Shown in pieces: positions 1 to 64,000 of a stretch of DNA of 64,000 nucleotides (position 1 is its first letter; the number at the start of each line of letters is the position of its first letter). The position numbers and the translations under genes are program-made. Where the stretch lies: NCBI RefSeq assembly GCF_000025725.1, contig NC_013943.1, positions 992,001 to 1,056,000 on the forward strand, written 5' to 3'. The notes beneath the pieces are model-generated. The model searched no databases, was not told the origin of the DNA, and was given only the letters and a program-made list of their open reading frames with translations. This stretch comes from Denitrovibrio acetiphilus DSM 12809 (GTDB lineage: Bacteria; Chrysiogenota; Deferribacteres; Deferribacterales; Geovibrionaceae).

Positions 1-1
1 T

Positions 2-478
2 ACTAAAAAAATAGTTAAACCGCATACTCCTCCGAAATATATGAACGCCGTATTTTTTGCGCTATTCATGTTGCTGAGTTTTGCGACAGGATATTTGATT
101 TTTGAAACAATCAACCCGGTGGGGATAATAAGCCGGGTTATTTTGTACGGCACATGGGGCTCAATAGTGATTCTGGTACTGATATTTATGCTGGAAATAT
201 TGGTCGGTAGACGCATTTGGTGCAGAGCTGTTTGTCCTGTGGGTTTTGTCTATGGGCTTCTGAATATAGTCTCCGCAGTGAAAGTACATTATGGCACTGA
301 CTGCGATAACTGCGGTTCATGCCGGTCTGTGTGCCATGTTCCGCATGTTCTTGAAAGCACAGGGAAAGGCGTGGAAAAGTATATCACCCATATCGATTGT
401 ACCATGTGCGGCAGATGTATTGATGTATGCCACAACGATACTCTGACATATAAAAGCAGACTCAAAAAACTGGTGTAA
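2..478 (+). CDS. NapH/NosH-like membrane ferredoxin protein, 5' end outside window
   Basis: The frame is open back to the window edge, so this is the C-terminal part of a longer gene and the internal ATG at 41 is probably not its start. Visible are two hydrophobic segments, a cytoplasmic motif with paired cysteines (RRIWCRAVCPVGF) typical of NapH/NosR-type proteins, and two 4Fe-4S ferredoxin motifs (CDNCGSCRSVC and CTMCGRCIDVC). Family knowledge: such proteins pass quinol electrons across the membrane towards periplasmic reductases. The nosF, nosL and nosY genes follow within one or a few bases, so the likely role is electron supply or maturation for nitrous oxide reductase (called NosH in clade II nos clusters). 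A napH gene is less likely given the context. Confidence 0.75.
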   Translation, partial: TKKIVKPHTPPKYMNAVFFALFMLLSFATGYLIFETINPVGIISRVILYGTWGSIVILVLIFMLEILVGRRIWCRAVCPVGFVYGLLNIVSAVKVHYGTDCDNCGSCRSVCHVPHVLESTGKGVEKYITHIDCTMCGRCIDVCHNDTLTYKSRLKKLV

Positions 479-479
479 C

Positions 480-1118
480 ATGATAGAGATAAAAGAACTT
501 GTAAAAAAATTTGGTGATCAGACGGTACTGAATAGTATAAATCTGACTGTTTCCGATAAAGAAAAACTGATGATCCTCGGACAAAACGGAGCAGGGAAAA
601 CTACTCTGATGCGCTGCATTTTAGGCGAATATAAACCTGATGCCGGAAGTATTGTAATTAACGGCTATCAGACAATTGAGGAAAGAGTGAAGTCTCTTGA
701 AAAAATATCTTTTGTCCCTCAGCTCCCACCTCCTCTGAGGCAGACTGTGAGAGAGCTTATTAACTATTCTTCAAGTCTGACAGGTTTTGACAAAGGGAGC
801 ATTGCTAATTTTTGTCAAAAAATGGATCTGGATATTGAGCCTCATTACAAAAAACCATTCTTTAAACTCTCTGGAGGGATGAAACAGAAAGTTCTTATAA
901 GCATAGCGCTTGCCAGAGATTCAAATGTACTGATATTTGATGAACCCACAGCGAATCTCGACCTGAAAGGTAGAGAACGGTTCTATGATCTGATAAATGA
1001 ATACTGCATGGATAAGATACTTATGTTTATAAGTCACAGGGTTGAGGATCTTGCCGGGCTTGCCAACAGAAAGATTGAGCTTGATATAGGAAAGATTGTC
1101 AGTGATGAGAAAATTTAA
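480..1118 (+). CDS. nosF: NosF, ABC ATPase of the nitrous oxide reductase maturation system
   Basis: A 212-residue ABC ATPase with Walker A GQNGAGKTT at residues 34-42, signature LSGGMKQK near 130-137 and Walker B LIFDEP near 151-156. It starts one base after the preceding stop codon. In the Nos family, NosF energises NosY, and with the periplasmic NosD the complex assembles the copper centre of N2O reductase. Identification rests on the neighbours: a NapH-type protein upstream, NosL and NosY downstream. Slightly short for an ABC ATPase but with all motifs, so apparently intact. Confidence 0.8.
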   Translation: MIEIKELVKKFGDQTVLNSINLTVSDKEKLMILGQNGAGKTTLMRCILGEYKPDAGSIVINGYQTIEERVKSLEKISFVPQLPPPLRQTVRELINYSSSLTGFDKGSIANFCQKMDLDIEPHYKKPFFKLSGGMKQKVLISIALARDSNVLIFDEPTANLDLKGRERFYDLINEYCMDKILMFISHRVEDLAGLANRKIELDIGKIVSDEKI

Positions 1119-1141
1119 ATATTAACCATAAGGAGGGTGAA

Positions 1142-2068
1142 ATGCTTAGTAGAAGGAAGTTTATACAAACCACTACAGTTGCTGCAACTGCCATGTCTCT
1201 CGGAATAATAGGGTGCGGCAACAGTGAACCTAAGCCTTGTAAAATCAACTATGACCGTGATGCATGTAAAAGATGTTTAATGCTTCTCAGTGATCCCAGA
1301 TTCTGCGCTCAGGTTGCACATAAAACAAACGGCACCCATGAAGTTTTTGAAGATATGGGATGTGCGGTTATATGGCTTGATGAAACAAAAGGGTGGGACG
1401 ACTATGTTATGTTTGTGCCTAATATCAATAACCCGGAAAAAGAGTGGATAAAAGCTGATGATGCTGTTTTTGCGGACGGATACCTCACTCCTATGTCGTA
1501 CGGGATCGCAGCCCACAAAGAGAAGTCAACTGTTGACCCCGAAAATAACATTCTCACTAAAGAGGAAGCCTTCGCTGTAATCAGAAAGATAGACAGTAAA
1601 AGAGTTGCTGCCGGACAGCATTATTCTGCGGAGCAGCATACTGAGCAGAAAGCAGAAGATGGTGTGAAGCTTAGGAAGATTGATACCGGAAAAGATGTCT
1701 GTAAAAAATGCAATATGAAGATAGAAGTTCCTGCCTTTGCCGCGCTGACACTGAATAAACACAACAAGACACAGGAAGTTTTTGACGATCTGGGGTGTGC
1801 TGTTGTTTGGCTGGATACTGTAAACGGGTGGGATGACCATATGATTTATGTCCCAGATCTCGATACCCTTAAGTGGCTCAGTCTGGATGAGGCTGTACTG
1901 GCGAAAGGCTACGTCTCACCAATGAATTACGGGATAGGTGCACATCGGGACAGGTCTTTTGTAGAGTCTGGCAAAACGATTATAAATAAAGATGAAGCCA
2001 TTGAGTTTATAAGAGAAGTTTATAAAAAGAAGATGGCGTCCAAGAAAAATAAAGGAAGCAAAAAATGA
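1142..2068 (+). CDS. nosL: Tandem NosL copper chaperone lipoprotein
   Basis: A 308-residue exported lipoprotein. The N-terminus has a twin-arginine-like SRRKF followed by a hydrophobic stretch and a lipobox (GIIGC, Cys25). Two NosL domains follow. The first has CKRCLM (Cys42, Cys45, Met47) and the second CKKCNM (Cys187, Cys190, Met192). Each is followed by a matching block (EVF-D-GCAV-WLD...GWDD, then SPMNYGI-AH or TPMSYGI-AH). NosL normally has one domain of about 150-190 residues and hands Cu(I) to the N2O reductase assembly complex; here two copies are fused. A strong AGGAGGGTGA precedes the ATG. The stop overlaps the nosY start (ATGA), implying translational coupling. Confidence 0.88.
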   Translation: MLSRRKFIQTTTVAATAMSLGIIGCGNSEPKPCKINYDRDACKRCLMLLSDPRFCAQVAHKTNGTHEVFEDMGCAVIWLDETKGWDDYVMFVPNINNPEKEWIKADDAVFADGYLTPMSYGIAAHKEKSTVDPENNILTKEEAFAVIRKIDSKRVAAGQHYSAEQHTEQKAEDGVKLRKIDTGKDVCKKCNMKIEVPAFAALTLNKHNKTQEVFDDLGCAVVWLDTVNGWDDHMIYVPDLDTLKWLSLDEAVLAKGYVSPMNYGIGAHRDRSFVESGKTIINKDEAIEFIREVYKKKMASKKNKGSKK

Positions 2069-2889
2069 ATCCTTTTAAAGTTGTGCTGAGGGCAGAGCTT
2101 CAGGAGTCTATGCGTTCAAGATGGTTTATAGGTTACACACTCCTTTTCAGCGGCTTTGTGTCTATGATCTTTATCGCTGGTGTGACAGATAGCTATGTCC
2201 TTGGTTTCACAGGACTTACAAGGCTTCTTCTCATCTTCATTCAGGGGTGCAATATCGTTTTGCCTATATTTATTCTGATGACGGCAGTTCGTGTTATAGC
2301 CGGAGACAGGGATTCACATATTTTAGAGTATATGCTTTCTTTCCCCGTTTCGCTGAAGGACTATTACTGGGGCAAACTCATAGGCAGGTATATTGTAGTT
2401 TTTCTCCCGCTTGTTTTTGCGATGATCCTTGCAGTCATCATAGGTTTATTCTCCGGCGGAGTTCCCTGGGGGCTAGTTGTTTTGTATACAATGCTTTTAC
2501 TTTGCAATTCATTTGCCTTTTTGGGGATAGGGTTCTTTATTTCCGTCAGAGTCCGCAGTCAGGAAATGGGAGTTGCCGTTTCACTTTTTTTGTGGCTATT
2601 CCTCATTGCTCTTATTGATGTGACACTTATAGGTTTTATGATAAAAAGCCGCATATCGCCGGAATTGATTTTTACTATTGCTCTTACTAATCCCGTGCAG
2701 GTTTTCAGAGTTGTTGCTATCTCTCTGTTTGACCCTACATTAACTGTTATAGGACCTGCGGCGTATTTTATTCTGGACAGAGCCGGCAGGGTTCCTTTTA
2801 TTACGTTTGGTCTTGTTTATAATATGCTAATCGGATTAAGCTTTGCTGTTGCAGGATATTTCAGCTTTAAAAAGAAAGATTTGATATGA
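2065..2889 (+). CDS. nosY: NosY, membrane permease of the Nos ABC complex
   Basis: A 274-residue integral membrane protein with about six hydrophobic segments, in the ABC-2 permease style (SRWFIGYTLLFSGF near the N-terminus, then RDSHILEYMLSFPVS). It overlaps the nosL stop by 4 bases and is followed by a strong terminator, so it is the last gene of the nos operon. With NosF it forms the inner-membrane transporter that works with NosD. No damage seen. Confidence 0.8.
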   Translation: MNPFKVVLRAELQESMRSRWFIGYTLLFSGFVSMIFIAGVTDSYVLGFTGLTRLLLIFIQGCNIVLPIFILMTAVRVIAGDRDSHILEYMLSFPVSLKDYYWGKLIGRYIVVFLPLVFAMILAVIIGLFSGGVPWGLVVLYTMLLLCNSFAFLGIGFFISVRVRSQEMGVAVSLFLWLFLIALIDVTLIGFMIKSRISPELIFTIALTNPVQVFRVVAISLFDPTLTVIGPAAYFILDRAGRVPFITFGLVYNMLIGLSFAVAGYFSFKKKDLI

Positions 2890-2920
2890 AACTTATTTAC
2901 TGTAAACGTTTATAACAATA

Positions 2921-2950
2921 AAAAAACCGGACATTTCTGCCCGGTTTTTT
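2921..2950 (+). terminator. Intrinsic terminator of the nos operon
   Basis: A perfect inverted repeat AAAAAACCGG ... CCGGTTTTTT around a 10-base loop, ending in a T run. It lies 32 bases after the nosY stop. The A-run on the left arm means it can also serve the convergent RRM gene. Confidence 0.9.
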
Positions 2951-2997
2951 TAGTTAGCTTATTTCTGAAAATACAAGATTGTCAGCAAAAAGATATG

Positions 2998-3267
2998 TTA
3001 GTATCTTGAGTTGCCGCGATCGTTGTTTTTAGGTTTTGCTTCGTTTACAGTGAGGTTTCTGCCGTCAAGCTCTGTTTCGTTAAGCTTGTCGATAGCTGCT
3101 TTAGCTTGATCACTGTTTGCCATTTCAACAAAGCCGAAGCCTTTAGAGCGGCCAGTGTCTCTGTCTGTGATGATTCTTACTGAATCAACTTCGCCAATTT
3201 TGCTGAAAAGTGCTGAGATATCGTCTTCGTTTGTTGAGTAACTGAGGTTGCCTACATAAATGTTCAT
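2998..3267 (-). CDS. Small RNA-recognition-motif (RRM) RNA-binding protein
   Basis: A single RRM domain of about 80 residues with a short polar tail. RNP2 is seen as IYVGNL at the very N-terminus and RNP1 as KGFGFVEM in the middle. Bacterial RRM proteins of this size bind single-stranded RNA and are often cold- or stress-induced. An ATG 12 bases further upstream (3279) is in frame, but that ATG itself sits inside the ribosome-binding site (ATGGAGCATAATATG), so the second ATG at 3267 is chosen: GGAG at 6 bases spacing. Monocistronic, convergent with nosY. Confidence 0.88.
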   Translation of the reverse strand: MNIYVGNLSYSTNEDDISALFSKIGEVDSVRIITDRDTGRSKGFGFVEMANSDQAKAAIDKLNETELDGRNLTVNEAKPKNNDRGNSRY

Positions 3268-3633
3268 ATTATGCTCCATATAATTTTTTTTGTCAAAACA
3301 TGCTCTGATCGATTTCGGAATTTGGTATAAACTAGTTGAAAGAGGTAGTTAACCTTTTTGAAGCATGAACTGAAGCAAATTTATTTGGGCATATATTGAA
3401 ATATATCAATTGATAGGCTTAGTAAATCGTCGGCTCTGATTCTAAAATCCAATTTAATTTAATAACAACTTTTTGAAACTTATATCAAATATTGATTGAC
3501 AAGGAACATCATACACTGATTGTTAGAAATAGCTAGAACTATTTTCATTAATATTAAATAAAATTATATTCATACTCTTTTTACTCTGATAACAGTGCTG
3601 TTAATAGCCTGAGATGGACACATGAACCAAAGG
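3268..3633. other. Intergenic region, 366 bases, no gene
   Basis: AT-rich leader of the RRM gene on the minus strand and the 3' flank of the AraC gene. No convincing reading frame. A short inverted repeat (TAACAG, 2-base spacer, CTGTTA) at 3590-3603 lies just past the AraC stop but has no T run and is not called a terminator. The long upstream leader could hold a temperature- or cold-responsive 5' UTR, which cannot be judged by eye. Confidence 0.5.
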
Positions 3634-4578
3634 TTATCTGTAGATGTTTTTCCGGTATTCTCTCGGCATCAGCCCCGTGCTCATTTTGAACAGCTTCGAA
3701 AAGTGTCCGGCTCCGGAGTAACCCACAGTACGGGCAATCAGCCCTATGGGCAAGTCTGTGGCCGAAAGCATATGCTCTGCCTGTCCGATGCGCTTTTGTC
3801 GTATATATTCGGTGACTGTGCAACCGTGGAATTGTTTAAAGGAGTATTTGAATTTTGTAGTGCCCATACAGGCAATTTTAGCCAGTTTTTTCAGAGGCAG
3901 TTCAGATGCGAAGTGGTCGTTGATATATGCAGTTACGTTCTCAAGCCCTTGTATATCAATGTTATTGACTCTTTTCTTTGGTTGTTCAGATACCTTTGCT
4001 CTGTCTATGACCATAGAGACCGCTTCTGCAACTTTACCTTCGTAAAAGAGCTTTGAAGCAAAGCCGCTTCCTCGGTAGTTTTTAACCTGATTCAGCAGAA
4101 AAAGCATCTCCGGAAAATTACTTGTTTGCTCTACCTGGTGAAAAGCTTCATAAGCATTTATATTTTCGTCAGGATACTGTTGTTTCAAATAGTACTCGTA
4201 GTAAGCAGGCATTATCTCTATTCCGACGGATCGTATTGGTATTTTCTTATGTATTAATATCCTGTACGGATTGTTCCCACCTATGAAGCTTTTTATACAG
4301 TCTGCACTCAGGCGGCGGTAAGGCGAGAGTTCATCACCAGAAATTGATTCATAGTGAGTTATACTGAGACATTCAGGGAGGTTGAATTCCATAAATGTAT
4401 CTTCAAAAAAATAGAAGTTGTGTATTTTTATGTCAAATAGATCTTTTCTGTCGTATATCCACAGATAGCCGCTTCCGAGTTTTTCCGAAAGACGCCAGCA
4501 CTTACCAACAGAATTTACCTCAGAGTGACCTTCATCCTGGATAAACCCTCTCTTCTCAAGATCGTCTTTATAATACAT
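3634..4578 (-). CDS. AraC-family transcriptional regulator
   Basis: A 314-residue protein with a C-terminal pair of helix-turn-helix motifs (ELPLKKLAKIACMGTTKFKY and LPIGLIARTVGYSGAGHFSK, then GLMPREYRKN), the AraC/XylS DNA-binding signature. The N-terminal 200 residues resemble sensor regions of siderophore-responsive regulators such as PchR only weakly. It is divergent from the ECF/ABC transporter operon across a region carrying a Fur-box match, so it probably controls that operon in response to the imported metallophore. The start is uncertain: the nearest AAGGAG lies 28 bases before the ATG. Confidence 0.8.
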   Translation of the reverse strand: MYYKDDLEKRGFIQDEGHSEVNSVGKCWRLSEKLGSGYLWIYDRKDLFDIKIHNFYFFEDTFMEFNLPECLSITHYESISGDELSPYRRLSADCIKSFIGGNNPYRILIHKKIPIRSVGIEIMPAYYEYYLKQQYPDENINAYEAFHQVEQTSNFPEMLFLLNQVKNYRGSGFASKLFYEGKVAEAVSMVIDRAKVSEQPKKRVNNIDIQGLENVTAYINDHFASELPLKKLAKIACMGTTKFKYSFKQFHGCTVTEYIRQKRIGQAEHMLSATDLPIGLIARTVGYSGAGHFSKLFKMSTGLMPREYRKNIYR

Positions 4579-4661
4579 GTCGATAATATTGTCTTTGATG
4601 CCGGTGCTCCTTTGTAACGATCAGACGAACTTTTGCTCCGAAAAGCCGAAAGTACGCTGGT

Positions 4662-4680
4662 GATATTGCAAATCAATATC
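4662..4680. promoter_or_regulatory. Fur-box candidate before the metallophore ABC operon
   Basis: GATATTGCAAATCAATATC matches the 19-bp Fur consensus GATAATGATAATCATTATC at 15 of 19 positions and is itself a perfect 7-5-7 inverted repeat (GATATTG / CAATATC). It sits between the divergent AraC gene and the transporter operon that starts at 4741, as expected of an iron-repressed promoter. Confidence 0.65.
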
Positions 4681-4740
4681 ATATCAGTATATCGTCATTA
4701 TCAGCTGAATGAAAGAAAGAAGTTACAGGGAGATTCATTT

Positions 4741-5355
4741 ATGTGTGCTAATAAATCCAACTATAAAAAGAGAGGGTTAACAACAAAAGATTTTGTTGTC
4801 ACAGGGGTGTTTTCATCGATATATGTTGTTTTTAATATTGCCGGAGGAATAATATTTGCCCCTAATCCCGTTTTGACATTTTATACCCCCATAGGGATGG
4901 CTCTTCTCTGTGGTCCTGTTTTCTTACTCTTATCTGCAAAGGTGCCTAAATATGGCGCTGTGACTATTCTAGGCATTATAATAGGCATTTTATGGTTTGC
5001 CACAGGGATGCACTGGGCTTTCGGCACTGGGGCGATTGTCATGGGAGGGCTTGCGGATATAGTTTTAAGATTAGGCAGATATAAGAATTCAGTGTTCGGC
5101 ATTGTCGGGTATATGGTTTTCTCCTTAGGTCCTGTAGGTACTTATGCTGTTTTTTTTATGGATCCTGCCGGCTGGTCTAAGACAATGATAAGCTATGGCA
5201 CATCTGCGTCTTATGTGGAAACTATGAATACTGCGGCATTTTCAGGACTCTTGCCCATAATTGTTATCGGGACTTTAACTGCTGCGCTACTCAGTGGGTT
5301 AGTTGGCAGAAAGATGCTGAAAAGGCAATTTGAAAAGGCTGGAATTACAGCATGA
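4741..5355 (+). CDS. ECF transporter S component, MptD/Trep_Strep type
   Basis: A 204-residue integral membrane protein with five or six hydrophobic segments (for example VTGVFSSIYVVFNIAGG and IGMALLCGPVFLLLSA). It resembles the putative ECF substrate-binding subunits of the Trep_Strep/MptD family. The start at 4741 is preferred because GGGAG precedes it; an in-frame ATG at 4633 would run through the putative Fur box and lacks a ribosome-binding site. It overlaps ecfT by 4 bases. The substrate is inferred, from the TonB receptor and Fur box nearby, to be an iron chelate or its product. The family's true ligands are not settled. Confidence 0.75.
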   Translation: MCANKSNYKKRGLTTKDFVVTGVFSSIYVVFNIAGGIIFAPNPVLTFYTPIGMALLCGPVFLLLSAKVPKYGAVTILGIIIGILWFATGMHWAFGTGAIVMGGLADIVLRLGRYKNSVFGIVGYMVFSLGPVGTYAVFFMDPAGWSKTMISYGTSASYVETMNTAAFSGLLPIIVIGTLTAALLSGLVGRKMLKRQFEKAGITA

Positions 5356-6071
5356 ATAACGCTTTTGAAGCTGGTATTTTAAAGTTTGATCCCCGTACAA
5401 AAATCTTGATTCTGATATTGTGTATACTGTCGGCGGCAATGTCGCCGTCTCTTATTTATAATCTGGTGCTGGTGTTTTTCATTGCACTGTTTGGTATTGT
5501 CAGCGGTAGACTTAAATATTCTGTTTACAGCGTAGTGTTTTATATCTTTATCTATTTTGTCACTATGGCTGCAATATCTGCACAGAATAGCCTGCAAACT
5601 GTGTTTCTCGCTTTTTTCGGTCTTTTTCATAAAGTTTATCCGTGTGCAATGATGAGCGGTATAATCATTTCCACAACAAAGGTTAATGAGTTTCTGTATG
5701 CCGTTAACTGTGCACGGTTAACTGAAAAAATAAGTATCCCTCTGGCAATTATGTTCAGATATATCCCCGCTATAAAAGATGACTGGATGTTCATAAAGGA
5801 CGCAATGAGAATGAGAGGAGTGAACCCCTCCTTTAAAAATATTTTCACAAACCCTTCGGAGACAATCAACGCAATTTATGTCCCGCTCATGATGTCTGCC
5901 TCGAAGGCGGCTGACGAACTGACTATTGCTTCCCTGACCAGAGGGATAGAAAACCCTGCCCGCAGGACGTGTCTTGTTGCTATACGAATGAGTATGAAAG
6001 ATTATTTTGCACTTATTATATTTTTATCTTTTTTCGCGGCTGGTCATTTTTATAGGGAGTTGTTTCAATGA
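5352..6071 (+). CDS. ECF transporter T component (CbiQ/EcfT family)
   Basis: A 239-residue membrane protein: FDPRTKILILILC near the N-terminus, several hydrophobic helices, then the two short Ala-Arg-Gly motifs of the T component. These are seen as MRMRG after FRYIPAIKDDWMFIKDA and as SLTRGI in the C-terminal part. They form the coupling helices that touch the ATPases. It overlaps both neighbours by 4 bases, so it is translated as part of the same operon. Confidence 0.85.
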   Translation: MNNAFEAGILKFDPRTKILILILCILSAAMSPSLIYNLVLVFFIALFGIVSGRLKYSVYSVVFYIFIYFVTMAAISAQNSLQTVFLAFFGLFHKVYPCAMMSGIIISTTKVNEFLYAVNCARLTEKISIPLAIMFRYIPAIKDDWMFIKDAMRMRGVNPSFKNIFTNPSETINAIYVPLMMSASKAADELTIASLTRGIENPARRTCLVAIRMSMKDYFALIIFLSFFAAGHFYRELFQ

Positions 6072-7522
6072 TTAAGCTGGAAAATGTCTCTTTTGAGTAT
6101 TTCGGTAGGAGAGCAGACAGCATTAGTGATGTCAGTCTGGAGCTTAATAAAGGGGAATGCCTCCTTTTGTGCGGAAGGAGTGGCAGCGGGAAAACAACCA
6201 TAACAAAACTTCTGAATGGTCTTATTCCTAATTTTCATGAAGGCAGTATGTTTGGAAGAGTTACTGTGGGACATCTCCAGGTTAACGAAACTCCTATGTA
6301 TATGATTGCAGAAGTTGTTGGTTCTGTGTTTCAGAATCCGCGTACCCAGTTTTTTAATGTCGACACAGACAGTGAGATTGTTTTTGGTATGGAAAATGCC
6401 GGGATTCCCGCTGACAAGCTTAAACTTCGCCTGGCGCAAACAGCAGATGATCTTAATATTTCAGATCTTCTCGGCAGAAACATTTTTGAGCTTTCAGGCG
6501 GGGAGAAACAGAAGATCGCTTTCGCATCAGTTTATGCCATGAATCCTGATGTTTATGTCCTTGATGAACCTTCGTCTAATCTGGATGCTGCTTCTGTTAA
6601 TGAATTAAAGAAGATTCTGAAGCTTATAAAACAACAGGGGAAAACTGTGATAGTGGCTGAACACAGGCTTTATTATCTTTTAGATATTGCTGACAAGGTT
6701 ATCTGTATGAATAACGGAAGAGTTGACAAAGTGATATCGCCTACGGAGCTGAGACGTTTTCCAGCAGATGTTAGAAGCCGGATGGGATTGAGAGCCGCAG
6801 ACCTTTCAGCGGTTACTCCTCTGAACGCCGGTAAAATCGATTCTGAGCCTGTTATTGAGATCAGAAATGTTTCTGTCAGTCATAAGAAAAAAGTCATTCT
6901 GAAAGGGCTGAACCTGCAGGTCGGACGTGGTGAGATTATTGCCGTGGCAGGCAGAAACGGAGCGGGTAAAACGACATTCAGCAGAGCTTTGTGCGGTCTG
7001 CATAAAGAGTATACGGGGGAGTTTCTTCAAAATGGGAAATCACAGAGCGCAAAAGCGCGTCTGAAAAACTCATACATGGTTATGCAGGATGTGAATTATC
7101 AGCTCTTTGCAGAGAGCGTAGAGAGTGAGTGTTCATTTGGTATCAGAAATGTTCAGATGGAAAAGGTAGATATTGCTCTGGAAAGATTAAACCTTACTCC
7201 GTATAGACACTGCCATCCGAATACTCTGTCAGGCGGGCAAAAGCAGAGAACTGCTGTTGCTGTTGGAGTTGTGTCTGAAAAGGAAGTTATGATTTTTGAC
7301 GAACCGACCAGCGGGCTTGATTCCGATAGTATGTTTCAGGTTTCAGAATTGATCAGAATGCTTTCGGAAGAGGGCAGGATAGTGTTTGTTGTTACACATG
7401 ATTTTGAGTTTGTATGCGCATGTTGTACGCGTGTCCTGCATTTTTCAGGAGGAACAATGGCGGATGACATAAATGTTACAGCCGAAAATACAGAGAAGCT
7501 CAGAGAGCTGTTTTTGGCATGA
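6068..7522 (+). CDS. Fused double ECF ATPase (EcfA1-EcfA2 type)
   Basis: A 484-residue protein with two ABC ATPase domains in one chain. Domain 1: Walker A GRSGSGKTT, signature LSGGEKQK, Walker B VYVLDEPSSNLD. Domain 2 (from about residue 255): GRNGAGKTT, LSGGQKQR, VMIFDEPTSGLD. It energises the membrane subunits encoded directly upstream, giving a complete dedicated ECF module (S, T, A-A). Both domains keep all catalytic motifs. Confidence 0.88.
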   Translation: MIKLENVSFEYFGRRADSISDVSLELNKGECLLLCGRSGSGKTTITKLLNGLIPNFHEGSMFGRVTVGHLQVNETPMYMIAEVVGSVFQNPRTQFFNVDTDSEIVFGMENAGIPADKLKLRLAQTADDLNISDLLGRNIFELSGGEKQKIAFASVYAMNPDVYVLDEPSSNLDAASVNELKKILKLIKQQGKTVIVAEHRLYYLLDIADKVICMNNGRVDKVISPTELRRFPADVRSRMGLRAADLSAVTPLNAGKIDSEPVIEIRNVSVSHKKKVILKGLNLQVGRGEIIAVAGRNGAGKTTFSRALCGLHKEYTGEFLQNGKSQSAKARLKNSYMVMQDVNYQLFAESVESECSFGIRNVQMEKVDIALERLNLTPYRHCHPNTLSGGQKQRTAVAVGVVSEKEVMIFDEPTSGLDSDSMFQVSELIRMLSEEGRIVFVVTHDFEFVCACCTRVLHFSGGTMADDINVTAENTEKLRELFLA

Positions 7523-7544
7523 ATATATTATCAAGGAGACTGGT

Positions 7545-9281
7545 TTGAAAAATAAAGAACTGATAATGCTGTTGCTTAAATGGGCAGGCAGAGACAGGTA
7601 TTTACTGTATCTTTCAGTGATTCTGGCATTTATAAGCGGACTCTTTACTATGGTTCCGTATTACGCAGTTTACAGGATTATGGTAGCAGTTTATGCCCGG
7701 AACCTGACACAGCATGTCATTGTTGAGAATAGTATTATAATCCTTGCTGCAATGGCTTTGCGTTTTGCAATTTTCGGAGCGGCGGGGGCTGTTTCTCATA
7801 AGGGAGCATACAGAGCTTTGTTTAGAGTTCGCTGTATTGTTGTCGAGCATATGGCGAAAATTCCGCTGGGGGCTTTGAATACAAGAAGTATAGGGGATGT
7901 TAAAACTGTGCTTAACGAAGATATCGAAAAGCTGGAGCTGTTTCTTGCTCATCAACTCCCTGAGTTTGTCTATTACCTCATAGGTCCTTTTGCTGTGTTT
8001 GTTTATCTTTGTTTTGTCAATGCGCCCCTTGCTCTGGTCTCTCTGCTACCTTTGATTCTCGGAGGTGTAGCCATTGGGCTGATGTATAGAAGCTCCAGCG
8101 GCATGGTAAACCGCTTCAATGCCTCACTGGTGAGCCTTAACTCTGTGATGATAGAGTATATAAGCGGTATGAAGCTTATAAAAGCTTATAATATGGGGAG
8201 CAGTTCTTTTAGAAAATACGCCGATGCTATACAGGAAGAAAACGATGTGTGGATTGAAGGGGCAAAAAGTATGGGACCTCCTTATGCTGCATTTGTCGTT
8301 TTCATAGAATGCGGCATGATATTCATGGTTCCTTTTGGAGGCATGTTTTTCCTTAATGGTTCGATAACTGCCAGCGTATTTATACTGTTTATGTTTGTGG
8401 GAGGGATGTATCTGACCGAGGTGAGACCTCTTCATGAGCTGGGCAGTAACTTTGCAGATGTGCTGAAAGGCATTGAGAAAGCCAGGGAAGTGCTTGAAAT
8501 TCAAGTCTTTGAAGGCGGTGGAGAGTTTCCGGAGAAGCATGATATAGAGCTTAGAAACGTAACATTTTCATATGATGGCAGCAGCAATGTGATACGTGAT
8601 TGTAACCTGCAGATTTCTGATGGTGAAAAAATAGGTATTGCAGGGCGCTCCGGAGCTGGTAAAAGCACCATTGTTGAGTTGATATCCAGATTTTATGACG
8701 TTGATAAGGGGGAGATCCTTATCGGAGGCAAGGACATCAGAGATATCAATTATGAAATTCTTCTGCAAAACATTGCCATTGTTTTTCAGAAAACATTTCT
8801 TACCCGTGACAGCGTTTTTGAAAATATACGCATGGGTGCAAATGCAACTTTAAAAGAGGTTCGTGAGGCTGCTGTAAAGGCGCAGATTGACGATTTTATC
8901 ATGTCTCTTCCTGACGAATATGACACTAAAGTCGGGAGTTTTTCTACGAGATTTTCCGGTGGAGAAAAACAGAGAATAGCAATTGCAAGAGCTATTTTAA
9001 AGAATGCACCTATTCTCATTCTTGACGAGGCGACCGCTTCATCAGACCCTGAGAATCAGCTGGAGATAGACAAGGCGATATGCAACCTCTGCATGGGTAA
9101 AACCGTTATCATTGTTGCTCACCGCTTAGGAGTTTTGAAAAGCTGTGACAGGGTCGCTGTTATTGAAAATAGAAGAGTGACCACAATTGGATCTCATGAT
9201 GAGGTGCTGAAAAATAATGATTATTACAGACAGGCTTGGTCAGATTATGAAATTGCCAGAAATATTACTTATCAGTTATGA
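7545..9281 (+). CDS. Exporter-fold ABC transporter half, YbtP/YbtQ-like
   Basis: A 578-residue half-transporter: about six membrane helices in residues 1-300, then an ATPase with GRSGAGKST, FSGGEKQR, ILILDEATAS and the AHR switch. The start is a TTG at 7545 with AAGGAG six bases upstream; the frame is open further upstream but would run into the previous gene without a ribosome-binding site. Family knowledge: paired proteins of this fold (YbtP/YbtQ, IrtA/IrtB) import iron-siderophore complexes despite looking like exporters. It pairs with the next gene. Export of a metallophore is the alternative. Confidence 0.82.
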   Translation: MKNKELIMLLLKWAGRDRYLLYLSVILAFISGLFTMVPYYAVYRIMVAVYARNLTQHVIVENSIIILAAMALRFAIFGAAGAVSHKGAYRALFRVRCIVVEHMAKIPLGALNTRSIGDVKTVLNEDIEKLELFLAHQLPEFVYYLIGPFAVFVYLCFVNAPLALVSLLPLILGGVAIGLMYRSSSGMVNRFNASLVSLNSVMIEYISGMKLIKAYNMGSSSFRKYADAIQEENDVWIEGAKSMGPPYAAFVVFIECGMIFMVPFGGMFFLNGSITASVFILFMFVGGMYLTEVRPLHELGSNFADVLKGIEKAREVLEIQVFEGGGEFPEKHDIELRNVTFSYDGSSNVIRDCNLQISDGEKIGIAGRSGAGKSTIVELISRFYDVDKGEILIGGKDIRDINYEILLQNIAIVFQKTFLTRDSVFENIRMGANATLKEVREAAVKAQIDDFIMSLPDEYDTKVGSFSTRFSGGEKQRIAIARAILKNAPILILDEATASSDPENQLEIDKAICNLCMGKTVIIVAHRLGVLKSCDRVAVIENRRVTTIGSHDEVLKNNDYYRQAWSDYEIARNITYQL

Positions 9282-9294
9282 AGAGGGGGCTGTA

Positions 9295-11004
9295 ATGAGT
9301 AAGAATCCATTTAGGAAAAATAAGCATTTTTACGTTGGCGTTGTATTGAATATTCTGGAAGGCATACTGTCGGGATTTAATTTCTATTTCCTTTTTTCTG
9401 CTATGCAGATGCTTTGGGAGGGAGATGTCACTCTGGATAAAATCATGAGTCTGGTTTTGCTGCTGCTGTTTATATATGTTGTCAGGTTAATTGTTTACAG
9501 TACCGGATATACAATGTTTCATATTGGCGGGGCATTTGTCAGCAGACATGTTCGTCTGTTTCTGGGCGAGAAAATAAAGAAAATACCTCTTTCATGTTTT
9601 ACTCAGAAGCAGACAGGGGACTACATAAACGCTGTTACGAGTGATGTAAGTAACTATGAGAAAATTCTTACTCATAAAATCGGTGACATTATAAAAAACA
9701 TTTCTCTTTCACTGATGTTGGTTGGTTATGTTGGTGTCGTGTTGTGGGCTCCTGCGGGGGCAATTTTATTTCTTATGGAGCTTATGCTGCTTCCTGCTTT
9801 ATGGATGTCGTTTCGTATGGTCAGAAAATACGGCGTATTTAAGAATGAAATCTGTGTCAGGAGTGTCAGCGGTATTGTTGAATACATTTCGGGGATCCAG
9901 ACTTTCAGAGCCTATGGTATAGGCGGTATTAAAAATAAAGATGTGATTTCGGCGATGAAGGATTTCAGTGACATCGGGTATATTTATGAGTCGAAGATAA
10001 TTCCGATAGGTTCATTTTTCGGTGCGTTTATATGGGGGAGTGTTTCTCTTGTTATCTGTGCCGGAGCTGTTCCTCTTAAGGGGGGCGCTATAGATCCTGT
10101 TACTTACCTGATGATTATTATGCTTGCTGTTTTTCTGTCGAAATTGTGTGTAACGCTTTTCGTTGATCTGACATCTTATAAGCATCTGGCTGTATCAAAG
10201 GGGAAGATTATATCTGTTGTTAATGAAAAGGAAGAAAAAGGTATCGTTAAACCTTTTCAAACAGCCACTCATGAAGTTGTATTTGATAATGTCTGTTTCT
10301 CATATGTTGTGGGCGAACCTGTGCTGGAGGGAATTAGCTTCTGTGCTCCTGATAAAAGTCTGACTGCAGTAGTCGGTGATTCCGGCTGTGGTAAATCCAC
10401 CATTATGAATCTTATTTCTAAATACTATGAAGTTGAAAGCGGAAGCATTTCTTTCGGAGGTAAAAAGATTAACAACATTGCTGCTGAAAGAGTTTTGGAA
10501 AACATATCTATGGTGGATCAGGATGTTTTTTTATTTAATGATACTATTCGCAACAATATAAGATATGCACGTCCTGATGCTTCCGATAAAGAGATAGAAA
10601 ATGTTTGCAGGGAAGCTGGGTGTGAAGGGTTTATTTTAAATATGAAAAACGGTTATGATACTATGATCGGCGAAAATGGGAATCTTCTTTCAGGGGGGGA
10701 GCGTCAGCGTCTGTCTATTGCACGGGCGATATTGAAAAACAGCCCGATACTGATTCTGGACGAAGCTACCGCAAGTCTCGATATCGAAAACGAACTTGCT
10801 GTGAAACAAGCTGTTTTGAACCTGCTGAAACAGAAGAAAACGGTTATTATGATAGCTCATACCCTTGCTATAGTTAAAAATGCTGATGAAATTCTTGTTG
10901 TTGCTGACGGAAAAATAGCAGAACACGGCAAACACGCGGAGCTTATAGAAAAGAATGGCAAGTATGCTGCTATGTGGGACGCAGAACAACAGCTTTCTGC
11001 ATAA
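9295..11004 (+). CDS. Exporter-fold ABC transporter half, partner of the preceding gene
   Basis: A 569-residue half-transporter with about six N-terminal helices and an ATPase domain (GDSGCGKST, LSGGERQR, ILILDEATASLD, and AHT in place of AHR). The ATG at 9295 follows GAGGGGG. It starts 13 bases after its partner's stop and is the last gene of the operon. The two halves differ enough to form a heterodimer. With the upstream ECF module, the divergent regulator and the TonB receptor at 11101, it forms a probable metallophore uptake route. Confidence 0.82.
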   Translation: MSKNPFRKNKHFYVGVVLNILEGILSGFNFYFLFSAMQMLWEGDVTLDKIMSLVLLLLFIYVVRLIVYSTGYTMFHIGGAFVSRHVRLFLGEKIKKIPLSCFTQKQTGDYINAVTSDVSNYEKILTHKIGDIIKNISLSLMLVGYVGVVLWAPAGAILFLMELMLLPALWMSFRMVRKYGVFKNEICVRSVSGIVEYISGIQTFRAYGIGGIKNKDVISAMKDFSDIGYIYESKIIPIGSFFGAFIWGSVSLVICAGAVPLKGGAIDPVTYLMIIMLAVFLSKLCVTLFVDLTSYKHLAVSKGKIISVVNEKEEKGIVKPFQTATHEVVFDNVCFSYVVGEPVLEGISFCAPDKSLTAVVGDSGCGKSTIMNLISKYYEVESGSISFGGKKINNIAAERVLENISMVDQDVFLFNDTIRNNIRYARPDASDKEIENVCREAGCEGFILNMKNGYDTMIGENGNLLSGGERQRLSIARAILKNSPILILDEATASLDIENELAVKQAVLNLLKQKKTVIMIAHTLAIVKNADEILVVADGKIAEHGKHAELIEKNGKYAAMWDAEQQLSA

Positions 11005-11029
11005 GGTTTAATATAAAATAAACAAAAGA

Positions 11030-11057
11030 GAACCCCGGGGGATCCCGGGGATTCTAT
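11030..11057. terminator. Strong GC hairpin between convergent genes, terminator or IS200 end relic
   Basis: CCCCGGG, GGAT, CCCGGGG forms a perfect 7-bp stem between the end of the ABC operon and the convergent TonB receptor gene. The T run is poor. The stretch GAACCCCGGG....CCCGGGGATTCTAT closely resembles the right end of the IS200 element at 50290-50317, so it may be a relic of that element now acting as a bidirectional terminator. Confidence 0.5.
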
Positions 11058-11100
11058 CTTTTAACTGTATCCGTTGGAGAGTTCCTAGTTTAATTGATTA

Positions 11101-13131
11101 TCAGAACCTTAAATTTACGTTGGCTCCAACAGTCAGAGGGTTTCCGCTTCTGCCATACCAATTTCCGCTCATCTCAAATGCTCGTGTGGCGTATGCCTGA
11201 TCAAGAAGGTTGTCGACCCAGACATATACATCAAATCTTTCTGTTTCGTATCCGACTTTTGCGTTTATGATTTCATATGAAGTTTGTTCTTTCGAGTTCG
11301 CAGCATTATAATAAATTTTTCCTGTACCGTTGATTTCAGCATTTACAAACCAATGATCCATAAAACGCAAAACTCCCCCGAGAGAATATGTAGTATCCGG
11401 TGAGTTGGTAATTTTTTTACCTGAATAGTCCACACCGTTCAGGGTATAATCGTCAAATTCAGCATCCACATAGCCGAAGCTTCCGTATAGATTCAGCCAC
11501 GCAGCAGGGAGGAATCTTGCTTCCAGCTCCAGACCTTTACTGGTTGCTTCCGCTGCATTGTCAATTATGTAGTCAGGATATGACGGTTGTTCCACCTGCA
11601 TATCTGACCAGTCTATATAAAATGCCGCAGCGTTAACTACAAGTTTTCCGCCGGCAAGTTTGTTTTTAATGCCTACCTCATAGTTCCACGTATATTCTGA
11701 GTCGTATGATTTTCCAGGTTCTGAGCTGATGTTGAAGCCGCCGCTTTTAAAACCTTTGGCAATACTTATGTAAGATTGTGAATTGTCGTTTATGTTATAC
11801 ATCAGAGCAGCTTTAGGGAGGAGAGCTGTAAAGTCTTCTTCCGCAGAGCCTTTTACAGGGGTGTAACCCACCATTGCGCCTCCGGACCACTCATAGTCGA
11901 ACTCCTGATGTTCATTTTCATACCGAAGCCCGGCGGTTAATACAAACTTGCCTATTTTGTAGTCCATTTGACCAAATAAAGCAGCACTGCTTTTCTCTGT
12001 TTTTCCGTATTGGCTGGATACCACATTGTAAGTGAACATTGACATATCTATATTTTGTTTCTCTTCACTACTGTATAAATATGCACCTGTTCTCCATTTG
12101 AGCGGAGAGTTATCTTCTGAATTCAGTCTGAACTCCTGACTGAATATTTTAGAGTCTTTGCTCGTTTCCAGTTTCATCAGTTTATACTGGGTGAAATCCA
12201 GATCATTGTCATTGGAAGTATCTGCCCTTACGGCTGAGGTTATAGATGTGAATCTGACTTTCCCCATACCATAGTCGATTTTCAGAGATGAATTATATGT
12301 GTTGTTGCTCATGTCTCCAGGGTCGTCCACATTTACTTTCATGTCTCCGTCCATAACACTGTCGTATAATGCAAATTCTGCATAGTTCGCATCATATTCC
12401 TGATAACCGGATTTGAAATCTATAGTAAGGTCTGACGTTGGTTTGTATTTCAAAGAGAGCTTGCCATCGAAAGATTTGCTTTTATCTACGTCGTCACTTC
12501 TGTCTGCATCATTTTCAAAATAGCCGTCAGATGACGAGTATTTGCCAGTTAACCTTAGAAAAAGTTTATCGCGAATAATTGCTCCGTTACCTGCGACAAA
12601 CAAGCTCTTTGTGTTAAAACTGCCGTAGGATGTGTTGATGTCAGCACTCCATGTGTTTTTTGGTTCTTTGGTGATGATATTGATTACGCCTGCTTCTGTG
12701 TTACGCCCGTAGAGAGTCCCCTGAGGACCTCTCAAAACCTCGATCCTCTCTACATCTGAGAAGTTTATGTCGTAAAGCGGCTGGTAAACGTCATCAATAT
12801 AAAAGCCGAAGACTGAACCTCCGGTCATAAAAGATGTTATCCCTCTTATTGAAGCAATCTGGTCACTGCTTCCTGTTTGTCCCATCTTTGTGAAATGCAT
12901 ATTGGGGATTCTTTCAAAGATGTCTTCTGTGTTATTAATAGACCTGTCGCTGATATCGACAGACGTGAGAACAGAGACAGAATCCGGTATCTTCTGCATA
13001 TCTTCTTTTGTTTTATTCGCAGTAACTGTAACAGTATCCAGAGAAATTAAGTTATCAGGTTTAACAGTATCTTCAGCAAAACCGACAACAGCTGTCACCA
13101 GTGTAAAAAGCATTATTAACAGCTTTTTCAT
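11101..13131 (-). CDS. TonB-dependent siderophore-type receptor
   Basis: A 676-residue outer-membrane receptor. Signal peptide MKKLLIMLFTLVTAVVGFA, a TonB-box region (DTVTVTANKTKED), a plug domain with IDDVYQP...VERIEVLRGPQGTLYGRNTEAGVINIITK, and a beta-barrel ending in an aromatic residue (GANVNLRF). AAGGAGG precedes the start. Directly upstream on the same strand is an AraC-type regulator, an arrangement typical of FyuA/FptA with YbtA/PchR. The likely substrate is a ferric siderophore passed to the ABC proteins encoded at 4741-11004. Ligand specificity cannot be read from the sequence. Confidence 0.9.
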   Translation of the reverse strand: MKKLLIMLFTLVTAVVGFAEDTVKPDNLISLDTVTVTANKTKEDMQKIPDSVSVLTSVDISDRSINNTEDIFERIPNMHFTKMGQTGSSDQIASIRGITSFMTGGSVFGFYIDDVYQPLYDINFSDVERIEVLRGPQGTLYGRNTEAGVINIITKEPKNTWSADINTSYGSFNTKSLFVAGNGAIIRDKLFLRLTGKYSSSDGYFENDADRSDDVDKSKSFDGKLSLKYKPTSDLTIDFKSGYQEYDANYAEFALYDSVMDGDMKVNVDDPGDMSNNTYNSSLKIDYGMGKVRFTSITSAVRADTSNDNDLDFTQYKLMKLETSKDSKIFSQEFRLNSEDNSPLKWRTGAYLYSSEEKQNIDMSMFTYNVVSSQYGKTEKSSAALFGQMDYKIGKFVLTAGLRYENEHQEFDYEWSGGAMVGYTPVKGSAEEDFTALLPKAALMYNINDNSQSYISIAKGFKSGGFNISSEPGKSYDSEYTWNYEVGIKNKLAGGKLVVNAAAFYIDWSDMQVEQPSYPDYIIDNAAEATSKGLELEARFLPAAWLNLYGSFGYVDAEFDDYTLNGVDYSGKKITNSPDTTYSLGGVLRFMDHWFVNAEINGTGKIYYNAANSKEQTSYEIINAKVGYETERFDVYVWVDNLLDQAYATRAFEMSGNWYGRSGNPLTVGANVNLRF

Positions 13132-13214
13132 TAGTAACCTCCTTATTATTATGTCTGCTGAGGTTATGCCGGTTGACGGTTATAAAACTACCTGTAAGCG
13201 GATAAGAAGTGCTG

Positions 13215-14258
13215 TTATACGGATGATATTTGACTATAGGTCTTTTTCTGCCTGACAGAGCCTAGAAATTTTCCCGGAGTGACTCCGTAATATTTTCTGA
13301 ATACTGAAATAAAGTGGCTGACATTCGTGTAGCCAATATCCCAGGCAACATCACTGACACTTTTTGTTCCTGTTTCGAGCATTGCTTTTGCGTTTTCTAT
13401 GCGCTTTTCAAGTACATACCCGTATACTGTTTTACCGAATAATTCTTTAAATCCGGTTTTGAGTTTAAATTCATTGATTCCGGCTTTTTTGGCTATCTGT
13501 CTATGAGAGAGAGGCTGATGGAGGTTTTCCTCTATTATGTTTTTTATGTAATGAAATTTCTGGATATCTTCAGGTTGTATAGAGCATTTAGTGCATTCGG
13601 GGGACGTCAGGAAAAGTCCCATTAATATGTTAAAAAGAAGTTCCTGAGCCTTATTTGCCAGAATCAGATTTCTAAACGGGTGCTCTTTGCTGCACTGAGA
13701 GATGTTTTTAGCTGTTGCCATAACAGCCTGAGGCATTTTTGCAGTTATAAATCTGTGTGTATGCTTGTTTTTATAAAGACAGCTGTGGTATTTGATGCTG
13801 CAGTTCCCCAGAGTATTTCTGAGCATTATCTGAAGAAGGTGTGGGTCTATGAAAAGCTGTATGAATTCTACAGGTGTACCTGCTGATTTGTGACAAAATC
13901 CTTGACCGCTGGCTGTTGCTCCAAAGATAATATTGCCCTTTCTTATTTTTTCAGACCCGTTCATTTCTGTATTTTTGTAAAAATACTCAACATCTCCCTG
14001 AAGCCAGCATTCAAATGAAAAAGGTGCTTTTTCAATATCGAAATGCATATAAAATTCTTTATCTGCGGGTATTTTGATAATATTAAGAAGCATGCCGGGC
14101 TGTACTCTGATAGTTTCTACATGTTGCGTCATTTCATTTAAAGAAATGCATGGGTCGTATATGTTTTCCGTCGATCTATGTTCGTGAATCCTGTTTTTTT
14201 CAAACAAGTTATATTCTTGTGAGGTCGTAACGCTTATGAACTTTGATTTATTTTCCAT
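13215..14258 (-). CDS. PchR-like AraC-family regulator
   Basis: A 347-residue regulator with the C-terminal AraC double HTH (LSHRQIAKKAGINEFKLKTG and SVSDVAWDIGYTNVSHFISVF, then YGVTPGKFLG). The central region (GQGFCHKSAGTPVEFIQLF) resembles the sensor part of PchR-type siderophore regulators. GGAGGG precedes the ATG and a 16/19 Fur-box match lies 51 bases upstream, so the gene is probably iron-repressed and activates the receptor gene downstream. It is the second AraC regulator of this locus. Confidence 0.85.
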   Translation of the reverse strand: MENKSKFISVTTSQEYNLFEKNRIHEHRSTENIYDPCISLNEMTQHVETIRVQPGMLLNIIKIPADKEFYMHFDIEKAPFSFECWLQGDVEYFYKNTEMNGSEKIRKGNIIFGATASGQGFCHKSAGTPVEFIQLFIDPHLLQIMLRNTLGNCSIKYHSCLYKNKHTHRFITAKMPQAVMATAKNISQCSKEHPFRNLILANKAQELLFNILMGLFLTSPECTKCSIQPEDIQKFHYIKNIIEENLHQPLSHRQIAKKAGINEFKLKTGFKELFGKTVYGYVLEKRIENAKAMLETGTKSVSDVAWDIGYTNVSHFISVFRKYYGVTPGKFLGSVRQKKTYSQISSV

Positions 14259-14308
14259 GAAGCACCCTCCGTGCTCTTTACCATTAGTAATGCAGAATAG
14301 CAGTTATT

Positions 14309-14327
14309 GATAATGATAGTCAATATT
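14309..14327. promoter_or_regulatory. Fur-box candidate before the PchR-like gene
   Basis: GATAATGATAGTCAATATT matches the 19-bp Fur consensus at 16 of 19 positions, including the first ten in a row. It lies 51 bases upstream of the AraC-type start at 14258. Confidence 0.72.
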
Positions 14328-14781
14328 AATTATATAGCGTATAATGACAGTGATTTAAGGGAGTAATTTATTGGCCAACGTCTTAAGATAGTTTAATAAA
14401 GGGAGGTCGTGAGCTCCAGCTCGGGCTGTTTCTATTTTATAAATAATCTTTAAGTTTTGGCTGTCAGTTCCGGAGCTTTTTGTCTTTTGTTAATATTTCT
14501 TAATATTAGCCGTTGCTGACATGTTTGTCTTATGTGAATGTAGATACACAAATTTGAGGTAGTGGAAAATTATAGCTATAGAATATTTTTTCTTATTACT
14601 TCATGCTTTTAGTGTTGTGTGGTAGATAATGTTGATATTTTATTTCAGTTAAACTGTCGTAGTGTGAATTTTGTTTATATGGCAGAATCTGTCTAATATG
14701 CTCGTCTTTAAATTAAATCTATAGTGTAAGTTTATCAGTAGTTAAATCATTTTTGTGTAACGTTAATGTAAGTCATTAAAT

Positions 14782-14800
14782 GATATTGATTATCAGTATA
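14782..14800. promoter_or_regulatory. Fur-box candidate at the head of the 16-gene operon
   Basis: GATATTGATTATCAGTATA matches the 19-bp consensus at 15 of 19 positions. In the 7-1-7 form TGATATT-G-ATTATCA matches TGATAAT-n-ATTATCA at 13 of 14. It lies 206 bases before the lipoprotein start at 15006, so a promoter here would give a leader of up to about 200 bases. Confidence 0.7.
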
Positions 14801-15005
14801 TCTGTATGGGTTAATTTGTTTGTGTTTAAAGATAAAATGTTAGATAAAATGTGGATATTTGGTTGTTTTATACACGTTTTTACTTGACTGTGTGAGTTTA
14901 ATGGTATATTGACTTTTTGTATCAGAGAGTGCTTCAAGCGCCGAATATTTTCAGAGGATCTCCGAATCCCTATAAGAATATACTTATCACTTAAAGGAGA
15001 TACCT

Positions 15006-18000
15006 ATGAAGAAACTTTTGTTATTCATGATTCCTGTAATTATGATAATAACAGCCTGTGGCGGCGGAGGCGGAAGCAGTTCCGGCGGCGATACAGGCGG
15101 AGATACGGGCGGCGATACAGAGCCTACCACTAAGACCATTGGCGGTCTTGTTTCCGACCCGGCAATATCAGGGGCTGTAGTTGAGCTTCGGTTGAAATCA
15201 GACGATTCTGTCGCTGTTATATGTGGTACTACAGGTTCGCTTCCTTGTAAGACATTTACAGACGAAGATGGCTTGTTTGACATGATTTTACCGATAGGCG
15301 CTGACCTGACAGCTTATTACATAAAATCCTTTGGCGGTTTTGATACTGTAACAAACATCAACATGGAGTCCTTCTCTTTCGAGTCCCCGATAGAAGCTTT
15401 CTCTGAAAACACAGATAATATTGTAGTTTCGCCGGTGACAACCATCATGCGTGCAAGTTCAGATACTACTGTCGCAGGGATGAAAGCTCACGCCAGAAGT
15501 GTTCTTGGTCTTTCTGATACAGCGGATCCTGCCGCCGACCCTGCAACTGACGGCGAACTCTTTAAAAAATCTTACATGCTTATTACGCTCGCCTCAACAT
15601 ATCGGGACATGTTGAGTGCCTCCGGTTCTTCAACAGCAGGAGAGCCGTTTTCTGTAATATCTGCTGTGACGCTTAGCGGTGCATTATTTACTGCCGATTC
15701 AGAGCTTGATGATACTTCTCTTACAGAAATTTATAAGAGTTTTGCCGGCAACGATGGTTATGACGATGATATTGATGAGCTGAAATCTACAGCTGTATCT
15801 ATAGAAGACGTTGACAGTACAGGAGATGTTGTTGCCGCTCTGATTGACAAAGAGATCAACAGGCTTTTCAAAGTCGCTGTTATGACTCTTGCGGATGATA
15901 CTCCTGTAACGGTCACTGATACTTTCATTACTAATATTGAAGCATATGTTGACGCTGTGCAGTCTTTGTCCGAGGGGCTTGCGGCCGATAGGTTTATGAT
16001 TAACCAGATAGCTAGATATACCATGCTCAGTGATTACGGTCTTACATCCTATGCTGATTTTACTGCCGACACTTTCAGTGCGAGTCTTTCTGCTATGATC
16101 GCAGATGATGCTTTTGGCACAGCAGTGACAGCGGTTTTAGAATCCGGTCCTACTTATATAGTCAGTGTTCCTCTCAGTGACAGTGACCTCCCCGGTGACG
16201 ACAACGCAAAGAGAGCTGCTTATTATTACAATTCAAACCTTGATGTAGGTTATAAAGCGAGGAAGCTTGCAAGTGATATCAAAGACGATGATCTGAATGA
16301 TGACATAAATCTTGTCGCAGTCAGAAACTATGCACAAGCAGGGCTTAATGCTAAGGCAAAAAGTATTGCTGATTCGCTGATAGTCAAAACACTTAATCAG
16401 TCAAATGCTTATCGCAATATTGCAAAGAATAATACTACGCTTGGTGGTGATCTCGCTGAATCCGTAACTTATTTACAGAAAGCGGAATCACTTATAAGAG
16501 GTCTCCATGATACTGCGACTGCAGAGCCTTTTACAACCAGCGAAGCTAAAGAACTTGCTGACATAATGGAAGAATATATGAGCGCAGGCGATTTGGAAAA
16601 AGCTGCTTCTCTGGAATCCTATATGGACACTGTACTCGCCGACTTGGATGAAAGCGAGAAAGGTAGTGCATACAGTGCTGTGGTTAGTGCTTTCAATTCG
16701 GTTGTTAAAGATGATGTGGAAAATGGCGAGCTGGATAATGTTGAAGCTATGACTGATAAGATTGTTAAATATGTTGATAATCTTTCTCTTGGAACCAAGG
16801 AAGGCAAGATTTATGCAACGCAACTTGTGTTTCTGCAAAATGCATTAATATTTTACAATGCCGTAGGTGCTTCGCAGAAAGTTGTAGATACTTACCATAA
16901 TATTATTAAAGATATGATCACTTTCGACTCCTCTTCGGGTAAAACTAACTGGGAATTTTATGCTTCAAAAATGACAGGACCTCTCTATAGAGCAGGGGAC
17001 AGTTCTGCTGCAATGGATCTTTTGGGGTCAATTACAAAATCTAACTATGCCGCAAATGCGGCGGAGTCTATAATTGTTGGCGTATATAAAGATGACTTTG
17101 ACGAAGCTGTTTCGATTTATGAAGCAGGTGTGCCTATGGATACGGACTTCGACAACATAGCAGACTACATAAACTCATGGACTTATTTAGCTTCTAACCG
17201 TAGCAGTCAGGGGATAGCTATGTATGCCCTGAATGACGGTCTGAATGACCTTGCAGAGAAAGCTGTAGACTACACTGAGAGTAAAATGGATGCGGCGGTT
17301 CAGTATTTCAAAGATAATAATTCTGATTTTGCAGAATATCTTGTGAAAATGGTGACCTCACAAAATAGATTTTATGAAACAGGATATGTGAAGAATGCAT
17401 ATCTTTATAATGAACTGGGGCTGAAGACAAAAGCTCTTGCCTCAATACAAAAAGCTATAGACTATGCAGATTTGTGTGTTGATTCGGTAAATAAGGCAAC
17501 GGCGTACAGTACAATAGCATACTACGCTATGCTTATTGACCCAGCCTATGATGCTTCTCCTCTGTTTGCAAAGGCAAGGACTGTTTTCGATAATGCTTCA
17601 GGTGATACGGCATTTTCTAATGATAATCTGTTTAATATAAAATTTGGTATTGCTGATGATTATATTTTACAAGGGGATACAGCTACTGCTCTTCTGACTA
17701 TGGAAGAGGCAGTTAACTATGCTGAGCTTACTCATCAGCCAGGTGTTGGCACAGAAGAAGATAAAGCTGTAGTCAATGAGTCTGAGAACTTCAGAAAACT
17801 TGCGGAATGGTACTACACCATGCAGGACATGGGGAAAGCTAAGCTGATGCTCGAAAAGTCTGCGGCTGTGGCGCCTCAGCATTCAAAAGCGAGCTCGGTA
17901 AGTGGTCAGTACAAACAAATTCTGCAAAAGTATGCTCAGTTTGGTCTGTATGATCTCGGTTATGAAAAAGCCAAAGTAATGTTCCCTGTACGTGGTGACT

Positions 18001-18224
18001 TCATCAAAGGGATGGAGGATTTTATAGGGGCAATGCTTAATGTTGATGATTTCGATAAGATAGATGTTGCTTCCAGAGACCTTGACAAAGACGGCAAGCC
18101 TGACTTCTTTCACCTGTCTGCTACAGCGGAAGAGATAGCTGCATCCGGTCTTGTTCTCGATGATGACACTGACGGTGACGGCGTGGCTGATGTACTTGAT
18201 GCTACACCGTTTTATGCTGATTAG
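15006..18224 (+). CDS. Large surface-type lipoprotein with helical repeats and Ca-binding C-terminus
   Basis: A 1072-residue lipoprotein: lipobox ITAC with Cys18, then a Gly/Ser/Asp-Thr linker with GGDT repeats. Residues about 40-150 look like a small beta domain (GGLVSDPAISGAVVELRL...). From about residue 390 to 1010 the protein is a long helical solenoid with TPR-like stretches (for example AFSNDNLFNIKFGIADDYIL). The C-terminus has two Asp-rich calcium-binding loops, DLDKDGKPDF and DDTDGDGVADVLD. AAAGGAGA precedes the start. It is the first gene of a 16-gene operon and lies 9 bases before a TonB receptor. The inferred role is a ligand-capturing partner of that receptor. No named family recognised. 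Confidence 0.8.
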   Translation: MKKLLLFMIPVIMIITACGGGGGSSSGGDTGGDTGGDTEPTTKTIGGLVSDPAISGAVVELRLKSDDSVAVICGTTGSLPCKTFTDEDGLFDMILPIGADLTAYYIKSFGGFDTVTNINMESFSFESPIEAFSENTDNIVVSPVTTIMRASSDTTVAGMKAHARSVLGLSDTADPAADPATDGELFKKSYMLITLASTYRDMLSASGSSTAGEPFSVISAVTLSGALFTADSELDDTSLTEIYKSFAGNDGYDDDIDELKSTAVSIEDVDSTGDVVAALIDKEINRLFKVAVMTLADDTPVTVTDTFITNIEAYVDAVQSLSEGLAADRFMINQIARYTMLSDYGLTSYADFTADTFSASLSAMIADDAFGTAVTAVLESGPTYIVSVPLSDSDLPGDDNAKRAAYYYNSNLDVGYKARKLASDIKDDDLNDDINLVAVRNYAQAGLNAKAKSIADSLIVKTLNQSNAYRNIAKNNTTLGGDLAESVTYLQKAESLIRGLHDTATAEPFTTSEAKELADIMEEYMSAGDLEKAASLESYMDTVLADLDESEKGSAYSAVVSAFNSVVKDDVENGELDNVEAMTDKIVKYVDNLSLGTKEGKIYATQLVFLQNALIFYNAVGASQKVVDTYHNIIKDMITFDSSSGKTNWEFYASKMTGPLYRAGDSSAAMDLLGSITKSNYAANAAESIIVGVYKDDFDEAVSIYEAGVPMDTDFDNIADYINSWTYLASNRSSQGIAMYALNDGLNDLAEKAVDYTESKMDAAVQYFKDNNSDFAEYLVKMVTSQNRFYETGYVKNAYLYNELGLKTKALASIQKAIDYADLCVDSVNKATAYSTIAYYAMLIDPAYDASPLFAKARTVFDNASGDTAFSNDNLFNIKFGIADDYILQGDTATALLTMEEAVNYAELTHQPGVGTEEDKAVVNESENFRKLAEWYYTMQDMGKAKLMLEKSAAVAPQHSKASSVSGQYKQILQKYAQFGLYDLGYEKAKVMFPVRGDFIKGMEDFIGAMLNVDDFDKIDVASRDLDKDGKPDFFHLSATAEEIAASGLVLDDDTDGDGVADVLDATPFYAD

Positions 18225-18233
18225 GTAATATCT

Positions 18234-20771
18234 ATGTTTAATACATTTGTTAATATGAGGGTGGCCGCTTATGCGGTCATCCTTTTCATTATGGTGACAT
18301 TTCCTGTATGCGCAGAAGAAAAACAGGATACCGGGCTTTCCTCTGCTGAGCTTGAAAACATGCTTGTGATAGATGAAGTGGAAGTCAAAGGTGAGCTGAC
18401 CGAAGAGTCTATAGAAGGCAAAACTGTTATTAATGAAGAAACTATAAAAATGCTTCCCAGAGGTAACGGCGACATAACAGAAGCTCTGCGTATTGCTCCC
18501 GGAGTGCAGTTTGATGATGATTACAGAGATTCTTTGACTGCCGGCGAGATCGAGCCCGGGCGGATTTCCATATCCGGTGGGAAGGATTACCAGAACCTTT
18601 TTATGCTCGACGGTATGAGCAATTCAAGTATTCTGAACCCCGCAGAAGAAAGTATTTACGATACTGATAATGTCTCCGGAAACCCTCAGAAGTTTTTCAT
18701 AGATTCCTCAATAGTTAAAAAGGTTACAGTTTTCGACAGTAACGTTCCGGTGAAGTACGGCGGTTTTCTCGGCGGTGTTGTGGATGTGGAAACCATAGAC
18801 CCTACTCAGAATGTATGGGGGAATATTTCTTACCGCACAACAAGATCTGAGTGGGCTAACTTTTATGTAGATGAAATTAAGCAAGACGATTTTGAAAACT
18901 CTAATGACTCGCAAAAGGGGCAGCCGAAGTTTGAAAAGCATCATTTCAATGCAACTCTTAATACCCCTGTAACAGATAAGCTGGCTGTGGTTTTTAATTA
19001 TAAAAAGCTCGAATCAACTATACCTGTCAGGTTTTATAATAAGTGGCAGGATGAAGAGCGCCTTAACGAAACATTTCTGGTGAAAGGTCTGCTGAATATC
19101 AGCAGTTCCAGCTATCTGGATGCCACTGTCAGTTATGCTCCTTATAAGCAGAAAATATATTTCCCGAATGTCAAAAACAGCGGGTTTGATGTACATGGAG
19201 GCGGCTACTACGCTGCTGTGAATTATACAAAAGAGAGCGGTGACTCAAAGCTGGAAATACATGCAGATTATTCTGTGTCTGAAAACAGCAGAGACGCTTC
19301 AAATGTTTTCTATCACTGGGCAACGACATCGTCTAAAGACTGGGGATATATGAAAGACCCTAGTTCTGTAAGTGAAGGTAGCGTTGGCGGTAGTTATGAA
19401 GGCGGTTACGGCGACCTTTATAAAAGCGAATCTGTATTCAACTTTAAGCTGGATCATGATCCTTTCCGCTTTAAGTTTGGCGGTGACCATGTTGTTTCAT
19501 ACGGTTTTCACTATTCAAACATCAAAGGCATAATGGACAAAAGCGAATCAAGCTATCTGTACAAAGACCCGGTAGTGGATTCTGATGTTATATGTGGAGG
19601 GCAGCAGGGTGTGGACTGCCTTGAAGGGGAACAGTATTTTTCAGAGAAAACAATAGCACCTTCTTTTAAAAATGAAGCACTTATTAATACCGTAAACTTT
19701 TATGCGCAGGACGAATATGATATATGGCGTCTGAACTTCAGGCTTGGGCTCCGCTATACTTATGATGATTATATGGAGAACCATGACATAGCACCGAGAA
19801 CATCTTTTGAGTATGATATTTTCGACAGCAAGAGAACAGTTCTGCTTGCCGGATATAACAGATATTACGGTACAAATCTTCTGGATAATAAGCTTCGTGA
19901 AGAACAGCCTGATGATCTGGAATATATACGCTCAACCTACCGCAATGAAGTGCAGGACTGGATTACAGTTACCCCTGCCGTAGATACTGTTTATAAATAC
20001 AGCGATCTGAACACCCCTTATTCTGATGAATATATGGTCGGTGTTGCCCAGTACCTTTTGGGCGGAACACTAAATCTTAAATATATCACAAGAGATAACA
20101 AAGACGAGTTTGCCAGCGAGATTTATAGTGTCAATGGCAAGAAATACAGAAAGCTGAACAACAATGGTGAAAGTTCATTTGAATCATTTCAGATAAAATG
20201 GGACAGATCATGGAAAAATCACTATGTAATGCTTAATGCCATGTGGCAGGAGTCTGAAACTGCGCAGGATAGTTATGATGATGAGTATGATCTGGAAGAC
20301 CTTGATAAAGATATCCTTTATAACGGCAGTAAAATAAAGCTTGCCGAACTTCCGAAAGATAATTTTAACAGACCGATTACCGTTAATCTTACTTATACAG
20401 GGAAATTTTTTAAACACTTAAGTGTTTCTCCCGTTATTAAATACCGCTCATCATACAGAGATATACGGCTTGTTAACGGTTCTCAGATTATCGGGACTAC
20501 CGGAGAGACGGACCCTGAGACAGGGGCTGTTGAGTATAAAACAATCGCATCTTATAAAGATGTGACATTCAATCACAGTGTTCTCGTTGACCTGCGTTTT
20601 TCCTGGGAACAACCTGTGTATAAAACTCATACAATCAAAGTTTCCTTTGATATCAATAACCTTTTCGACAGGAAGATTGTGAAGGGGTACGGTTCAACAT
20701 CTGATTCTGAAATGTATGAAGAATATGAGCTCGGAAGAAGCTTCTGGGCAGGGGTTGAATATGCATTCTGA
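18234..20771 (+). CDS. TonB-dependent outer-membrane receptor of the Fus-like operon
   Basis: An 845-residue receptor with a signal peptide (cleavage after VCA), an N-terminal segment with the possible TonB box MLVIDEVEVKGEL, a plug domain (GRISISGGKDYQNLFMLDGM, VKKVTVFDSNVPVKYGG) and a long beta-barrel ending ...WAGVEYAF. The plug lacks the common GxxGxxxIRG form and instead resembles receptors with a carboxy-rich, non-siderophore-type plug. Larger barrels of this kind often take polymers or proteins. The ribosome-binding site is weak; translation may be coupled to the lipoprotein ending 9 bases upstream. Its last 11 bases overlap the ABC ATPase gene. Confidence 0.88.
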   Translation: MFNTFVNMRVAAYAVILFIMVTFPVCAEEKQDTGLSSAELENMLVIDEVEVKGELTEESIEGKTVINEETIKMLPRGNGDITEALRIAPGVQFDDDYRDSLTAGEIEPGRISISGGKDYQNLFMLDGMSNSSILNPAEESIYDTDNVSGNPQKFFIDSSIVKKVTVFDSNVPVKYGGFLGGVVDVETIDPTQNVWGNISYRTTRSEWANFYVDEIKQDDFENSNDSQKGQPKFEKHHFNATLNTPVTDKLAVVFNYKKLESTIPVRFYNKWQDEERLNETFLVKGLLNISSSSYLDATVSYAPYKQKIYFPNVKNSGFDVHGGGYYAAVNYTKESGDSKLEIHADYSVSENSRDASNVFYHWATTSSKDWGYMKDPSSVSEGSVGGSYEGGYGDLYKSESVFNFKLDHDPFRFKFGGDHVVSYGFHYSNIKGIMDKSESSYLYKDPVVDSDVICGGQQGVDCLEGEQYFSEKTIAPSFKNEALINTVNFYAQDEYDIWRLNFRLGLRYTYDDYMENHDIAPRTSFEYDIFDSKRTVLLAGYNRYYGTNLLDNKLREEQPDDLEYIRSTYRNEVQDWITVTPAVDTVYKYSDLNTPYSDEYMVGVAQYLLGGTLNLKYITRDNKDEFASEIYSVNGKKYRKLNNNGESSFESFQIKWDRSWKNHYVMLNAMWQESETAQDSYDDEYDLEDLDKDILYNGSKIKLAELPKDNFNRPITVNLTYTGKFFKHLSVSPVIKYRSSYRDIRLVNGSQIIGTTGETDPETGAVEYKTIASYKDVTFNHSVLVDLRFSWEQPVYKTHTIKVSFDINNLFDRKIVKGYGSTSDSEMYEEYELGRSFWAGVEYAF

Positions 20772-21654
20772 TAATATCGTAGAGATCAAAAATCTTGAGC
20801 ATTCATACGGCAAGAATAAAGTTCTGCATGGACTCAGTTTTAATGTACGGAAAGGTTCAATCTTCGGGCTGCTTGGTAAAAACGGTGCAGGCAAAACAAC
20901 CTCTATCAACATCATGATGGGCTTTCTGCGTCCGGACAGCGGGAGCTGCCTGATACTTGGGGAAGAAGCACACAGTTTGAGCAGTGATGCCAAGCGGAAA
21001 ATAGGGCTTCTGCATGAAGGGCACCTTTCATATGAGTTTCTCAGCATTGCAGAGACAGAAGAGTTTTACGAAGGGTTTTACCCTGCATGGGACAGTGATG
21101 TTTATAACGACATGATAAATAAGCTGAAACTGAAACGTACGCATAAGATAAAAAACATGTCATGTGGGCAGAGGTCTCAGGTTGCGCTTGCTGTCCTGAT
21201 GGCACAGGGTGCAGAGATTCTCATATTGGATGATTTCTCTATGGGGCTTGATGCAGGGTATCGGAGGCTTTTCCTTGATATGCTCACTCATTATTCAAAA
21301 CAGCTGAACAAAACTGTGATGATTACCTCGCATATAGTGCAGGATCTGGAGCGCTTTGTGGATGATGCCCTGATAATAGAAAAGGGTGTTGTGCTTAAAA
21401 AAGCTCCCATTGGCGAGCTGAAACAGGGGCTGAACAAATTTTTCTTCTGCGCCGACAGTTTGCTTTCAAACATGGATGCAATGGATTTTGTGCATGATTA
21501 TTCTGTGTTAAACAGAGGTTACGAGATCGTGACAGGTCTTGATGCTGATAAAACAGCAGAGAGACTTAGTTGTCTTACATCCGGCATGACTGGGTTCGAA
21601 CAGCGGGAATTATCTCTGGAAGATGCTTTTATCGCACTTACAGGGAAATATTAG
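20761..21654 (+). CDS. ABC transporter ATPase with altered signature and Walker B
   Basis: A 297-residue ABC-2-type ATPase: Walker A GKNGAGKTT, signature MSCGQRSQ instead of LSGGQ, and Walker B LILDDFSMGLD, where the catalytic Glu is Asp. The C-terminal 80 residues form an extra domain as in CcmA/YtrB-like ATPases. The start at 20761 follows AGGGG and overlaps the receptor gene. It pairs with the permease and the DUF4857-like protein that follow. A role in energising export or a mechanochemical step at the inner membrane is possible; reduced ATPase activity is suggested by the Asp. Confidence 0.8.
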   Translation: MHSDNIVEIKNLEHSYGKNKVLHGLSFNVRKGSIFGLLGKNGAGKTTSINIMMGFLRPDSGSCLILGEEAHSLSSDAKRKIGLLHEGHLSYEFLSIAETEEFYEGFYPAWDSDVYNDMINKLKLKRTHKIKNMSCGQRSQVALAVLMAQGAEILILDDFSMGLDAGYRRLFLDMLTHYSKQLNKTVMITSHIVQDLERFVDDALIIEKGVVLKKAPIGELKQGLNKFFFCADSLLSNMDAMDFVHDYSVLNRGYEIVTGLDADKTAERLSCLTSGMTGFEQRELSLEDAFIALTGKY

Positions 21655-21661
21655 GTGAAAC

Positions 21662-22327
21662 ATGTTTAAAAGAATTTTCAAAAAAGAATATAAAAAACTG
21701 CGATATGTCGTACTGGGGGCGTTCCTCCTTAATGTTGGCCTGGTGGTAAAGATGTGTCTGAACACAAGGGCGGCATTTACTCTTAATCCGTCTGTGAATG
21801 TCTGGCTGGATATCATTGAGCAGAACAGCCTCTTCTTCAGCAGTGTTTCTGACGTTTTACAGGCAAGTGCTGTTATCATAGGCTTCATGCAGTTTCTGCC
21901 GGAGGTGGAGAAAAAACGTTTCCGGATATCCTGTCATCTGCCTGTGAGCGAAGCGGGGATGATATTTGCTATGACTGCCGCAGGTATAATATTTATCTCG
22001 GCTATCGCTCTGTTTGATATGGCGTGTATAAGCGCAATGGGCAGAGTATATTTTCCCGAAGATATAAACAGTGCTGTAACACCAATCTTTTTTGCAGATT
22101 TCATGGGAGCTGTCGTTTTGTATATCTATGCTGTGGTGATAACTCTGGAACCGCATAAGCTGAGAAAAGCTATGCTGGTGGTTATCCTTTTTCCGCTTAC
22201 CGGCTTGTTTGCAGGAGAAGGCTATAGGATATACGACGGTGAGCTTATCCCTTTTGTCTTTTTAATGTGTCTGATAGTCCCTATCGTTCTCAGCCCTGCG
22301 TATAGGTTCAGAAAGGGGGATTTCTAA
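21662..22327 (+). CDS. ABC-2-like membrane protein partner
   Basis: A 221-residue membrane protein with about six hydrophobic segments and a basic N-terminus (KRIFKKEYKKLRYVVLG), like the first helix of ABC-2 permeases. No family signature is clear. It begins 7 bases after the ATPase gene and overlaps the next start (TAATGA), so it is most likely the permease subunit of that ATPase. Confidence 0.7.
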   Translation: MFKRIFKKEYKKLRYVVLGAFLLNVGLVVKMCLNTRAAFTLNPSVNVWLDIIEQNSLFFSSVSDVLQASAVIIGFMQFLPEVEKKRFRISCHLPVSEAGMIFAMTAAGIIFISAIALFDMACISAMGRVYFPEDINSAVTPIFFADFMGAVVLYIYAVVITLEPHKLRKAMLVVILFPLTGLFAGEGYRIYDGELIPFVFLMCLIVPIVLSPAYRFRKGDF

Positions 22328-23577
22328 TGAAATATTTATCAAGATATATAGTGTTGATAGTCGCTTTTCTTGGGCTGACAACAGTATTGCCATCTCTGTA
22401 CAGAGTTGCATTTGCTGATTATAAACCCCATAGGTCTGTGACCTTTAGCCCAGTTGTTGATGATTTCTTCTACGTTTCCGTGGAGAAAAATGTTGGTGTC
22501 ACATACACGGATGCGGCGGGTAATGAATACAGCAAGATTGACTATTATCATGCCAAACCTTTTCTTTATGCCAGAAACCTTGTGCGCTGGGGGACATACC
22601 CGACACTTATCGCCGGGAAGTATATTCCGGCTGATGAGGTAAGCAAAAATCTGTACTTTTTCGGCATAAGACCGAAGAGGGTTGACATAGAGCTGAACAG
22701 GATTCCTCTTTATCCTCTTTATGAGTCTTCAGGCGAGTTTACACAGCTCGAGATACCGAACGACCTCTTCCGGATTAGCGGCAGAATGGAGTTTATCAGC
22801 GGAATGACAAGGGGGGTTGATTCCGAAAAGAGCGAACTTTTTACTTCTGCACTGACAAAAGCCGGATTTAGCTTTCCTGCTCAGGGAATTTTCGGCAACA
22901 CAAACTTTAAGAAACCATATGATTTCGGCTATTTTGCTGAAGACGCAAAAGGCGATATCTTTCATATAAAACAGCTTCACGGCAAGCCGTTTGTGAGGAA
23001 TACAAATAAACCGGCTGGGGCTGATTTTGAATATATTTCTGTTTCAGAGGACTATGCAAACCCTTCTTATGGAGTGTTTGTAACTGAGTCAGGTGACGTC
23101 TACAGGCTGGAAAAGAACGGATACGAGTATAAGCGTTTTGATGTGGGACAGATAGATGTCCGTGAGCAGTATCTGCGTGTGTTCGGAGATCCTCTTTATA
23201 CATATGTGACAGTGAGGGACAAGGACAAAACTGAAATGTATGTCTTCCACAAGGATGACACCCTTTACAAGAAGCACATAATTGAAGAAGTCAGTTCACT
23301 TTCACCTTTTTTCGAAGCCGGCTATGACGCTGTGTTCCCTTTTACTTTGCGAACTTTTGAGCCGAAAGCCTTTAAGCATCATCTGTATCTGGAGCCGTCT
23401 GAGAGGGTTGGGCTGGCTGTAATGTTTTCCGCTGTGCTGGCGATGCTGTACGCTGGAATCATGATGTTCAGGCGTAAAAGTATGAAGATGGCGGCAGCGG
23501 ATTCAATATTTGTACTCATCGGCGGGCTGATACCTTTTGTACTGCTGCTTCTGATGGGGAGTGAAAGAAGAAGATGA
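22327..23577 (+). CDS. DUF4857-like membrane-anchored protein
   Basis: A 416-residue protein with one N-terminal membrane segment (YIVLIVAFLGLTTVLPSLY), a periplasmic region of about 300 residues rich in beta structure, and two C-terminal membrane helices (VMFSAVLAMLYAGIMMF and FVLIGGLIPFVLLLLMG). It resembles DUF4857 proteins that accompany an ABC ATPase/permease pair near TonB receptors in Bacteroidota; that assignment is from memory and moderate. The architecture suggests an inner-membrane protein presenting a periplasmic domain to incoming substrate. Overlaps both neighbours. Confidence 0.65.
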   Translation: MKYLSRYIVLIVAFLGLTTVLPSLYRVAFADYKPHRSVTFSPVVDDFFYVSVEKNVGVTYTDAAGNEYSKIDYYHAKPFLYARNLVRWGTYPTLIAGKYIPADEVSKNLYFFGIRPKRVDIELNRIPLYPLYESSGEFTQLEIPNDLFRISGRMEFISGMTRGVDSEKSELFTSALTKAGFSFPAQGIFGNTNFKKPYDFGYFAEDAKGDIFHIKQLHGKPFVRNTNKPAGADFEYISVSEDYANPSYGVFVTESGDVYRLEKNGYEYKRFDVGQIDVREQYLRVFGDPLYTYVTVRDKDKTEMYVFHKDDTLYKKHIIEEVSSLSPFFEAGYDAVFPFTLRTFEPKAFKHHLYLEPSERVGLAVMFSAVLAMLYAGIMMFRRKSMKMAAADSIFVLIGGLIPFVLLLLMGSERRR

Positions 23578-24320
23578 AAAACATATTTGCAGTGATATTG
23601 CTTCTGCTTTCTGCGTCTGCATATGCGGAGACAGCAGGAGAGATACTGAATACTCAGAAAAGTATTCACAGCATAAAATCTAAGTTTTATGAAGAGAAAG
23701 AGGAGTGGGACAAAGACAAGCTGAATATGGAAGAACGCTATGGCGCTTTGACAAGGGCTGTGGAGGCACGGGAGGCATATCTTTTAAACCTGAAAAAGAT
23801 AAATGAAGAGCTTGCGGGTGAGCTTGAACGGAAGAAGACAAAAATGACCTCTGCAAAAGGGGTTGAACGTCGCCTTGATATCCTTCTGGCTGACATGCTT
23901 ATGAAGCTTCAGAGGCATATTGAGTCAACTTCCGGTTATACATATGACCAGCGTATGCAGAGTTTAGAGGAGATGATGCGCCTGAATGCTGATCCGGAGG
24001 TTAAACCACAGGAGAAGATAAGGCGTGTTGCCGAGCTTTTTATGGTGGAGGCGGATCTTGCCCGCTTTGCAGAAGTATACGAAGAGAAGGTAACTTTGAA
24101 TGGAAAAGAGATCTCCGGGTATCTTCTGCGTCTGGGAGCTCTTGGACAGTTTTTTACAACACCGGATAAGAGAAGAGCAGCCGTTTATGACCCCGCACAG
24201 AATGGATTTACAGAGATAGATCAGAGGTATGCACAGGAGATCATGAAAGCTGCAAGGATAATAGAGAAGAAAGCTGCACCGGAGCTTGTGCACCTTCCTG
24301 TGGGGAGGCTTCAGCGATGA
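23574..24320 (+). CDS. DUF3450 periplasmic coiled-coil protein of the TonB2 system
   Basis: A 248-residue exported protein: signal peptide ending AYA, then a long coiled coil (about residues 20-130) and a C-terminal globular part (LRLGALGQFFTTPDKRRAAVYD). This matches DUF3450 proteins, which are encoded first in TtpC-type TonB2 clusters. Gene order DUF3450-TtpC-ExbB-ExbD-TonB-TPR is exactly the one known from Vibrio and Shewanella. It overlaps both neighbours by 4 bases. The molecular role is unproven; it probably supports the energy-transducing complex in the periplasm. Confidence 0.85.
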   Translation: MKNIFAVILLLLSASAYAETAGEILNTQKSIHSIKSKFYEEKEEWDKDKLNMEERYGALTRAVEAREAYLLNLKKINEELAGELERKKTKMTSAKGVERRLDILLADMLMKLQRHIESTSGYTYDQRMQSLEEMMRLNADPEVKPQEKIRRVAELFMVEADLARFAEVYEEKVTLNGKEISGYLLRLGALGQFFTTPDKRRAAVYDPAQNGFTEIDQRYAQEIMKAARIIEKKAAPELVHLPVGRLQR

Positions 24321-25660
24321 GAAAATTAACTTTACTGATGATAGTTTTTCTGTCTTGTTATTCCGTTTTTGCTGAGGATCTGCGCAAAGTTTATCAGGAT
24401 GCGCTTAAAGAAAAAAATAGTGTTGAACATGAACTGAAGCAGAAAATAGAAAATTTGCGCACTGACAGAGTCGCTTTTGAAAAAGAGCTTAAAGCCATGG
24501 AAAAGAGATATGCGCAGATTGAAAGTGAGATAGATTCTGCAAGGAAACTGAACGAAAGCCTGAGAGAAGGAGTTGCAGAGGCTGATAAATTATCTGCTGA
24601 ACTGAGCGGGGATATGCGCTCCATAGAAAATGCAGTTAATACCGCTGTGGATGATTTCCGTGCTGTCGGGGCAGCTTCAGGTATTGAGGCAGAAGAGCCG
24701 TCTGACGATGTTCTTTATGACCTTAACGTCCTTGCGGATAAATATATGCAGTTTTATAAAACTGCCGGAGCTGTAAGCAGGGGAACGAGTCAAGTTCTCA
24801 CACCTGATGGAACCCAAAAAGATATGAATGTCTATAGTATTGGAAGCTTCGGGTATCTTTATGCAGAAGAAGATGCTGGCGGATATCTTCAGCGCAGTGA
24901 GAGTGGCTCCCTTGAAATAGTGCCGGGGCAGACAGCTGATGTTGTCAAAGGTGCAGAACGTTATCTGCATGGCGAATCTGAAACTGTAGGGCTGGACATA
25001 ACTTCCGGTGCTGTTTATATGCAGTGGGCAAACAGGATTACGCCCGCCACGCAGATCAGAAAAGGCGGAGTTCTCGTACTGCCTATATTTATTGTCTTTG
25101 CACTGGCTGTGATACTTGCGGGTGAAAGGATATATAGACTGTATATCAGAGGGATAGGAGATTGCAGTCAGGCGGATGTCCTCGCCGGCTACCTGAGAGA
25201 AGGAAATGTCAAAGATGCTGAATCCACAGTTAAAAATATAGGCACTGTGACACCACTCGGCAGAGTCTTTAACGCTGTGATGTCATCTGCGGGGAAACCC
25301 CGTAATGTCCGCTCTGACATTCTTGAGCAGGCACTTATAAGCGAGTCTTCTGTACTGGAAAGGAATCTTTCTTTTCTGAGTGTTGCGGCGGCAGTTTCTC
25401 CAATGCTTGGTCTCATGGGGACAGTTACAGGGATGATCAGCACTTTTCACGCTATCACCGTTTACGGCTCATCTGACCCGAGAATGATGGCGGGGGGGAT
25501 CTCCGAAGCTTTGACAACTACTATGCTTGGGCTTACAGCAGCTATACCTATTATGCTGGCAGTAACAATCTTTAACAGGCGTACAGAGAATCTGACTGAC
25601 AGGCTTCAGGAGTGTGCCGTAAAAGTTTTTAATAATATGGAGCAGGGCGATGATGCCTGA
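24317..25660 (+). CDS. ttpC: TtpC, MotA/TolQ/ExbB-family protein with periplasmic coiled coil
   Basis: A 447-residue protein: signal peptide, coiled coil of about residues 20-125, a periplasmic region, then a membrane segment (GVLVLPIFIVFALAVILAGE) and a C-terminal ExbB-like domain with the conserved ...AAVSPMLGLMGTVTGMI and EALTTTMLGLTAAIPIML helices. In Vibrio TonB2 systems TtpC is needed in addition to ExbB2/ExbD2. It overlaps the exbB gene by 11 bases. Intact. Confidence 0.88.
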   Translation: MRKLTLLMIVFLSCYSVFAEDLRKVYQDALKEKNSVEHELKQKIENLRTDRVAFEKELKAMEKRYAQIESEIDSARKLNESLREGVAEADKLSAELSGDMRSIENAVNTAVDDFRAVGAASGIEAEEPSDDVLYDLNVLADKYMQFYKTAGAVSRGTSQVLTPDGTQKDMNVYSIGSFGYLYAEEDAGGYLQRSESGSLEIVPGQTADVVKGAERYLHGESETVGLDITSGAVYMQWANRITPATQIRKGGVLVLPIFIVFALAVILAGERIYRLYIRGIGDCSQADVLAGYLREGNVKDAESTVKNIGTVTPLGRVFNAVMSSAGKPRNVRSDILEQALISESSVLERNLSFLSVAAAVSPMLGLMGTVTGMISTFHAITVYGSSDPRMMAGGISEALTTTMLGLTAAIPIMLAVTIFNRRTENLTDRLQECAVKVFNNMEQGDDA

Positions 25661-26168
25661 GAATCTTTTAATGCTGGCAACAGAGAACCCTGTGCATACG
25701 ATGATCTTCCTTATCACATTCTACATGTGGTACTGCATCTTCGACAGACTCATTGTTTATGCAGGTCTGTTTCGCAGGAATTCTGAGGGTGAGCGGAGTA
25801 TTGCTGTTCTTACAAGGGAGCGCATCATGAGCCGGGGCTCGTCCGCCGAAGTTGAGCTGAATATCATAGGCAGAATGATTTCCAGAAACTTATCAGTAAT
25901 AAAGGTAAGCACAGTGATAGCGCCTATGCTTGGTCTTCTGGGCACGGTATGGGGTATGCTCATCACTTTTAACATAATCTCCGACAACGGCACGGGTGAC
26001 CCTGCCCTTATGTCGGACGGGATATCCAAAGCTCTTACGTCCACAAGGCTGGGGCTTACGGCTACGGTTTTCGGAATGCTTATGGCTGCGGTGCTGGAGC
26101 GTATGAGGCGCAAGCTGACCGCTTATGCCGGAGCGGAAAGTATCAGAAACGGCAGGTCGGTTATATGA
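25650..26168 (+). CDS. exbB: ExbB proton-channel subunit
   Basis: A 172-residue MotA/TolQ/ExbB-family protein with three membrane segments and the conserved IAPMLGLLGTVWGMLI and LTSTRLGLTATVFGML motifs. With ExbD it harvests the proton gradient to drive TonB. The short length is typical of ExbB2. Overlaps ttpC and exbD. Confidence 0.9.
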   Translation: MMPENLLMLATENPVHTMIFLITFYMWYCIFDRLIVYAGLFRRNSEGERSIAVLTRERIMSRGSSAEVELNIIGRMISRNLSVIKVSTVIAPMLGLLGTVWGMLITFNIISDNGTGDPALMSDGISKALTSTRLGLTATVFGMLMAAVLERMRRKLTAYAGAESIRNGRSVI

Positions 26169-26572
26169 GAAGGATATCCTCTAAAAAGAGTACAGGCGCA
26201 GATGAACTGAATATGACTCCGATGATAGACCTTATCTTTCTGCTTCTGGTATTTTTTATAGTTACCACCTCTTTTACAAAAGAGACAGGGGTAGACGTTG
26301 CCCGACCGGCAGCAAAAACGGCTGAAAAGAGTGAAGCTCTGACAGTTATGATGGCGATAGATGATACAGGAGCGGTTTTTCTTGAGAAAAAGCAGATAGA
26401 TGTAAGAAGCATAAGAGGGAGGATGAGCGCTCTCTCTTCGGATAATCCGGATATTAGTGTCATGCTTGTGGCAGACAGGAAAGCTAATGTGGAAGATGTT
26501 GTTGCTGTTATGGATCAGTGCCGTCTTGCCGGAGTGGAGAAGATAAGCCTTTCCGCTGAAAAGAAGTTCTGA
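26165..26572 (+). CDS. exbD: ExbD energy-transducing subunit
   Basis: A 135-residue ExbD/TolR protein: one N-terminal membrane helix containing the essential Asp in MTPMIDLIFLLLVFFIV, followed by a periplasmic domain. It forms the proton path with ExbB. It overlaps exbB by 4 bases and precedes tonB by 2. Confidence 0.92.
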   Translation: MRRISSKKSTGADELNMTPMIDLIFLLLVFFIVTTSFTKETGVDVARPAAKTAEKSEALTVMMAIDDTGAVFLEKKQIDVRSIRGRMSALSSDNPDISVMLVADRKANVEDVVAVMDQCRLAGVEKISLSAEKKF

Positions 26573-26574
26573 AT

Positions 26575-27255
26575 ATGGCTAAAAGTATTTTTCTTGCGGT
26601 ATTAAAGTCTGTGCTGGCTTTAGTGATGACAGTAGTAGTCTTTACTGTCTTCCGCGGGGCAGACAATCACTACAAGCTGACAAACAATCCATCACAGGGC
26701 GAGCTGACAGTTCAGCGCCCCGCAGATGATGACCGCACGCAGGAGGAGATGAAAGAAAATCTTCTGGAACAGGAAGAGCAGGAGATTGTTCCCGAACCTG
26801 TGGAAATAATTATGGATGACATTCCGGTTGATATGGAATTTGAAACCGGCGATGTCTTTGTACCTGTTGCAGAGCCGCAGGTGGATGTCTCTGCTGTTGA
26901 TATGCCTTCCGCACCGAGAGACCAGCAGGCTAAAAGTTCTGCTTCCGGCGCAGAAGGGCTTTATGAACTGAAAAATGTGGATATGAAACCCACCGTGGAA
27001 TACGCAGTTAAACCCGAATACCCTATGTATGCTCTACGGAGCCGCATAGAGGGGAAGGTTTACGTAAAACTGAAGATTAGCACTGCGGGGGCAGTTATTG
27101 ATGCCGAGGTCATGAAGGCTGACCCTGAGGGTGTTTTTGATAAAGCGGCTCTTAAAGCTGTGCGTAAATGGCGGTTTACTCCGGCATATAAGGAAAACAG
27201 GAAGGTGAATGTATGGGGTGTTATCGTACCTATAAGTTTTTCTCTGGAGCAGTAG
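26575..27255 (+). CDS. tonB: TonB energy transducer
   Basis: A 226-residue TonB: N-terminal membrane anchor (VLALVMTVVVFTVF), a Pro/Glu/Asp-rich linker (residues about 50-130) and a C-terminal domain with the YP motif (VKPEYPMYALRSRIEG) and DKAALKAVRKWRF. Probably dedicated to the receptor at 18234, though TonB2 types can serve several receptors. It overlaps the next gene by 43 bases. Confidence 0.9.
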   Translation: MAKSIFLAVLKSVLALVMTVVVFTVFRGADNHYKLTNNPSQGELTVQRPADDDRTQEEMKENLLEQEEQEIVPEPVEIIMDDIPVDMEFETGDVFVPVAEPQVDVSAVDMPSAPRDQQAKSSASGAEGLYELKNVDMKPTVEYAVKPEYPMYALRSRIEGKVYVKLKISTAGAVIDAEVMKADPEGVFDKAALKAVRKWRFTPAYKENRKVNVWGVIVPISFSLEQ

Positions 27256-28358
27256 CACTTATCTTACTGATGATATGTCAGCCTGTATTTGCCTATGATA
27301 TGGAAAGAGGGCTTAAAGATTCAGCAAAAGGCGTTTATGCCGATGCTTATGATCATTTTGAAAAGAGTGACTACAGAGGTGCTCTGGAGCTGATTGAGAG
27401 CTATCTTGATGGCGGTGGAGAGGACAACGGTCTTCTGTGTCTGCTGGCGGGTAATTCACACCTGAAGGAAAATGATCTGGAACATGCCTACGGCTGGTAT
27501 CTGAAATCTGCTGAACTATATGGGGATAACCCCGACATATATAAAACAGCAGGTTCAATTGCGTATCAGCTTAAAAAAGGGGGAGAATCCGAAAGATGTC
27601 TGAGCAAGGCTGTTCAGCTCGGTTTGCAAGATGATTCTGTAAGCAGGATGCTGGCAGATATATATGTGAAACAGGACAGGCTGGCAGAAGCTGAAACTGC
27701 CCTTAAAGCTGTTCGTGACCGAAATGAGAAAGACAACAAGCTGATGCTTTATATATATGCAAAAAACGGAAAGATCAGAAATGCAAGGCACATGCTGCAT
27801 CATCTGGTGGATAATACACGCAGTGACTGGTGGAAGCTTTATGGGATGTATGTGATGGAAAACGACCCGAAAGAGGCAGCAGCAGCCTTTCGTGTTTACA
27901 TAAAGACATCTGATGTTCAGCCGGACGAGATGAGAATGATATCGGGACTTTTAGCTAAACAGAAAGTTTATGATGAGGCATACGAGATTATGGATAGGAT
28001 AGGTGTTGAAAAAACATGCAGTGATTACAGTACACAGGGGAGAATGGGGTATAAGCTCGGCAGGTTTGATGAAACCAGAGATGTCCTCGAAAAATCTATG
28101 GAAAAGGGATGTATGAAGGAGAGCGGTTTAACACTCGCCTATGTCTATTATCGAAAAGGGGAGTACGGACGTGCCGCAGATATGTTTGAAAAGTTCAGCA
28201 ATAGACCGAAGATGGTCTATATGGCTGCGCTTTCCAGATACAAAAACGGTGAATACTCCAGCGCAGAGACATTGCTTAGGTCGCTGCCTGGAAACAGCAA
28301 ACTGAAAAATAAAGTAAGTAAACTATATAAACTAATAGGGGACAAGAATGATAACTAA
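27213..28358 (+). CDS. Periplasmic TPR protein of the TonB2 cluster
   Basis: A 381-residue protein with a signal peptide (cleavage near VFA) and repeated TPR-like helical pairs throughout (EKSDYRGALELIESYL, HLKENDLEHAYGWYLKSAEL, EYGRAADMFEKFSNRP). TPR proteins end the TonB2/TtpC clusters of Vibrio and Shewanella, where one is reported to affect TonB2 function. The ATG at 27213 lies inside tonB with GGAAGGTG upstream; the overlap suggests translational coupling. Confidence 0.8.
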   Translation: MGCYRTYKFFSGAVALILLMICQPVFAYDMERGLKDSAKGVYADAYDHFEKSDYRGALELIESYLDGGGEDNGLLCLLAGNSHLKENDLEHAYGWYLKSAELYGDNPDIYKTAGSIAYQLKKGGESERCLSKAVQLGLQDDSVSRMLADIYVKQDRLAEAETALKAVRDRNEKDNKLMLYIYAKNGKIRNARHMLHHLVDNTRSDWWKLYGMYVMENDPKEAAAAFRVYIKTSDVQPDEMRMISGLLAKQKVYDEAYEIMDRIGVEKTCSDYSTQGRMGYKLGRFDETRDVLEKSMEKGCMKESGLTLAYVYYRKGEYGRAADMFEKFSNRPKMVYMAALSRYKNGEYSSAETLLRSLPGNSKLKNKVSKLYKLIGDKNDN

Positions 28359-31179
28359 GAATCTGAAAATACTGATACTCGCCTTGCTGGTCGCTTTTAC
28401 AGCTTCATGTGAGAAAAATAACGCTCAGACAGCAAAATACACGTCTGAGCCTCTGCCGGTAAGACAGGACATAGTGCAGGGGGAGCTGGATAACGGGCTT
28501 AAATATTACATTATGCCTAACAGTTATCCGGACAACACAGTGGAACTCAGACTTAATGTCCGCACAGGTTCCCTTAACGAAACAGATGCCGAAAGCGGGC
28601 TTGCGCATTTTGTTGAGCACATGGCTTTTAACGGGACTAAGCATTTCCCCGGTAACGGCGTGATAGATTTTATGGAAGAAGCCGGACTTACTTTCGGTAA
28701 GCACAGCAATGCATATACATCTACTAATGTTACAAACTATCAGCTCACAATACCCCTCGAGAAGGAAGGGCTTTTTGATAAAAGTTTTCTGATTCTGCGG
28801 GACTGGGCGGACGGGCTTTTGTTCAACCCTGAAGAGATTGAAAAAGAGAAGGGAGTTATTGTCGAAGAGTGGCGTATGCGGAACGACTATAAAACAAGGC
28901 TCCGCAATATGCGCAGGGACATCCTGCTTGCCGGGTCAAAATTCCCCGACAGAAAACCTATCGGCGACATGGATGTTGTGAAAGGCGCCACAAGGGAACT
29001 CTTAAAAGGTTATTATGACAAATGGTATACCGCTGAGAATATGTCTGTGATCGTTGTGGGAGATATTGACCCTGTTAAAGCGGAAGAGCTTATTAAAAAA
29101 GGCTTTTCAGATATGGAAAAGAAAAGTACGCCGGAGGCAGCATCACAGGATGTTCCCCTTTCTGATAGATTTCGTTTTGAGGTGATAACTGACGAAGAGG
29201 CTCCGAGTCTTTCGTTTTCCATAAATCATCTGAAAAAGACAAAACCTCTTGAAACTTATGATGACTATAAAACACATATACTTGAACAGGGTGTCACATT
29301 CATGTTCAATCAGCGTATGTCCAGAAAAAAACTTTCAGGAGATACCGACTTGTTTGCTTTTCGTGCCGGAGTGGGCAGAATAGCTGACACAACAAAGGAT
29401 TATATCTTTTCATCTATGCTGGATGAGGAAAACTACATACAGGATATGGATGAGTTTTTCATGGAGATTGAGCGTATGAAAAGATTCGGCTTTACTGTGG
29501 ACGAGATGAAGGAATTTGAAAAAGTGATGCATCAGCAGCTTGAAAGGTACTCCAGAGAAGACAAGGTCTTTGAGTCTGCTAATCAGGCGAGAATGATTAT
29601 AAACTTCGATACCTCCGGAGGAGACCTCATGACTCCTGCACAGGAGCTCGCAGTTTTCGACAAGGTAACATCGGAAGTCAACATAACCAGCTTTAACAGG
29701 AAGTTCCAGGAGATGCTGGACACCAAAGACCGCGTTGTAATAGTCTCTGTTCCTGAAAAACTTGAAGGTGAGCTGAACCTGGATCTTCAGTCTGTGAAAG
29801 ACTCTATGGAGGCAGCAGCGAAGGCTGATCTTAAGGAGATGACATCTGTTTCAGGAAAAAACAGCCTTATGGAAGAAATTCCTGAGCCGGCGAAGATAAC
29901 TGCACAGCAGAAGATAGACCTGCTAGAAGCTGATATGGTTAAGCTTGAAAACGGAGCAACACTTTATATTCATAAATCAGACCTTAAAAAACACGAGTTC
30001 GAGATCATGGCGATTAGACCAGGCGGCTATTCTGTTCTGGACGATGAAGAATATATGGCGGCGTCATCACTCGGTTCTGTGATAAACACTAGCGGCTTTG
30101 CCGGGCTGGACAGAAACAGTATCAGCAGAATTCTTGCGGGTCATAAAGTCTCTGTGGATACAAAAACAACTGAGAATTATGAAACATTTTCAGGCGGAGG
30201 AGACAGTGAGGATCTGGAGCTTGCTTTTCAGCTTCTGAACAGATATCTCACATCTTTCGAGGTTACTGACCAGTCTTATTCTGTCGCACAGGAATCACTG
30301 AAAAAACGTATCGACAGTGACGCCAGAAATAAATTTTCAGTATATATGAGAAGCATTCTGACTGATCTTTACAACGAAAACTATCGGAGATCATATCTGG
30401 AGAAAGGCGATTTAGACAAGCTCGACAAAGATTTTTTTGCTGGCTTGTATAACAAACTCTACGGAGACATTGACGGGTATGTTTTTGTAATATCAGGTGA
30501 TGTGGATCCTGCTGAGACAGCAGAACTTTTTGCAAGATACATCGGCAGCATAAAGCCGTCCGGTAACATTGCAGAGAGGACACAGTACAAAGACAGGAAT
30601 GTACGCTTCGCTGCGAAATCAGGGAACTTCATAGGACAGGGTGATGTTGAGCCTAAAACCACAGTGATAATGAGGTTTGAAAACGATGTGCCTGATAAAG
30701 AGGAATATACTGTCGCAGATACTTTCGCTTCTCTTGTTTTTAAAAAGCAGCTCCGCAAAGAGGTTCGTGAGAAACTCGGCGGTGTTTACAGCATTACAGG
30801 CTTTTTCAGAAAAGATAATTTTAAAGAGCAGTATGCAAGAGGTATGGTACGTTTCACCTGTGACCCTGAAAGGACAAACGAACTTATTGCTGCTGTAAAT
30901 CAGATTATAAATGCACTGCCCGAAAATGGCGTGAGCGAAGCTGATCTGACAGAGGCGAAAGAGCAGTTTAAGCTTTCCATCGAAGATTCGAAGAAGAGGA
31001 ACAGCTTCTGGCTTAAAAACATAGCCTATCATGTACTTTTCGATCAGCCGGTTCAGTCCACCGAAGAGTATGTTAAATACATAGACAGCATAACTGTTGA
31101 TGACGTTAACAGCTTTATAAGAGATTTTATGAAAGGGAACAGTGAATTTGTTGTTCGGTTTGAGCCGGAGGCAAAATGA
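28348..31179 (+). CDS. M16 zinc peptidase lipoprotein (FusC/PqqL-like)
   Basis: A 943-residue inverzincin. Lipobox FTASC with Cys21 and no Asp at +2, so outer-membrane retention is likely. The N-terminal catalytic half has HFVEH (His87, Glu90, His91), the inverted zinc motif, with the third ligand expected around Glu174 in GVIVEEWR. The C-terminal half is the inactive M16 repeat (LRKEVREKLGGVYSI). The length matches two-lobed PqqL/FusC. FusC of Pectobacterium cuts imported ferredoxin in the periplasm, and E. coli PqqL lies beside a TonB receptor. Here the gene follows a TonB system and precedes a peptide importer, so it probably degrades an imported polypeptide. Confidence 0.9.
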   Translation: MITKNLKILILALLVAFTASCEKNNAQTAKYTSEPLPVRQDIVQGELDNGLKYYIMPNSYPDNTVELRLNVRTGSLNETDAESGLAHFVEHMAFNGTKHFPGNGVIDFMEEAGLTFGKHSNAYTSTNVTNYQLTIPLEKEGLFDKSFLILRDWADGLLFNPEEIEKEKGVIVEEWRMRNDYKTRLRNMRRDILLAGSKFPDRKPIGDMDVVKGATRELLKGYYDKWYTAENMSVIVVGDIDPVKAEELIKKGFSDMEKKSTPEAASQDVPLSDRFRFEVITDEEAPSLSFSINHLKKTKPLETYDDYKTHILEQGVTFMFNQRMSRKKLSGDTDLFAFRAGVGRIADTTKDYIFSSMLDEENYIQDMDEFFMEIERMKRFGFTVDEMKEFEKVMHQQLERYSREDKVFESANQARMIINFDTSGGDLMTPAQELAVFDKVTSEVNITSFNRKFQEMLDTKDRVVIVSVPEKLEGELNLDLQSVKDSMEAAAKADLKEMTSVSGKNSLMEEIPEPAKITAQQKIDLLEADMVKLENGATLYIHKSDLKKHEFEIMAIRPGGYSVLDDEEYMAASSLGSVINTSGFAGLDRNSISRILAGHKVSVDTKTTENYETFSGGGDSEDLELAFQLLNRYLTSFEVTDQSYSVAQESLKKRIDSDARNKFSVYMRSILTDLYNENYRRSYLEKGDLDKLDKDFFAGLYNKLYGDIDGYVFVISGDVDPAETAELFARYIGSIKPSGNIAERTQYKDRNVRFAAKSGNFIGQGDVEPKTTVIMRFENDVPDKEEYTVADTFASLVFKKQLRKEVREKLGGVYSITGFFRKDNFKEQYARGMVRFTCDPERTNELIAAVNQIINALPENGVSEADLTEAKEQFKLSIEDSKKRNSFWLKNIAYHVLFDQPVQSTEEYVKYIDSITVDDVNSFIRDFMKGNSEFVVRFEPEAK

Positions 31180-32990
31180 TGAAGCGACTCATTCTGTTTG
31201 CAGTTCTTGCGCTTCTGCCATTTCAGACAGTGTATGCAGAAATGACAAAGACACATGTGTATTCTCTTATCGGGGAAGCAAAATATGGTGCAGAATTTAA
31301 GCATTTTGACTATGTTAACCCTGATGCTCCGAAAGGGGGAACTCTCCGTATGGCTTTTTCAGGTACATATGATTCATTCAATAACTTTGCTATCAAAGGG
31401 AAGTCTGTTGTCGGCATAGGATATATCTATGACACACTTATGGAATCATCCGACGACGAACCGAGCAGTTATTACGGCTTGCTGGCAGAGAGTCTTGAAT
31501 ATCCGGACGATTACTCAAGTGTGATTTTTACCCTGCGTAAAAATGCAAAGTGGAATGATGGAAAACCTGTTACAGCAGATGATGTTGTTTTCAGCTTTTA
31601 CGAGATTACAAAAGTCAGTCCATTTTACAGTAACTACTTTAAGCTGGTGAAGAAAGTGGAGGCTCTTGACAGATACCGTGTCCGTTTTGAATTTGATGAA
31701 ACACAGACCAGCTTTGAAATGCCTCTTATCGCCGGACAGCTTACGATTATACCGAAGCACTTCTGGAAAGACAAAGATCTTTCAAGAGGAGGGCTTGAAA
31801 ATATACCTCTCGGCAGCGGTCCGTACAGGATTGCCGGATATGAAGCGGGTAAAAATGTAGTTTACGAACGGGTTCCTGACTATTGGGGAGCAGATGTCCC
31901 TGTTAATGTAGGCAGATATAACTTTGACAGGATAGTCTATGAGTATTTCAGAGACCAGACAGTAGCATTTGAAGCTTTTAAAGCAGGGCATTACGATTTG
32001 CGAAATGAAAGTGCCGGCAAAAGATGGTTTAAGGGATATACAGGAAAATATTTTGACATGGGACTGATCAAAAAGATGGAGGTTCCTCATAAAAAACCTA
32101 TGGGAATCGCAGGCATTTTTATGAATACGTCATCAGAATTTCTGAGTGATATTAACCTGAGAAAAGCACTGACTTATGTCTATGACTATGACTGGATAAA
32201 TCAGAATATCCTTTACGGTCAGAATGTCAGACACACAAGCTTCTTTTCCAATACAGAGATGATGGCGGATGGGGAAGCCACAGAAAAAGAGCTTGATCTT
32301 CTGCGTTCCCTCGGGGCGGATGCAGAGAAATTCCGTCAGCAAGTAGAGATATATAAAACGAATGGAGATGGAAATAACAGAGCAGGGCTTATGAAAGCTG
32401 TCGAGCTGCTCACGTCTGCCGGTTACTACTATAAAGACGGAAAGATGTATACTCCTGACGGGCGCTATGTGTCTCTGGAGATACTAACGTCTTCTAAAAC
32501 ACTGGAAAAACAGCTTATGCCTCTTAAACAGGGGCTGGAGCGTATAGGCATAGATATGTTTCTGCGGTATGTCGATTCTTCTCAGTATGTTTCAAAGGTT
32601 CGCAGTAAGGATTATATGATGATTTATTCTCGTGTGAAACAATCCTTTTCTCCCGGGAACGAACAGCGGAATATGTGGGCTTCATTATCTGCCGAAGAAG
32701 AGGGGAGTAGAAACTATGCAAAAATCAAAGATCCTCTGATCGATAAACTTGTAGACCATCTTATCAATGCCAAAGACAGAGAGAGTCTGAAAATTGCTGC
32801 GAGAGCACTGGACAGAGTTCTCCTTAACGGGTATTACGTGATACCAACAGGATACAGCGATAGATACAGAATCGCATACTGGGACAAGTTCGACAGACCG
32901 GAAAAGATGCCTGAATACTCTCTCGGGTTCAGTTCATGGTGGATTGTGCCTGAAAAAGCAGCAGAGATTGCAAAACGGGTTAACAGATGA
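31176..32990 (+). CDS. yejA: YejA-like periplasmic peptide-binding protein
   Basis: A 604-residue family-5 extracellular solute-binding protein with signal peptide (cleavage after VYA) and the typical start [17 protein letters not shown], which is characteristic of YejA. It binds oligopeptides and delivers them to YejBEF. It overlaps the peptidase gene by 4 bases, tying proteolysis and peptide import into one transcript. Confidence 0.88.
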
Positions 32991-34090
32991 CACCGTATAT
33001 ACTTCGTCGGCTGATTCTCGTTGTGCCCACTCTCATAGGGATTATAACTATAAATTTTTTTCTGGTGCAGATGGCGCCAGGCGGTCCTCTGGAGACTATG
33101 ATTGCCCGTATAACCGGCGAAGAGGTTACAGCGGAATCGAGGGCGCTTCGTCAGGAAGATTCTGACAGCAGCCTTCAGATAAAAGGTGAGTCTGCACCGG
33201 CGGGAAAATCCGAAGGTGCAGAGAATATCTCGCCGGAACTCATGGAGAAGCTCAGGGAGCTTTATGGTTTTGACAAACCTCTATATGTACGTTATCTGAC
33301 TATGCTGCGGGATTTTGCTGTATTTGACTTCGGCGACAGTTTCTTTATTGATAAATCTGTTCTGGAGCTGATAAAGGAAAAAATGCCTGTTTCCATATCG
33401 TTGGGCATATGGAGCACTTTGCTGGTTTATCTGGTGAGTATACCGCTTGGAATTGCGAAGTCTGTCCGGCACGGGAGCAGGTTTGATATATGGAGCTCGT
33501 TTGCTGTGATCATAGGATCTGCTGTCCCTGTCTTTCTGTTTGCTGTGATACTCGTGATACTTTTTGCAGGGGGGAACTATTTTGCGTGGTTTCCTCTGCG
33601 TGGGTTGGTTTCGGACGGTTTTGCAGACATGACCATTATGGAAAAGATACTGGATTATCTGTGGCATATGTGCCTGCCTGTTTTTGCCATGCTGATAGGC
33701 AGTTTTGCATCACTGACGATGCTGACTAAAAACTCTTTTCTGGACGAGATAGGTAAACAGTATGTCCTGACAGCAAGAGCGAAGGGGCTGAAGGAGAAGA
33801 CTATCCTTTACGGGCATGTTTTCAGGAACTCTATGCTGATAGTCATATCCGGCTTTCCGGCTGCTTTTATCTCTATGTTTTTCACAGGTTCGCTTCTGAT
33901 AGAGGTGATCTTTTCGCTGGACGGTCTTGGGCTTATGGGGTTTGAGGCAACCATGAGCAGAGATTATCCTGTGATGTTTTCAACGCTCTATGTTTTTACT
34001 CTGCTGGGGCTTGTTCTTAATATTCTAAGCGACATTACTTACTGTCTTGTTGATCCCAGAATAAACTTTAATGCTGCGTCGAGGGGATAG
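32987..34090 (+). CDS. yejB: YejB-like peptide ABC permease
   Basis: A 367-residue permease with the N-terminal signature of the DppB/OppB/YejB group ([22 protein letters not shown]), a long insertion before the second helix as in YejB, and the EAA-loop region ([21 protein letters not shown]). It overlaps yejA by 4 bases. Confidence 0.9.
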
Positions 34091-34091
34091 C

Positions 34092-35120
34092 ATGTTTGAA
34101 ATATCACCTTTAAATAAACGCAGATTCAAGAGATTTATGAAGAATAAAAGGGGGAGCGTAAGCCTTGTCATATTCATGTCGCTGTTTATCCTGAGCCTCT
34201 TTGCCGAGGTTATCGCAAATGATAAACCGTTGATGATAAAGTATCATGGCGAGTTTTATTTCCCTGTATTAAAGCAATATACAGAAAAAGATCTAGGCGG
34301 TTTTTTTGAAACAGAGGCAAACTACAGAGACCCGTATCTGAGAGAAATGATCGAAGAGGACGGCTTCATCGTTTGGGCACCTGTGAAGTACAGCTATGCA
34401 ACCATAAGGTACGATCTGCCTGAACCCCCTCCGACACCCCCCACATGGGAAAATCCGCTGGGGACAGATGATCAGGGGCGGGATGTTTTTGCCCGTTTGC
34501 TATACGGTTTTAGGCTTTCTGTGCTTTTCGGTATAATGCTGACCATAGTCACGTCTTTTATCGGCATATGTGCCGGAGCTGTTCAGGGATATTATGGCGG
34601 TAGGATTGACCTTTTTGGTCAGCGCTTTATGGAGATATGGTCGGGCATTCCTATGCTTTACATGCTGATAATAATGAGCAGTCTCATACGTCCCGGTTTC
34701 TGGTGGCTTCTGTTTATTATGACAATTTTCGGCTGGATGGGGCTTGTAGGTGTTGTTCGTGCGGAATTTCTGAAAGGTCGTCAGCTTGAATATGTACTTG
34801 CAGCCAAGGCTCTTGGGGTTAGTGACGGCGGGATGATATTCCGGCACATACTGCCAAATGCCATGGTTGCCACTATGACATTTTTCCCGTTCATTCTAAG
34901 TGGCTCGATAGGTGTGCTTACGTCTCTTGATTTCCTCGGTTTCGGTATGCCTCCAGGTTCGCCGTCCCTCGGAGAACTGCTGGCAGCGGGTAAGTCTAAT
35001 CTGTATGCACCGTGGCTGGGAGTTTCTGCATTTCTTACTGTTTCTGTGATGCTCTCTCTTCTGATATTCATCGGGGAAGCTCTGCGTGATGCTTTTGACC
35101 CGAGACACATAGGTAAATAA
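34092..35120 (+). CDS. yejE: YejE-like peptide ABC permease
   Basis: A 342-residue permease: basic start (NKRRFKRFMKNKRGS), one helix, a periplasmic region containing PLGTDDQGRDVFARLLYG typical of DppC/OppC/YejE, then five helices and the EAA loop (AAKALGVSDGGMIFRHILPN). The ATG at 34092 follows GAGGGG directly after the yejB stop; an earlier in-frame ATG at 34071 lies inside yejB and has no ribosome-binding site. Confidence 0.9.
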   Translation: MFEISPLNKRRFKRFMKNKRGSVSLVIFMSLFILSLFAEVIANDKPLMIKYHGEFYFPVLKQYTEKDLGGFFETEANYRDPYLREMIEEDGFIVWAPVKYSYATIRYDLPEPPPTPPTWENPLGTDDQGRDVFARLLYGFRLSVLFGIMLTIVTSFIGICAGAVQGYYGGRIDLFGQRFMEIWSGIPMLYMLIIMSSLIRPGFWWLLFIMTIFGWMGLVGVVRAEFLKGRQLEYVLAAKALGVSDGGMIFRHILPNAMVATMTFFPFILSGSIGVLTSLDFLGFGMPPGSPSLGELLAAGKSNLYAPWLGVSAFLTVSVMLSLLIFIGEALRDAFDPRHIGK

Positions 35121-36697
35121 TGGAAAATATACTTGAGATAAAGAACCTGAATATTGTTTTTGAAATGGAAAATCATGTTGTTGAAGCTGTGAGGGATTTC
35201 AGCTTTGAAGTCCGCAGAGGCGAGATATTTGCACTGGTAGGTGAGAGCGGTTCAGGTAAATCTGTATGCGCACACACCATAACAGGCTTAATGAGCTCTC
35301 AGGGGGCAAAGATCCGGAGAGGGAGTATAAAGCTTAATTCCAGAGAACTTTCAGGGCTTATCAATGATGATATGCGGAAAATAAGAGGCGGAGAGATCGC
35401 ATATATCTTTCAGGAGCCAATGGTTTCACTTAACCCTCTGCATACAGTCATCAGACAGGTGACCGAACGTATGCGGGTTATAGATAAAATGCCTGAGAAG
35501 AAGGCAAGACAGAAGGCTTTGGGCTTGCTTCATGAGGTGGGCATCAGGGATATCGCTTCCAGACTGAGCCAGTACCCTCACCAGTTCTCAGGCGGTGAGC
35601 GTCAGCGTGTTATGATAGCTATGGCTCTTGCCGGGGAACCGTCTTTGCTGGTGGCTGATGAGCCGACAACAGCACTGGATGTTACTGTACAGAAACAGAT
35701 CCTTGAACTTCTTAAAAAACTTAATAAAGAGAGAAATATGTCCGTACTGCTGATCACCCATGATCTGGGCATCGTGCGCGAATATGCCCATAGGGTTGCA
35801 GTGGTTAAGGATGGGCTTATGGTTGAAACAGCAGAGACTGAGAAGCTCTTTTCTGATCCGCAGACAAAATATGCCAGAGAACTTCTGTCTGATGTTGACA
35901 TAGCCTATGCTTGCCCTCCGGACAGCCTTGAACCTGTTCTCGATATACGGAACCTGAACGTCCGTTACACAGGGAAGGGGATAAAAGGGAGATACGATGT
36001 ACACGCAGTAAAAGGCGCCTCTTTTGTTTTAAATCAGGGTGCTTCTGTGGGAATAGTTGGTGAAAGCGGTTCGGGCAAGTCGTCCCTTGCCAGAGGCATT
36101 CTGCGGTTGACTGATGCGCACGGGGAAGCCCTTTATAAAGGTGTTGACCTGATGAAACTCAGTGCCGGAGACATGCGTAGCTACAGAAGGCATGTTCAGA
36201 TAGTTTTTCAGGATCCGTTCGGAAGCCTGAACCCCAGAATGACAGCGGGGATGATCGTTGCGGAAGGGTTAAAAGCATCCGGTATGAAAGATAAGGAACA
36301 GATCCGCAAAAAAGTTCTTAAAGCATTTGACGATGTGAATCTGGACAGAGAGATGTTTAATAGATATCCCCACGAGTTTTCCGGAGGTCAGCGTCAGCGG
36401 ATAGCCATTGCAAGGGCTGTTGTCATGGAGCCGGAAGTGATATTTCTGGATGAGGCGACATCATCGCTGGATAAGGTCGTACAGAATCAGGTGATAGAGC
36501 TTCTGGCGGAGATTCAGAACAGGTATGGCATTTCTTATGTTTTTATCAGTCACGATCTCAGTGTTGTTAAGTCAATATGCGATGAAGTTCTCGTCATGAA
36601 GGACGGTGAGATAGTTGAAATGGGACAGACAGAAAAGATACTGTCGACCCCTGAAAACGCTTATACAAAACAGCTTATAGAGGCTTCATATCTTTAG
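35120..36697 (+). CDS. yejF: YejF-like double ATPase of the peptide importer
   Basis: A 525-residue protein with two ABC ATPase domains. Domain 1: GESGSGKSV, FSGGERQR, LLVADEPTTALD. Domain 2: GESGSGKSS, FSGGQRQR, VIFLDEATSSLD. YejF drives YejABEF, which in enteric bacteria imports peptides including microcin C. The start ATG overlaps the yejE stop by one base. It is the last gene of the 21.7-kb collinear run; no clear terminator follows. Confidence 0.9.
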   Translation: MENILEIKNLNIVFEMENHVVEAVRDFSFEVRRGEIFALVGESGSGKSVCAHTITGLMSSQGAKIRRGSIKLNSRELSGLINDDMRKIRGGEIAYIFQEPMVSLNPLHTVIRQVTERMRVIDKMPEKKARQKALGLLHEVGIRDIASRLSQYPHQFSGGERQRVMIAMALAGEPSLLVADEPTTALDVTVQKQILELLKKLNKERNMSVLLITHDLGIVREYAHRVAVVKDGLMVETAETEKLFSDPQTKYARELLSDVDIAYACPPDSLEPVLDIRNLNVRYTGKGIKGRYDVHAVKGASFVLNQGASVGIVGESGSGKSSLARGILRLTDAHGEALYKGVDLMKLSAGDMRSYRRHVQIVFQDPFGSLNPRMTAGMIVAEGLKASGMKDKEQIRKKVLKAFDDVNLDREMFNRYPHEFSGGQRQRIAIARAVVMEPEVIFLDEATSSLDKVVQNQVIELLAEIQNRYGISYVFISHDLSVVKSICDEVLVMKDGEIVEMGQTEKILSTPENAYTKQLIEASYL

Positions 36698-36769
36698 AAC
36701 AGAGTACGTGTGTCGGGCTGAGAGCGCTGGGATGTGATGCTGTTACTTCAAATGCGGGAAGGGTGAGAG

Positions 36770-37453
36770 CTAGTTGTCAGAGAGCTGTGCTGAGTCTTCC
36801 AGCCATTTTATGACGAACCTGTAGGCTCTGTTTATGTTCATAAATTTTTCAACATTTCCTCCCTGGTCCGGGTGGTGTTTTTTGCATAATTCATGGAATC
36901 TGGTTTTGACAGTACGGCTGTTTTCGTGTCCGTAAAGACCTAGGGTTCTGTATGAGTCATCAAGGTTGTTTTCAGAGCTTAGAATCTCCCAGGCGCCGGA
37001 TAAAAGGCTTTCCGCTGTGACACTGTTCAGCCTGTCGTAGTTCTTACCGTCGAGATAGAAGTATTTCAAAGAGATAGATTCCACTGCGGTATCTCCAAGC
37101 AGTTCGTTATGGAGTGCGCAGTGTTCGGAACCATCAGCAACAGCCTCTCCGCAAAATGACATTGTTTCGTCATGGAAGTAGGCGCACTGACCCTTTCCAG
37201 GGTAGTCAAAAACACCTGTGCGCATGAAGTGAACATGCAGGTATTTACCTATTTCAGCATATTCGTTTTGCAGTTTGTAGAGCTTGTGGAACAGGGCAAA
37301 GTGCAGCCTGTATAGTTCCACGGCGGGCATTCCTGTTATGCTTATATCGCTGAAGGATGTTTTCAGCATCTTGCTTTCATAAACGGTTTCAGTTTCGATA
37401 AGGTCTTTAAGTGCATCTGTATCTAGCTGTGTCAGAAGGTTTTCCAGTGTCAT
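36770..37453 (-). CDS. Protein with C-terminal J domain and Cys/His cluster
   Basis: A 227-residue protein whose last 60 residues form a J domain with the HPD tripeptide (CKKHHPDQGG, near residue 194), the motif that stimulates DnaK. The middle part has a Cys/His set (KGQCAYFHDETMSFCGEAV followed by HCALH) that could bind a metal. The N-terminal region is unrecognised. A J domain at the C-terminus is unusual for DnaJ proteins. Its ATG overlaps the stop of uup by one base, so the two are co-expressed. Confidence 0.75.
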   Translation of the reverse strand: MTLENLLTQLDTDALKDLIETETVYESKMLKTSFSDISITGMPAVELYRLHFALFHKLYKLQNEYAEIGKYLHVHFMRTGVFDYPGKGQCAYFHDETMSFCGEAVADGSEHCALHNELLGDTAVESISLKYFYLDGKNYDRLNSVTAESLLSGAWEILSSENNLDDSYRTLGLYGHENSRTVKTRFHELCKKHHPDQGGNVEKFMNINRAYRFVIKWLEDSAQLSDN

Positions 37454-39315
37454 TATTCTTTTTCCATCAGAAATTCCTGTCTTTCCATCTTTTCGAGTAT
37501 TTCCATTTCGATCTCGTCGATGCGCTCCTGTGCCTCTGCCAGCTCCGTATAGTTCGAGCCGCCTTTTGCAAGAACTGCCTGTTGGACGGCAAGCTCAGAC
37601 TCCAGCTTCTCTATAGCCGGCTCAATGGACTCCAGCTCTTTCTTCTCCATATATGTCAGTTTATTTTTTTTCTTTTCCGGTTCGGGTGTTTGTTTTTCTT
37701 TTATCTCTTTCTTCTTCGCTGCTTCCCGTTCACGTTTCTCTTCTATATAGTCGTCGTAGTCACCGAAGAACGTTTCAATGTTACCTTCACCGTCAAAGAT
37801 TAGCAGGTTGTCCGCCACACGGTTCATAAAACACCTGTCGTGGGAAACCACAAGGAGACACCCGGGGAAGCCCACGAGGAAATCCTCAAGAACGGACAGT
37901 GTTTTTATGTCGAGGTCATTGGTGGGTTCATCCAGAATGAGAAAGTTAGGGTTCTGCATCAGTATGAGGACAAGGTGCAGTCTGCGTTTCTCTCCGCCGG
38001 ACAGTTTATGTACCGGTGTATGGTGCATCATGGAAGGGAACAGAAATTTCTCAAGCATCTGCCCTGCGCTTATTGATTTCCCGTTTGGGAGTATGATGGT
38101 TTCTTTTTCATCTTTTACAACATCTATAAGGCGTTTGTCGGGGTTGAGAGCTTTGCTGTGCTGGTCAAAAACCGCAAATGTGGTATTAAGCCCCTTGCGT
38201 AACTCGCCGGTGTCGGTAGGCTCTTCTGATGTTATCAGCCTTATAAATGTACTTTTCCCAGCACCGTTTGGACCGACCACACCGAGGCTCTCCATGTGTT
38301 TGAAAGTATACGAGAAAGGCTTGATAACCTGCCTGCCTTCATAGGATTTAGATATATCCTCCACCTCAAGAATCTGTTTGCCGAGGCGTTTCCCCTCTAT
38401 CTCCAGTTCGATATCCTGCTGTTTCAGAAGTTTTGGTCTGTTTTGCATCTGTTCGATACGGTCTTTACGTGCTTTTTGTTTTGTGGATCGTGCTTTTGCG
38501 CCTCTTCTCAGCCATTTAAGTTCATTTCTAAGTATGTTTTGTGTTCTGTCTTCCGCACGGGCGAGGCTCTCTTCCATCTCTGCTTTCTTTTCCAGATAAT
38601 ATGAATAGTTACCGCCGAAGGTGAATATGCCTCCACGGTCTATCTCTATGATATTATTGCATATCGAGTCCAGAAAGTATCTGTCGTGGGTAACCATGAG
38701 GATAGACTTTGTCGTTTTGCTCAGGTGTGTCTGGAGCCAGTCTACGGTTTCTATATCCAGATGGTTGGTCGGTTCGTCCAGAATCAGCAGATTGCCTTCA
38801 TCTATCAGAGCCTGTGCCAGAGCCGCTTTTTTTATCATGCCGCCGGACAGTGTACCCATTTTCAGTGAAACGTCATTTATCCCGAGCTCACCCAGTATGG
38901 ACTTGACTTCATGCTCATACTGCCATGCATCGAGTTTATTCATCTCTTCCATAGTGTGGTCGAGGTCGTTTTTGTATTTATCTGTATCTGCAGGATTTGC
39001 ACACAGCTCTTCGTAGTGACGGATGAGCTTTACAAGGTCTGATTCGCCGGACATAATGTAGCCAAGGATTGTGTCGTCCGGGTTATGCTCGGGTATCTGT
39101 GGGAGATAGTTGATTCTGCACTCTCTGTTGCGGGAGATTAGCCCGTTGTCCGGCTGGATAAATCCCGCTATCATTTTGAGCAGAGTGGATTTTCCGCAGC
39201 CGTTGACGCCAATGAGTGCTGTTTTTTGTCCTGCATCAATACCGAATGAGATGTCTGTAAAAAGTTCTTTGTCTCCGGCAGTTTTAGTTATTTTATCAAC
39301 GGATATAAGGTTCAT
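37453..39315 (-). CDS. uup: Uup-type ABC-F ATPase
   Basis: A 620-residue soluble protein with two ABC domains (GVNGCGKST...LSGGMIKK...LLILDEPTNHLD and GPNGAGKST...LSGGEKRR...FLILDEPTNDLD), the ABC-F linker between them and a charged C-terminal coiled coil (from about residue 535) as in Uup. No membrane segments. ABC-F proteins act on the ribosome; Uup is also linked to branched DNA intermediates. The start MNLISVDK at 39315 follows GGGGGAC; an in-frame ATG 33 bases upstream has none. Confidence 0.85.
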   Translation of the reverse strand: MNLISVDKITKTAGDKELFTDISFGIDAGQKTALIGVNGCGKSTLLKMIAGFIQPDNGLISRNRECRINYLPQIPEHNPDDTILGYIMSGESDLVKLIRHYEELCANPADTDKYKNDLDHTMEEMNKLDAWQYEHEVKSILGELGINDVSLKMGTLSGGMIKKAALAQALIDEGNLLILDEPTNHLDIETVDWLQTHLSKTTKSILMVTHDRYFLDSICNNIIEIDRGGIFTFGGNYSYYLEKKAEMEESLARAEDRTQNILRNELKWLRRGAKARSTKQKARKDRIEQMQNRPKLLKQQDIELEIEGKRLGKQILEVEDISKSYEGRQVIKPFSYTFKHMESLGVVGPNGAGKSTFIRLITSEEPTDTGELRKGLNTTFAVFDQHSKALNPDKRLIDVVKDEKETIILPNGKSISAGQMLEKFLFPSMMHHTPVHKLSGGEKRRLHLVLILMQNPNFLILDEPTNDLDIKTLSVLEDFLVGFPGCLLVVSHDRCFMNRVADNLLIFDGEGNIETFFGDYDDYIEEKREREAAKKKEIKEKQTPEPEKKKNKLTYMEKKELESIEPAIEKLESELAVQQAVLAKGGSNYTELAEAQERIDEIEMEILEKMERQEFLMEKE

Positions 39316-39370
39316 CTGTCCCCCTTTGGTCAGAGGGCATAATATCAAAAAGCAATTCTAACTTCTATAA

Positions 39371-40126
39371 TTATTTACGTCCGCCCCCGTTGCCGTTTCC
39401 ACCGCTGTGCCCATTACCGCCCGAACTTCCTCTGTTTCCGCCTGCCGAAGAGCCCATTGAGGACGCTCCTTTGCCGGAGTGTATGCTTTTACCCATTTGT
39501 TTGGCTGTGCCGGAGGCATTCCCGTATGAGGCTCCTTTTGCAAAAGCTTTACGATATTCATTAATTTCACCAGCACTCAGTTTTTTGACAGCTTGTATAG
39601 TAACTTTTTCAGTGGTCTCTTCGTCTACTCCGTACTGCATCATCTCTCTGTACAGATTAATGGCTGTATATGCTTTGTCCTTTTTCACAGAGATCTCGGC
39701 TGCAACTGTTTCAAGTTTTTGTGCTGTGGCGCCTGCTGTCATGGCGTCGGCCACTGCATCTGCAAACTGTGCGGAGGTCTTTTTATCCAGTTTGATTTTA
39801 TCTGCTATTTTATACGCTCTGGAATATCTTTCTCTGATATTGTCCACGGCGTTTACAATGTTATCTTCGGAGACATTTTTTGCGATACCCTCTGCTATTT
39901 TTTCTGCCATTTTTACCGCTTCATTTGTTTTTGCTTCTTTTACAGCACTTGCAAGGTTGTCTATGCTGATTTTGCTGAATTGTCGCTCTCTTGTCTTTTC
40001 TGCAACAGAGACGGCGAGATTTTCCGGCACTCCGGCATTTTCGCAGATAGATTGCAGGTCGGTGTATTCATCAGCGAAGCTGTATATTGAAATGCTCAGC
40101 AGTATTAACAAAATAGTTTTCTTCAT
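39371..40126 (-). CDS. Secreted helical protein with Gly/Ser-rich tail
   Basis: A 251-residue exported protein: signal peptide (SFA cleavage), an Ala/Lys/Glu-rich helical body (residues about 20-200) and a tail of Gly, Ser and Asn (about 60 residues). GAGGAGA precedes the ATG at 40126; a longer in-frame start at 40171 is rejected. It is the last gene of the ECF-sigma operon. No family recognised. The Gly-rich tail resembles the product of the first gene of the operon (41520), so the two may be secreted partners. Confidence 0.65.
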   Translation of the reverse strand: MKKTILLILLSISIYSFADEYTDLQSICENAGVPENLAVSVAEKTRERQFSKISIDNLASAVKEAKTNEAVKMAEKIAEGIAKNVSEDNIVNAVDNIRERYSRAYKIADKIKLDKKTSAQFADAVADAMTAGATAQKLETVAAEISVKKDKAYTAINLYREMMQYGVDEETTEKVTIQAVKKLSAGEINEYRKAFAKGASYGNASGTAKQMGKSIHSGKGASSMGSSAGGNRGSSGGNGHSGGNGNGGGRK

Positions 40127-40127
40127 C

Positions 40128-40442
40128 TTATCTCTCCTCGTATATGCAAATCTGCCCGCCGAAATCGTCATTTTCTTTTTGTGGGCAGTTTGGCAGATAT
40201 GTCCTGCCGTCGACAGTCAGAAAGTATCTGAAAGAGCTGACAGCAGGAATCTTTGTCTTCCATGAGTTGTTATCTTCGGTCATTTCTAAGCCATGATATC
40301 CGTTTGCTGATGTGTAAAGTATGACTCTGTATGCATCTTTTATACGAAAGTCCGCGGTCATATCCCCTTTTATGCGGTAAAAGCGTGCATCCGCACATGA
40401 CATCAGCACCAGTGCCAGAAATATGGCTACTAGGTATTTCAA
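40128..40442 (-). CDS. Small lipoprotein with glycogen-binding-like (CBM48/AMPK) domain
   Basis: A 104-residue lipoprotein (lipobox LMSC, Cys16) followed by one small beta domain (YRVILYTSANGYHGLEM...FRYFLTVDGRTYLP). The ending PNCPQKENDDFGGQ parallels PTVHAKQNDGFGGEN in the adjacent anti-sigma factor, so the two domains are paralogous. The fold resembles the AMPK glycogen-binding/CBM48 family. Overlaps the anti-sigma gene by 4 bases. Confidence 0.65.
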   Translation of the reverse strand: MKYLVAIFLALVLMSCADARFYRIKGDMTADFRIKDAYRVILYTSANGYHGLEMTEDNNSWKTKIPAVSSFRYFLTVDGRTYLPNCPQKENDDFGGQICIYEER

Positions 40443-41002
40443 ATCCTTTCTCCGACACTTATTACAGAATTTTCTCCGCCGAAACCATCGTTTTGCTTGG
40501 CATGAACAGTGGGGTCAGGTAGAGTGGTTCTGCCGTTTATAAGGTATGTATAAACATATTCACCCTTATTGAGAGGCATGGTTATCTGCCAATATCCATT
40601 ACCTGCGTTGTACATGGAAATAGGCTGCCAGCCGGAGAATGTCCCGGTAACTTCAACCTGAGAAGCTTCTGGATGATAGAGAACAAACCTGTGAGCTGTT
40701 CTTATTTCCGGCATATGATCCGGTGCGAAAAAGAAAACTCTGAGCATTACGATAAGTGATGCGGCAAGTGCTGTGAAAGAAGCGATGCGAGTTATGTTCA
40801 GCTTACTCTTGGAACTTGCACTTATGTCAGGGATAGGCGGTGGTGATATGGTATGCGACATAGTCATCTCCATTTCAAGCATACCAAGTGCACTTGAAAA
40901 GTAGCTGTCGTCATTGTTCACCTCTTTTACAAAATCTATTTTTTCACTGATATTCAGTTCATTGTCTATGTACTGGCTGATCAGAATGTTTCTATCACTC
41001 AT
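40439..41002 (-). CDS. Probable anti-sigma factor with periplasmic CBM48-like domain
   Basis: A 187-residue protein: cytoplasmic N-terminus (ISQYIDNELNISEKIDFV, typical of anti-sigma start regions but without the Cys/His zinc motif), one membrane helix (residues about 71-92) and a periplasmic domain with QVEVTGTFSGWQPISM...GEYVYTYLINGR, the hallmark of glycogen-binding/CBM48 domains. It overlaps the ECF sigma gene by 8 bases. The inferred role is to hold the sigma factor inactive until the outer domain senses a ligand or envelope state. Confidence 0.75.
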   Translation of the reverse strand: MSDRNILISQYIDNELNISEKIDFVKEVNNDDSYFSSALGMLEMEMTMSHTISPPPIPDISASSKSKLNITRIASFTALAASLIVMLRVFFFAPDHMPEIRTAHRFVLYHPEASQVEVTGTFSGWQPISMYNAGNGYWQITMPLNKGEYVYTYLINGRTTLPDPTVHAKQNDGFGGENSVISVGERI

Positions 41003-41477
41003 CTTCTGCCTCCATCATTGTTTTCAACTTCAACCTTGCTCTGTATATCCTGACTTTTATGTTGGCAACAGTCATATTTTTTACCTTTGCTATTTCTGAA
41101 TATGCAAGTCCGTCTGAGCCAGCCATAGATAAAAGTTCCCTGTCTTCCTCCGGCAATTTCTTCAGCAGAGACAATATCCTTTGAGTTGCATTTTTGGATA
41201 TAAGGCATTCTTCTGGACTGTTTTTGTTTACAGGTGCATTTTCGTATGAATTCGTCTTGTTTACTTTTTTGCGTATTTTATCTAAGAAAATATTTCTTGC
41301 TATAGTGTAAAGTAGAGCCGGACTTTGTTCCATAGGGTATTTGTCAGCATACTTGATGAAAGTGTCCTGAAAGATATCCTCTGCGTCCGGTCGGTTTAAT
41401 GTCATTTTCATCAGATATCCAAACAGCCTCCCTTGGTATTCGTTAAAAAAACTCAGTAATTGTTTATTTCGCTTCAT
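40995..41477 (-). CDS. ECF-family RNA polymerase sigma factor
   Basis: A 160-residue sigma-70 factor with region 2 (DAEDIFQDTFIKYADKYP) and region 4 (LPEEDRELLSMAGSDGLAYSEIAKV and VKVRIYRAR-like end IKVRIYRARLKLK) and nothing else, as in the ECF group. It is encoded just before its probable anti-sigma factor. Its likely targets include its own operon, led by the glycine-rich secreted protein at 41520. Confidence 0.9.
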   Translation of the reverse strand: MKRNKQLLSFFNEYQGRLFGYLMKMTLNRPDAEDIFQDTFIKYADKYPMEQSPALLYTIARNIFLDKIRKKVNKTNSYENAPVNKNSPEECLISKNATQRILSLLKKLPEEDRELLSMAGSDGLAYSEIAKVKNMTVANIKVRIYRARLKLKTMMEAEDE

Positions 41478-41486
41478 GGTTAATTA

Positions 41487-41511
41487 TAGGCGGGATTTAT
41501 AACCCCGCCTA
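41487..41511 (-). terminator. Hairpin between the glycine-rich gene and the ECF sigma gene
   Basis: TAGGCGGG and CCCGCCTA form a perfect 8-bp stem around a 9-base loop. It sits between the stop of the gene at 41520 and the sigma factor start at 41477. There is no good T run, so partial termination or mRNA protection is likelier than full termination. Confidence 0.5.
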
Positions 41512-41519
41512 CATAATTA

Positions 41520-41927
41520 TTATTCTGCCGCTGCTTCAGTTGTGTTTTCTGCGTCAGGTTCTGAGGTTTCGGCAGGCTCTGTTGTATCTATTGCCTCTGT
41601 TGTCTGTTCTGGTGCGGCATCATACTGGTATTGGCGCTGATATTGATGTCTATTTTGATGCATGTTTCCTGCCATCATTCCTGCGGATTCGCTTTCGGCT
41701 GCAGACTCTGACAGTTTATCTTGAGTGGAGATGCCGAATGAAGACCCTGAATAGTTTGACGGTGTTCCCGAGCAGTCGGCATTTCCCGTGCCGTTACCGT
41801 TTCCTGAACTACCGGAGCTGCCAGAACCGCCGTGACCGCCGCCGCCATTTCCGCCGCCTCTGGCATAAACTGTTGCTGATGAAGCAAGCATCATTACAAT
41901 TGCTAAAAACATAATAATTTTTTTCAT
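41520..41927 (-). CDS. Small secreted Gly-rich/acidic protein
   Basis: A 135-residue exported protein: signal peptide ending VYA, a Gly/Ser run (residues about 18-45), a stretch with SGSSFGISTQ, a His/Gln/Tyr-rich part (NMHQNRHQYQRQYQYD) and an acidic Thr/Glu/Ala tail. GGAGG precedes the ATG at 41927; the earlier ATG at 41957 is rejected. No family recognised. Low-complexity composition suggests a surface or matrix protein. It heads the sigma operon and may be its main product. Confidence 0.65.
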   Translation of the reverse strand: MKKIIMFLAIVMMLASSATVYARGGGNGGGGHGGSGSSGSSGNGNGTGNADCSGTPSNYSGSSFGISTQDKLSESAAESESAGMMAGNMHQNRHQYQRQYQYDAAPEQTTEAIDTTEPAETSEPDAENTTEAAAE

Positions 41928-42074
41928 TTTTGCCTCCGTTTGTTTATCTACCTTCATAACGTATGAGCAGCTTAGAGGTTACAAAAAAGTGTCGAAATTA
42001 ATTTTATTTGGTTTGCATGTAGATTTTTATAGCTAAAACGATTTGAATATATTATATAGTTTATAGAAACTTAA

Positions 42075-42147
42075 GCGGGTGTAGCTCAGTTGGTAGAGTT
42101 GCAGCTTCCCAAGCTGAAGGTCGCCGGTTCGAGTCCGGTCACCCGCT
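42075..42147 (+). tRNA. tRNA-Gly (anticodon CCC)
   Basis: A 73-base cloverleaf: acceptor GCGGGTG pairs with CACCCGC, D arm GCTC...GAGT, anticodon arm GCAGC-TTCCCAA-GCTGA with CCC at the anticodon, and T arm GCCGG-TTCGAGT-CCGGT. The base pair at the top of the anticodon stem is mismatched (G-A). No CCA is encoded. The GGTTCGAGTCC box and the Gly-like acceptor stem support the assignment. Confidence 0.95.
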
Positions 42148-42247
42148 TTTCTTATACCCCCCTTAAATTTAAGCATTGAACTATCCGGCAAATTTACGAT
42201 CTTTAGTGTATGATAAGATTAAATTAGTCCTTAAGAAGGAGAACTTT

Positions 42248-42988
42248 ATGAAATTATTATATACTATTGCTGTAACTATACTTTTTGTAATGACGGCTGC
42301 CGCCGCAGGTGGAGTGCCGGTCAAATACAAGGTTGATGGTGAAAAATTTGAAGGTTATTACACTTCGCCTTCCGCAGATGCACCTCTTGTTTTTATGGTG
42401 CACGACTGGGACGGGCTGACAGAGTATGAAGTAAAAAGGGCCCAGATGCTGAACGACCTCGGGTATGCAGTTTTTGCTGTGGATATGTTTGGTGAAGGAG
42501 TTAGACCCACCGCCACAGCAGATAAGAAGAAACTGACAGGTGAGCTGTACAAGAACCGTGAAAGGATGAGAAAACTTCTTTACGGCGGGATGGCTGCTGC
42601 AAGCCAGATGGGGGGCGACATAAATAATGCTGTCGCAATAGGTTATTGCTTCGGCGGTGCGGTAATTCTTGAACTGGCTAGATCCGGCGCTGATCTGAAA
42701 GGTTTTGTGACATTTCATGGTGGTCTCAACACTCCTGAAGGGCAGAATTATGCCGATACAAAAGGTAAGGTCTTGGTACTGCACGGAACAGCAGATCAGG
42801 CTGTCAGTATGGAGGATTTTGCCTCACTCGCTGTCCAGCTTGAGGATGCGAAAGTTCCCCACGAGATGACAACCTACAGCGGAGCACCTCACGCTTTCAC
42901 AGTGTTTGGCTCTCCGAATTATCACGAAGAAGCTGACATTAAGTCATGGGAGCGCTTTACAGGCTTCCTTGTTGAAACTTTTAAATAG
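42248..42988 (+). CDS. Periplasmic dienelactone-hydrolase-family protein
   Basis: A 246-residue alpha/beta hydrolase with a signal peptide (MKLLYTIAVTILFVMTAAAA). Motifs of the dienelactone hydrolase family: HDWDGL near the oxyanion region, Cys nucleophile in GYCFGG, Asp in LHGTADQAV and His in GAPHAF. Natural substrates of exported members are unknown; they are thought to be esters. The ATG at 42248 follows AAGGAG; an earlier start at 42176 lacks one. Monocistronic, followed by a terminator. Confidence 0.85.
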   Translation: MKLLYTIAVTILFVMTAAAAGGVPVKYKVDGEKFEGYYTSPSADAPLVFMVHDWDGLTEYEVKRAQMLNDLGYAVFAVDMFGEGVRPTATADKKKLTGELYKNRERMRKLLYGGMAAASQMGGDINNAVAIGYCFGGAVILELARSGADLKGFVTFHGGLNTPEGQNYADTKGKVLVLHGTADQAVSMEDFASLAVQLEDAKVPHEMTTYSGAPHAFTVFGSPNYHEEADIKSWERFTGFLVETFK

Positions 42989-42997
42989 ATGCTGAAG

Positions 42998-43025
42998 TGC
43001 CCCGGTTATGATATGTGCCGGGGCA
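42998..43025. terminator. Terminator hairpin between convergent genes
   Basis: TGCCCCGG and CCGGGGCA form a perfect 8-bp stem around 12 bases. It lies 10 bases after the hydrolase stop and 31 bases before the convergent ABC ATPase stop, followed by a T-containing stretch, so it can serve either gene. Confidence 0.7.
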
Positions 43026-43055
43026 TTACTTTCCGGAGAGTTTTCTTAAAAGTTA

Positions 43056-43805
43056 TCAGAACATAACTACGCTCTTATTATCAATATTCTGTATTTTTAT
43101 TTTTATTCCGTATGCTTCAGAAAGAGCATCTTCGGATAATCCTTCTTTCGAACCGCAGTAGATGGATTTACCGTCATTCATCAGCAAAACTTTAGTAGCA
43201 TATCTGAGAGCGAGATTCAGATCGTGCATCACTATCATAGTCGCCAGTTTGCGTTTATAGGTTACATTGCTTGCAGTGTCCATGATCTCTAGCTGGTTTT
43301 TCACATCCAGATGGTTTATCGGTTCGTCCAGCATGAGTATATCGGCATTCTGTACCATCGCTCTTGCTATAAGGGTTTTCTGAAATTCTCCTCCGGAAAG
43401 TTCTGTGACGCATTTTTCCTGCATAGACTCAATGGCAAGTTCTGCTATCACTTTTCTTGTGAGTTTGTGGTCGCTTTCTTTCGGATGCCAGCTTATATAA
43501 GGCTTTCGTCCAAGTAGTACAGAATCGTATACTCTACATGGTACAGCATTTGTAGTCTGGGGGAGGTATGCAATTTTGCGTGCAATGTCTAGCCTGTTCA
43601 TTACTGAGACCTTCCTACCAGAGAGGGAGACCTGCCCCGATGAAGGGGTTATTATCCCGTTAATAATTTTCATAAGAGTGGATTTGCCTGCCCCGTTGGG
43701 ACCTATAACGGCGCATATCTCTGATGATTCCAGTTTAAAAGATATGTTATCAAGTATTTTTCTGCCGCTTTTTAGACAGAACGATAAGTTTTCAGCTTTG
43801 ACCAT
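43056..43805 (-). CDS. FecE/BtuD-family ABC ATPase
   Basis: A 249-residue importer ATPase: Walker A GPNGAGKST, signature LSGGEFQK, Walker B ILMLDEPINHLD, switch VMHDLNLALRYA. The family serves ferric siderophores, heme or cobalamin. It overlaps the permease gene by 14 bases and ends the TonB-receptor/methyltransferase operon. Confidence 0.88.
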   Translation of the reverse strand: MVKAENLSFCLKSGRKILDNISFKLESSEICAVIGPNGAGKSTLMKIINGIITPSSGQVSLSGRKVSVMNRLDIARKIAYLPQTTNAVPCRVYDSVLLGRKPYISWHPKESDHKLTRKVIAELAIESMQEKCVTELSGGEFQKTLIARAMVQNADILMLDEPINHLDVKNQLEIMDTASNVTYKRKLATMIVMHDLNLALRYATKVLLMNDGKSIYCGSKEGLSEDALSEAYGIKIKIQNIDNKSVVMF

Positions 43806-44823
43806 TTTTCAATGACCTCTTCATAAGTATAAAAAGAAACATAGGGACTCCGGCAAAAGCCGTTATGACACCCACAGGGAGGGACAGCGGGAAGAAGATC
43901 ATCTGGGCGAGAGTGTCAGCCCCAAGCAGAAAAACCCCTCCCAGAACAGCAGATGCAGGGATAAGAAATCCGTGGTCAACGTGTTTAAACATCATCCTGA
44001 CCATGTGAGGGGCTATCAGCCCAACAAAACCTATTACCCCGTAATAAGCTGTTGCGAATGCGGACATCAAAGAAGTCATGATGAGAGAGTAAATTCTTAT
44101 CTTTTTGACCTCAACGCCAAGTCCCGCTGCGTGCAGGTCTCCCCACTGGATTGCGTTATAGTCCCAGCTGTATTTCACAGAGAAGAGGATGCCTGCTGTC
44201 ATAACGGCAAAGACAGTGATACCTTCTGACCAACCGCCTTTGCCAAGGTCTCCGAATGTCCAGAAAACCGCTGCAGCAAGCTGTGTGTCTGTCGAGAAAT
44301 ACTGCATAAGCATTGTGCAGGCACTGAAAAATGCCGACATTGCAACACCGACGAGTATAAGCCCCTGAGGTGTCATACCTTTCACGAATGAGAACAGCAG
44401 TATTATCAGTGACGATAAGACTGCACCTGCAAAAGCCCCTGCGGCAACTATACCAAGCCCACCGAAACCAGAAGCCCCGCCGGACATAAAGCCTGCTCCC
44501 AGAACAATAATAGAAAATGTTGCACCAAAAGATGCACCCTGAGACAGTCCGAGTGTGAAGGATGACGCGAGGGGGTTGTTCAGTATATTTTGTAGTATCA
44601 CACCGCTCACAGCCAAAGCGCTTCCGACCGCCAGAGCGGCAAGTATTTTCGGAAGGCGCAGATTCCATATGAAATATATGAGGTCTTCGTTGCTGCCTGA
44701 ACGAAACAGTGCAAGAATAGTTTCTGACCATGAATTTTGTACTGCCCCGTGTTTGATCCCCAAAAGAGTAAAGAGCGTCAGCATGAAAAGCATGACTGCC
44801 CAGAACACCAGCTTATTTCCCAT
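43792..44823 (-). CDS. FecCD/BtuC-family permease
   Basis: A 343-residue permease with about ten hydrophobic segments and the conserved IWNLRLPKILAALAVGSALAVSG motif and GLIAPHMVRM near the ATPase-contact region. A single permease gene is present, so it works as a homodimer. It overlaps or abuts both neighbours. Confidence 0.9.
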   Translation of the reverse strand: MGNKLVFWAVMLFMLTLFTLLGIKHGAVQNSWSETILALFRSGSNEDLIYFIWNLRLPKILAALAVGSALAVSGVILQNILNNPLASSFTLGLSQGASFGATFSIIVLGAGFMSGGASGFGGLGIVAAGAFAGAVLSSLIILLFSFVKGMTPQGLILVGVAMSAFFSACTMLMQYFSTDTQLAAAVFWTFGDLGKGGWSEGITVFAVMTAGILFSVKYSWDYNAIQWGDLHAAGLGVEVKKIRIYSLIMTSLMSAFATAYYGVIGFVGLIAPHMVRMMFKHVDHGFLIPASAVLGGVFLLGADTLAQMIFFPLSLPVGVITAFAGVPMFLFILMKRSLKNGQS

Positions 44824-45905
44824 CAGTTTGCAACCTTCAGGGACATACCTGTTTTTGTCTGAACCACCCTTTTAAATCCGCCTGTATCCTGTTTTATAAC
44901 ATGGTAAAGGTTTTGCCCGGTAAATACTTTTATTATCTCGCCTGCTTTCTCTTCGGCATCAAGCTCTTTGTAATAATCAGGATATGCGGTTTTGGCTATG
45001 AAAAAGGCATTGGCTAGCATCAGGTCAATATTTATGAAGTAATATGTATTTGCCGGAAGCTGATAAACCTGCCCGTTTTTAAAAGCTGAAAGTCTGCTGT
45101 AAAACCCTTGTTCTTTCTTTGCTTTTTCGGAGATTATTCCATAGCCGGCACTGTCGATAAATATCAGCTCAGGATTCATCAGGGCAAGGTATTCTTTCTG
45201 TAGAAAGATATGTCCTTTGCGCCCGATACTGTCCGCTGTATTTTCCACACCGGCGAGCCTGAAAGGAAGAAAATGCCCTTCTGTGCTGTCTATACCGTTT
45301 ACCCCTTTATATGATAACCCGCCAACATAGGCTCTGACCTTTTTGTCGGGGCGGTAGTCAAGCTCCGTCTGTAGTCCGGAGATGTAGCTAATCAGATATT
45401 CCGCACGCTTTTGCTTATTCAGTATCAATCCTGCAAGGTTCAGTGAGCGGAAAACCGTCTCAAACTCCACCCCCTGATATCCAAAGCTCAGTACTACCAC
45501 CGGCGTCTTCAGTTTGCGTTGAAGCATATCCGCTTCTGCCGGGTCAGATGTTATAGTAAAAACAACATCAGGCTTGAGTGATATTATAAGCTCATGACTG
45601 GGGCGTCCTTTCGCTCCGCCTTCGCTCACAATAGTTACATCTTTGAGTTTTTCTTTATTGTCATATACATAAGGTCGTTTTTCATAATCCTTTCTGTCTA
45701 TGGCTTCTATGCCTACGACTTTATCCTGAGCTCCCAGAAAAGATATGAAGCTCATGCTGCTTTTCAGTGGTACAATACGGTTTATAATCTTGTCTGGTAT
45801 TTGAACTTTTCTGTTTAGCAGGTCTGTGACGACAGCTCCGTATGCATCCTGAGAAAATAAAATACCCGTGACTGATACGGCGATGAACAGTATTAGCTTT
45901 CCCAT
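44823..45905 (-). CDS. Periplasmic metal-chelate-binding protein (FecB/BtuF type)
   Basis: A 360-residue class III solute-binding protein: signal peptide (cleavage near AYGA), then VVTDLLNRKVQIPDKINRIV-like start and the family sequence FISFLGAQDKVVGIE and ISLKPDVVFTIT. Ligand class is probably an iron, cobalt or nickel chelate or a corrinoid. Overlaps the methyltransferase gene by 13 bases. Confidence 0.88.
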   Translation of the reverse strand: MGKLILFIAVSVTGILFSQDAYGAVVTDLLNRKVQIPDKIINRIVPLKSSMSFISFLGAQDKVVGIEAIDRKDYEKRPYVYDNKEKLKDVTIVSEGGAKGRPSHELIISLKPDVVFTITSDPAEADMLQRKLKTPVVVLSFGYQGVEFETVFRSLNLAGLILNKQKRAEYLISYISGLQTELDYRPDKKVRAYVGGLSYKGVNGIDSTEGHFLPFRLAGVENTADSIGRKGHIFLQKEYLALMNPELIFIDSAGYGIISEKAKKEQGFYSRLSAFKNGQVYQLPANTYYFINIDLMLANAFFIAKTAYPDYYKELDAEEKAGEIIKVFTGQNLYHVIKQDTGGFKRVVQTKTGMSLKVAN

Positions 45906-46648
45906 ATAATCAACTCTCTGCGGAAGTATGTTTTGTTTGTTACGGTTTTGCCGTCAGAATGTTTAGCTATTATGTTTTTAATAATTGTGTCATCAGGCTT
46001 TATTCCCGCCTGTTTCAGAATACTTTCAAGTTCATCACGCATCACATCTTCTGAAAGCCTTTTTATGAAGTCATTTTCGATAACTTCAGATGAAAATGGG
46101 ATGTCCTGCTGTTTCAGCCAGCGTTTGACATCCGGTGTGTCGTTGAAAGGTTTTTTGCTGATATCATATATATTATACAGCTCGTCTGTTATAACTGAAT
46201 CCTTTCTCCCTGCCCAGCCGAGGTATATTACATATTGCCGGGCTATTTCGGTAACTGTTTTGTAGTCTTCGGGTGATCTCACAGCGGGTGTTGTGGAACA
46301 GAAAACTATGTCAAAGCTTTCCGGTTTTTTTATATAGCTTTCCCAGTCTGTCTGCTGGGTTGTAATGTTATTTACCCCTTCATTTGCGGAGTCTTCTGTC
46401 AATATGCGCAGCATTTCATCTGAGATGTCTATACCGTGGACATCTTTTGCTTTTTTGCCCAGTCCGATGGTAAATTTTCCGCTTCCACATCCCACATCAA
46501 GTATGCTCATTTTCGTAAGGTCTATGCCTTGCTTCTGTATCTTGTAAATTACCTCTGCCTCAAATGCGTCTGGATTGTCAGTGTATCTGGGATATGAGAG
46601 TGCTTTTTTGTTCCACATGTTTTTTGTTTTGTTTTCTAATATGTCCAT
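45893..46648 (-). CDS. Class I SAM-dependent methyltransferase within the uptake operon
   Basis: A 251-residue methyltransferase with motif I ILDVGCGSGKFTIGLG and the acidic post-I motif HGIDIS, in a methyltransferase-11/25 fold. No export signal, so it acts in the cytoplasm. It lies between receptor and binding-protein genes, overlapping each by 13 bases, which argues for a role tied to the imported ligand. It may modify the ligand, a corrinoid or a chelator. The substrate cannot be read from the sequence. Confidence 0.85.
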   Translation of the reverse strand: MDILENKTKNMWNKKALSYPRYTDNPDAFEAEVIYKIQKQGIDLTKMSILDVGCGSGKFTIGLGKKAKDVHGIDISDEMLRILTEDSANEGVNNITTQQTDWESYIKKPESFDIVFCSTTPAVRSPEDYKTVTEIARQYVIYLGWAGRKDSVITDELYNIYDISKKPFNDTPDVKRWLKQQDIPFSSEVIENDFIKRLSEDVMRDELESILKQAGIKPDDTIIKNIIAKHSDGKTVTNKTYFRRELIIWES

Positions 46649-48765
46649 TTCAGGCTTACTCCTCCATTCAGTCCGATTGCCGGATATCCGTATTGTTCCT
46701 CGTAGTCTTCATCAAATATGTTGTCCAGATAAAACTCTACTGTTGTATTTTTGGCAAATTCCCAGCTCAAACTTGTGCCGAGAAGATAATATGGGTCAAG
46801 TTCTCTTGTTTTACTGTAGTAGAAATATTCTCTTTCGCCCACATAGATAAGTTCCGTATCGAGGGTGAGTTTGTCGTTTATTTTCCATATAACTCCTGCT
46901 GTTCCTTTTATATCAGGAATATAGTCAACATTATCAGATGAATAGTCTGCATATTCAGCTGTTACAGGGTCTCCGCTCTTTTCAGAGTCCTGAAATGCAA
47001 CTCCTGCGTTGATAGATATTTTCGGGTTTATGTTATACCTGCCCTCTGCACTGACACCTTTGAAGACAGCATTGTCTATGTTATATGTTATACGTCCTTT
47101 GTTGGTTATAGGGTTTGATCCCATGAGAAGATAGTCGTCTATGTCATAGTAGAATGCAGACAGTTTAATATGTCCGGCATTATTGGCGAAGTTGTGTTTA
47201 TAAGCGATATCCACTGCATCGGCTTTTTCCGGGGAAAGTTCGCTGTTTTCAAGGAGAGGGACTGTCTGTGCATCAACGAAGTGATTCATTTCAGGAATAG
47301 TGGGTGTTCTGTAGCTCTGGTAAATATAGACTGACACTTTATCATTGTTAGTTAATGAATAAGTTATTCCGGCTTTTGGGGTTATACTTTCATCATCATA
47401 ATTAAGTCTTGTTCTCGTCCCCGCAACATCCTTGTGCTGAAGTGCGTCATACTGGTCGTATCTCGCCCCTATGTCAAATGTCAGCTTGTCTGTTATGTCC
47501 CATGAGTCGGAAAGAAATACAGCGTTTGTTCGGATACGGGGACCAGAGTCTGAGCTTGCTATACTGCCTGTCCATGGGGCAGGGGCGACATAGTCTACAT
47601 CAATCTCACCTGCTTTCATGTTTTTTTGCTCGGCTCCGATGTTAAGCTTATGTTTTTCAAAGTAAATTTCAGTCTTTCCTTTAAAACCATAACTGCGGTC
47701 AACTTCAACTGTTCTGTCCAGCACAAGGTCACCTTCGCTGACAGTTACGCCTGCAGCTGTTGTTGTTTTATCTGCGTAATTTTTGTCCATGCGGTCTTCT
47801 CTGTTCATGAAAGTTGACAGCTCAACAAAAGCTTTTGTCCCTATATACTGGGTGTATGAAGCAGTGTACATGTGTTTGATTTTATCATAGTGGGCTCCGT
47901 CACCAATGACACTCATTGCCTGACCTCCTGCGCCTCCGGCAAAAGTTTCGCCAAGGGACAGTGGCGCATTGCTGTTTATTTTGTCATGATATCCCGGATC
48001 GTCAGGGTCTGAAGAAACTCTGTTAGTTTTTATCATACCTCTGTAGGTTTTAGTGTAGTCATACCCAAGGATAAGTTCTCCATCCCATGGTGTATCAATA
48101 TAAAGCTTTGGTGCTATGTGTGTTGACCGGTAATCATTATTCCAGAGATATTCGTCAGCTTCCTGATAGCTGGCTCCGAGGCTCAGACCAACCGGACCAA
48201 ATTTTTGTGAGTAACTGCCTCGTATGTTATTGAAACTCTCATCTTCGTCCCACCAGCCCATTGTGCCGTATAAGCTTATTTTGGGTTTTGTTGCCGGACG
48301 GAATGTATAAGCATTAATAACGCCACCGATGGCATTGTTGCCGTATTCTGCGCTGCTGCCGCCCTTGATTACTTCGATTTTTTCAATGTTGTCCAGAGGA
48401 ATTGTGCTGAAGTCGATGTAATTACCGCCGTTTGTACCTGTGGAGTTCATGTTTCTGCCGTCCAGATTTAGCAGTATGCGTTGTCCGCTCTGTCCCCTTA
48501 TAGTGAGAACATCACCACTGTCTCCGATAAGAGTTTTTCTCTTTAGGCTTATTTCTGGATCATCCTCTAGAAAATCCGCAATATTGTTGCTTCTTTTTAC
48601 TTCATGAACCCTGACATTTGTACTTTGCATGTCTTTGTTTGATTCTGGTTCGCCTGTAACGGATATTGTGTCGAGATAGATTGTGTCCTGCATTAAATTT
48701 TCTGCTGAAACTGTGGTCGACATGGCAAAAAATATCATTGCCAATGCTATCAATGTTTTCTTCAT
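46636..48765 (-). CDS. TonB-dependent receptor of the FecBCDE-type operon
   Basis: A 709-residue outer-membrane receptor: signal peptide (VSA), a TonB-box region (DTIYLDTISVTGEPES), plug with LTIRGQSGQRILLNLDGRNM and IEKIEVIKGGSSAEYGNNAIGGVIN, then a 22-strand-type barrel ending in ...GVSLKWTY. It is the first gene of the operon. Closest in style to siderophore or vitamin B12 receptors. A weak Fur-like site lies about 105 bases upstream. Confidence 0.9.
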   Translation of the reverse strand: MKKTLIALAMIFFAMSTTVSAENLMQDTIYLDTISVTGEPESNKDMQSTNVRVHEVKRSNNIADFLEDDPEISLKRKTLIGDSGDVLTIRGQSGQRILLNLDGRNMNSTGTNGGNYIDFSTIPLDNIEKIEVIKGGSSAEYGNNAIGGVINAYTFRPATKPKISLYGTMGWWDEDESFNNIRGSYSQKFGPVGLSLGASYQEADEYLWNNDYRSTHIAPKLYIDTPWDGELILGYDYTKTYRGMIKTNRVSSDPDDPGYHDKINSNAPLSLGETFAGGAGGQAMSVIGDGAHYDKIKHMYTASYTQYIGTKAFVELSTFMNREDRMDKNYADKTTTAAGVTVSEGDLVLDRTVEVDRSYGFKGKTEIYFEKHKLNIGAEQKNMKAGEIDVDYVAPAPWTGSIASSDSGPRIRTNAVFLSDSWDITDKLTFDIGARYDQYDALQHKDVAGTRTRLNYDDESITPKAGITYSLTNNDKVSVYIYQSYRTPTIPEMNHFVDAQTVPLLENSELSPEKADAVDIAYKHNFANNAGHIKLSAFYYDIDDYLLMGSNPITNKGRITYNIDNAVFKGVSAEGRYNINPKISINAGVAFQDSEKSGDPVTAEYADYSSDNVDYIPDIKGTAGVIWKINDKLTLDTELIYVGEREYFYYSKTRELDPYYLLGTSLSWEFAKNTTVEFYLDNIFDEDYEEQYGYPAIGLNGGVSLKWTY

Positions 48766-48870
48766 TATGGACTCCTGTGTAACAGTTTATTTCTTAATCA
48801 TGGTCTTTTAATAAAGCGATATTGTGTTTTTGTATTAAACTAATGCTAATAATCTTGACAATATTTAGCA

Positions 48871-48889
48871 GTTAATGATAATGAGACTT
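48871..48889. promoter_or_regulatory. Weak Fur-box candidate in a divergent promoter region
   Basis: GTTAATGATAATGAGACTT matches the 19-bp consensus at 13 of 19 positions, with ten in a row (TAATGATAAT). It lies between the TonB receptor at 48765 and the Crp/Fnr gene at 48913, a plausible place, but the right half is poor. Confidence 0.4.
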
Positions 48890-48912
48890 AACATCAATAA
48901 TGGAGAAAAACA

Positions 48913-49569
48913 TTGACTAGTATTAAGAAAGATAAAAAAGTATTATTAGTGTCTGATTTTTTGAAACAGAGGTTTCAGTGCACTGATCCTGCTGTTGTTG
49001 GAATGATAAGCCAGTGCAGTTCTATTATGAAAATAAATAAAAAAGAGGTTATTTTTACTCAGGGAGAAGCTCAGAACAATACTTTTTATCTGGTAAGCGG
49101 GTTAACAAAACTTTATCGTATAAGTGAACAAGGGAAAGAGATAGTATTTAAATATGTATTTCCCGGAGAGAGTTTTGCCAACGGAATAATGGGAGGAGAC
49201 AGTCTTTTGTCTGCTGTTGCTCTGGAACATTCTGAATTACTTGTAATAGAGAAAAAAGCAGTTAAGCAGCTTGTTTTTGATAATAAAACCCTTCTGGAGA
49301 ATATGTTTCGTGCATGTAAGAAAGAGTTTGATTTTTATGTTTCTTACATTGAAAACCTTGCATTGACCGACACCAGAGACAGGCTGGAAAATTACTTAAG
49401 TGAATATACAAAAAAGAAATGTTCAAAATCATTCAGACTTCCAGTTCCCAGATGTGAGCTTGCGGTTTTGCTTGGCTCCACTCCAGAGAATTTATCAAGG
49501 ATATTCAGGCAGATGTCAGAAGAGGGGATGATCAGTATCAGGGGGAGGAATGTTACCGTAAATTTCTGA
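48913..49569 (+). CDS. Crp/Fnr-family transcriptional regulator
   Basis: A 218-residue regulator: N-terminal cyclic-nucleotide-type beta-barrel (IFTQGEAQNNTFYLVSGLTKLY, YVFPGESFANGIM) and C-terminal HTH (CELAVLLGSTPENLSRIFRQMSEEGMI). The cysteines do not form a clear Fnr 4Fe-4S pattern, so oxygen sensing of the Fnr type is not indicated. The start is a TTG at 48913 with GGAGA eight bases upstream. It is divergent from the TonB receptor and may regulate it. Confidence 0.85.
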   Translation: MTSIKKDKKVLLVSDFLKQRFQCTDPAVVGMISQCSSIMKINKKEVIFTQGEAQNNTFYLVSGLTKLYRISEQGKEIVFKYVFPGESFANGIMGGDSLLSAVALEHSELLVIEKKAVKQLVFDNKTLLENMFRACKKEFDFYVSYIENLALTDTRDRLENYLSEYTKKKCSKSFRLPVPRCELAVLLGSTPENLSRIFRQMSEEGMISIRGRNVTVNF

Positions 49570-49760
49570 TGGCTATATAAAGGGTATCTGCACAGATACC
49601 TGTACCTGACCTTTATCGTTGTTTACATTGATTTTGCCTTTGATGAGTTCTGTAATCAACTTACTGCAATATGTACCAAATCCTGAACCGCTGTTATTAT
49701 GTCCTTTTACCCCGCGTTCAAAAAAACTGTTATATACATGTTTGTCCAGGGTACCTTTAT

Positions 49761-50317
49761 GCAGTCGAAGACAGAACACCACGCATTTATGCGTGGATGA
49801 ATGAGCCTTTCGGCGGTATAATCCGCTATGCAAGTCACTAAATCAGCTCACAGTTTATATTGTTTGAAATACCATGTTGTTTGGGTATGTAAATACCGGC
49901 GAAAGATCCTAAAGCCTGGTGTTTGTTCTTATATCAGAAAAACTTTGCCAAGTATTTTAAGAAGTATGCCGGGAGTAGAGATAGAAACAATTGGCTTTGA
50001 TTTAGATCATTTGCACATGGTTATAATCATCCCACCTAAATATAGTATTGCTGAAGTTATGGGTAGACTCAAAAGCCAATTGGCTTCGAGGATGCGCAAA
50101 TTCTTTGGTTGGCTTGATAAGGTATATTGGAAAGAAAATGTTGTTTGGTCGCCGGGATACTTCGTTAGTAGTATAGGGTTAGACGAAGACGTAATTAGAA
50201 ATTACGTCGAGTTGCAAGGACAACAGGATTTAGGACAGCTCAAACTTGAGCTGTAAAAAAATCATGCGTTAAGCATGAGCGAAGCATAGAACCCCGGGTT
50301 TACCCGGGGGAATCTAT
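49761..50317 (+). mobile_element. IS200/IS605-family insertion sequence
   Basis: A 557-bp element carrying one Y1 transposase gene. Left end has a perfect hairpin (CCACGCAT-TT-ATGCGTGG, 49779-49796), right end CCCCGGG-TTTA-CCCGGGG (50292-50309) followed by GGAATCTAT. It is inserted 3' of TTTAT (49756-49760) with no target duplication, as expected for this family; the second element at 61971 also abuts TTTAT. It interrupts the histidine kinase gene. Confidence 0.88.
49828..50256 (+). CDS. tnpA: IS200-type Y1 transposase TnpA
   Basis: A 142-residue HUH single-strand transposase. The His-hydrophobic-His motif is HLHMV (after GFDLD) and the catalytic Tyr is in IRNYVELQ. Start of the family, SLYCLKYHVVWVCKYRRKIL, is intact. 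The length is typical, so the gene is likely active. Confidence 0.93.
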   Translation: MQVTKSAHSLYCLKYHVVWVCKYRRKILKPGVCSYIRKTLPSILRSMPGVEIETIGFDLDHLHMVIIIPPKYSIAEVMGRLKSQLASRMRKFFGWLDKVYWKENVVWSPGYFVSSIGLDEDVIRNYVELQGQQDLGQLKLEL

Positions 50318-50625
50318 TAGTAATTGTTATTTTTGTGTTTTCTTTGGTGTTCGTAATGGTTATGTCTACATTTGTCTGATCCGGTGCATATTTCAGTGCG
50401 TTGTTGATCAGATTTGAAAAAAGGAGATACAGCAATCCCTGATTATATTTGTCAGTGCGGCCGATATTTTTGTTATCAGCACATATAGTGACTTTAAGAT
50501 TTTTCTGTTTGCTGAGACCTGCATAACTTTTAACAGCTTCATGGATAGTGTCATATATGCTGAAATTTACAGCATTAGCGAAATCGTTAAGCTGTATCGT
50601 AAGCTTCCCCTTGAGGAGGACAGTT

Positions 50626-51420
50626 CTAAACTAGAGTTTTCTGTTTCTTCATCATATATTCTATCGGTGTCATATCGTCAAGAGCATCGTGTGGACGTTC
50701 CTCGTTGTACTCAATCATCCACCAGTAGGTAACTTCCCTTACCTCTGCTAAATTATCAAACAGATACAGGTCAAGAACCTCAGTACGATAAGTTCTGTTA
50801 AATCTCTCTATGTAGGCGTTCTGGTTCGGTTTGCCTGGCTGGATATACATAATCTTCATTCCAGCATCTTCAGCCCAAGACACGAACTCTGCCCCCAGAA
50901 ACTCTGGGCCATTATCGCATCTAAGTACTTCCGGTAATCCTCTCTCTAGGCTGATCTTCTCAAATACGCTGATAAGCCTTCTGCTTGTAAGAGAAGTATC
51001 TATCTCAATGTGCACTGCTTCCCTGTTGCAATCGTCTATGATATTAAACGTCCTGAATCTTTTTCCAGAATACAGGCTGTCACTTACAAAGTCTGCTGAC
51101 CAAACCTGATTAGGCAGTTCTGGCACAAACAGAGAATTATTCTCCCTTTTAGGCAGTCTTTTCTTTGCCCTGCGCTTCTGATTAAGCTTCATCTGGCAGT
51201 AAACCCTGTAGACTCGTTTATGATTCCAAGGATACTTCTTCCTAAGCACCTTAAAGAGCTTCCAGAAGCCCCAACGAGAGTGCTTCTTTACAAGTTCATT
51301 CAGCGCATTTATCACAAGAATATCGTCTGTATTAACAACAACAGGCTTATAATAGGCCGACCTTGAGAGACTTGCACAACGGCAGCTCTGTGAAACAGAA
51401 AGACTATGCTCATTTACCAA
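50626..51420 (-). CDS. IS3-family transposase OrfB (DDE integrase)
   Basis: A 264-residue rve-type integrase domain with DDE residues in VWSADFVSD, LRCDNGPEF and NAYIERFNRTYR. The frame stays open upstream of its ATG into orfA: at an A7 slippery run (51460-51466, read on the minus strand) a -1 shift gives ...IEKKALRPQERRDAV, joining OrfA to OrfB. The fused protein is the expected active transposase. Confidence 0.93.
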   Translation of the reverse strand: MVNEHSLSVSQSCRCASLSRSAYYKPVVVNTDDILVINALNELVKKHSRWGFWKLFKVLRKKYPWNHKRVYRVYCQMKLNQKRRAKKRLPKRENNSLFVPELPNQVWSADFVSDSLYSGKRFRTFNIIDDCNREAVHIEIDTSLTSRRLISVFEKISLERGLPEVLRCDNGPEFLGAEFVSWAEDAGMKIMYIQPGKPNQNAYIERFNRTYRTEVLDLYLFDNLAEVREVTYWWMIEYNEERPHDALDDMTPIEYMMKKQKTLV

Positions 51421-51452
51421 GAAAGTAACAGCATCACGTCTTTCCTGCGGCC

Positions 51453-51719
51453 TTAGAGCTTTTTTTCTATTAAGTCCTTCATTGCTTTATTTTCTAAAGC
51501 GAGGTCTGCATACATCTTTTTTAGCTGAGAAAGCTCCTGCTCCATATCTTTCATCTTTTTAAGATCAGATGCAGTCATGCCTCCGTATTTAGATTTCCAG
51601 TTGTAATATGTTGCGTCAGATATACCATGCTTACGGCAGATATCTTTTACCAGCATTCCGGCATCCGCTTCGTTAAGAATCGAGATGATCTGTGTTTCGG
51701 TGAATCGTGATTTCTTCAA
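51453..51719 (-). CDS. IS3-family transposase OrfA (HTH and leucine zipper)
   Basis: An 88-residue DNA-binding protein: KKSRFTETQIISILNEADAG start, HTH with CRKHGISDATYYNWKSKYGG, and a C-terminal coiled coil (MEQELSQLKKMYADLALEN). It is typical of the IS407 group. It ends in a stop just after the A7 slippery run that makes the OrfAB fusion. Confidence 0.93.
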   Translation of the reverse strand: MKKSRFTETQIISILNEADAGMLVKDICRKHGISDATYYNWKSKYGGMTASDLKKMKDMEQELSQLKKMYADLALENKAMKDLIEKKL

Positions 51720-52386
51720 AATGAGCCTCCTAGCTTTTATAGTTTGCCAGAAAAACTCTAAATTTGGAATGTCTACTCAATGGGGAAGCTTACGGTATGT
51801 TGTTTTTTATGTCACCATATATTGAGATGATCTTATCTATGACCATGACATTCTGCTCTGACAAAGAGAGAAGCTCCTGAAAGTCGTCAAGTTCGTTTCC
51901 TGAGAAACGCTCAAGAAGACAGTTGTTTATAAGTGATAGATGGTTAAGTGTGTTTCTTAGTTCGTGAGTGATGATGCTGTCAAGGTCGTTCATGAGTTTT
52001 GTGTTTAGTGAGGTGTTGTCAGTGTCTGTAAAGAGAACTACATGTTTATCTTTGCCGTCTATGACAGTTTTAAATTTAATTACAAAAAGCTGTTTTTTAA
52101 GTGCTTTGCATTCAAAAACGTGAATAATTTTGTCTTTGTTGGTCATGTCAAGTCTTACAGCACTGTTTGCACAGTCTGATGTGTCAAGGCATCCGATTAC
52201 TTCACGCAGCATTTTGTTTTGGTAATCTTTTGCTCCGGTGATATTCTGTAGTGAGTCGCTTATATCATAAAGGGTGTTATCATGAGGGTTCAGTACAGCG
52301 TAATGGATGGTGCTTTCGCTTCCAATAAGATCAAATAAGCTATTCAAAAGACCACCTCTCATGTTAAGTGTCCACGATTATAGCAT

Positions 52387-52407
52387 ATATATACAAAATG
52401 TATATAT
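52387..52407. promoter_or_regulatory. Perfect AT-rich palindrome upstream of the broken kinase gene
   Basis: ATATATACA, AAA, TGTATATAT: a 9-3-9 perfect inverted repeat 25 bases before the kinase ATG at 52362 and 95 bases past the chemoreceptor stop. It could be a repressor or activator operator; the regulator is unknown. Confidence 0.4.
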
Positions 52408-52501
52408 TAATTTTAACACATTGATAAGAGGGCTTGGCAGGGTTCTTTGCTGACAAATTATAATAGATAAGCAAGGGCACCGAGTTGATGCCCATTATTG
52501 C

Positions 52502-55021
52502 TTACTTGATGTTATTATCGTTTATTATATTGTTCAATTTCTGCATGAGATCTTCTGCTATTTGGAAAAGTTCGTATATGCTTTCTCTGGCACTCTCTCT
52601 GTTGCCTGCCTGAGTGTTGCTGACAACCGTTGCTGCTAAGGCATGTACACGCTGGTGTATCGGTTCCAGTGCTTTGAATTCGGGCAGGTTTCCGTGGATT
52701 TCAACCCCTTTGGAGTAATAGAATTTACCAAAAGCACAGCTATGGTGGTCAATAGTGATGTCCGCGGTTTCTGTTCTTGTTCCTTCGTATACTGCGTAAA
52801 CTTTATTCAGATATATAAGGTGCTGAAGTTTTGCTATTGCAAACATAGATGACGTACTCTTAAGTTTATATTCACTGAAGAGACCACTTGTGTACATTAT
52901 GTTTTCAATGAGGCTTTTTATATTGGCAGAGAGATATCCGAGCTCTTCTTTGGATTTGGCAGAAGACATAGACACTGTTTCTATACTGCTTGCTATCTCT
53001 GTTGTGACAGCGGACTGTTCGTCAACGGCACTGGAAACACCAAGAATATTATTGGAGAGGCTTTCCACAGCGCTCATGATATTGGAGAAATTTTCTGATG
53101 TTTGTGTGTCGATCTCTGACTGCTGGATAACGAGGTCAGAGACAATCACTGCTTCAGTGTTTGCTGTCTGCACGCGCCCCTGCATCTCTTTGACCATTTT
53201 ACGTATATCTTCTGTTGAGTCCTGAGTTTTTTCGGCAAGTTTTCTTACTTCGTCGGCAACAACGGCAAAGCCTCTGCCTGCCTCACCTGCCCTTGCAGCC
53301 TCAATTGCAGCATTAAGAGCAAGCAGGTTAGTCTGTTCTGATATATCATTGATTACAGTAATTACATTTTCGATCTCTGTGGCGTGACCGGTAAGCTTAT
53401 GTATTTCACCTGTGAGAGCTTCTATTTTCTGTCTCATGTTTACAGAGATTTCTTCAGAACGTTTGATTATTTCGCCCCCCTGTCTGGAGACATGGACAAC
53501 TTCTTCGTTCTGGGCGGCGGCATCTGATGTGTTGTTCGCAATATCACTTATGGAAGAACTCATCTGTTCTGCAGCGGTTGCAACCTGTGATGCCATATCA
53601 TTTGTTTCTTCGAGTGAATATTTAACAGTATCTGATGCCTTGATAATAGGAACCAGTGACTCTGCTGTTCCTGCGAGACCATGTATTAGCTGTGTAAAGC
53701 TTTCGTCCAGATTGTCCAGTACTTTGTTAAAAGAAATGGAGAGCTCTTTGGTTTCTCCTGTGCTGCCTGCATCAAGCCTTTTGGTGAGATCTCCAGAGCC
53801 TTCTGAAAGTTGCTTAAGGATGGCTGATGTAGAGCTTATGCTTCCGGCTATCCCTTTTGCTATGAAAATTGTAACAAATCCGCCAAGGAGAACCATTATT
53901 CCCGCTATGAACATTATTTTAAGTACGAGTTTGTTTGTTTCGGCAGCCAGCATTTTGGTTTTTTCTGCGATGGCGTCATCAATATCGTCTGTATATATTC
54001 CGGTACCTATTATCCAGTTCATCGGTTCGAACAGACGGACGTATGACATTTTGGGTTGTGGAGTGTCTTTGCCTGGTTTGGGCCAGAGGTAGCTTACAAA
54101 GCCACTGCCGTCCTTTTTAGTAGCGTTTATCATGGCTATAAAAATATTCTCATCACGGTTTGGACCGGCGACATTGTATTTTTTTTCTGAGAGCGGTTTT
54201 CCGTTCAGCTGCGGAGCTATTGGGTGCATTACCATTTTCGGCTCAGGCAGGTCGGTGTCATTTATCCAGAAATATCCTGTTCCGTTGTCGTACTTGTACT
54301 TTGCAACATCAGTCAGAATGTTAGAGATAGCGTCATCCACTGCGTCATCAACATAAACACCTGTCCCTATAACCCAGCCCCATGGTTCAAAAAGTCTGAC
54401 ATACGATAACTTTGGCTGGGGGGTGTCTTTACCTGGTTTAGGCCAGAGGTATCCGACAAAACCTTCTTTGTCTTTCTCGACTGTTTTGACCATTGCGCTG
54501 AACAGGTTTTCGTTATTTTCTGCGACATTATATTTTTCTGCTGAAAGTATTTGCCCGTCAAGCTGGTACGCTATGGGGTGCATGATCATCTTAGGGTAGG
54601 GTTTCCCTGTGTCATTAATCCAGATGTAGCCCGTTCCGCTGTCGTAACGCACAGCTTTGACAAGGTTCTGAGCTTCACTTTTAGCTTGAGATTCGCTTAC
54701 TTCACCGTTCTGATAAGATTTGTATATCTGTTCTATCTGTGAAAACGTTGAGTCGATTACAGAGTTAAGTCTTTTGCCGTAAACGTTTTGTATGTATTCC
54801 TTCTGGGTAGAGTTTTCAAAAGTGCTGGTGACAGATTCAAATGTGACGTCAAGAAGACTTTCCAGCTTTTGTTCCACTCTTTTATATTCTGTTTGCCTGA
54901 AATTTTCGAGATTGATTTTTTCACGGCTTTTTATGCTGTAAATGCTGAGTGCTGTAACTATTCCTATGGTTATAATGATTAATGCAATTGTACTAAGAGC
55001 AATTTTGTTGGCTATCTTCAT
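52502..55021 (-). CDS. Chemoreceptor with tandem Cache domains and C-terminal CZB zinc domain
   Basis: An 839-residue methyl-accepting chemotaxis protein. Membrane helices near residues 8-28 and 375-395 enclose two similar single-Cache domains ([20 protein letters not shown] and [20 protein letters not shown], each ending in [12 protein letters not shown]...SYVRLFEP). A HAMP region follows, then the signalling hairpin ([21 protein letters not shown]). The C-terminus is a CZB domain ([15 protein letters not shown] and HQRVHAL), a zinc-binding module in soluble and membrane chemoreceptors. The start at 55021 follows GGGGAG; an ATG 12 bases upstream lacks one. The Cache pair keeps recent duplication at DNA level. 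Confidence 0.9.
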
Positions 55022-55273
55022 GTCTCTCCCCATGTCTTAAATGAGTTATTATAACATATGGTTGAGTATGTTGTTATTGTATTTAGCATTTTTTCTATGA
55101 AAAAAAATATCTGTTTTCTTGTGTATATGTATCCTTTCTGTTAGTTGTTTTTAGATGTTTTCTTCTTTTTTGAGCTTTGTAAGATCTTGATATAATAGTA
55201 TAATTTATTGAGTGTGGACAAATTGATGTATTGTGCTAATATAGCGGTAGCATATATATATTCGGAGCATAAG

Positions 55274-55642
55274 ATGGTCTCTCATGACAAATTGGGTGAA
55301 TTAACTGTTCTATACGTTGAAGATGACGACATTACAAGGGAAATGGCGTACAGAATGCTGTCTAAATATTTTAAAGTTGTCCACCCTGCTTCCGACGGGA
55401 AAGAGGGGCTCGGTAAGTATAGAGAGTTCAGGCCTGATCTGATCATTACAGACCTCTCAATGCCAGAAATGAGCGGCTTTGAAATGATTGAAAAGATACG
55501 TGAAATCGATTCAGAAACTCCAATTATTGTGACGACAGCATATAGAAGCGAAGCTGAGTCTATTCAGGGCGTTAGCGATATTGTGTACAAACCTGTGAAC
55601 AAGAAACTTCTGCTTCAAGCCGTTTGCGAACTCGAACTCTGA
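55274..55642 (+). CDS. Single-domain response regulator
   Basis: A 122-residue receiver domain: acidic pocket VEDDD, phospho-acceptor Asp in DLIITDLSMPEMSG, Thr in VTTAYRSEA and Lys in VYKPVNKK. No output domain, so it acts by protein contact, as CheY-like proteins do. The ATG at 55274 follows GGAG; a longer start at 55208 is less likely. Divergent from the chemoreceptor gene, it may have worked with the broken kinase. Confidence 0.85.
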   Translation: MVSHDKLGELTVLYVEDDDITREMAYRMLSKYFKVVHPASDGKEGLGKYREFRPDLIITDLSMPEMSGFEMIEKIREIDSETPIIVTTAYRSEAESIQGVSDIVYKPVNKKLLLQAVCELEL

Positions 55643-55731
55643 TTTGCTTGAATCTCAGGTTCGAAATGAATTGTAATTAATTATTTTTGTCATTATATTG
55701 TAAGAAATATTTTATATCGCTGCGGGGAAAA

Positions 55732-56070
55732 ATGGAAAATAAAGTTGATGTTTTTAAAGCACTAGGTGACAACAACAGGCTTCGCATACTTAGCATGCTA
55801 AATGTTCGCGAGCTTTGTGTGTGTGAAATTAATGCTGTACTTAAAGTCTCAATGTCTACAATATCGTCTCACCTTAAAATATTGCGTAATGCAGGTCTTG
55901 TAACTTCCCGTAAAGATGGCAGATGGATAATCTACAGGCTTGAAACGAGTAACGGTGAGAGAGCTGCGCTTATAAGACAGAGCCTTGGTTTTATTGCCGA
56001 AGAGCAGGATATCAAGGACGATCTTAAAAAACTGGGAACTGTTTCACCTGAAAACTGTTCCACAGTCTGA
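55732..56070 (+). CDS. ArsR-family metalloregulator
   Basis: A 112-residue winged-helix repressor: FKALGDNNRLRILSMLNVRELCVCEINAVLKVSMSTISSHL-type start (given in parts: KALGDNNRLRIL, ELCVCEI, MSTISSHLKIL). The Cys pair in ELCVCEI occupies the alpha-3N metal-thiol site of ArsR/CadC. A third Cys near the end (ENCSTV) could complete an arsenite or soft-metal site. No adjacent resistance gene is obvious. GGGGAAAA precedes the ATG. Confidence 0.85.
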   Translation: MENKVDVFKALGDNNRLRILSMLNVRELCVCEINAVLKVSMSTISSHLKILRNAGLVTSRKDGRWIIYRLETSNGERAALIRQSLGFIAEEQDIKDDLKKLGTVSPENCSTV

Positions 56071-56123
56071 GCCATTCACATCCTCTTTGTTTTAGTATAT
56101 AGTACCTTTTCAAGGAGGCTGAT

Positions 56124-58679
56124 GTGAGTATGATTATACCTGGTGATGGAATACTTACCCTTGTTGGGGGGCTGCGGTACGGAGACCATGTGGTCTTTCA
56201 GACGGAAGAAGCACTCGGCTATAGATTAGTAGTGGAATCTTTGCTCCAGGATATTAGTGTTAATCACGAATCTATCCACCATATCAAATATTATCAGGGA
56301 CCTGACAAACTCAGAATTGATTCTGACTTAATGCAGAAACATCTTGTAGATCCTTATAAAGGTTTTGAGTTTTTTGTTGAGGATACCTGCGCCTATATAG
56401 ACACTCTGAAGCAGGGTGATATCGTTTTTATGGACTGCCTCACAAGCCTTATGGCGTTCTGGGGTTCTGACTGGCTGGCAGGATATGCTTACCACATGAT
56501 AGTGGAAAAGATGAAAGAGAAGAATATTACCTCTTTTATGAGCATGATCAAGAAATGTCAGCGTCAGTTTACAGTAAAAAAGGTCACTGAAGCTGCTTCC
56601 GTTGTTGTCCGTGTTATGAAAGATAATGTCGGCAGGCACTGCCTTCTGCCGAGAAAAGCGGACGGCAGACATTCCAATGTCATGTATAAACCATATATCC
56701 TTGATGTAAAGAAGAGCGTTCGTCCTGTTATGGATAACGTTGAAGCTATGGAAGTGATCACTCCGCCGGACAAGAGAAGCGACATGCAGTATTACCACTG
56801 TCTGGACAAGCTTTTTCTCGGGGATCAGAGTGAACACTTTGATGAAAAGAAAGCGATACGCAGACTCTGCATGATAATGATGGGCGAGGATGAGAGGATT
56901 ATAAATCTTGCCTGTAAATACTTTAACCTGCATGAGCTGAAACTGATCCGAAGAAGAACCATAGGTTCAGGATTTATCGGTGGTAAAGCAACCGGTATGC
57001 TCATAGCCAGAAAGATTGTCAAAGAAAGCCATCCAGAAATTTATGAAAAACACTCCGAGCCTGATGACAGCTTTTTTCTGGGGGCGGATGTTTTCTATAC
57101 ATTTATGATCTATAACGGTCTCTGGAAAGACTATAAAGGGTTTATCGAATCTGCTGACACTATCAAAGCCAAGAAACTCTACAGGAAAATTCTCAATGCG
57201 AAGATGCCTCCGGAAGTTATCGAAAGGATGGACGACCTTATAGATTATTTCGGTCATTACCCCATTATCGCACGCTCCAGCAGTCTTCTGGAAGATAGCT
57301 TTGAGAGTTCCTTTGCGGGTAAGTATGAAAGTAAGTTCTGTATCCTTACTGGTGACGATGAGACTATGACACGTCAGCTATCAGATATCTTCAAAGCAAT
57401 ATATGCAAGTATGTTCAGCTCTGAGGCGGTTAAATACAGGCGTTTTTACGAGATCAAAGGTCGACCTGATATTATGTCTATAATAATCCAGAGGGTGTCC
57501 GGTGTCTTCAACGGCGACTACTACTTTCCCCATCTTGCCGGAGTAGGACACTCGTATAATTCATACATATGGGACAAAAAGATAGATCCGGAGTCCGGAC
57601 TTGTTCGTCTGGTTTCAGGACTTGGAACCAAAGCAGTAGACAATGCCGGCGGTGACTATGCCCGTATGATAGCTTTGAACCGTCCGGATGATTATCCTAT
57701 GCCGGGGATGGAAAACAGACGGCAGTATTCACAACGGTCAATGGAGGTCGTTGATACGTATAGCAACATGGTACGTGAACTTAAACCGGCAGACCTTGAT
57801 GACGGTACAGATAATAACTTTATGAAATACATTGCCTCCCGCGATTACGAAATCGAGAGACAGCTCGCATCCGCCCTCGGTGGGAATACAAAAGCGTGGT
57901 ATATCTCCCATGATCACGTTATCAAAAATACCAATGTACTCTCATCCCTCGGCAAGTTGATGAAAACCATCGAAAATGTTTATAATCATCCTGTTGAGAT
58001 TGAGTTTACTGTAAATTTTAAAGATGATGAAAAATACAGAATCAATATACTTCAATGCAGACCTGTTCAGGTGCAGAAGATAGGGCAGGGGGTCGTCCTC
58101 GGGGGGACAGAATCTGAGTACGAAGTTTTTAAGGCTTCGGGAACTTTCCTCGGAGGGAGTAATTCCCTCGTGCTGGACACGGTTGTGTATGTTGACTGGG
58201 ACGAATATATAAAGCTGTCGTCAGATAAAAAGAGAGATTGTGCTGATATCATAGGCGTACTAAACAACAGGGTAAAAGAAAAGGGGCATAACTGCCTTCT
58301 TATGGGGTATGGCAGATGGGGTTCCAGTGTTACAGCCCTGGGGGTTCCTGTGGCGTTCAGCCAGATTAATTCGATGAAGGCTGTCATAGAAATAGGGCAT
58401 ATAGAGAAAGGGATGGTTCCGGAGTTGTCCTACGGAACCCATTTTTTCCATGATGTTGTTGAATCAAAGATAGCGTATATCTCTGTTCTGGATAATAACG
58501 AGACATTTCATCTCAGTAATACCATAACAAAAAGACATAATATGATACGTAAAGTGCTGGATGATATCACCGGTTTCGAAAATGTAGTAAAATATTACCG
58601 TTTTCCGAAAAGACCGCTAAGACTGGTCACAGATATCAGCACTAACGAAGTTGTGCTTTACAGGTCGAAGAGGCTCTAG
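56124..58679 (+). CDS. PEP/pyruvate-binding domain protein of non-canonical architecture
   Basis: An 851-residue protein. From about residue 280 it has a PPDK/PEP-synthase N-terminal ATP-grasp domain (GGKATGMLIARKIV, IARSSSLLEDSFESSFAGKY, and INILQCRPVQ at its end). The first 200 residues look like a RecA/KaiC-type fold without Walker A (GGLRYGDHVVFQTEE, QGDIVFMDCLTSL). The phospho-His domain and the PEP-binding barrel of PEP synthase are absent; an unknown 170-residue C-terminal domain replaces them. GTG start with AAGGAGG five bases upstream. Function unknown; it may phosphorylate a protein or small molecule using ATP. Confidence 0.8.
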   Translation: MSMIIPGDGILTLVGGLRYGDHVVFQTEEALGYRLVVESLLQDISVNHESIHHIKYYQGPDKLRIDSDLMQKHLVDPYKGFEFFVEDTCAYIDTLKQGDIVFMDCLTSLMAFWGSDWLAGYAYHMIVEKMKEKNITSFMSMIKKCQRQFTVKKVTEAASVVVRVMKDNVGRHCLLPRKADGRHSNVMYKPYILDVKKSVRPVMDNVEAMEVITPPDKRSDMQYYHCLDKLFLGDQSEHFDEKKAIRRLCMIMMGEDERIINLACKYFNLHELKLIRRRTIGSGFIGGKATGMLIARKIVKESHPEIYEKHSEPDDSFFLGADVFYTFMIYNGLWKDYKGFIESADTIKAKKLYRKILNAKMPPEVIERMDDLIDYFGHYPIIARSSSLLEDSFESSFAGKYESKFCILTGDDETMTRQLSDIFKAIYASMFSSEAVKYRRFYEIKGRPDIMSIIIQRVSGVFNGDYYFPHLAGVGHSYNSYIWDKKIDPESGLVRLVSGLGTKAVDNAGGDYARMIALNRPDDYPMPGMENRRQYSQRSMEVVDTYSNMVRELKPADLDDGTDNNFMKYIASRDYEIERQLASALGGNTKAWYISHDHVIKNTNVLSSLGKLMKTIENVYNHPVEIEFTVNFKDDEKYRINILQCRPVQVQKIGQGVVLGGTESEYEVFKASGTFLGGSNSLVLDTVVYVDWDEYIKLSSDKKRDCADIIGVLNNRVKEKGHNCLLMGYGRWGSSVTALGVPVAFSQINSMKAVIEIGHIEKGMVPELSYGTHFFHDVVESKIAYISVLDNNETFHLSNTITKRHNMIRKVLDDITGFENVVKYYRFPKRPLRLVTDISTNEVVLYRSKRL

Positions 58680-58954
58680 GCTTCTTCTTCCTCTGTGTCT
58701 TCGCCGTCTTCGTCGAGTTCGAGCTGGTCAGTATCAATAAGTGCGAGATCTCCGGCAGTTATTGCAAGACCGACTTCTATGCAATTGTATATGAACTCTT
58801 CAAAAGCCATGTTATTTGTTTTTGCAGATTCGTTCACGTCTTCAAACATCTCTTTGTCCATAGAAAAAGAGAAGTTCATCATTTCACCGTCTTGTTCCGG
58901 ACCTGAATTACATCCACAAGAACCGTTATTGTCATCACCGCTACAGCAGCCCAT
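58676..58954 (-). CDS. Small acidic protein with Cys-rich N-terminus
   Basis: A 92-residue protein: Cys-rich start (CCSGDDNNGSCGCNSG), a helical middle (KEMFEDVNESAKTNNMAFEEFIYN) and an acidic tail (DEDGEDTEEEEA). The helical part resembles ribbon-helix-helix-like or NifX-accessory small proteins but no family is certain. The four Cys could bind a metal. Its stop codon overlaps that of the convergent PEP-binding gene. GGTGAACT precedes the ATG. Confidence 0.65.
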   Translation of the reverse strand: MGCCSGDDNNGSCGCNSGPEQDGEMMNFSFSMDKEMFEDVNESAKTNNMAFEEFIYNCIEVGLAITAGDLALIDTDQLELDEDGEDTEEEEA

Positions 58955-59039
58955 AGTTCACCTCATAAGATTTTACTAGGGTTTTAACAGGTTTTAAGTA
59001 ATAATGCAAACAATGAATAACTATTTGTCCGGGGGATTT

Positions 59040-59819
59040 ATGCGTGCTGCTGCTGTGCAGATTAATCTTTCAGGTATCAAAGAGCAAAATCTTGAAAAGT
59101 CTTTGATGTATATAAAGAAAGCATCAGATTGCGATCTCGTTGTTCTGCCGGAGATGGTAATGGGAAACAGAGGGGATGGGGTTGAACTCTATCAGCTTGC
59201 AGAAGATGTTGAGACAGGCAGTTTTGCCAGCTCTCTCCGAAATGCCGCTGTCAGATATCAAGTTGATGTCTGTGCATGCCTGTGGGAAGAAACCGGAACA
59301 GAAAAAGTCTATAATACTGCGGTCGTCTATGGTTCTGACGGCAGTATAAAGGCAAAATACAGAAAGCTTCACCTTTTTGATGCTCTGTCATTTACAGAAT
59401 CAGATTATATGCTGAGAGGTTCGGAGCGTCCTCCTGTTTTTGAGAGCGGTGGGATTAAGTGCGGGCTTTCTATATGTTATGACCTTCGCTTTCCTGAGAC
59501 ATACAGAAGCCTTGTAAAGCGGGGGGCAGAGCTTTTTATAGTTCCTGCGGCATGGTACGGGGGAGAACTTAAAATTGAACACCTGCATACCCTTCTGCGA
59601 ACAAGAGCTTTAGAAAATACATGTTATGCTCTTACAGCTAATCTTTGCGGAGGGAATTTCTCAGGTTATTCCGTGTCATTCGGACCATTTGCAGAGGAAT
59701 GTTCTGCTTTGCAAAATGATGAAGGGCTTTTGGTTATCGAAGTGGATAAAAAGCACCTGTCAGAGGTCAGATCAAAATTGCCTTGTCTTGAAAATTTCAG
59801 AAATGATATCTTTTTGTAA
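59040..59819 (+). CDS. Carbon-nitrogen hydrolase (nitrilase superfamily)
   Basis: A 259-residue enzyme with the Glu-Lys-Cys triad: Glu in VVLPEMVMG, Lys in KYRKLHLFD and Cys in GLSICYDLRFPE. The length and the motif around Cys resemble omega-amidase/YafV-like or deaminated-glutathione amidases (Nit1). No secretion signal. The ATG at 59040 follows GGGGGA; an earlier start at 59004 lacks one. Monocistronic. Confidence 0.88.
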   Translation: MRAAAVQINLSGIKEQNLEKSLMYIKKASDCDLVVLPEMVMGNRGDGVELYQLAEDVETGSFASSLRNAAVRYQVDVCACLWEETGTEKVYNTAVVYGSDGSIKAKYRKLHLFDALSFTESDYMLRGSERPPVFESGGIKCGLSICYDLRFPETYRSLVKRGAELFIVPAAWYGGELKIEHLHTLLRTRALENTCYALTANLCGGNFSGYSVSFGPFAEECSALQNDEGLLVIEVDKKHLSEVRSKLPCLENFRNDIFL

Positions 59820-59941
59820 TTTTTTTAATTTGTTTAACTACTGAAGTCTTGTTTTCTTATTTCTCGACAGGTATAATTTTGAAAATATGATATTATAAAC
59901 AATAGTTCAAACAAAATGAAATTTATGATTGGAGATAAAAC

Positions 59942-61387
59942 ATGCGTATTTCTCTTATATCTGTATTGCTTCTTCTTTCGCTGATTCTTACATCATGTGG
60001 AGGAGGAGTGGGGAGCTCTGCATCAGATGAACCTCGTGTTGCATTTGACCTTAAATTTAAGAACTCAAGGATAGTTGACGGCGATTTTTATGTCAGCAAT
60101 ACATTGCTTGAAAAAGTTACAATCTCGTATAACAACGGAGAAGATTCTTCCGGTGAGCAGGATGTTACAGCGGAAGCTCCCAACGGCTTAGTTCAGTTAA
60201 CTGGTTTAACAACAGGAACAACCTATAATCTGACTATAACTGCCTATACAGTTGGTAATGTTCAGGCATGCACAGGCAGTGCGTCTGTGCTTATCAGTGA
60301 AAGCGCAGAGAATACAGTCAATCTTCAGTGTACATTTTCAGATAACTTTGCGCTGGGTAATGCTATTTATGATTTTGTCAGTGCTGTTACTGAAGAGTCC
60401 CCCAGTGCGGAAAAAATCAGCCCGTATGTTGCAGACAGCTTCGGAGTTTTTTACGGGTATGACAGAGACGAGTTTATTGATGATCTCCTTCAGGACTCGT
60501 GGTTTGAGTTTGGCGATGCCAATGTTTCTCTGGTGAAAACAGAAGTCAATGTTGCATCAATAGACCCTGAGGGGACAGATTCTGAATTCAAAATAAACTT
60601 TAGCGACGGATCTGTTTTCAGAGAGAAAGCAGTATTGGTTAAAGAAAATGGTACATGGAAACTGTCCGGAAACAATAGAAAATACGAATCTGATCTGGCG
60701 GCTGAAATCTATAATATCTTACCGATAGGATACAGCGGTGGTAACGGAACCATGTTTTCCGGTGTCAGTGCCAGGTTTACTGACGATAAAGGACAAGTTG
60801 ATAATATCGTTGTTTCCGGTGATGCGATTACTATGCCCTACACCTTTATCAAAGAATCGTGCGTAGATTGTGAGGGGTTTGAAATTTATAAACCGGACAC
60901 ACCTTCTTTGCCGGAAATATCTGCAAATTCTTTTATAGACCTTTACAGTAGCGGTGCAAACCCGTCCGTTGCAGAGGATCAAATCTACTCAATAGAGACT
61001 ACATATTCAGACAGTAGTGATGATTTGTATGAATATACTGTTAAAGGCTTTCCTGTTGACCCGGAAACTGTAACCAATGATTATTTTATCACACTTAACG
61101 ATTTAGAGAATTTTGACCACATGCAGATGATAGATACTGGGGAATTCAGTTTTTCTCTGACAAAACCGACAGCTTATGACGCAGAAAGGATGACGTTTAA
61201 ATTAGTTTATACTCTGGAGGACAATACAAGTGGTGAAATAGAACGGTCGATTCCGTTGGATGGTGGAGTTTTCACAGGTGATTTTGGTCAACTTTTTGAG
61301 ACAGCACCTCTTTTAGTTTCTATGTATTTCACAGCTTATGATGGCACAGGGCAGCTTTACACCACTGTTTATGAATTGCCATTTTAA
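59942..61387 (+). CDS. Lipoprotein with fibronectin-like N-terminal domain
   Basis: A 481-residue lipoprotein: lipobox LTSC (Cys19) followed by a short Gly-rich linker. Residues about 30-130 look like a fibronectin-III-like beta domain (NGLVQLTGLTTGTTYNLTITAYT). The middle (PSAEKISPYVADSFGVFYGYDRDEFIDDLL... FRE KAVLVKENGTWKLSG) resembles NTF2-like domains. No known family. AATTGGAGATAAAAC precedes the ATG. The layout resembles the operon's large lipoprotein only in its N-terminus. Confidence 0.65.
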   Translation: MRISLISVLLLLSLILTSCGGGVGSSASDEPRVAFDLKFKNSRIVDGDFYVSNTLLEKVTISYNNGEDSSGEQDVTAEAPNGLVQLTGLTTGTTYNLTITAYTVGNVQACTGSASVLISESAENTVNLQCTFSDNFALGNAIYDFVSAVTEESPSAEKISPYVADSFGVFYGYDRDEFIDDLLQDSWFEFGDANVSLVKTEVNVASIDPEGTDSEFKINFSDGSVFREKAVLVKENGTWKLSGNNRKYESDLAAEIYNILPIGYSGGNGTMFSGVSARFTDDKGQVDNIVVSGDAITMPYTFIKESCVDCEGFEIYKPDTPSLPEISANSFIDLYSSGANPSVAEDQIYSIETTYSDSSDDLYEYTVKGFPVDPETVTNDYFITLNDLENFDHMQMIDTGEFSFSLTKPTAYDAERMTFKLVYTLEDNTSGEIERSIPLDGGVFTGDFGQLFETAPLLVSMYFTAYDGTGQLYTTVYELPF

Positions 61388-61579
61388 AATGATCTGCTTT
61401 TTCTGCGAGTATCATACGGCAGCTTAACAGTTAAGGATTATTTGACTCTTTTAACATGTTTTGCAAATATTTAACATTGGTTTGAAAAAATCTGTGCTAA
61501 TCTTTTGATACAATTTTGACGGTGGCGAGATACAGCCTCCTCAAGGTAATATCTTTTTATATATTAGCAGGAGAGATTC

Positions 61580-61798
61580 ATGGCGAAGACTAAAATGTCC
61601 TTTAAGTGCAAAGAATGTGGTGAGAAGATCGTTGTAAAAGAGCCTGGTGTTTGTCGTTGTGAAGAGTGTGGTTCGCTTTATAAAGCTTTTTTTGAAGTCA
61701 AAAAAAAAAGTAGACAAGAAGTAGTGTCACAAAGTATCGAAGTTTCACGCAATGACGATTCAATAATGAAGTTTTATGGCGGACATAAGAGCGCCTGA
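61580..61798 (+). CDS. Small zinc-ribbon protein
   Basis: A 72-residue protein with two Cys pairs (CKECGEK and CRCEECGS), the pattern of a zinc ribbon as in small RNA/DNA-binding or regulatory proteins. A basic stretch (VKKKSRQEVV) follows. AGGAGAG precedes the ATG. Monocistronic. No specific family recognised. Confidence 0.75.
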   Translation: MAKTKMSFKCKECGEKIVVKEPGVCRCEECGSLYKAFFEVKKKSRQEVVSQSIEVSRNDDSIMKFYGGHKSA

Positions 61799-61970
61799 GC
61801 TCTGTACTCCGTTTAACTGTTTGGCTGCCATGCTTTACCTGAATGAGTTTTATACAGACTTACAGTTCTAATCAGTTTAAGATGGTTAGTCAGCATATTA
61901 TTTTTTTATTTCTTTCTGCTGCTGTCAATAACTACAATCGTCAAAACATTGAAATATACTAGTTGGTCAA

Positions 61971-62166
61971 ATAGATTCCCCCATGTAACCCCTTGATTCT
62001 ATTGCAAAATACGTCACTGCGAAGCCCGCAGGGGTGTGGCAGTCTCTGGACTCGTTAATCCTGAGATTGCTTCGTCATTACATTCCTTGCAATGACTTAT
62101 AAGCTCTAAAGCTGTGATTAGCTCATTCATCCACGCATAAATGCGTGGTGTTTTGTCTTCAACCGT
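61971..62166 (-). mobile_element. Non-autonomous IS200-like element (no transposase)
   Basis: A 196-bp element in inverse orientation with both ends of the IS200 at 49761. The left end has the hairpin CCACGCAT-AA-ATGCGTGG (62131-62148) with flanking GAAGACA-AACACC and GATGAATGAGC shared. The right end has GGGGGAATCTAT (61971-61982 complement). It abuts TTTAT like the full element. It lacks the transposase gene and could be mobilised by the TnpA at 49828. Confidence 0.75.
62013..62096. repeat. Long imperfect hairpin of GTCATTGC type within the element
   Basis: Arms GTCACTGCGAAG...GGCAGTCTC and GAGATTGCTTCGTCATTAC...TGCAATGAC pair imperfectly over about 34 bases. The motif belongs to the widespread GTCATTGCGA/GCAATCTC palindromic repeats. 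A hairpin nested between IS200-like ends suggests a palindrome-associated transposable element. Confidence 0.6.
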
Positions 62167-62197
62167 ATAAAACTACGCAATTAACCTAGGCTGATAC

Positions 62198-63010
62198 TTA
62201 AAAAGGAACTTCGTTGAGAACTGCACCGAGTTTGCTTACGGATTTTTGAACTTTGTGGTCTGCCAGTAGTTCTTCTTTGTCTTTCATGACAGCTTTGAGG
62301 TCGTCGCCAAGTGTTTTCCTGAGACTTTCCGCCATGTTTAATATTTGTTCAGGTTTCTCTTTTTTAGCCATCAGAAGCTTTAACTGGTCGCTGTGCTGCT
62401 TCATCTCCGGGATCATCTTTTTAATAGAGCTGACAAAGGCATCTGTGGCAGTGACAGCTTTTCTCGCTGTTGAGGCTTCCTGCATCTTGGCAACATATCT
62501 TTGGGAAAGCCCCAGAAAGGAATCCATAACATTTGTAATGCCTTTGATAGAAGACTCATCAATTTCTGTGCTGTCAGCAATCATCTGAGTTGCCATGCCG
62601 TCCAGACCTCCGGCAATGGATTTGGATACCTCTGCTGCCACATCACCGCCAAACTGGTTTACACCGAAGAGTGGGTTGTTTCCCACTACGATATCAAATT
62701 CTGCAAAGGTTTCCATAAAGTCTGAATCAGCCATATACTGACCCATTTTCCCGTAAAATTTAGTGACCTCTGTACTGAGAAGTTTTCCTATGGTGTCGCT
62801 TATTCTTTTCAGTTCTTCATCTGTCTGAGACCTGTCGCAGTAGTCGTCAGCAATATCTTCAAGGTCTGGGTACTGGCTTTTGATACTATGGCTGCATGTA
62901 CTGATTGCCTCCATAAGTGTTTTTTTATCAGAAGCCTCTTCAAGGTCTTTCATATATTTTTCAACTATTACAAGTTGTTCTTGCATTATGCGGATGGTTT
63001 TATCGTTCAT
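62198..63010 (-). CDS. Helical protein of unknown function
   Basis: A 270-residue soluble protein, nearly all alpha-helical: N-terminal coiled coil (QEQLVIVEKYMKDLEEASDKK), a central part with VGNNPLFGVNQFGGDVAAEV, and a C-terminal coiled coil (KLLMAKKEKPEQILNMAESL). No signal peptide or membrane helix. GAGGAAAAC precedes the ATG. No family recognised. Lies downstream of ctaB with a 31-base gap, possibly in the same transcript. Confidence 0.6.
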   Translation of the reverse strand: MNDKTIRIMQEQLVIVEKYMKDLEEASDKKTLMEAISTCSHSIKSQYPDLEDIADDYCDRSQTDEELKRISDTIGKLLSTEVTKFYGKMGQYMADSDFMETFAEFDIVVGNNPLFGVNQFGGDVAAEVSKSIAGGLDGMATQMIADSTEIDESSIKGITNVMDSFLGLSQRYVAKMQEASTARKAVTATDAFVSSIKKMIPEMKQHSDQLKLLMAKKEKPEQILNMAESLRKTLGDDLKAVMKDKEELLADHKVQKSVSKLGAVLNEVPF

Positions 63011-63041
63011 GTTTTCCTCGTGAATAATATTATCTGGGAGT

Positions 63042-63875
63042 TTAAAGGATTATTCGGTCAACTACAAGCATTAGGAAGAAAATAACCATACATAAGTTCA
63101 GAATATGAAATGTTTTTGTGCTGCTTTTCCTTACGCAAAGCATAGCAGAGGCAAAGACTATTGTTGTGCCGAGATGAGCGGCAGACATCGCCTGAAAGCA
63201 GTATACGTTAGAGACAGGAATGAAAAACAGTGCACAGATAAAAGCTGCCAGCCATGTGTTTATAAAAAGTTCCGCTTTCGGCTTGCCATAAACAGAGGAG
63301 AGAGTTTTGAAACCTGCAAGGCGGTAGTCTGCGCTGAATCTTTCAGACAGAAGGGCGAAGTGAGGTGTCTGCCAGATATAGAGGACCACTGCAACAGTCA
63401 TAATGTCAGGCGAGAAAGCACTCCCGCCAACAGCAACATAGCCCATCACAGGCGGTATGGCTCCTGTTACTGAGCCTATCAGAAGAGCGAATGGAGATAT
63501 CTTTTTCATAGGGGTGTATATGAAGTTGTAAACCATTATGGTAAAGGGTAAAAAGACCAGACCTGCAATACTGCCAGCCATGATCATCATTGAAGCGGAA
63601 AGTGCCAGCATAAACACAGCTAATCTCACTGCTTCGAAGCCTGACATTGCACCACTGGCTACAGGGCGGCGTCTGGTGCGGAGCATTAGCTTGTCTTCTC
63701 TGCTTTCCTGATATTGGTTGAGGGCTGAGCTTCCGGCAGAGAGAAACACAGCGGAAGCAGCAGCGTAAAAATGTTCTCTGTTTAGAAGCGAGTCGTAAAG
63801 GCAGGCCCCGGCAAAAGCCGAAAGACCTACCATTACTGATATTTTTGGTCTGAATAGCTGAATTGTTTCTGTCAT
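63042..63875 (-). CDS. ctaB: Heme O synthase (protoheme IX farnesyltransferase)
   Basis: A 277-residue UbiA-family prenyltransferase with about nine membrane helices and the diphosphate-binding motif NQYQESREDKLMLRTRRRP (NxxxDxxxD form) plus the second Asp-rich loop (RFSADYRLAGFKTLSSVYG). It adds farnesyl to heme B for heme-copper oxidases. Its ATG overlaps the stop of the upstream cytochrome gene (TGATG), a setting typical of cytochrome oxidase operons. Confidence 0.88.
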   Translation of the reverse strand: MTETIQLFRPKISVMVGLSAFAGACLYDSLLNREHFYAAASAVFLSAGSSALNQYQESREDKLMLRTRRRPVASGAMSGFEAVRLAVFMLALSASMMIMAGSIAGLVFLPFTIMVYNFIYTPMKKISPFALLIGSVTGAIPPVMGYVAVGGSAFSPDIMTVAVVLYIWQTPHFALLSERFSADYRLAGFKTLSSVYGKPKAELFINTWLAAFICALFFIPVSNVYCFQAMSAAHLGTTIVFASAMLCVRKSSTKTFHILNLCMVIFFLMLVVDRIIL

Positions 63876-64000
63876 CAGTCTTTCAGGGTGTTAAAGTATT
63901 CGATAAGAGCTTTGATCTGTTCATCATCCAGATAGTCATAAGGCGGCATAGATTCGTCAAAACCGTCAACGATGTATTCTGAAGGGTGAGTGATAGAGCT
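63875..64000 (-). CDS. C-terminal end of a cytochrome c or oxidase subunit II, 5' end outside window
   Basis: 42 codons up to the stop, reading SSITHPSEYIVDGFDESMPP then YDYLDDEQIKALIEYFNTL. The methionine in ESMPPY with a following helix is the usual end of a cytochrome c domain, where that Met is the heme ligand. The ctaB neighbour favours subunit II with a fused cytochrome c domain, but a free cytochrome c cannot be excluded. Confidence 0.65.
   Translation of the reverse strand, partial: SSITHPSEYIVDGFDESMPPYDYLDDEQIKALIEYFNTLKD

Follow-up and report, generated by a model that had tools for sequence, protein, structure and literature searches.

A solenoid lipoprotein encoded beside a FusA-family receptor in Denitrovibrio acetiphilus is probably a dedicated subunit of a protein-scavenging system

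What is the function of a 1072-residue lipoprotein whose gene lies directly before that of a TonB-dependent receptor? This question is raised by a protein, here called LP, encoded in a 64,000-nucleotide stretch of Denitrovibrio acetiphilus DSM 12809 (contig NC_013943.1, positions 992,001 to 1,056,000), referred to below as the window. An earlier note had read LP as a lid or capture protein of the cell surface. The LP gene (15006-18224, forward strand, as are all genes of its operon) begins with an ATG at 15006 and ends with a stop at 18222-18224; ORF, translation and lipobox agree exactly with the coordinates, frame and 1072-residue lipoprotein described earlier. Full-length homologues with 26-35% identity exist in other Deferribacterota, indicating that LP is not a chance ORF. 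The signal peptide (residues 1-17) and lipidated Cys18 (15006-15059; lipobox IITA followed by C18) lead into a Gly/Ser/Asp run, GGGGGSSSGGDTGGDTGGDT, which forms a tether at residues 19-40 (15060-15125; pLDDT <50 for residues 1-38). A valid lipobox is present in all 20 aligned homologues and the +2 residue is G, S, T or L, which excludes Asp-type retention in the inner membrane. The homologues are also all acidic, with a pI of 4.05-5.5 in 20 of 20.

The fold of LP was predicted with high confidence by AlphaFold2 using an alignment of 20 homologues (pLDDT 86.9, pTM 0.84, compared with 77 and 0.59 when 11 were used), and only residues 1-38 of the model are disordered. The model reproduces the order proposed earlier, namely a beta domain, a long TPR-like solenoid and two Asp-rich loops. 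The N-terminal beta domain (residues 42-128, 15129-15389) is carboxypeptidase-regulatory-like, with a sub-threshold CarboxypepD_reg match in 4 of 20 members, and its C73/C81 pair is invariant across the 11-member Deferribacterota set. It is followed by a helical solenoid of ~45 helices (residues 129-1011, 15390-18038), the TPR-like character of which is weak but real: TPR_12 matches residues 831-906 (E 2.5e-5; 24.8 bits, below the curated cut-off of 30.1) and 7 of 20 members at E up to 0.1, and the family profile finds designed PPR/TPR chains in the PDB at ~1e-9. Within the solenoid, residues 389-440 (16170-16325) form a conserved block, PGDDNxKRxxYYxNSxxDxxYxAR...NDxI, in which G397, N400, R403, Y406, S410, D428 and D432 are invariant across the 20 sequences. 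According to the conservation profile this block comes second only to the C-terminal loops, most positions of which are invariant: an FG-GAP-like loop, DLDKDGKPDF (D1025-F1034, residues 1025-1034, 18078-18107), and a thrombospondin type 3-like loop, DDDTDGDGVADVLDATP (D1052-P1068, residues 1052-1068, 18159-18209). Both are modeled at pLDDT 84-93, and most of their Asp and Gly residues are invariant across 20 sequences from four bacterial groups. TSP_3 (E 0.006-0.15) and FG-GAP gave sub-threshold matches in all five C-termini scanned, and the loop pair probably binds calcium. The two loops of the earlier note exist and are highly conserved; that they bind calcium is inferred.

The impression that LP belongs to no known family held up, since HMM searches found no Pfam, NCBIfam or PDB entry that covers it. 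Pfam returned nothing beyond sub-threshold matches, TPR among them, and NCBIfam returned no relevant match. The single sequence found no relative in the PDB (phmmer), on plasmids or in genome contigs; only an alignment-based scan of genome contigs succeeded. Foldseek, run with two LP models, retrieved only generic helical-repeat proteins with a query-normalised TM of at most 0.19. Sub-threshold matches to Glyco_tran_WbsX (E 0.003) and TbpB (E 0.64) were judged to be due to chance.

The receptor gene (18234-20771) starts 9 bp downstream of LP, in keeping with the placement reported earlier. A profile built from 15 orthologues matched FusA, the ferredoxin receptor (4zgv, E 3.5e-181), and YddB (6ofr, E 2.9e-117), both end to end, while the next-best PDB entries matched the plug domain only (E 1e-5). 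By this measure it is a protein importer of the FusA/YddB family rather than a generic TonB receptor, and the profile result rules out a siderophore or sugar receptor. Members of the FusA family take up intact proteins that carry iron. Plasmid-borne relatives of the receptor, E. coli YddB of yddA-yddB-pqqL among them, have M16 protease genes and ABC or TonB genes as neighbors. The generic receptor context given in the earlier note therefore fell short in missing the FusA/YddB identity, the downstream protease and the peptide importer; the tie between LP and receptor that it pointed to proved much stronger than its reader could have known.

That tie was surveyed in 727 genomes (51 Deferribacterota, 229 gammaproteobacteria, 247 from the Desulfatibacillum phylum and 200 from the Arcobacter class). 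Full-length LP was found in 20, beside a FusA-type receptor in 18 and separated from it by an assembly break in two (the Deferribacterota genomes G031 and G035, where contig ends fall between the genes). Within the Deferribacterota, FusA and full-length LP co-occur in the same 14 of 51 genomes and neither is present elsewhere. Outside this group, where LP searches were run regardless of the presence of FusA, full-length LP occurs in 3/229 gammaproteobacteria (one of them, G198, divergent and matching model positions 386-1059 only), 2/247 members of the Desulfatibacillum phylum and 1/200 of the Arcobacter class, each time adjoining FusA; in G711 FusA lies directly downstream of LP. The 21 loci from the contig scan agree wherever the contig extends far enough. 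LP carriers thus include Deferribacterota, Desulfobacterota/Desulfuromonadales, Campylobacterota and Gammaproteobacteria. A search for homologues that lie apart from TonB receptors found none of full length. In the reverse direction, other FusA-family receptors without LP are present in at least 31 genomes (29 Campylobacterota, 2 gammaproteobacteria), and some of these LP-free Campylobacterota systems keep M16, TonB, ABC and DUF4857 genes beside the receptor. At L072 4207-5730 and L073 1-726, LP-free Campylobacterota receptors adjoin genes that read as PepSY-type inner-membrane proteins, which hints at a release of iron by reduction.

Downstream of the receptor lie an ABC-2 type ABC ATPase (20716-21654; Pfam ABC_tran E 4e-23), kept next to FusA, its membrane partner (21662-22327; no Pfam match, conserved position) and a DUF4857 membrane protein (22327-23577; PF16149 E 4.7e-93). 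These are followed by a TonB energiser module (23574-28358), identified by Pfam as DUF3450, TtpC-like ExbB, ExbB, ExbD, TonB and TPR proteins, whose TonB (TonB_C E 3.5e-22 at 26575-27255) would take the role of FusB. A PqqL/FusC-type M16 protease (28348-31179) matches PqqL (6ofs, E 1.8e-92) and FusC (6b03, E 4.5e-40) over its full length and carries the zinc motif HFVEH at residue 87. Next comes a YejABEF-type oligopeptide ABC importer (31176-36697), recognized by Pfam as SBP_bac_5, two permeases and a double ATPase, and in both Deferribacterota and Arcobacter operons this importer comes after the M16 and energiser genes. Together these genes would encode a complete pathway for protein import and digestion.

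Other Deferribacterota repeat this operon order, but the energiser comes in two kinds. Comparison of window positions 23574-28358 with loci L062, L063 and L065 showed DUF3450-TtpC-ExbB-ExbD-TonB-TPR or plain ExbB-ExbD-TonB according to genus; the module seems to have been exchanged in place. In a Mucispirillum-like MAG, YejA is present as two adjacent ORFs (L063 10490-12304), reflecting a frameshift, a stop or an assembly error. Arcobacter possesses the same genes, but its M16 gene precedes the TonB genes. A distant relative (G001) is reduced to LP, FusA and the ABC ATPase; in Desulfatibacillum there is no M16 or Yej gene within 14 kb from the LP end; and in gammaproteobacteria and a Desulfuromonadales MAG only LP and FusA are found, with no M16, TonB or ABC gene within several kb. 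LP-FusA is thus the only constant pair, with M16, Yej and energiser genes varying across loci. The existence of LP-FusA pairs without M16, and of M16 systems without LP, indicates that LP's partner is the receptor rather than the protease. LP most likely acts at the receptor, because its distribution follows the receptor's instead of that of the protease, energiser or ABC genes. LP is probably a dedicated, previously undescribed subunit of one FusA-family branch within a protein-scavenging machine.

On the receptor tree, the presence of LP requires 2 changes, compared with 9.8 when labels are shuffled. A single LP-bearing clade is not rejected (AU p 0.207), and a single origin of LP on this tree is neither shown nor rejected. 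The LP and FusA trees have 10 of 13 splits in common, and the differing splits are weakly supported. Median identity is 28% for LP, 42% for FusA and 68% for YejB, putting LP with the operon's fastest-evolving genes. Such a rate would be expected if LP faces the substrate, but periplasmic and membrane components encoded in the operon evolve fast as well. In Ectothiorhodospira, two LP genes flank one receptor (LP-FusA-LP; L047 3992-13180, L051 9881-18991). These paralogues are ~36% identical to each other and kept in two species, having diverged anciently.

The operon belongs, as far as its gene content can tell, to the protease-associated import systems described for Pectobacterium FusABCD and E. 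coli YddB-PqqL-YddA (PMC6793856). In common with these it has a FusA-family receptor end to end, a PqqL/FusC-type M16 protease with HxxEH, a TonB gene in the cluster and a sign of iron control; the defining receptor and protease were both tested for and found. In contrast to the Fus systems, it adds the solenoid lipoprotein, the ABC-2/DUF4857 module and the Yej-type peptide importer, and it lacks a FusD/YddA-like fused ABC transporter, having separate ABC-2-type genes and the Yej importer instead. This absence does not bar membership because the FusD/YddA component varies within the published family (PMC6793856). The same 2019 survey dealt with Proteobacteria; the words lipoprotein, tetratricopeptide and Deferri- are absent from its main text (PMC6793856).

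A second comparison is with SusCD/RagAB, with which LP shares a lipoprotein gene directly beside that of a TonB-dependent receptor, a helical TPR-type fold and a plausible lid or capture role. However, LP's receptor belongs to the FusA family and not to SusC, and LP is about twice the size of SusD and occurs outside the Bacteroidota. The SusD/RagB Pfam models gave no match to LP at E up to 1, and the SusD model was absent among the 25 families listed for 20 LP members at E up to 0.1. No usable profile match supported SusD, HmuY or TbpB as a home for LP, bearing out the earlier opinion that it is unrelated in sequence to SusD and HmuY. HmuY, XusB, BtuG and TbpB resemble LP in being lipoprotein partners of TonB-dependent receptors, in their case for iron, heme or cofactor uptake, but they are beta folds or propellers whereas LP is a solenoid. 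TPR/PPR solenoids show local repeat resemblance (~1e-9), and Foldseek found no solved structure with the global shape of LP.

Iron is likely to be the prize of LP-FusA import. This is suggested by a Fur-box-like site, TGATATTGATTATCA (14781-14795, forward strand), located 210 bp before the LP start with 1 mismatch to TGATAATNATTATCA (shuffling the same 350 bp gives P 0.005), and by a locus of B. thetaiotaomicron that encodes a TonB receptor together with DUF4857 and ABC genes and whose expression rises 37-128-fold on iron starvation (PMC10434189). Only about one third of the LP genes tested have a clear Fur-like box upstream, and as a general feature of LP loci it was not upheld. The window holds further uptake genes. 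Positions 7473-14258 contain a pair of genes for ABC exporter-like ATPase/permeases (7473-11004), a second TonB receptor gene (11101-13131, reverse strand) and an AraC-family regulator gene (13215-14258, reverse strand), with another Fur-like site at 14308-14322, and look like a siderophore uptake island next to the LP operon. By sequence and BLAST, positions 43056-48765 (reverse strand) hold an uptake cluster with ABC ATPase, permease, binding-protein-like and methyltransferase-like ORFs and a TonB receptor. Positions 59942-61387 encode a 481-aa lipoprotein (lipobox TSC followed by GGGVGSS) with no Pfam match.

Based on these observations, we favor with moderate confidence a model in which LP is a dedicated subunit of the FusA branch that captures substrate, most likely at the outer face, for FusA-type import. 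By analogy with SusD, HmuY and TbpB, capture at the surface would most likely be its role. LP is predicted as a helical superhelix of strongly acidic character that opens with the beta domain and closes with the Asp loop pair, which probably binds calcium. Its flexible Gly/Ser/Asp tether would anchor it in the outer membrane through the lipid on Cys18, most likely at the receptor's outer face or above the receptor. There it may capture a protein or large peptide, probably iron-bearing. Passage through the receptor would next be powered by TonB. The PqqL/FusC-like protease would digest the substrate in the periplasm, the resulting peptides would be taken up by the Yej-type importer, and the ABC-2/DUF4857 module would deal with the iron or cofactor set free. 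The occurrence of an M16 protease and a Yej-type importer in one operon points to proteins or long peptides as cargo, as it does for Fus (PMC6793856). Since FusA and YddB function with no LP, the barrel may also capture substrate by itself.

The most serious rival would keep LP as a subunit of the receptor, anchored in the outer membrane, but place it on the periplasmic face, as a receiver or scaffold that grips the emerging substrate or aligns receptor, TonB and protease. We consider this less likely, but it has to be taken seriously because sequence alone fixes no membrane face. The periplasm is the default fate of Lol-sorted lipoproteins, and the G/S/T/L residues at +2 agree with ordinary outer-membrane sorting. 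There are also precedents: BamD and PilW-type TPR lipoproteins are periplasmic, and TSP3-like loops also occur in the periplasmic linkers of OmpA-type proteins. A scaffold for M16 and TonB, however, is made unlikely by the persistence of LP at loci without protease or TonB genes and by its absence from systems that have them; a receiver of substrate remains compatible with this distribution.

Would LP need to touch the substrate at all? Its restriction to one receptor branch and the short LP-FusA spacing in most loci would suit a factor that folds, assembles or gates the barrels of that branch, but 1000 residues would be large for such a role and the two ~36%-identical LPs per receptor in Ectothiorhodospira fit two binders better, making this explanation improbable. 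It is more improbable still, to the point of being very doubtful, that LP lies in the operon by coincidence alone and does something that has nothing to do with import. In favor of this, the N-terminal module of LP (~180-300 residues) is present in many unrelated lipoproteins away from receptors and is, by its distribution, a widely reused lipoprotein head. Campylobacterota lipoproteins of ~1070-1850 aa, for example, carry only the N-terminal 260-300 residues of LP and have no adjacent TonB receptor (L080 6637-9840, L084 5232-10049, L085 8808-13892, L087 4536-10088). Nevertheless, the pairing of LP with FusA is kept across four large bacterial groups despite changing neighbors, and no full-length LP without a FusA receptor was found in the 727 genomes.

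Fus-type receptors import whole folded proteins, and to our knowledge substrate recognition by them is known for ferredoxin only. In the main texts of the openly accessible journal papers searched, we found no description of the LP family or of an operon with the whole pipeline, and no lipoprotein partner of Fus-type receptors. What appears to be new here is the solenoid lipoprotein family and the import-digest-uptake operon; protease-associated import as such was already known. The LP family tracks one receptor branch through four bacterial groups, and its operon joins import, proteolysis and peptide uptake. Cultivable carriers in which the substrate could be sought include D. acetiphilus, the host of the window, as well as Arcobacter and Marinobacter. 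More tentatively, LP and its receptor may represent a SusCD-like importer that evolved independently outside the Bacteroidota, in which a large calcium-stabilized solenoid lipoprotein clamps or lids a FusA barrel and feeds whole proteins to a protease-and-peptide-import pipeline encoded in one operon. This raises the question of whether importers built as a lipoprotein on a barrel have arisen more than once.
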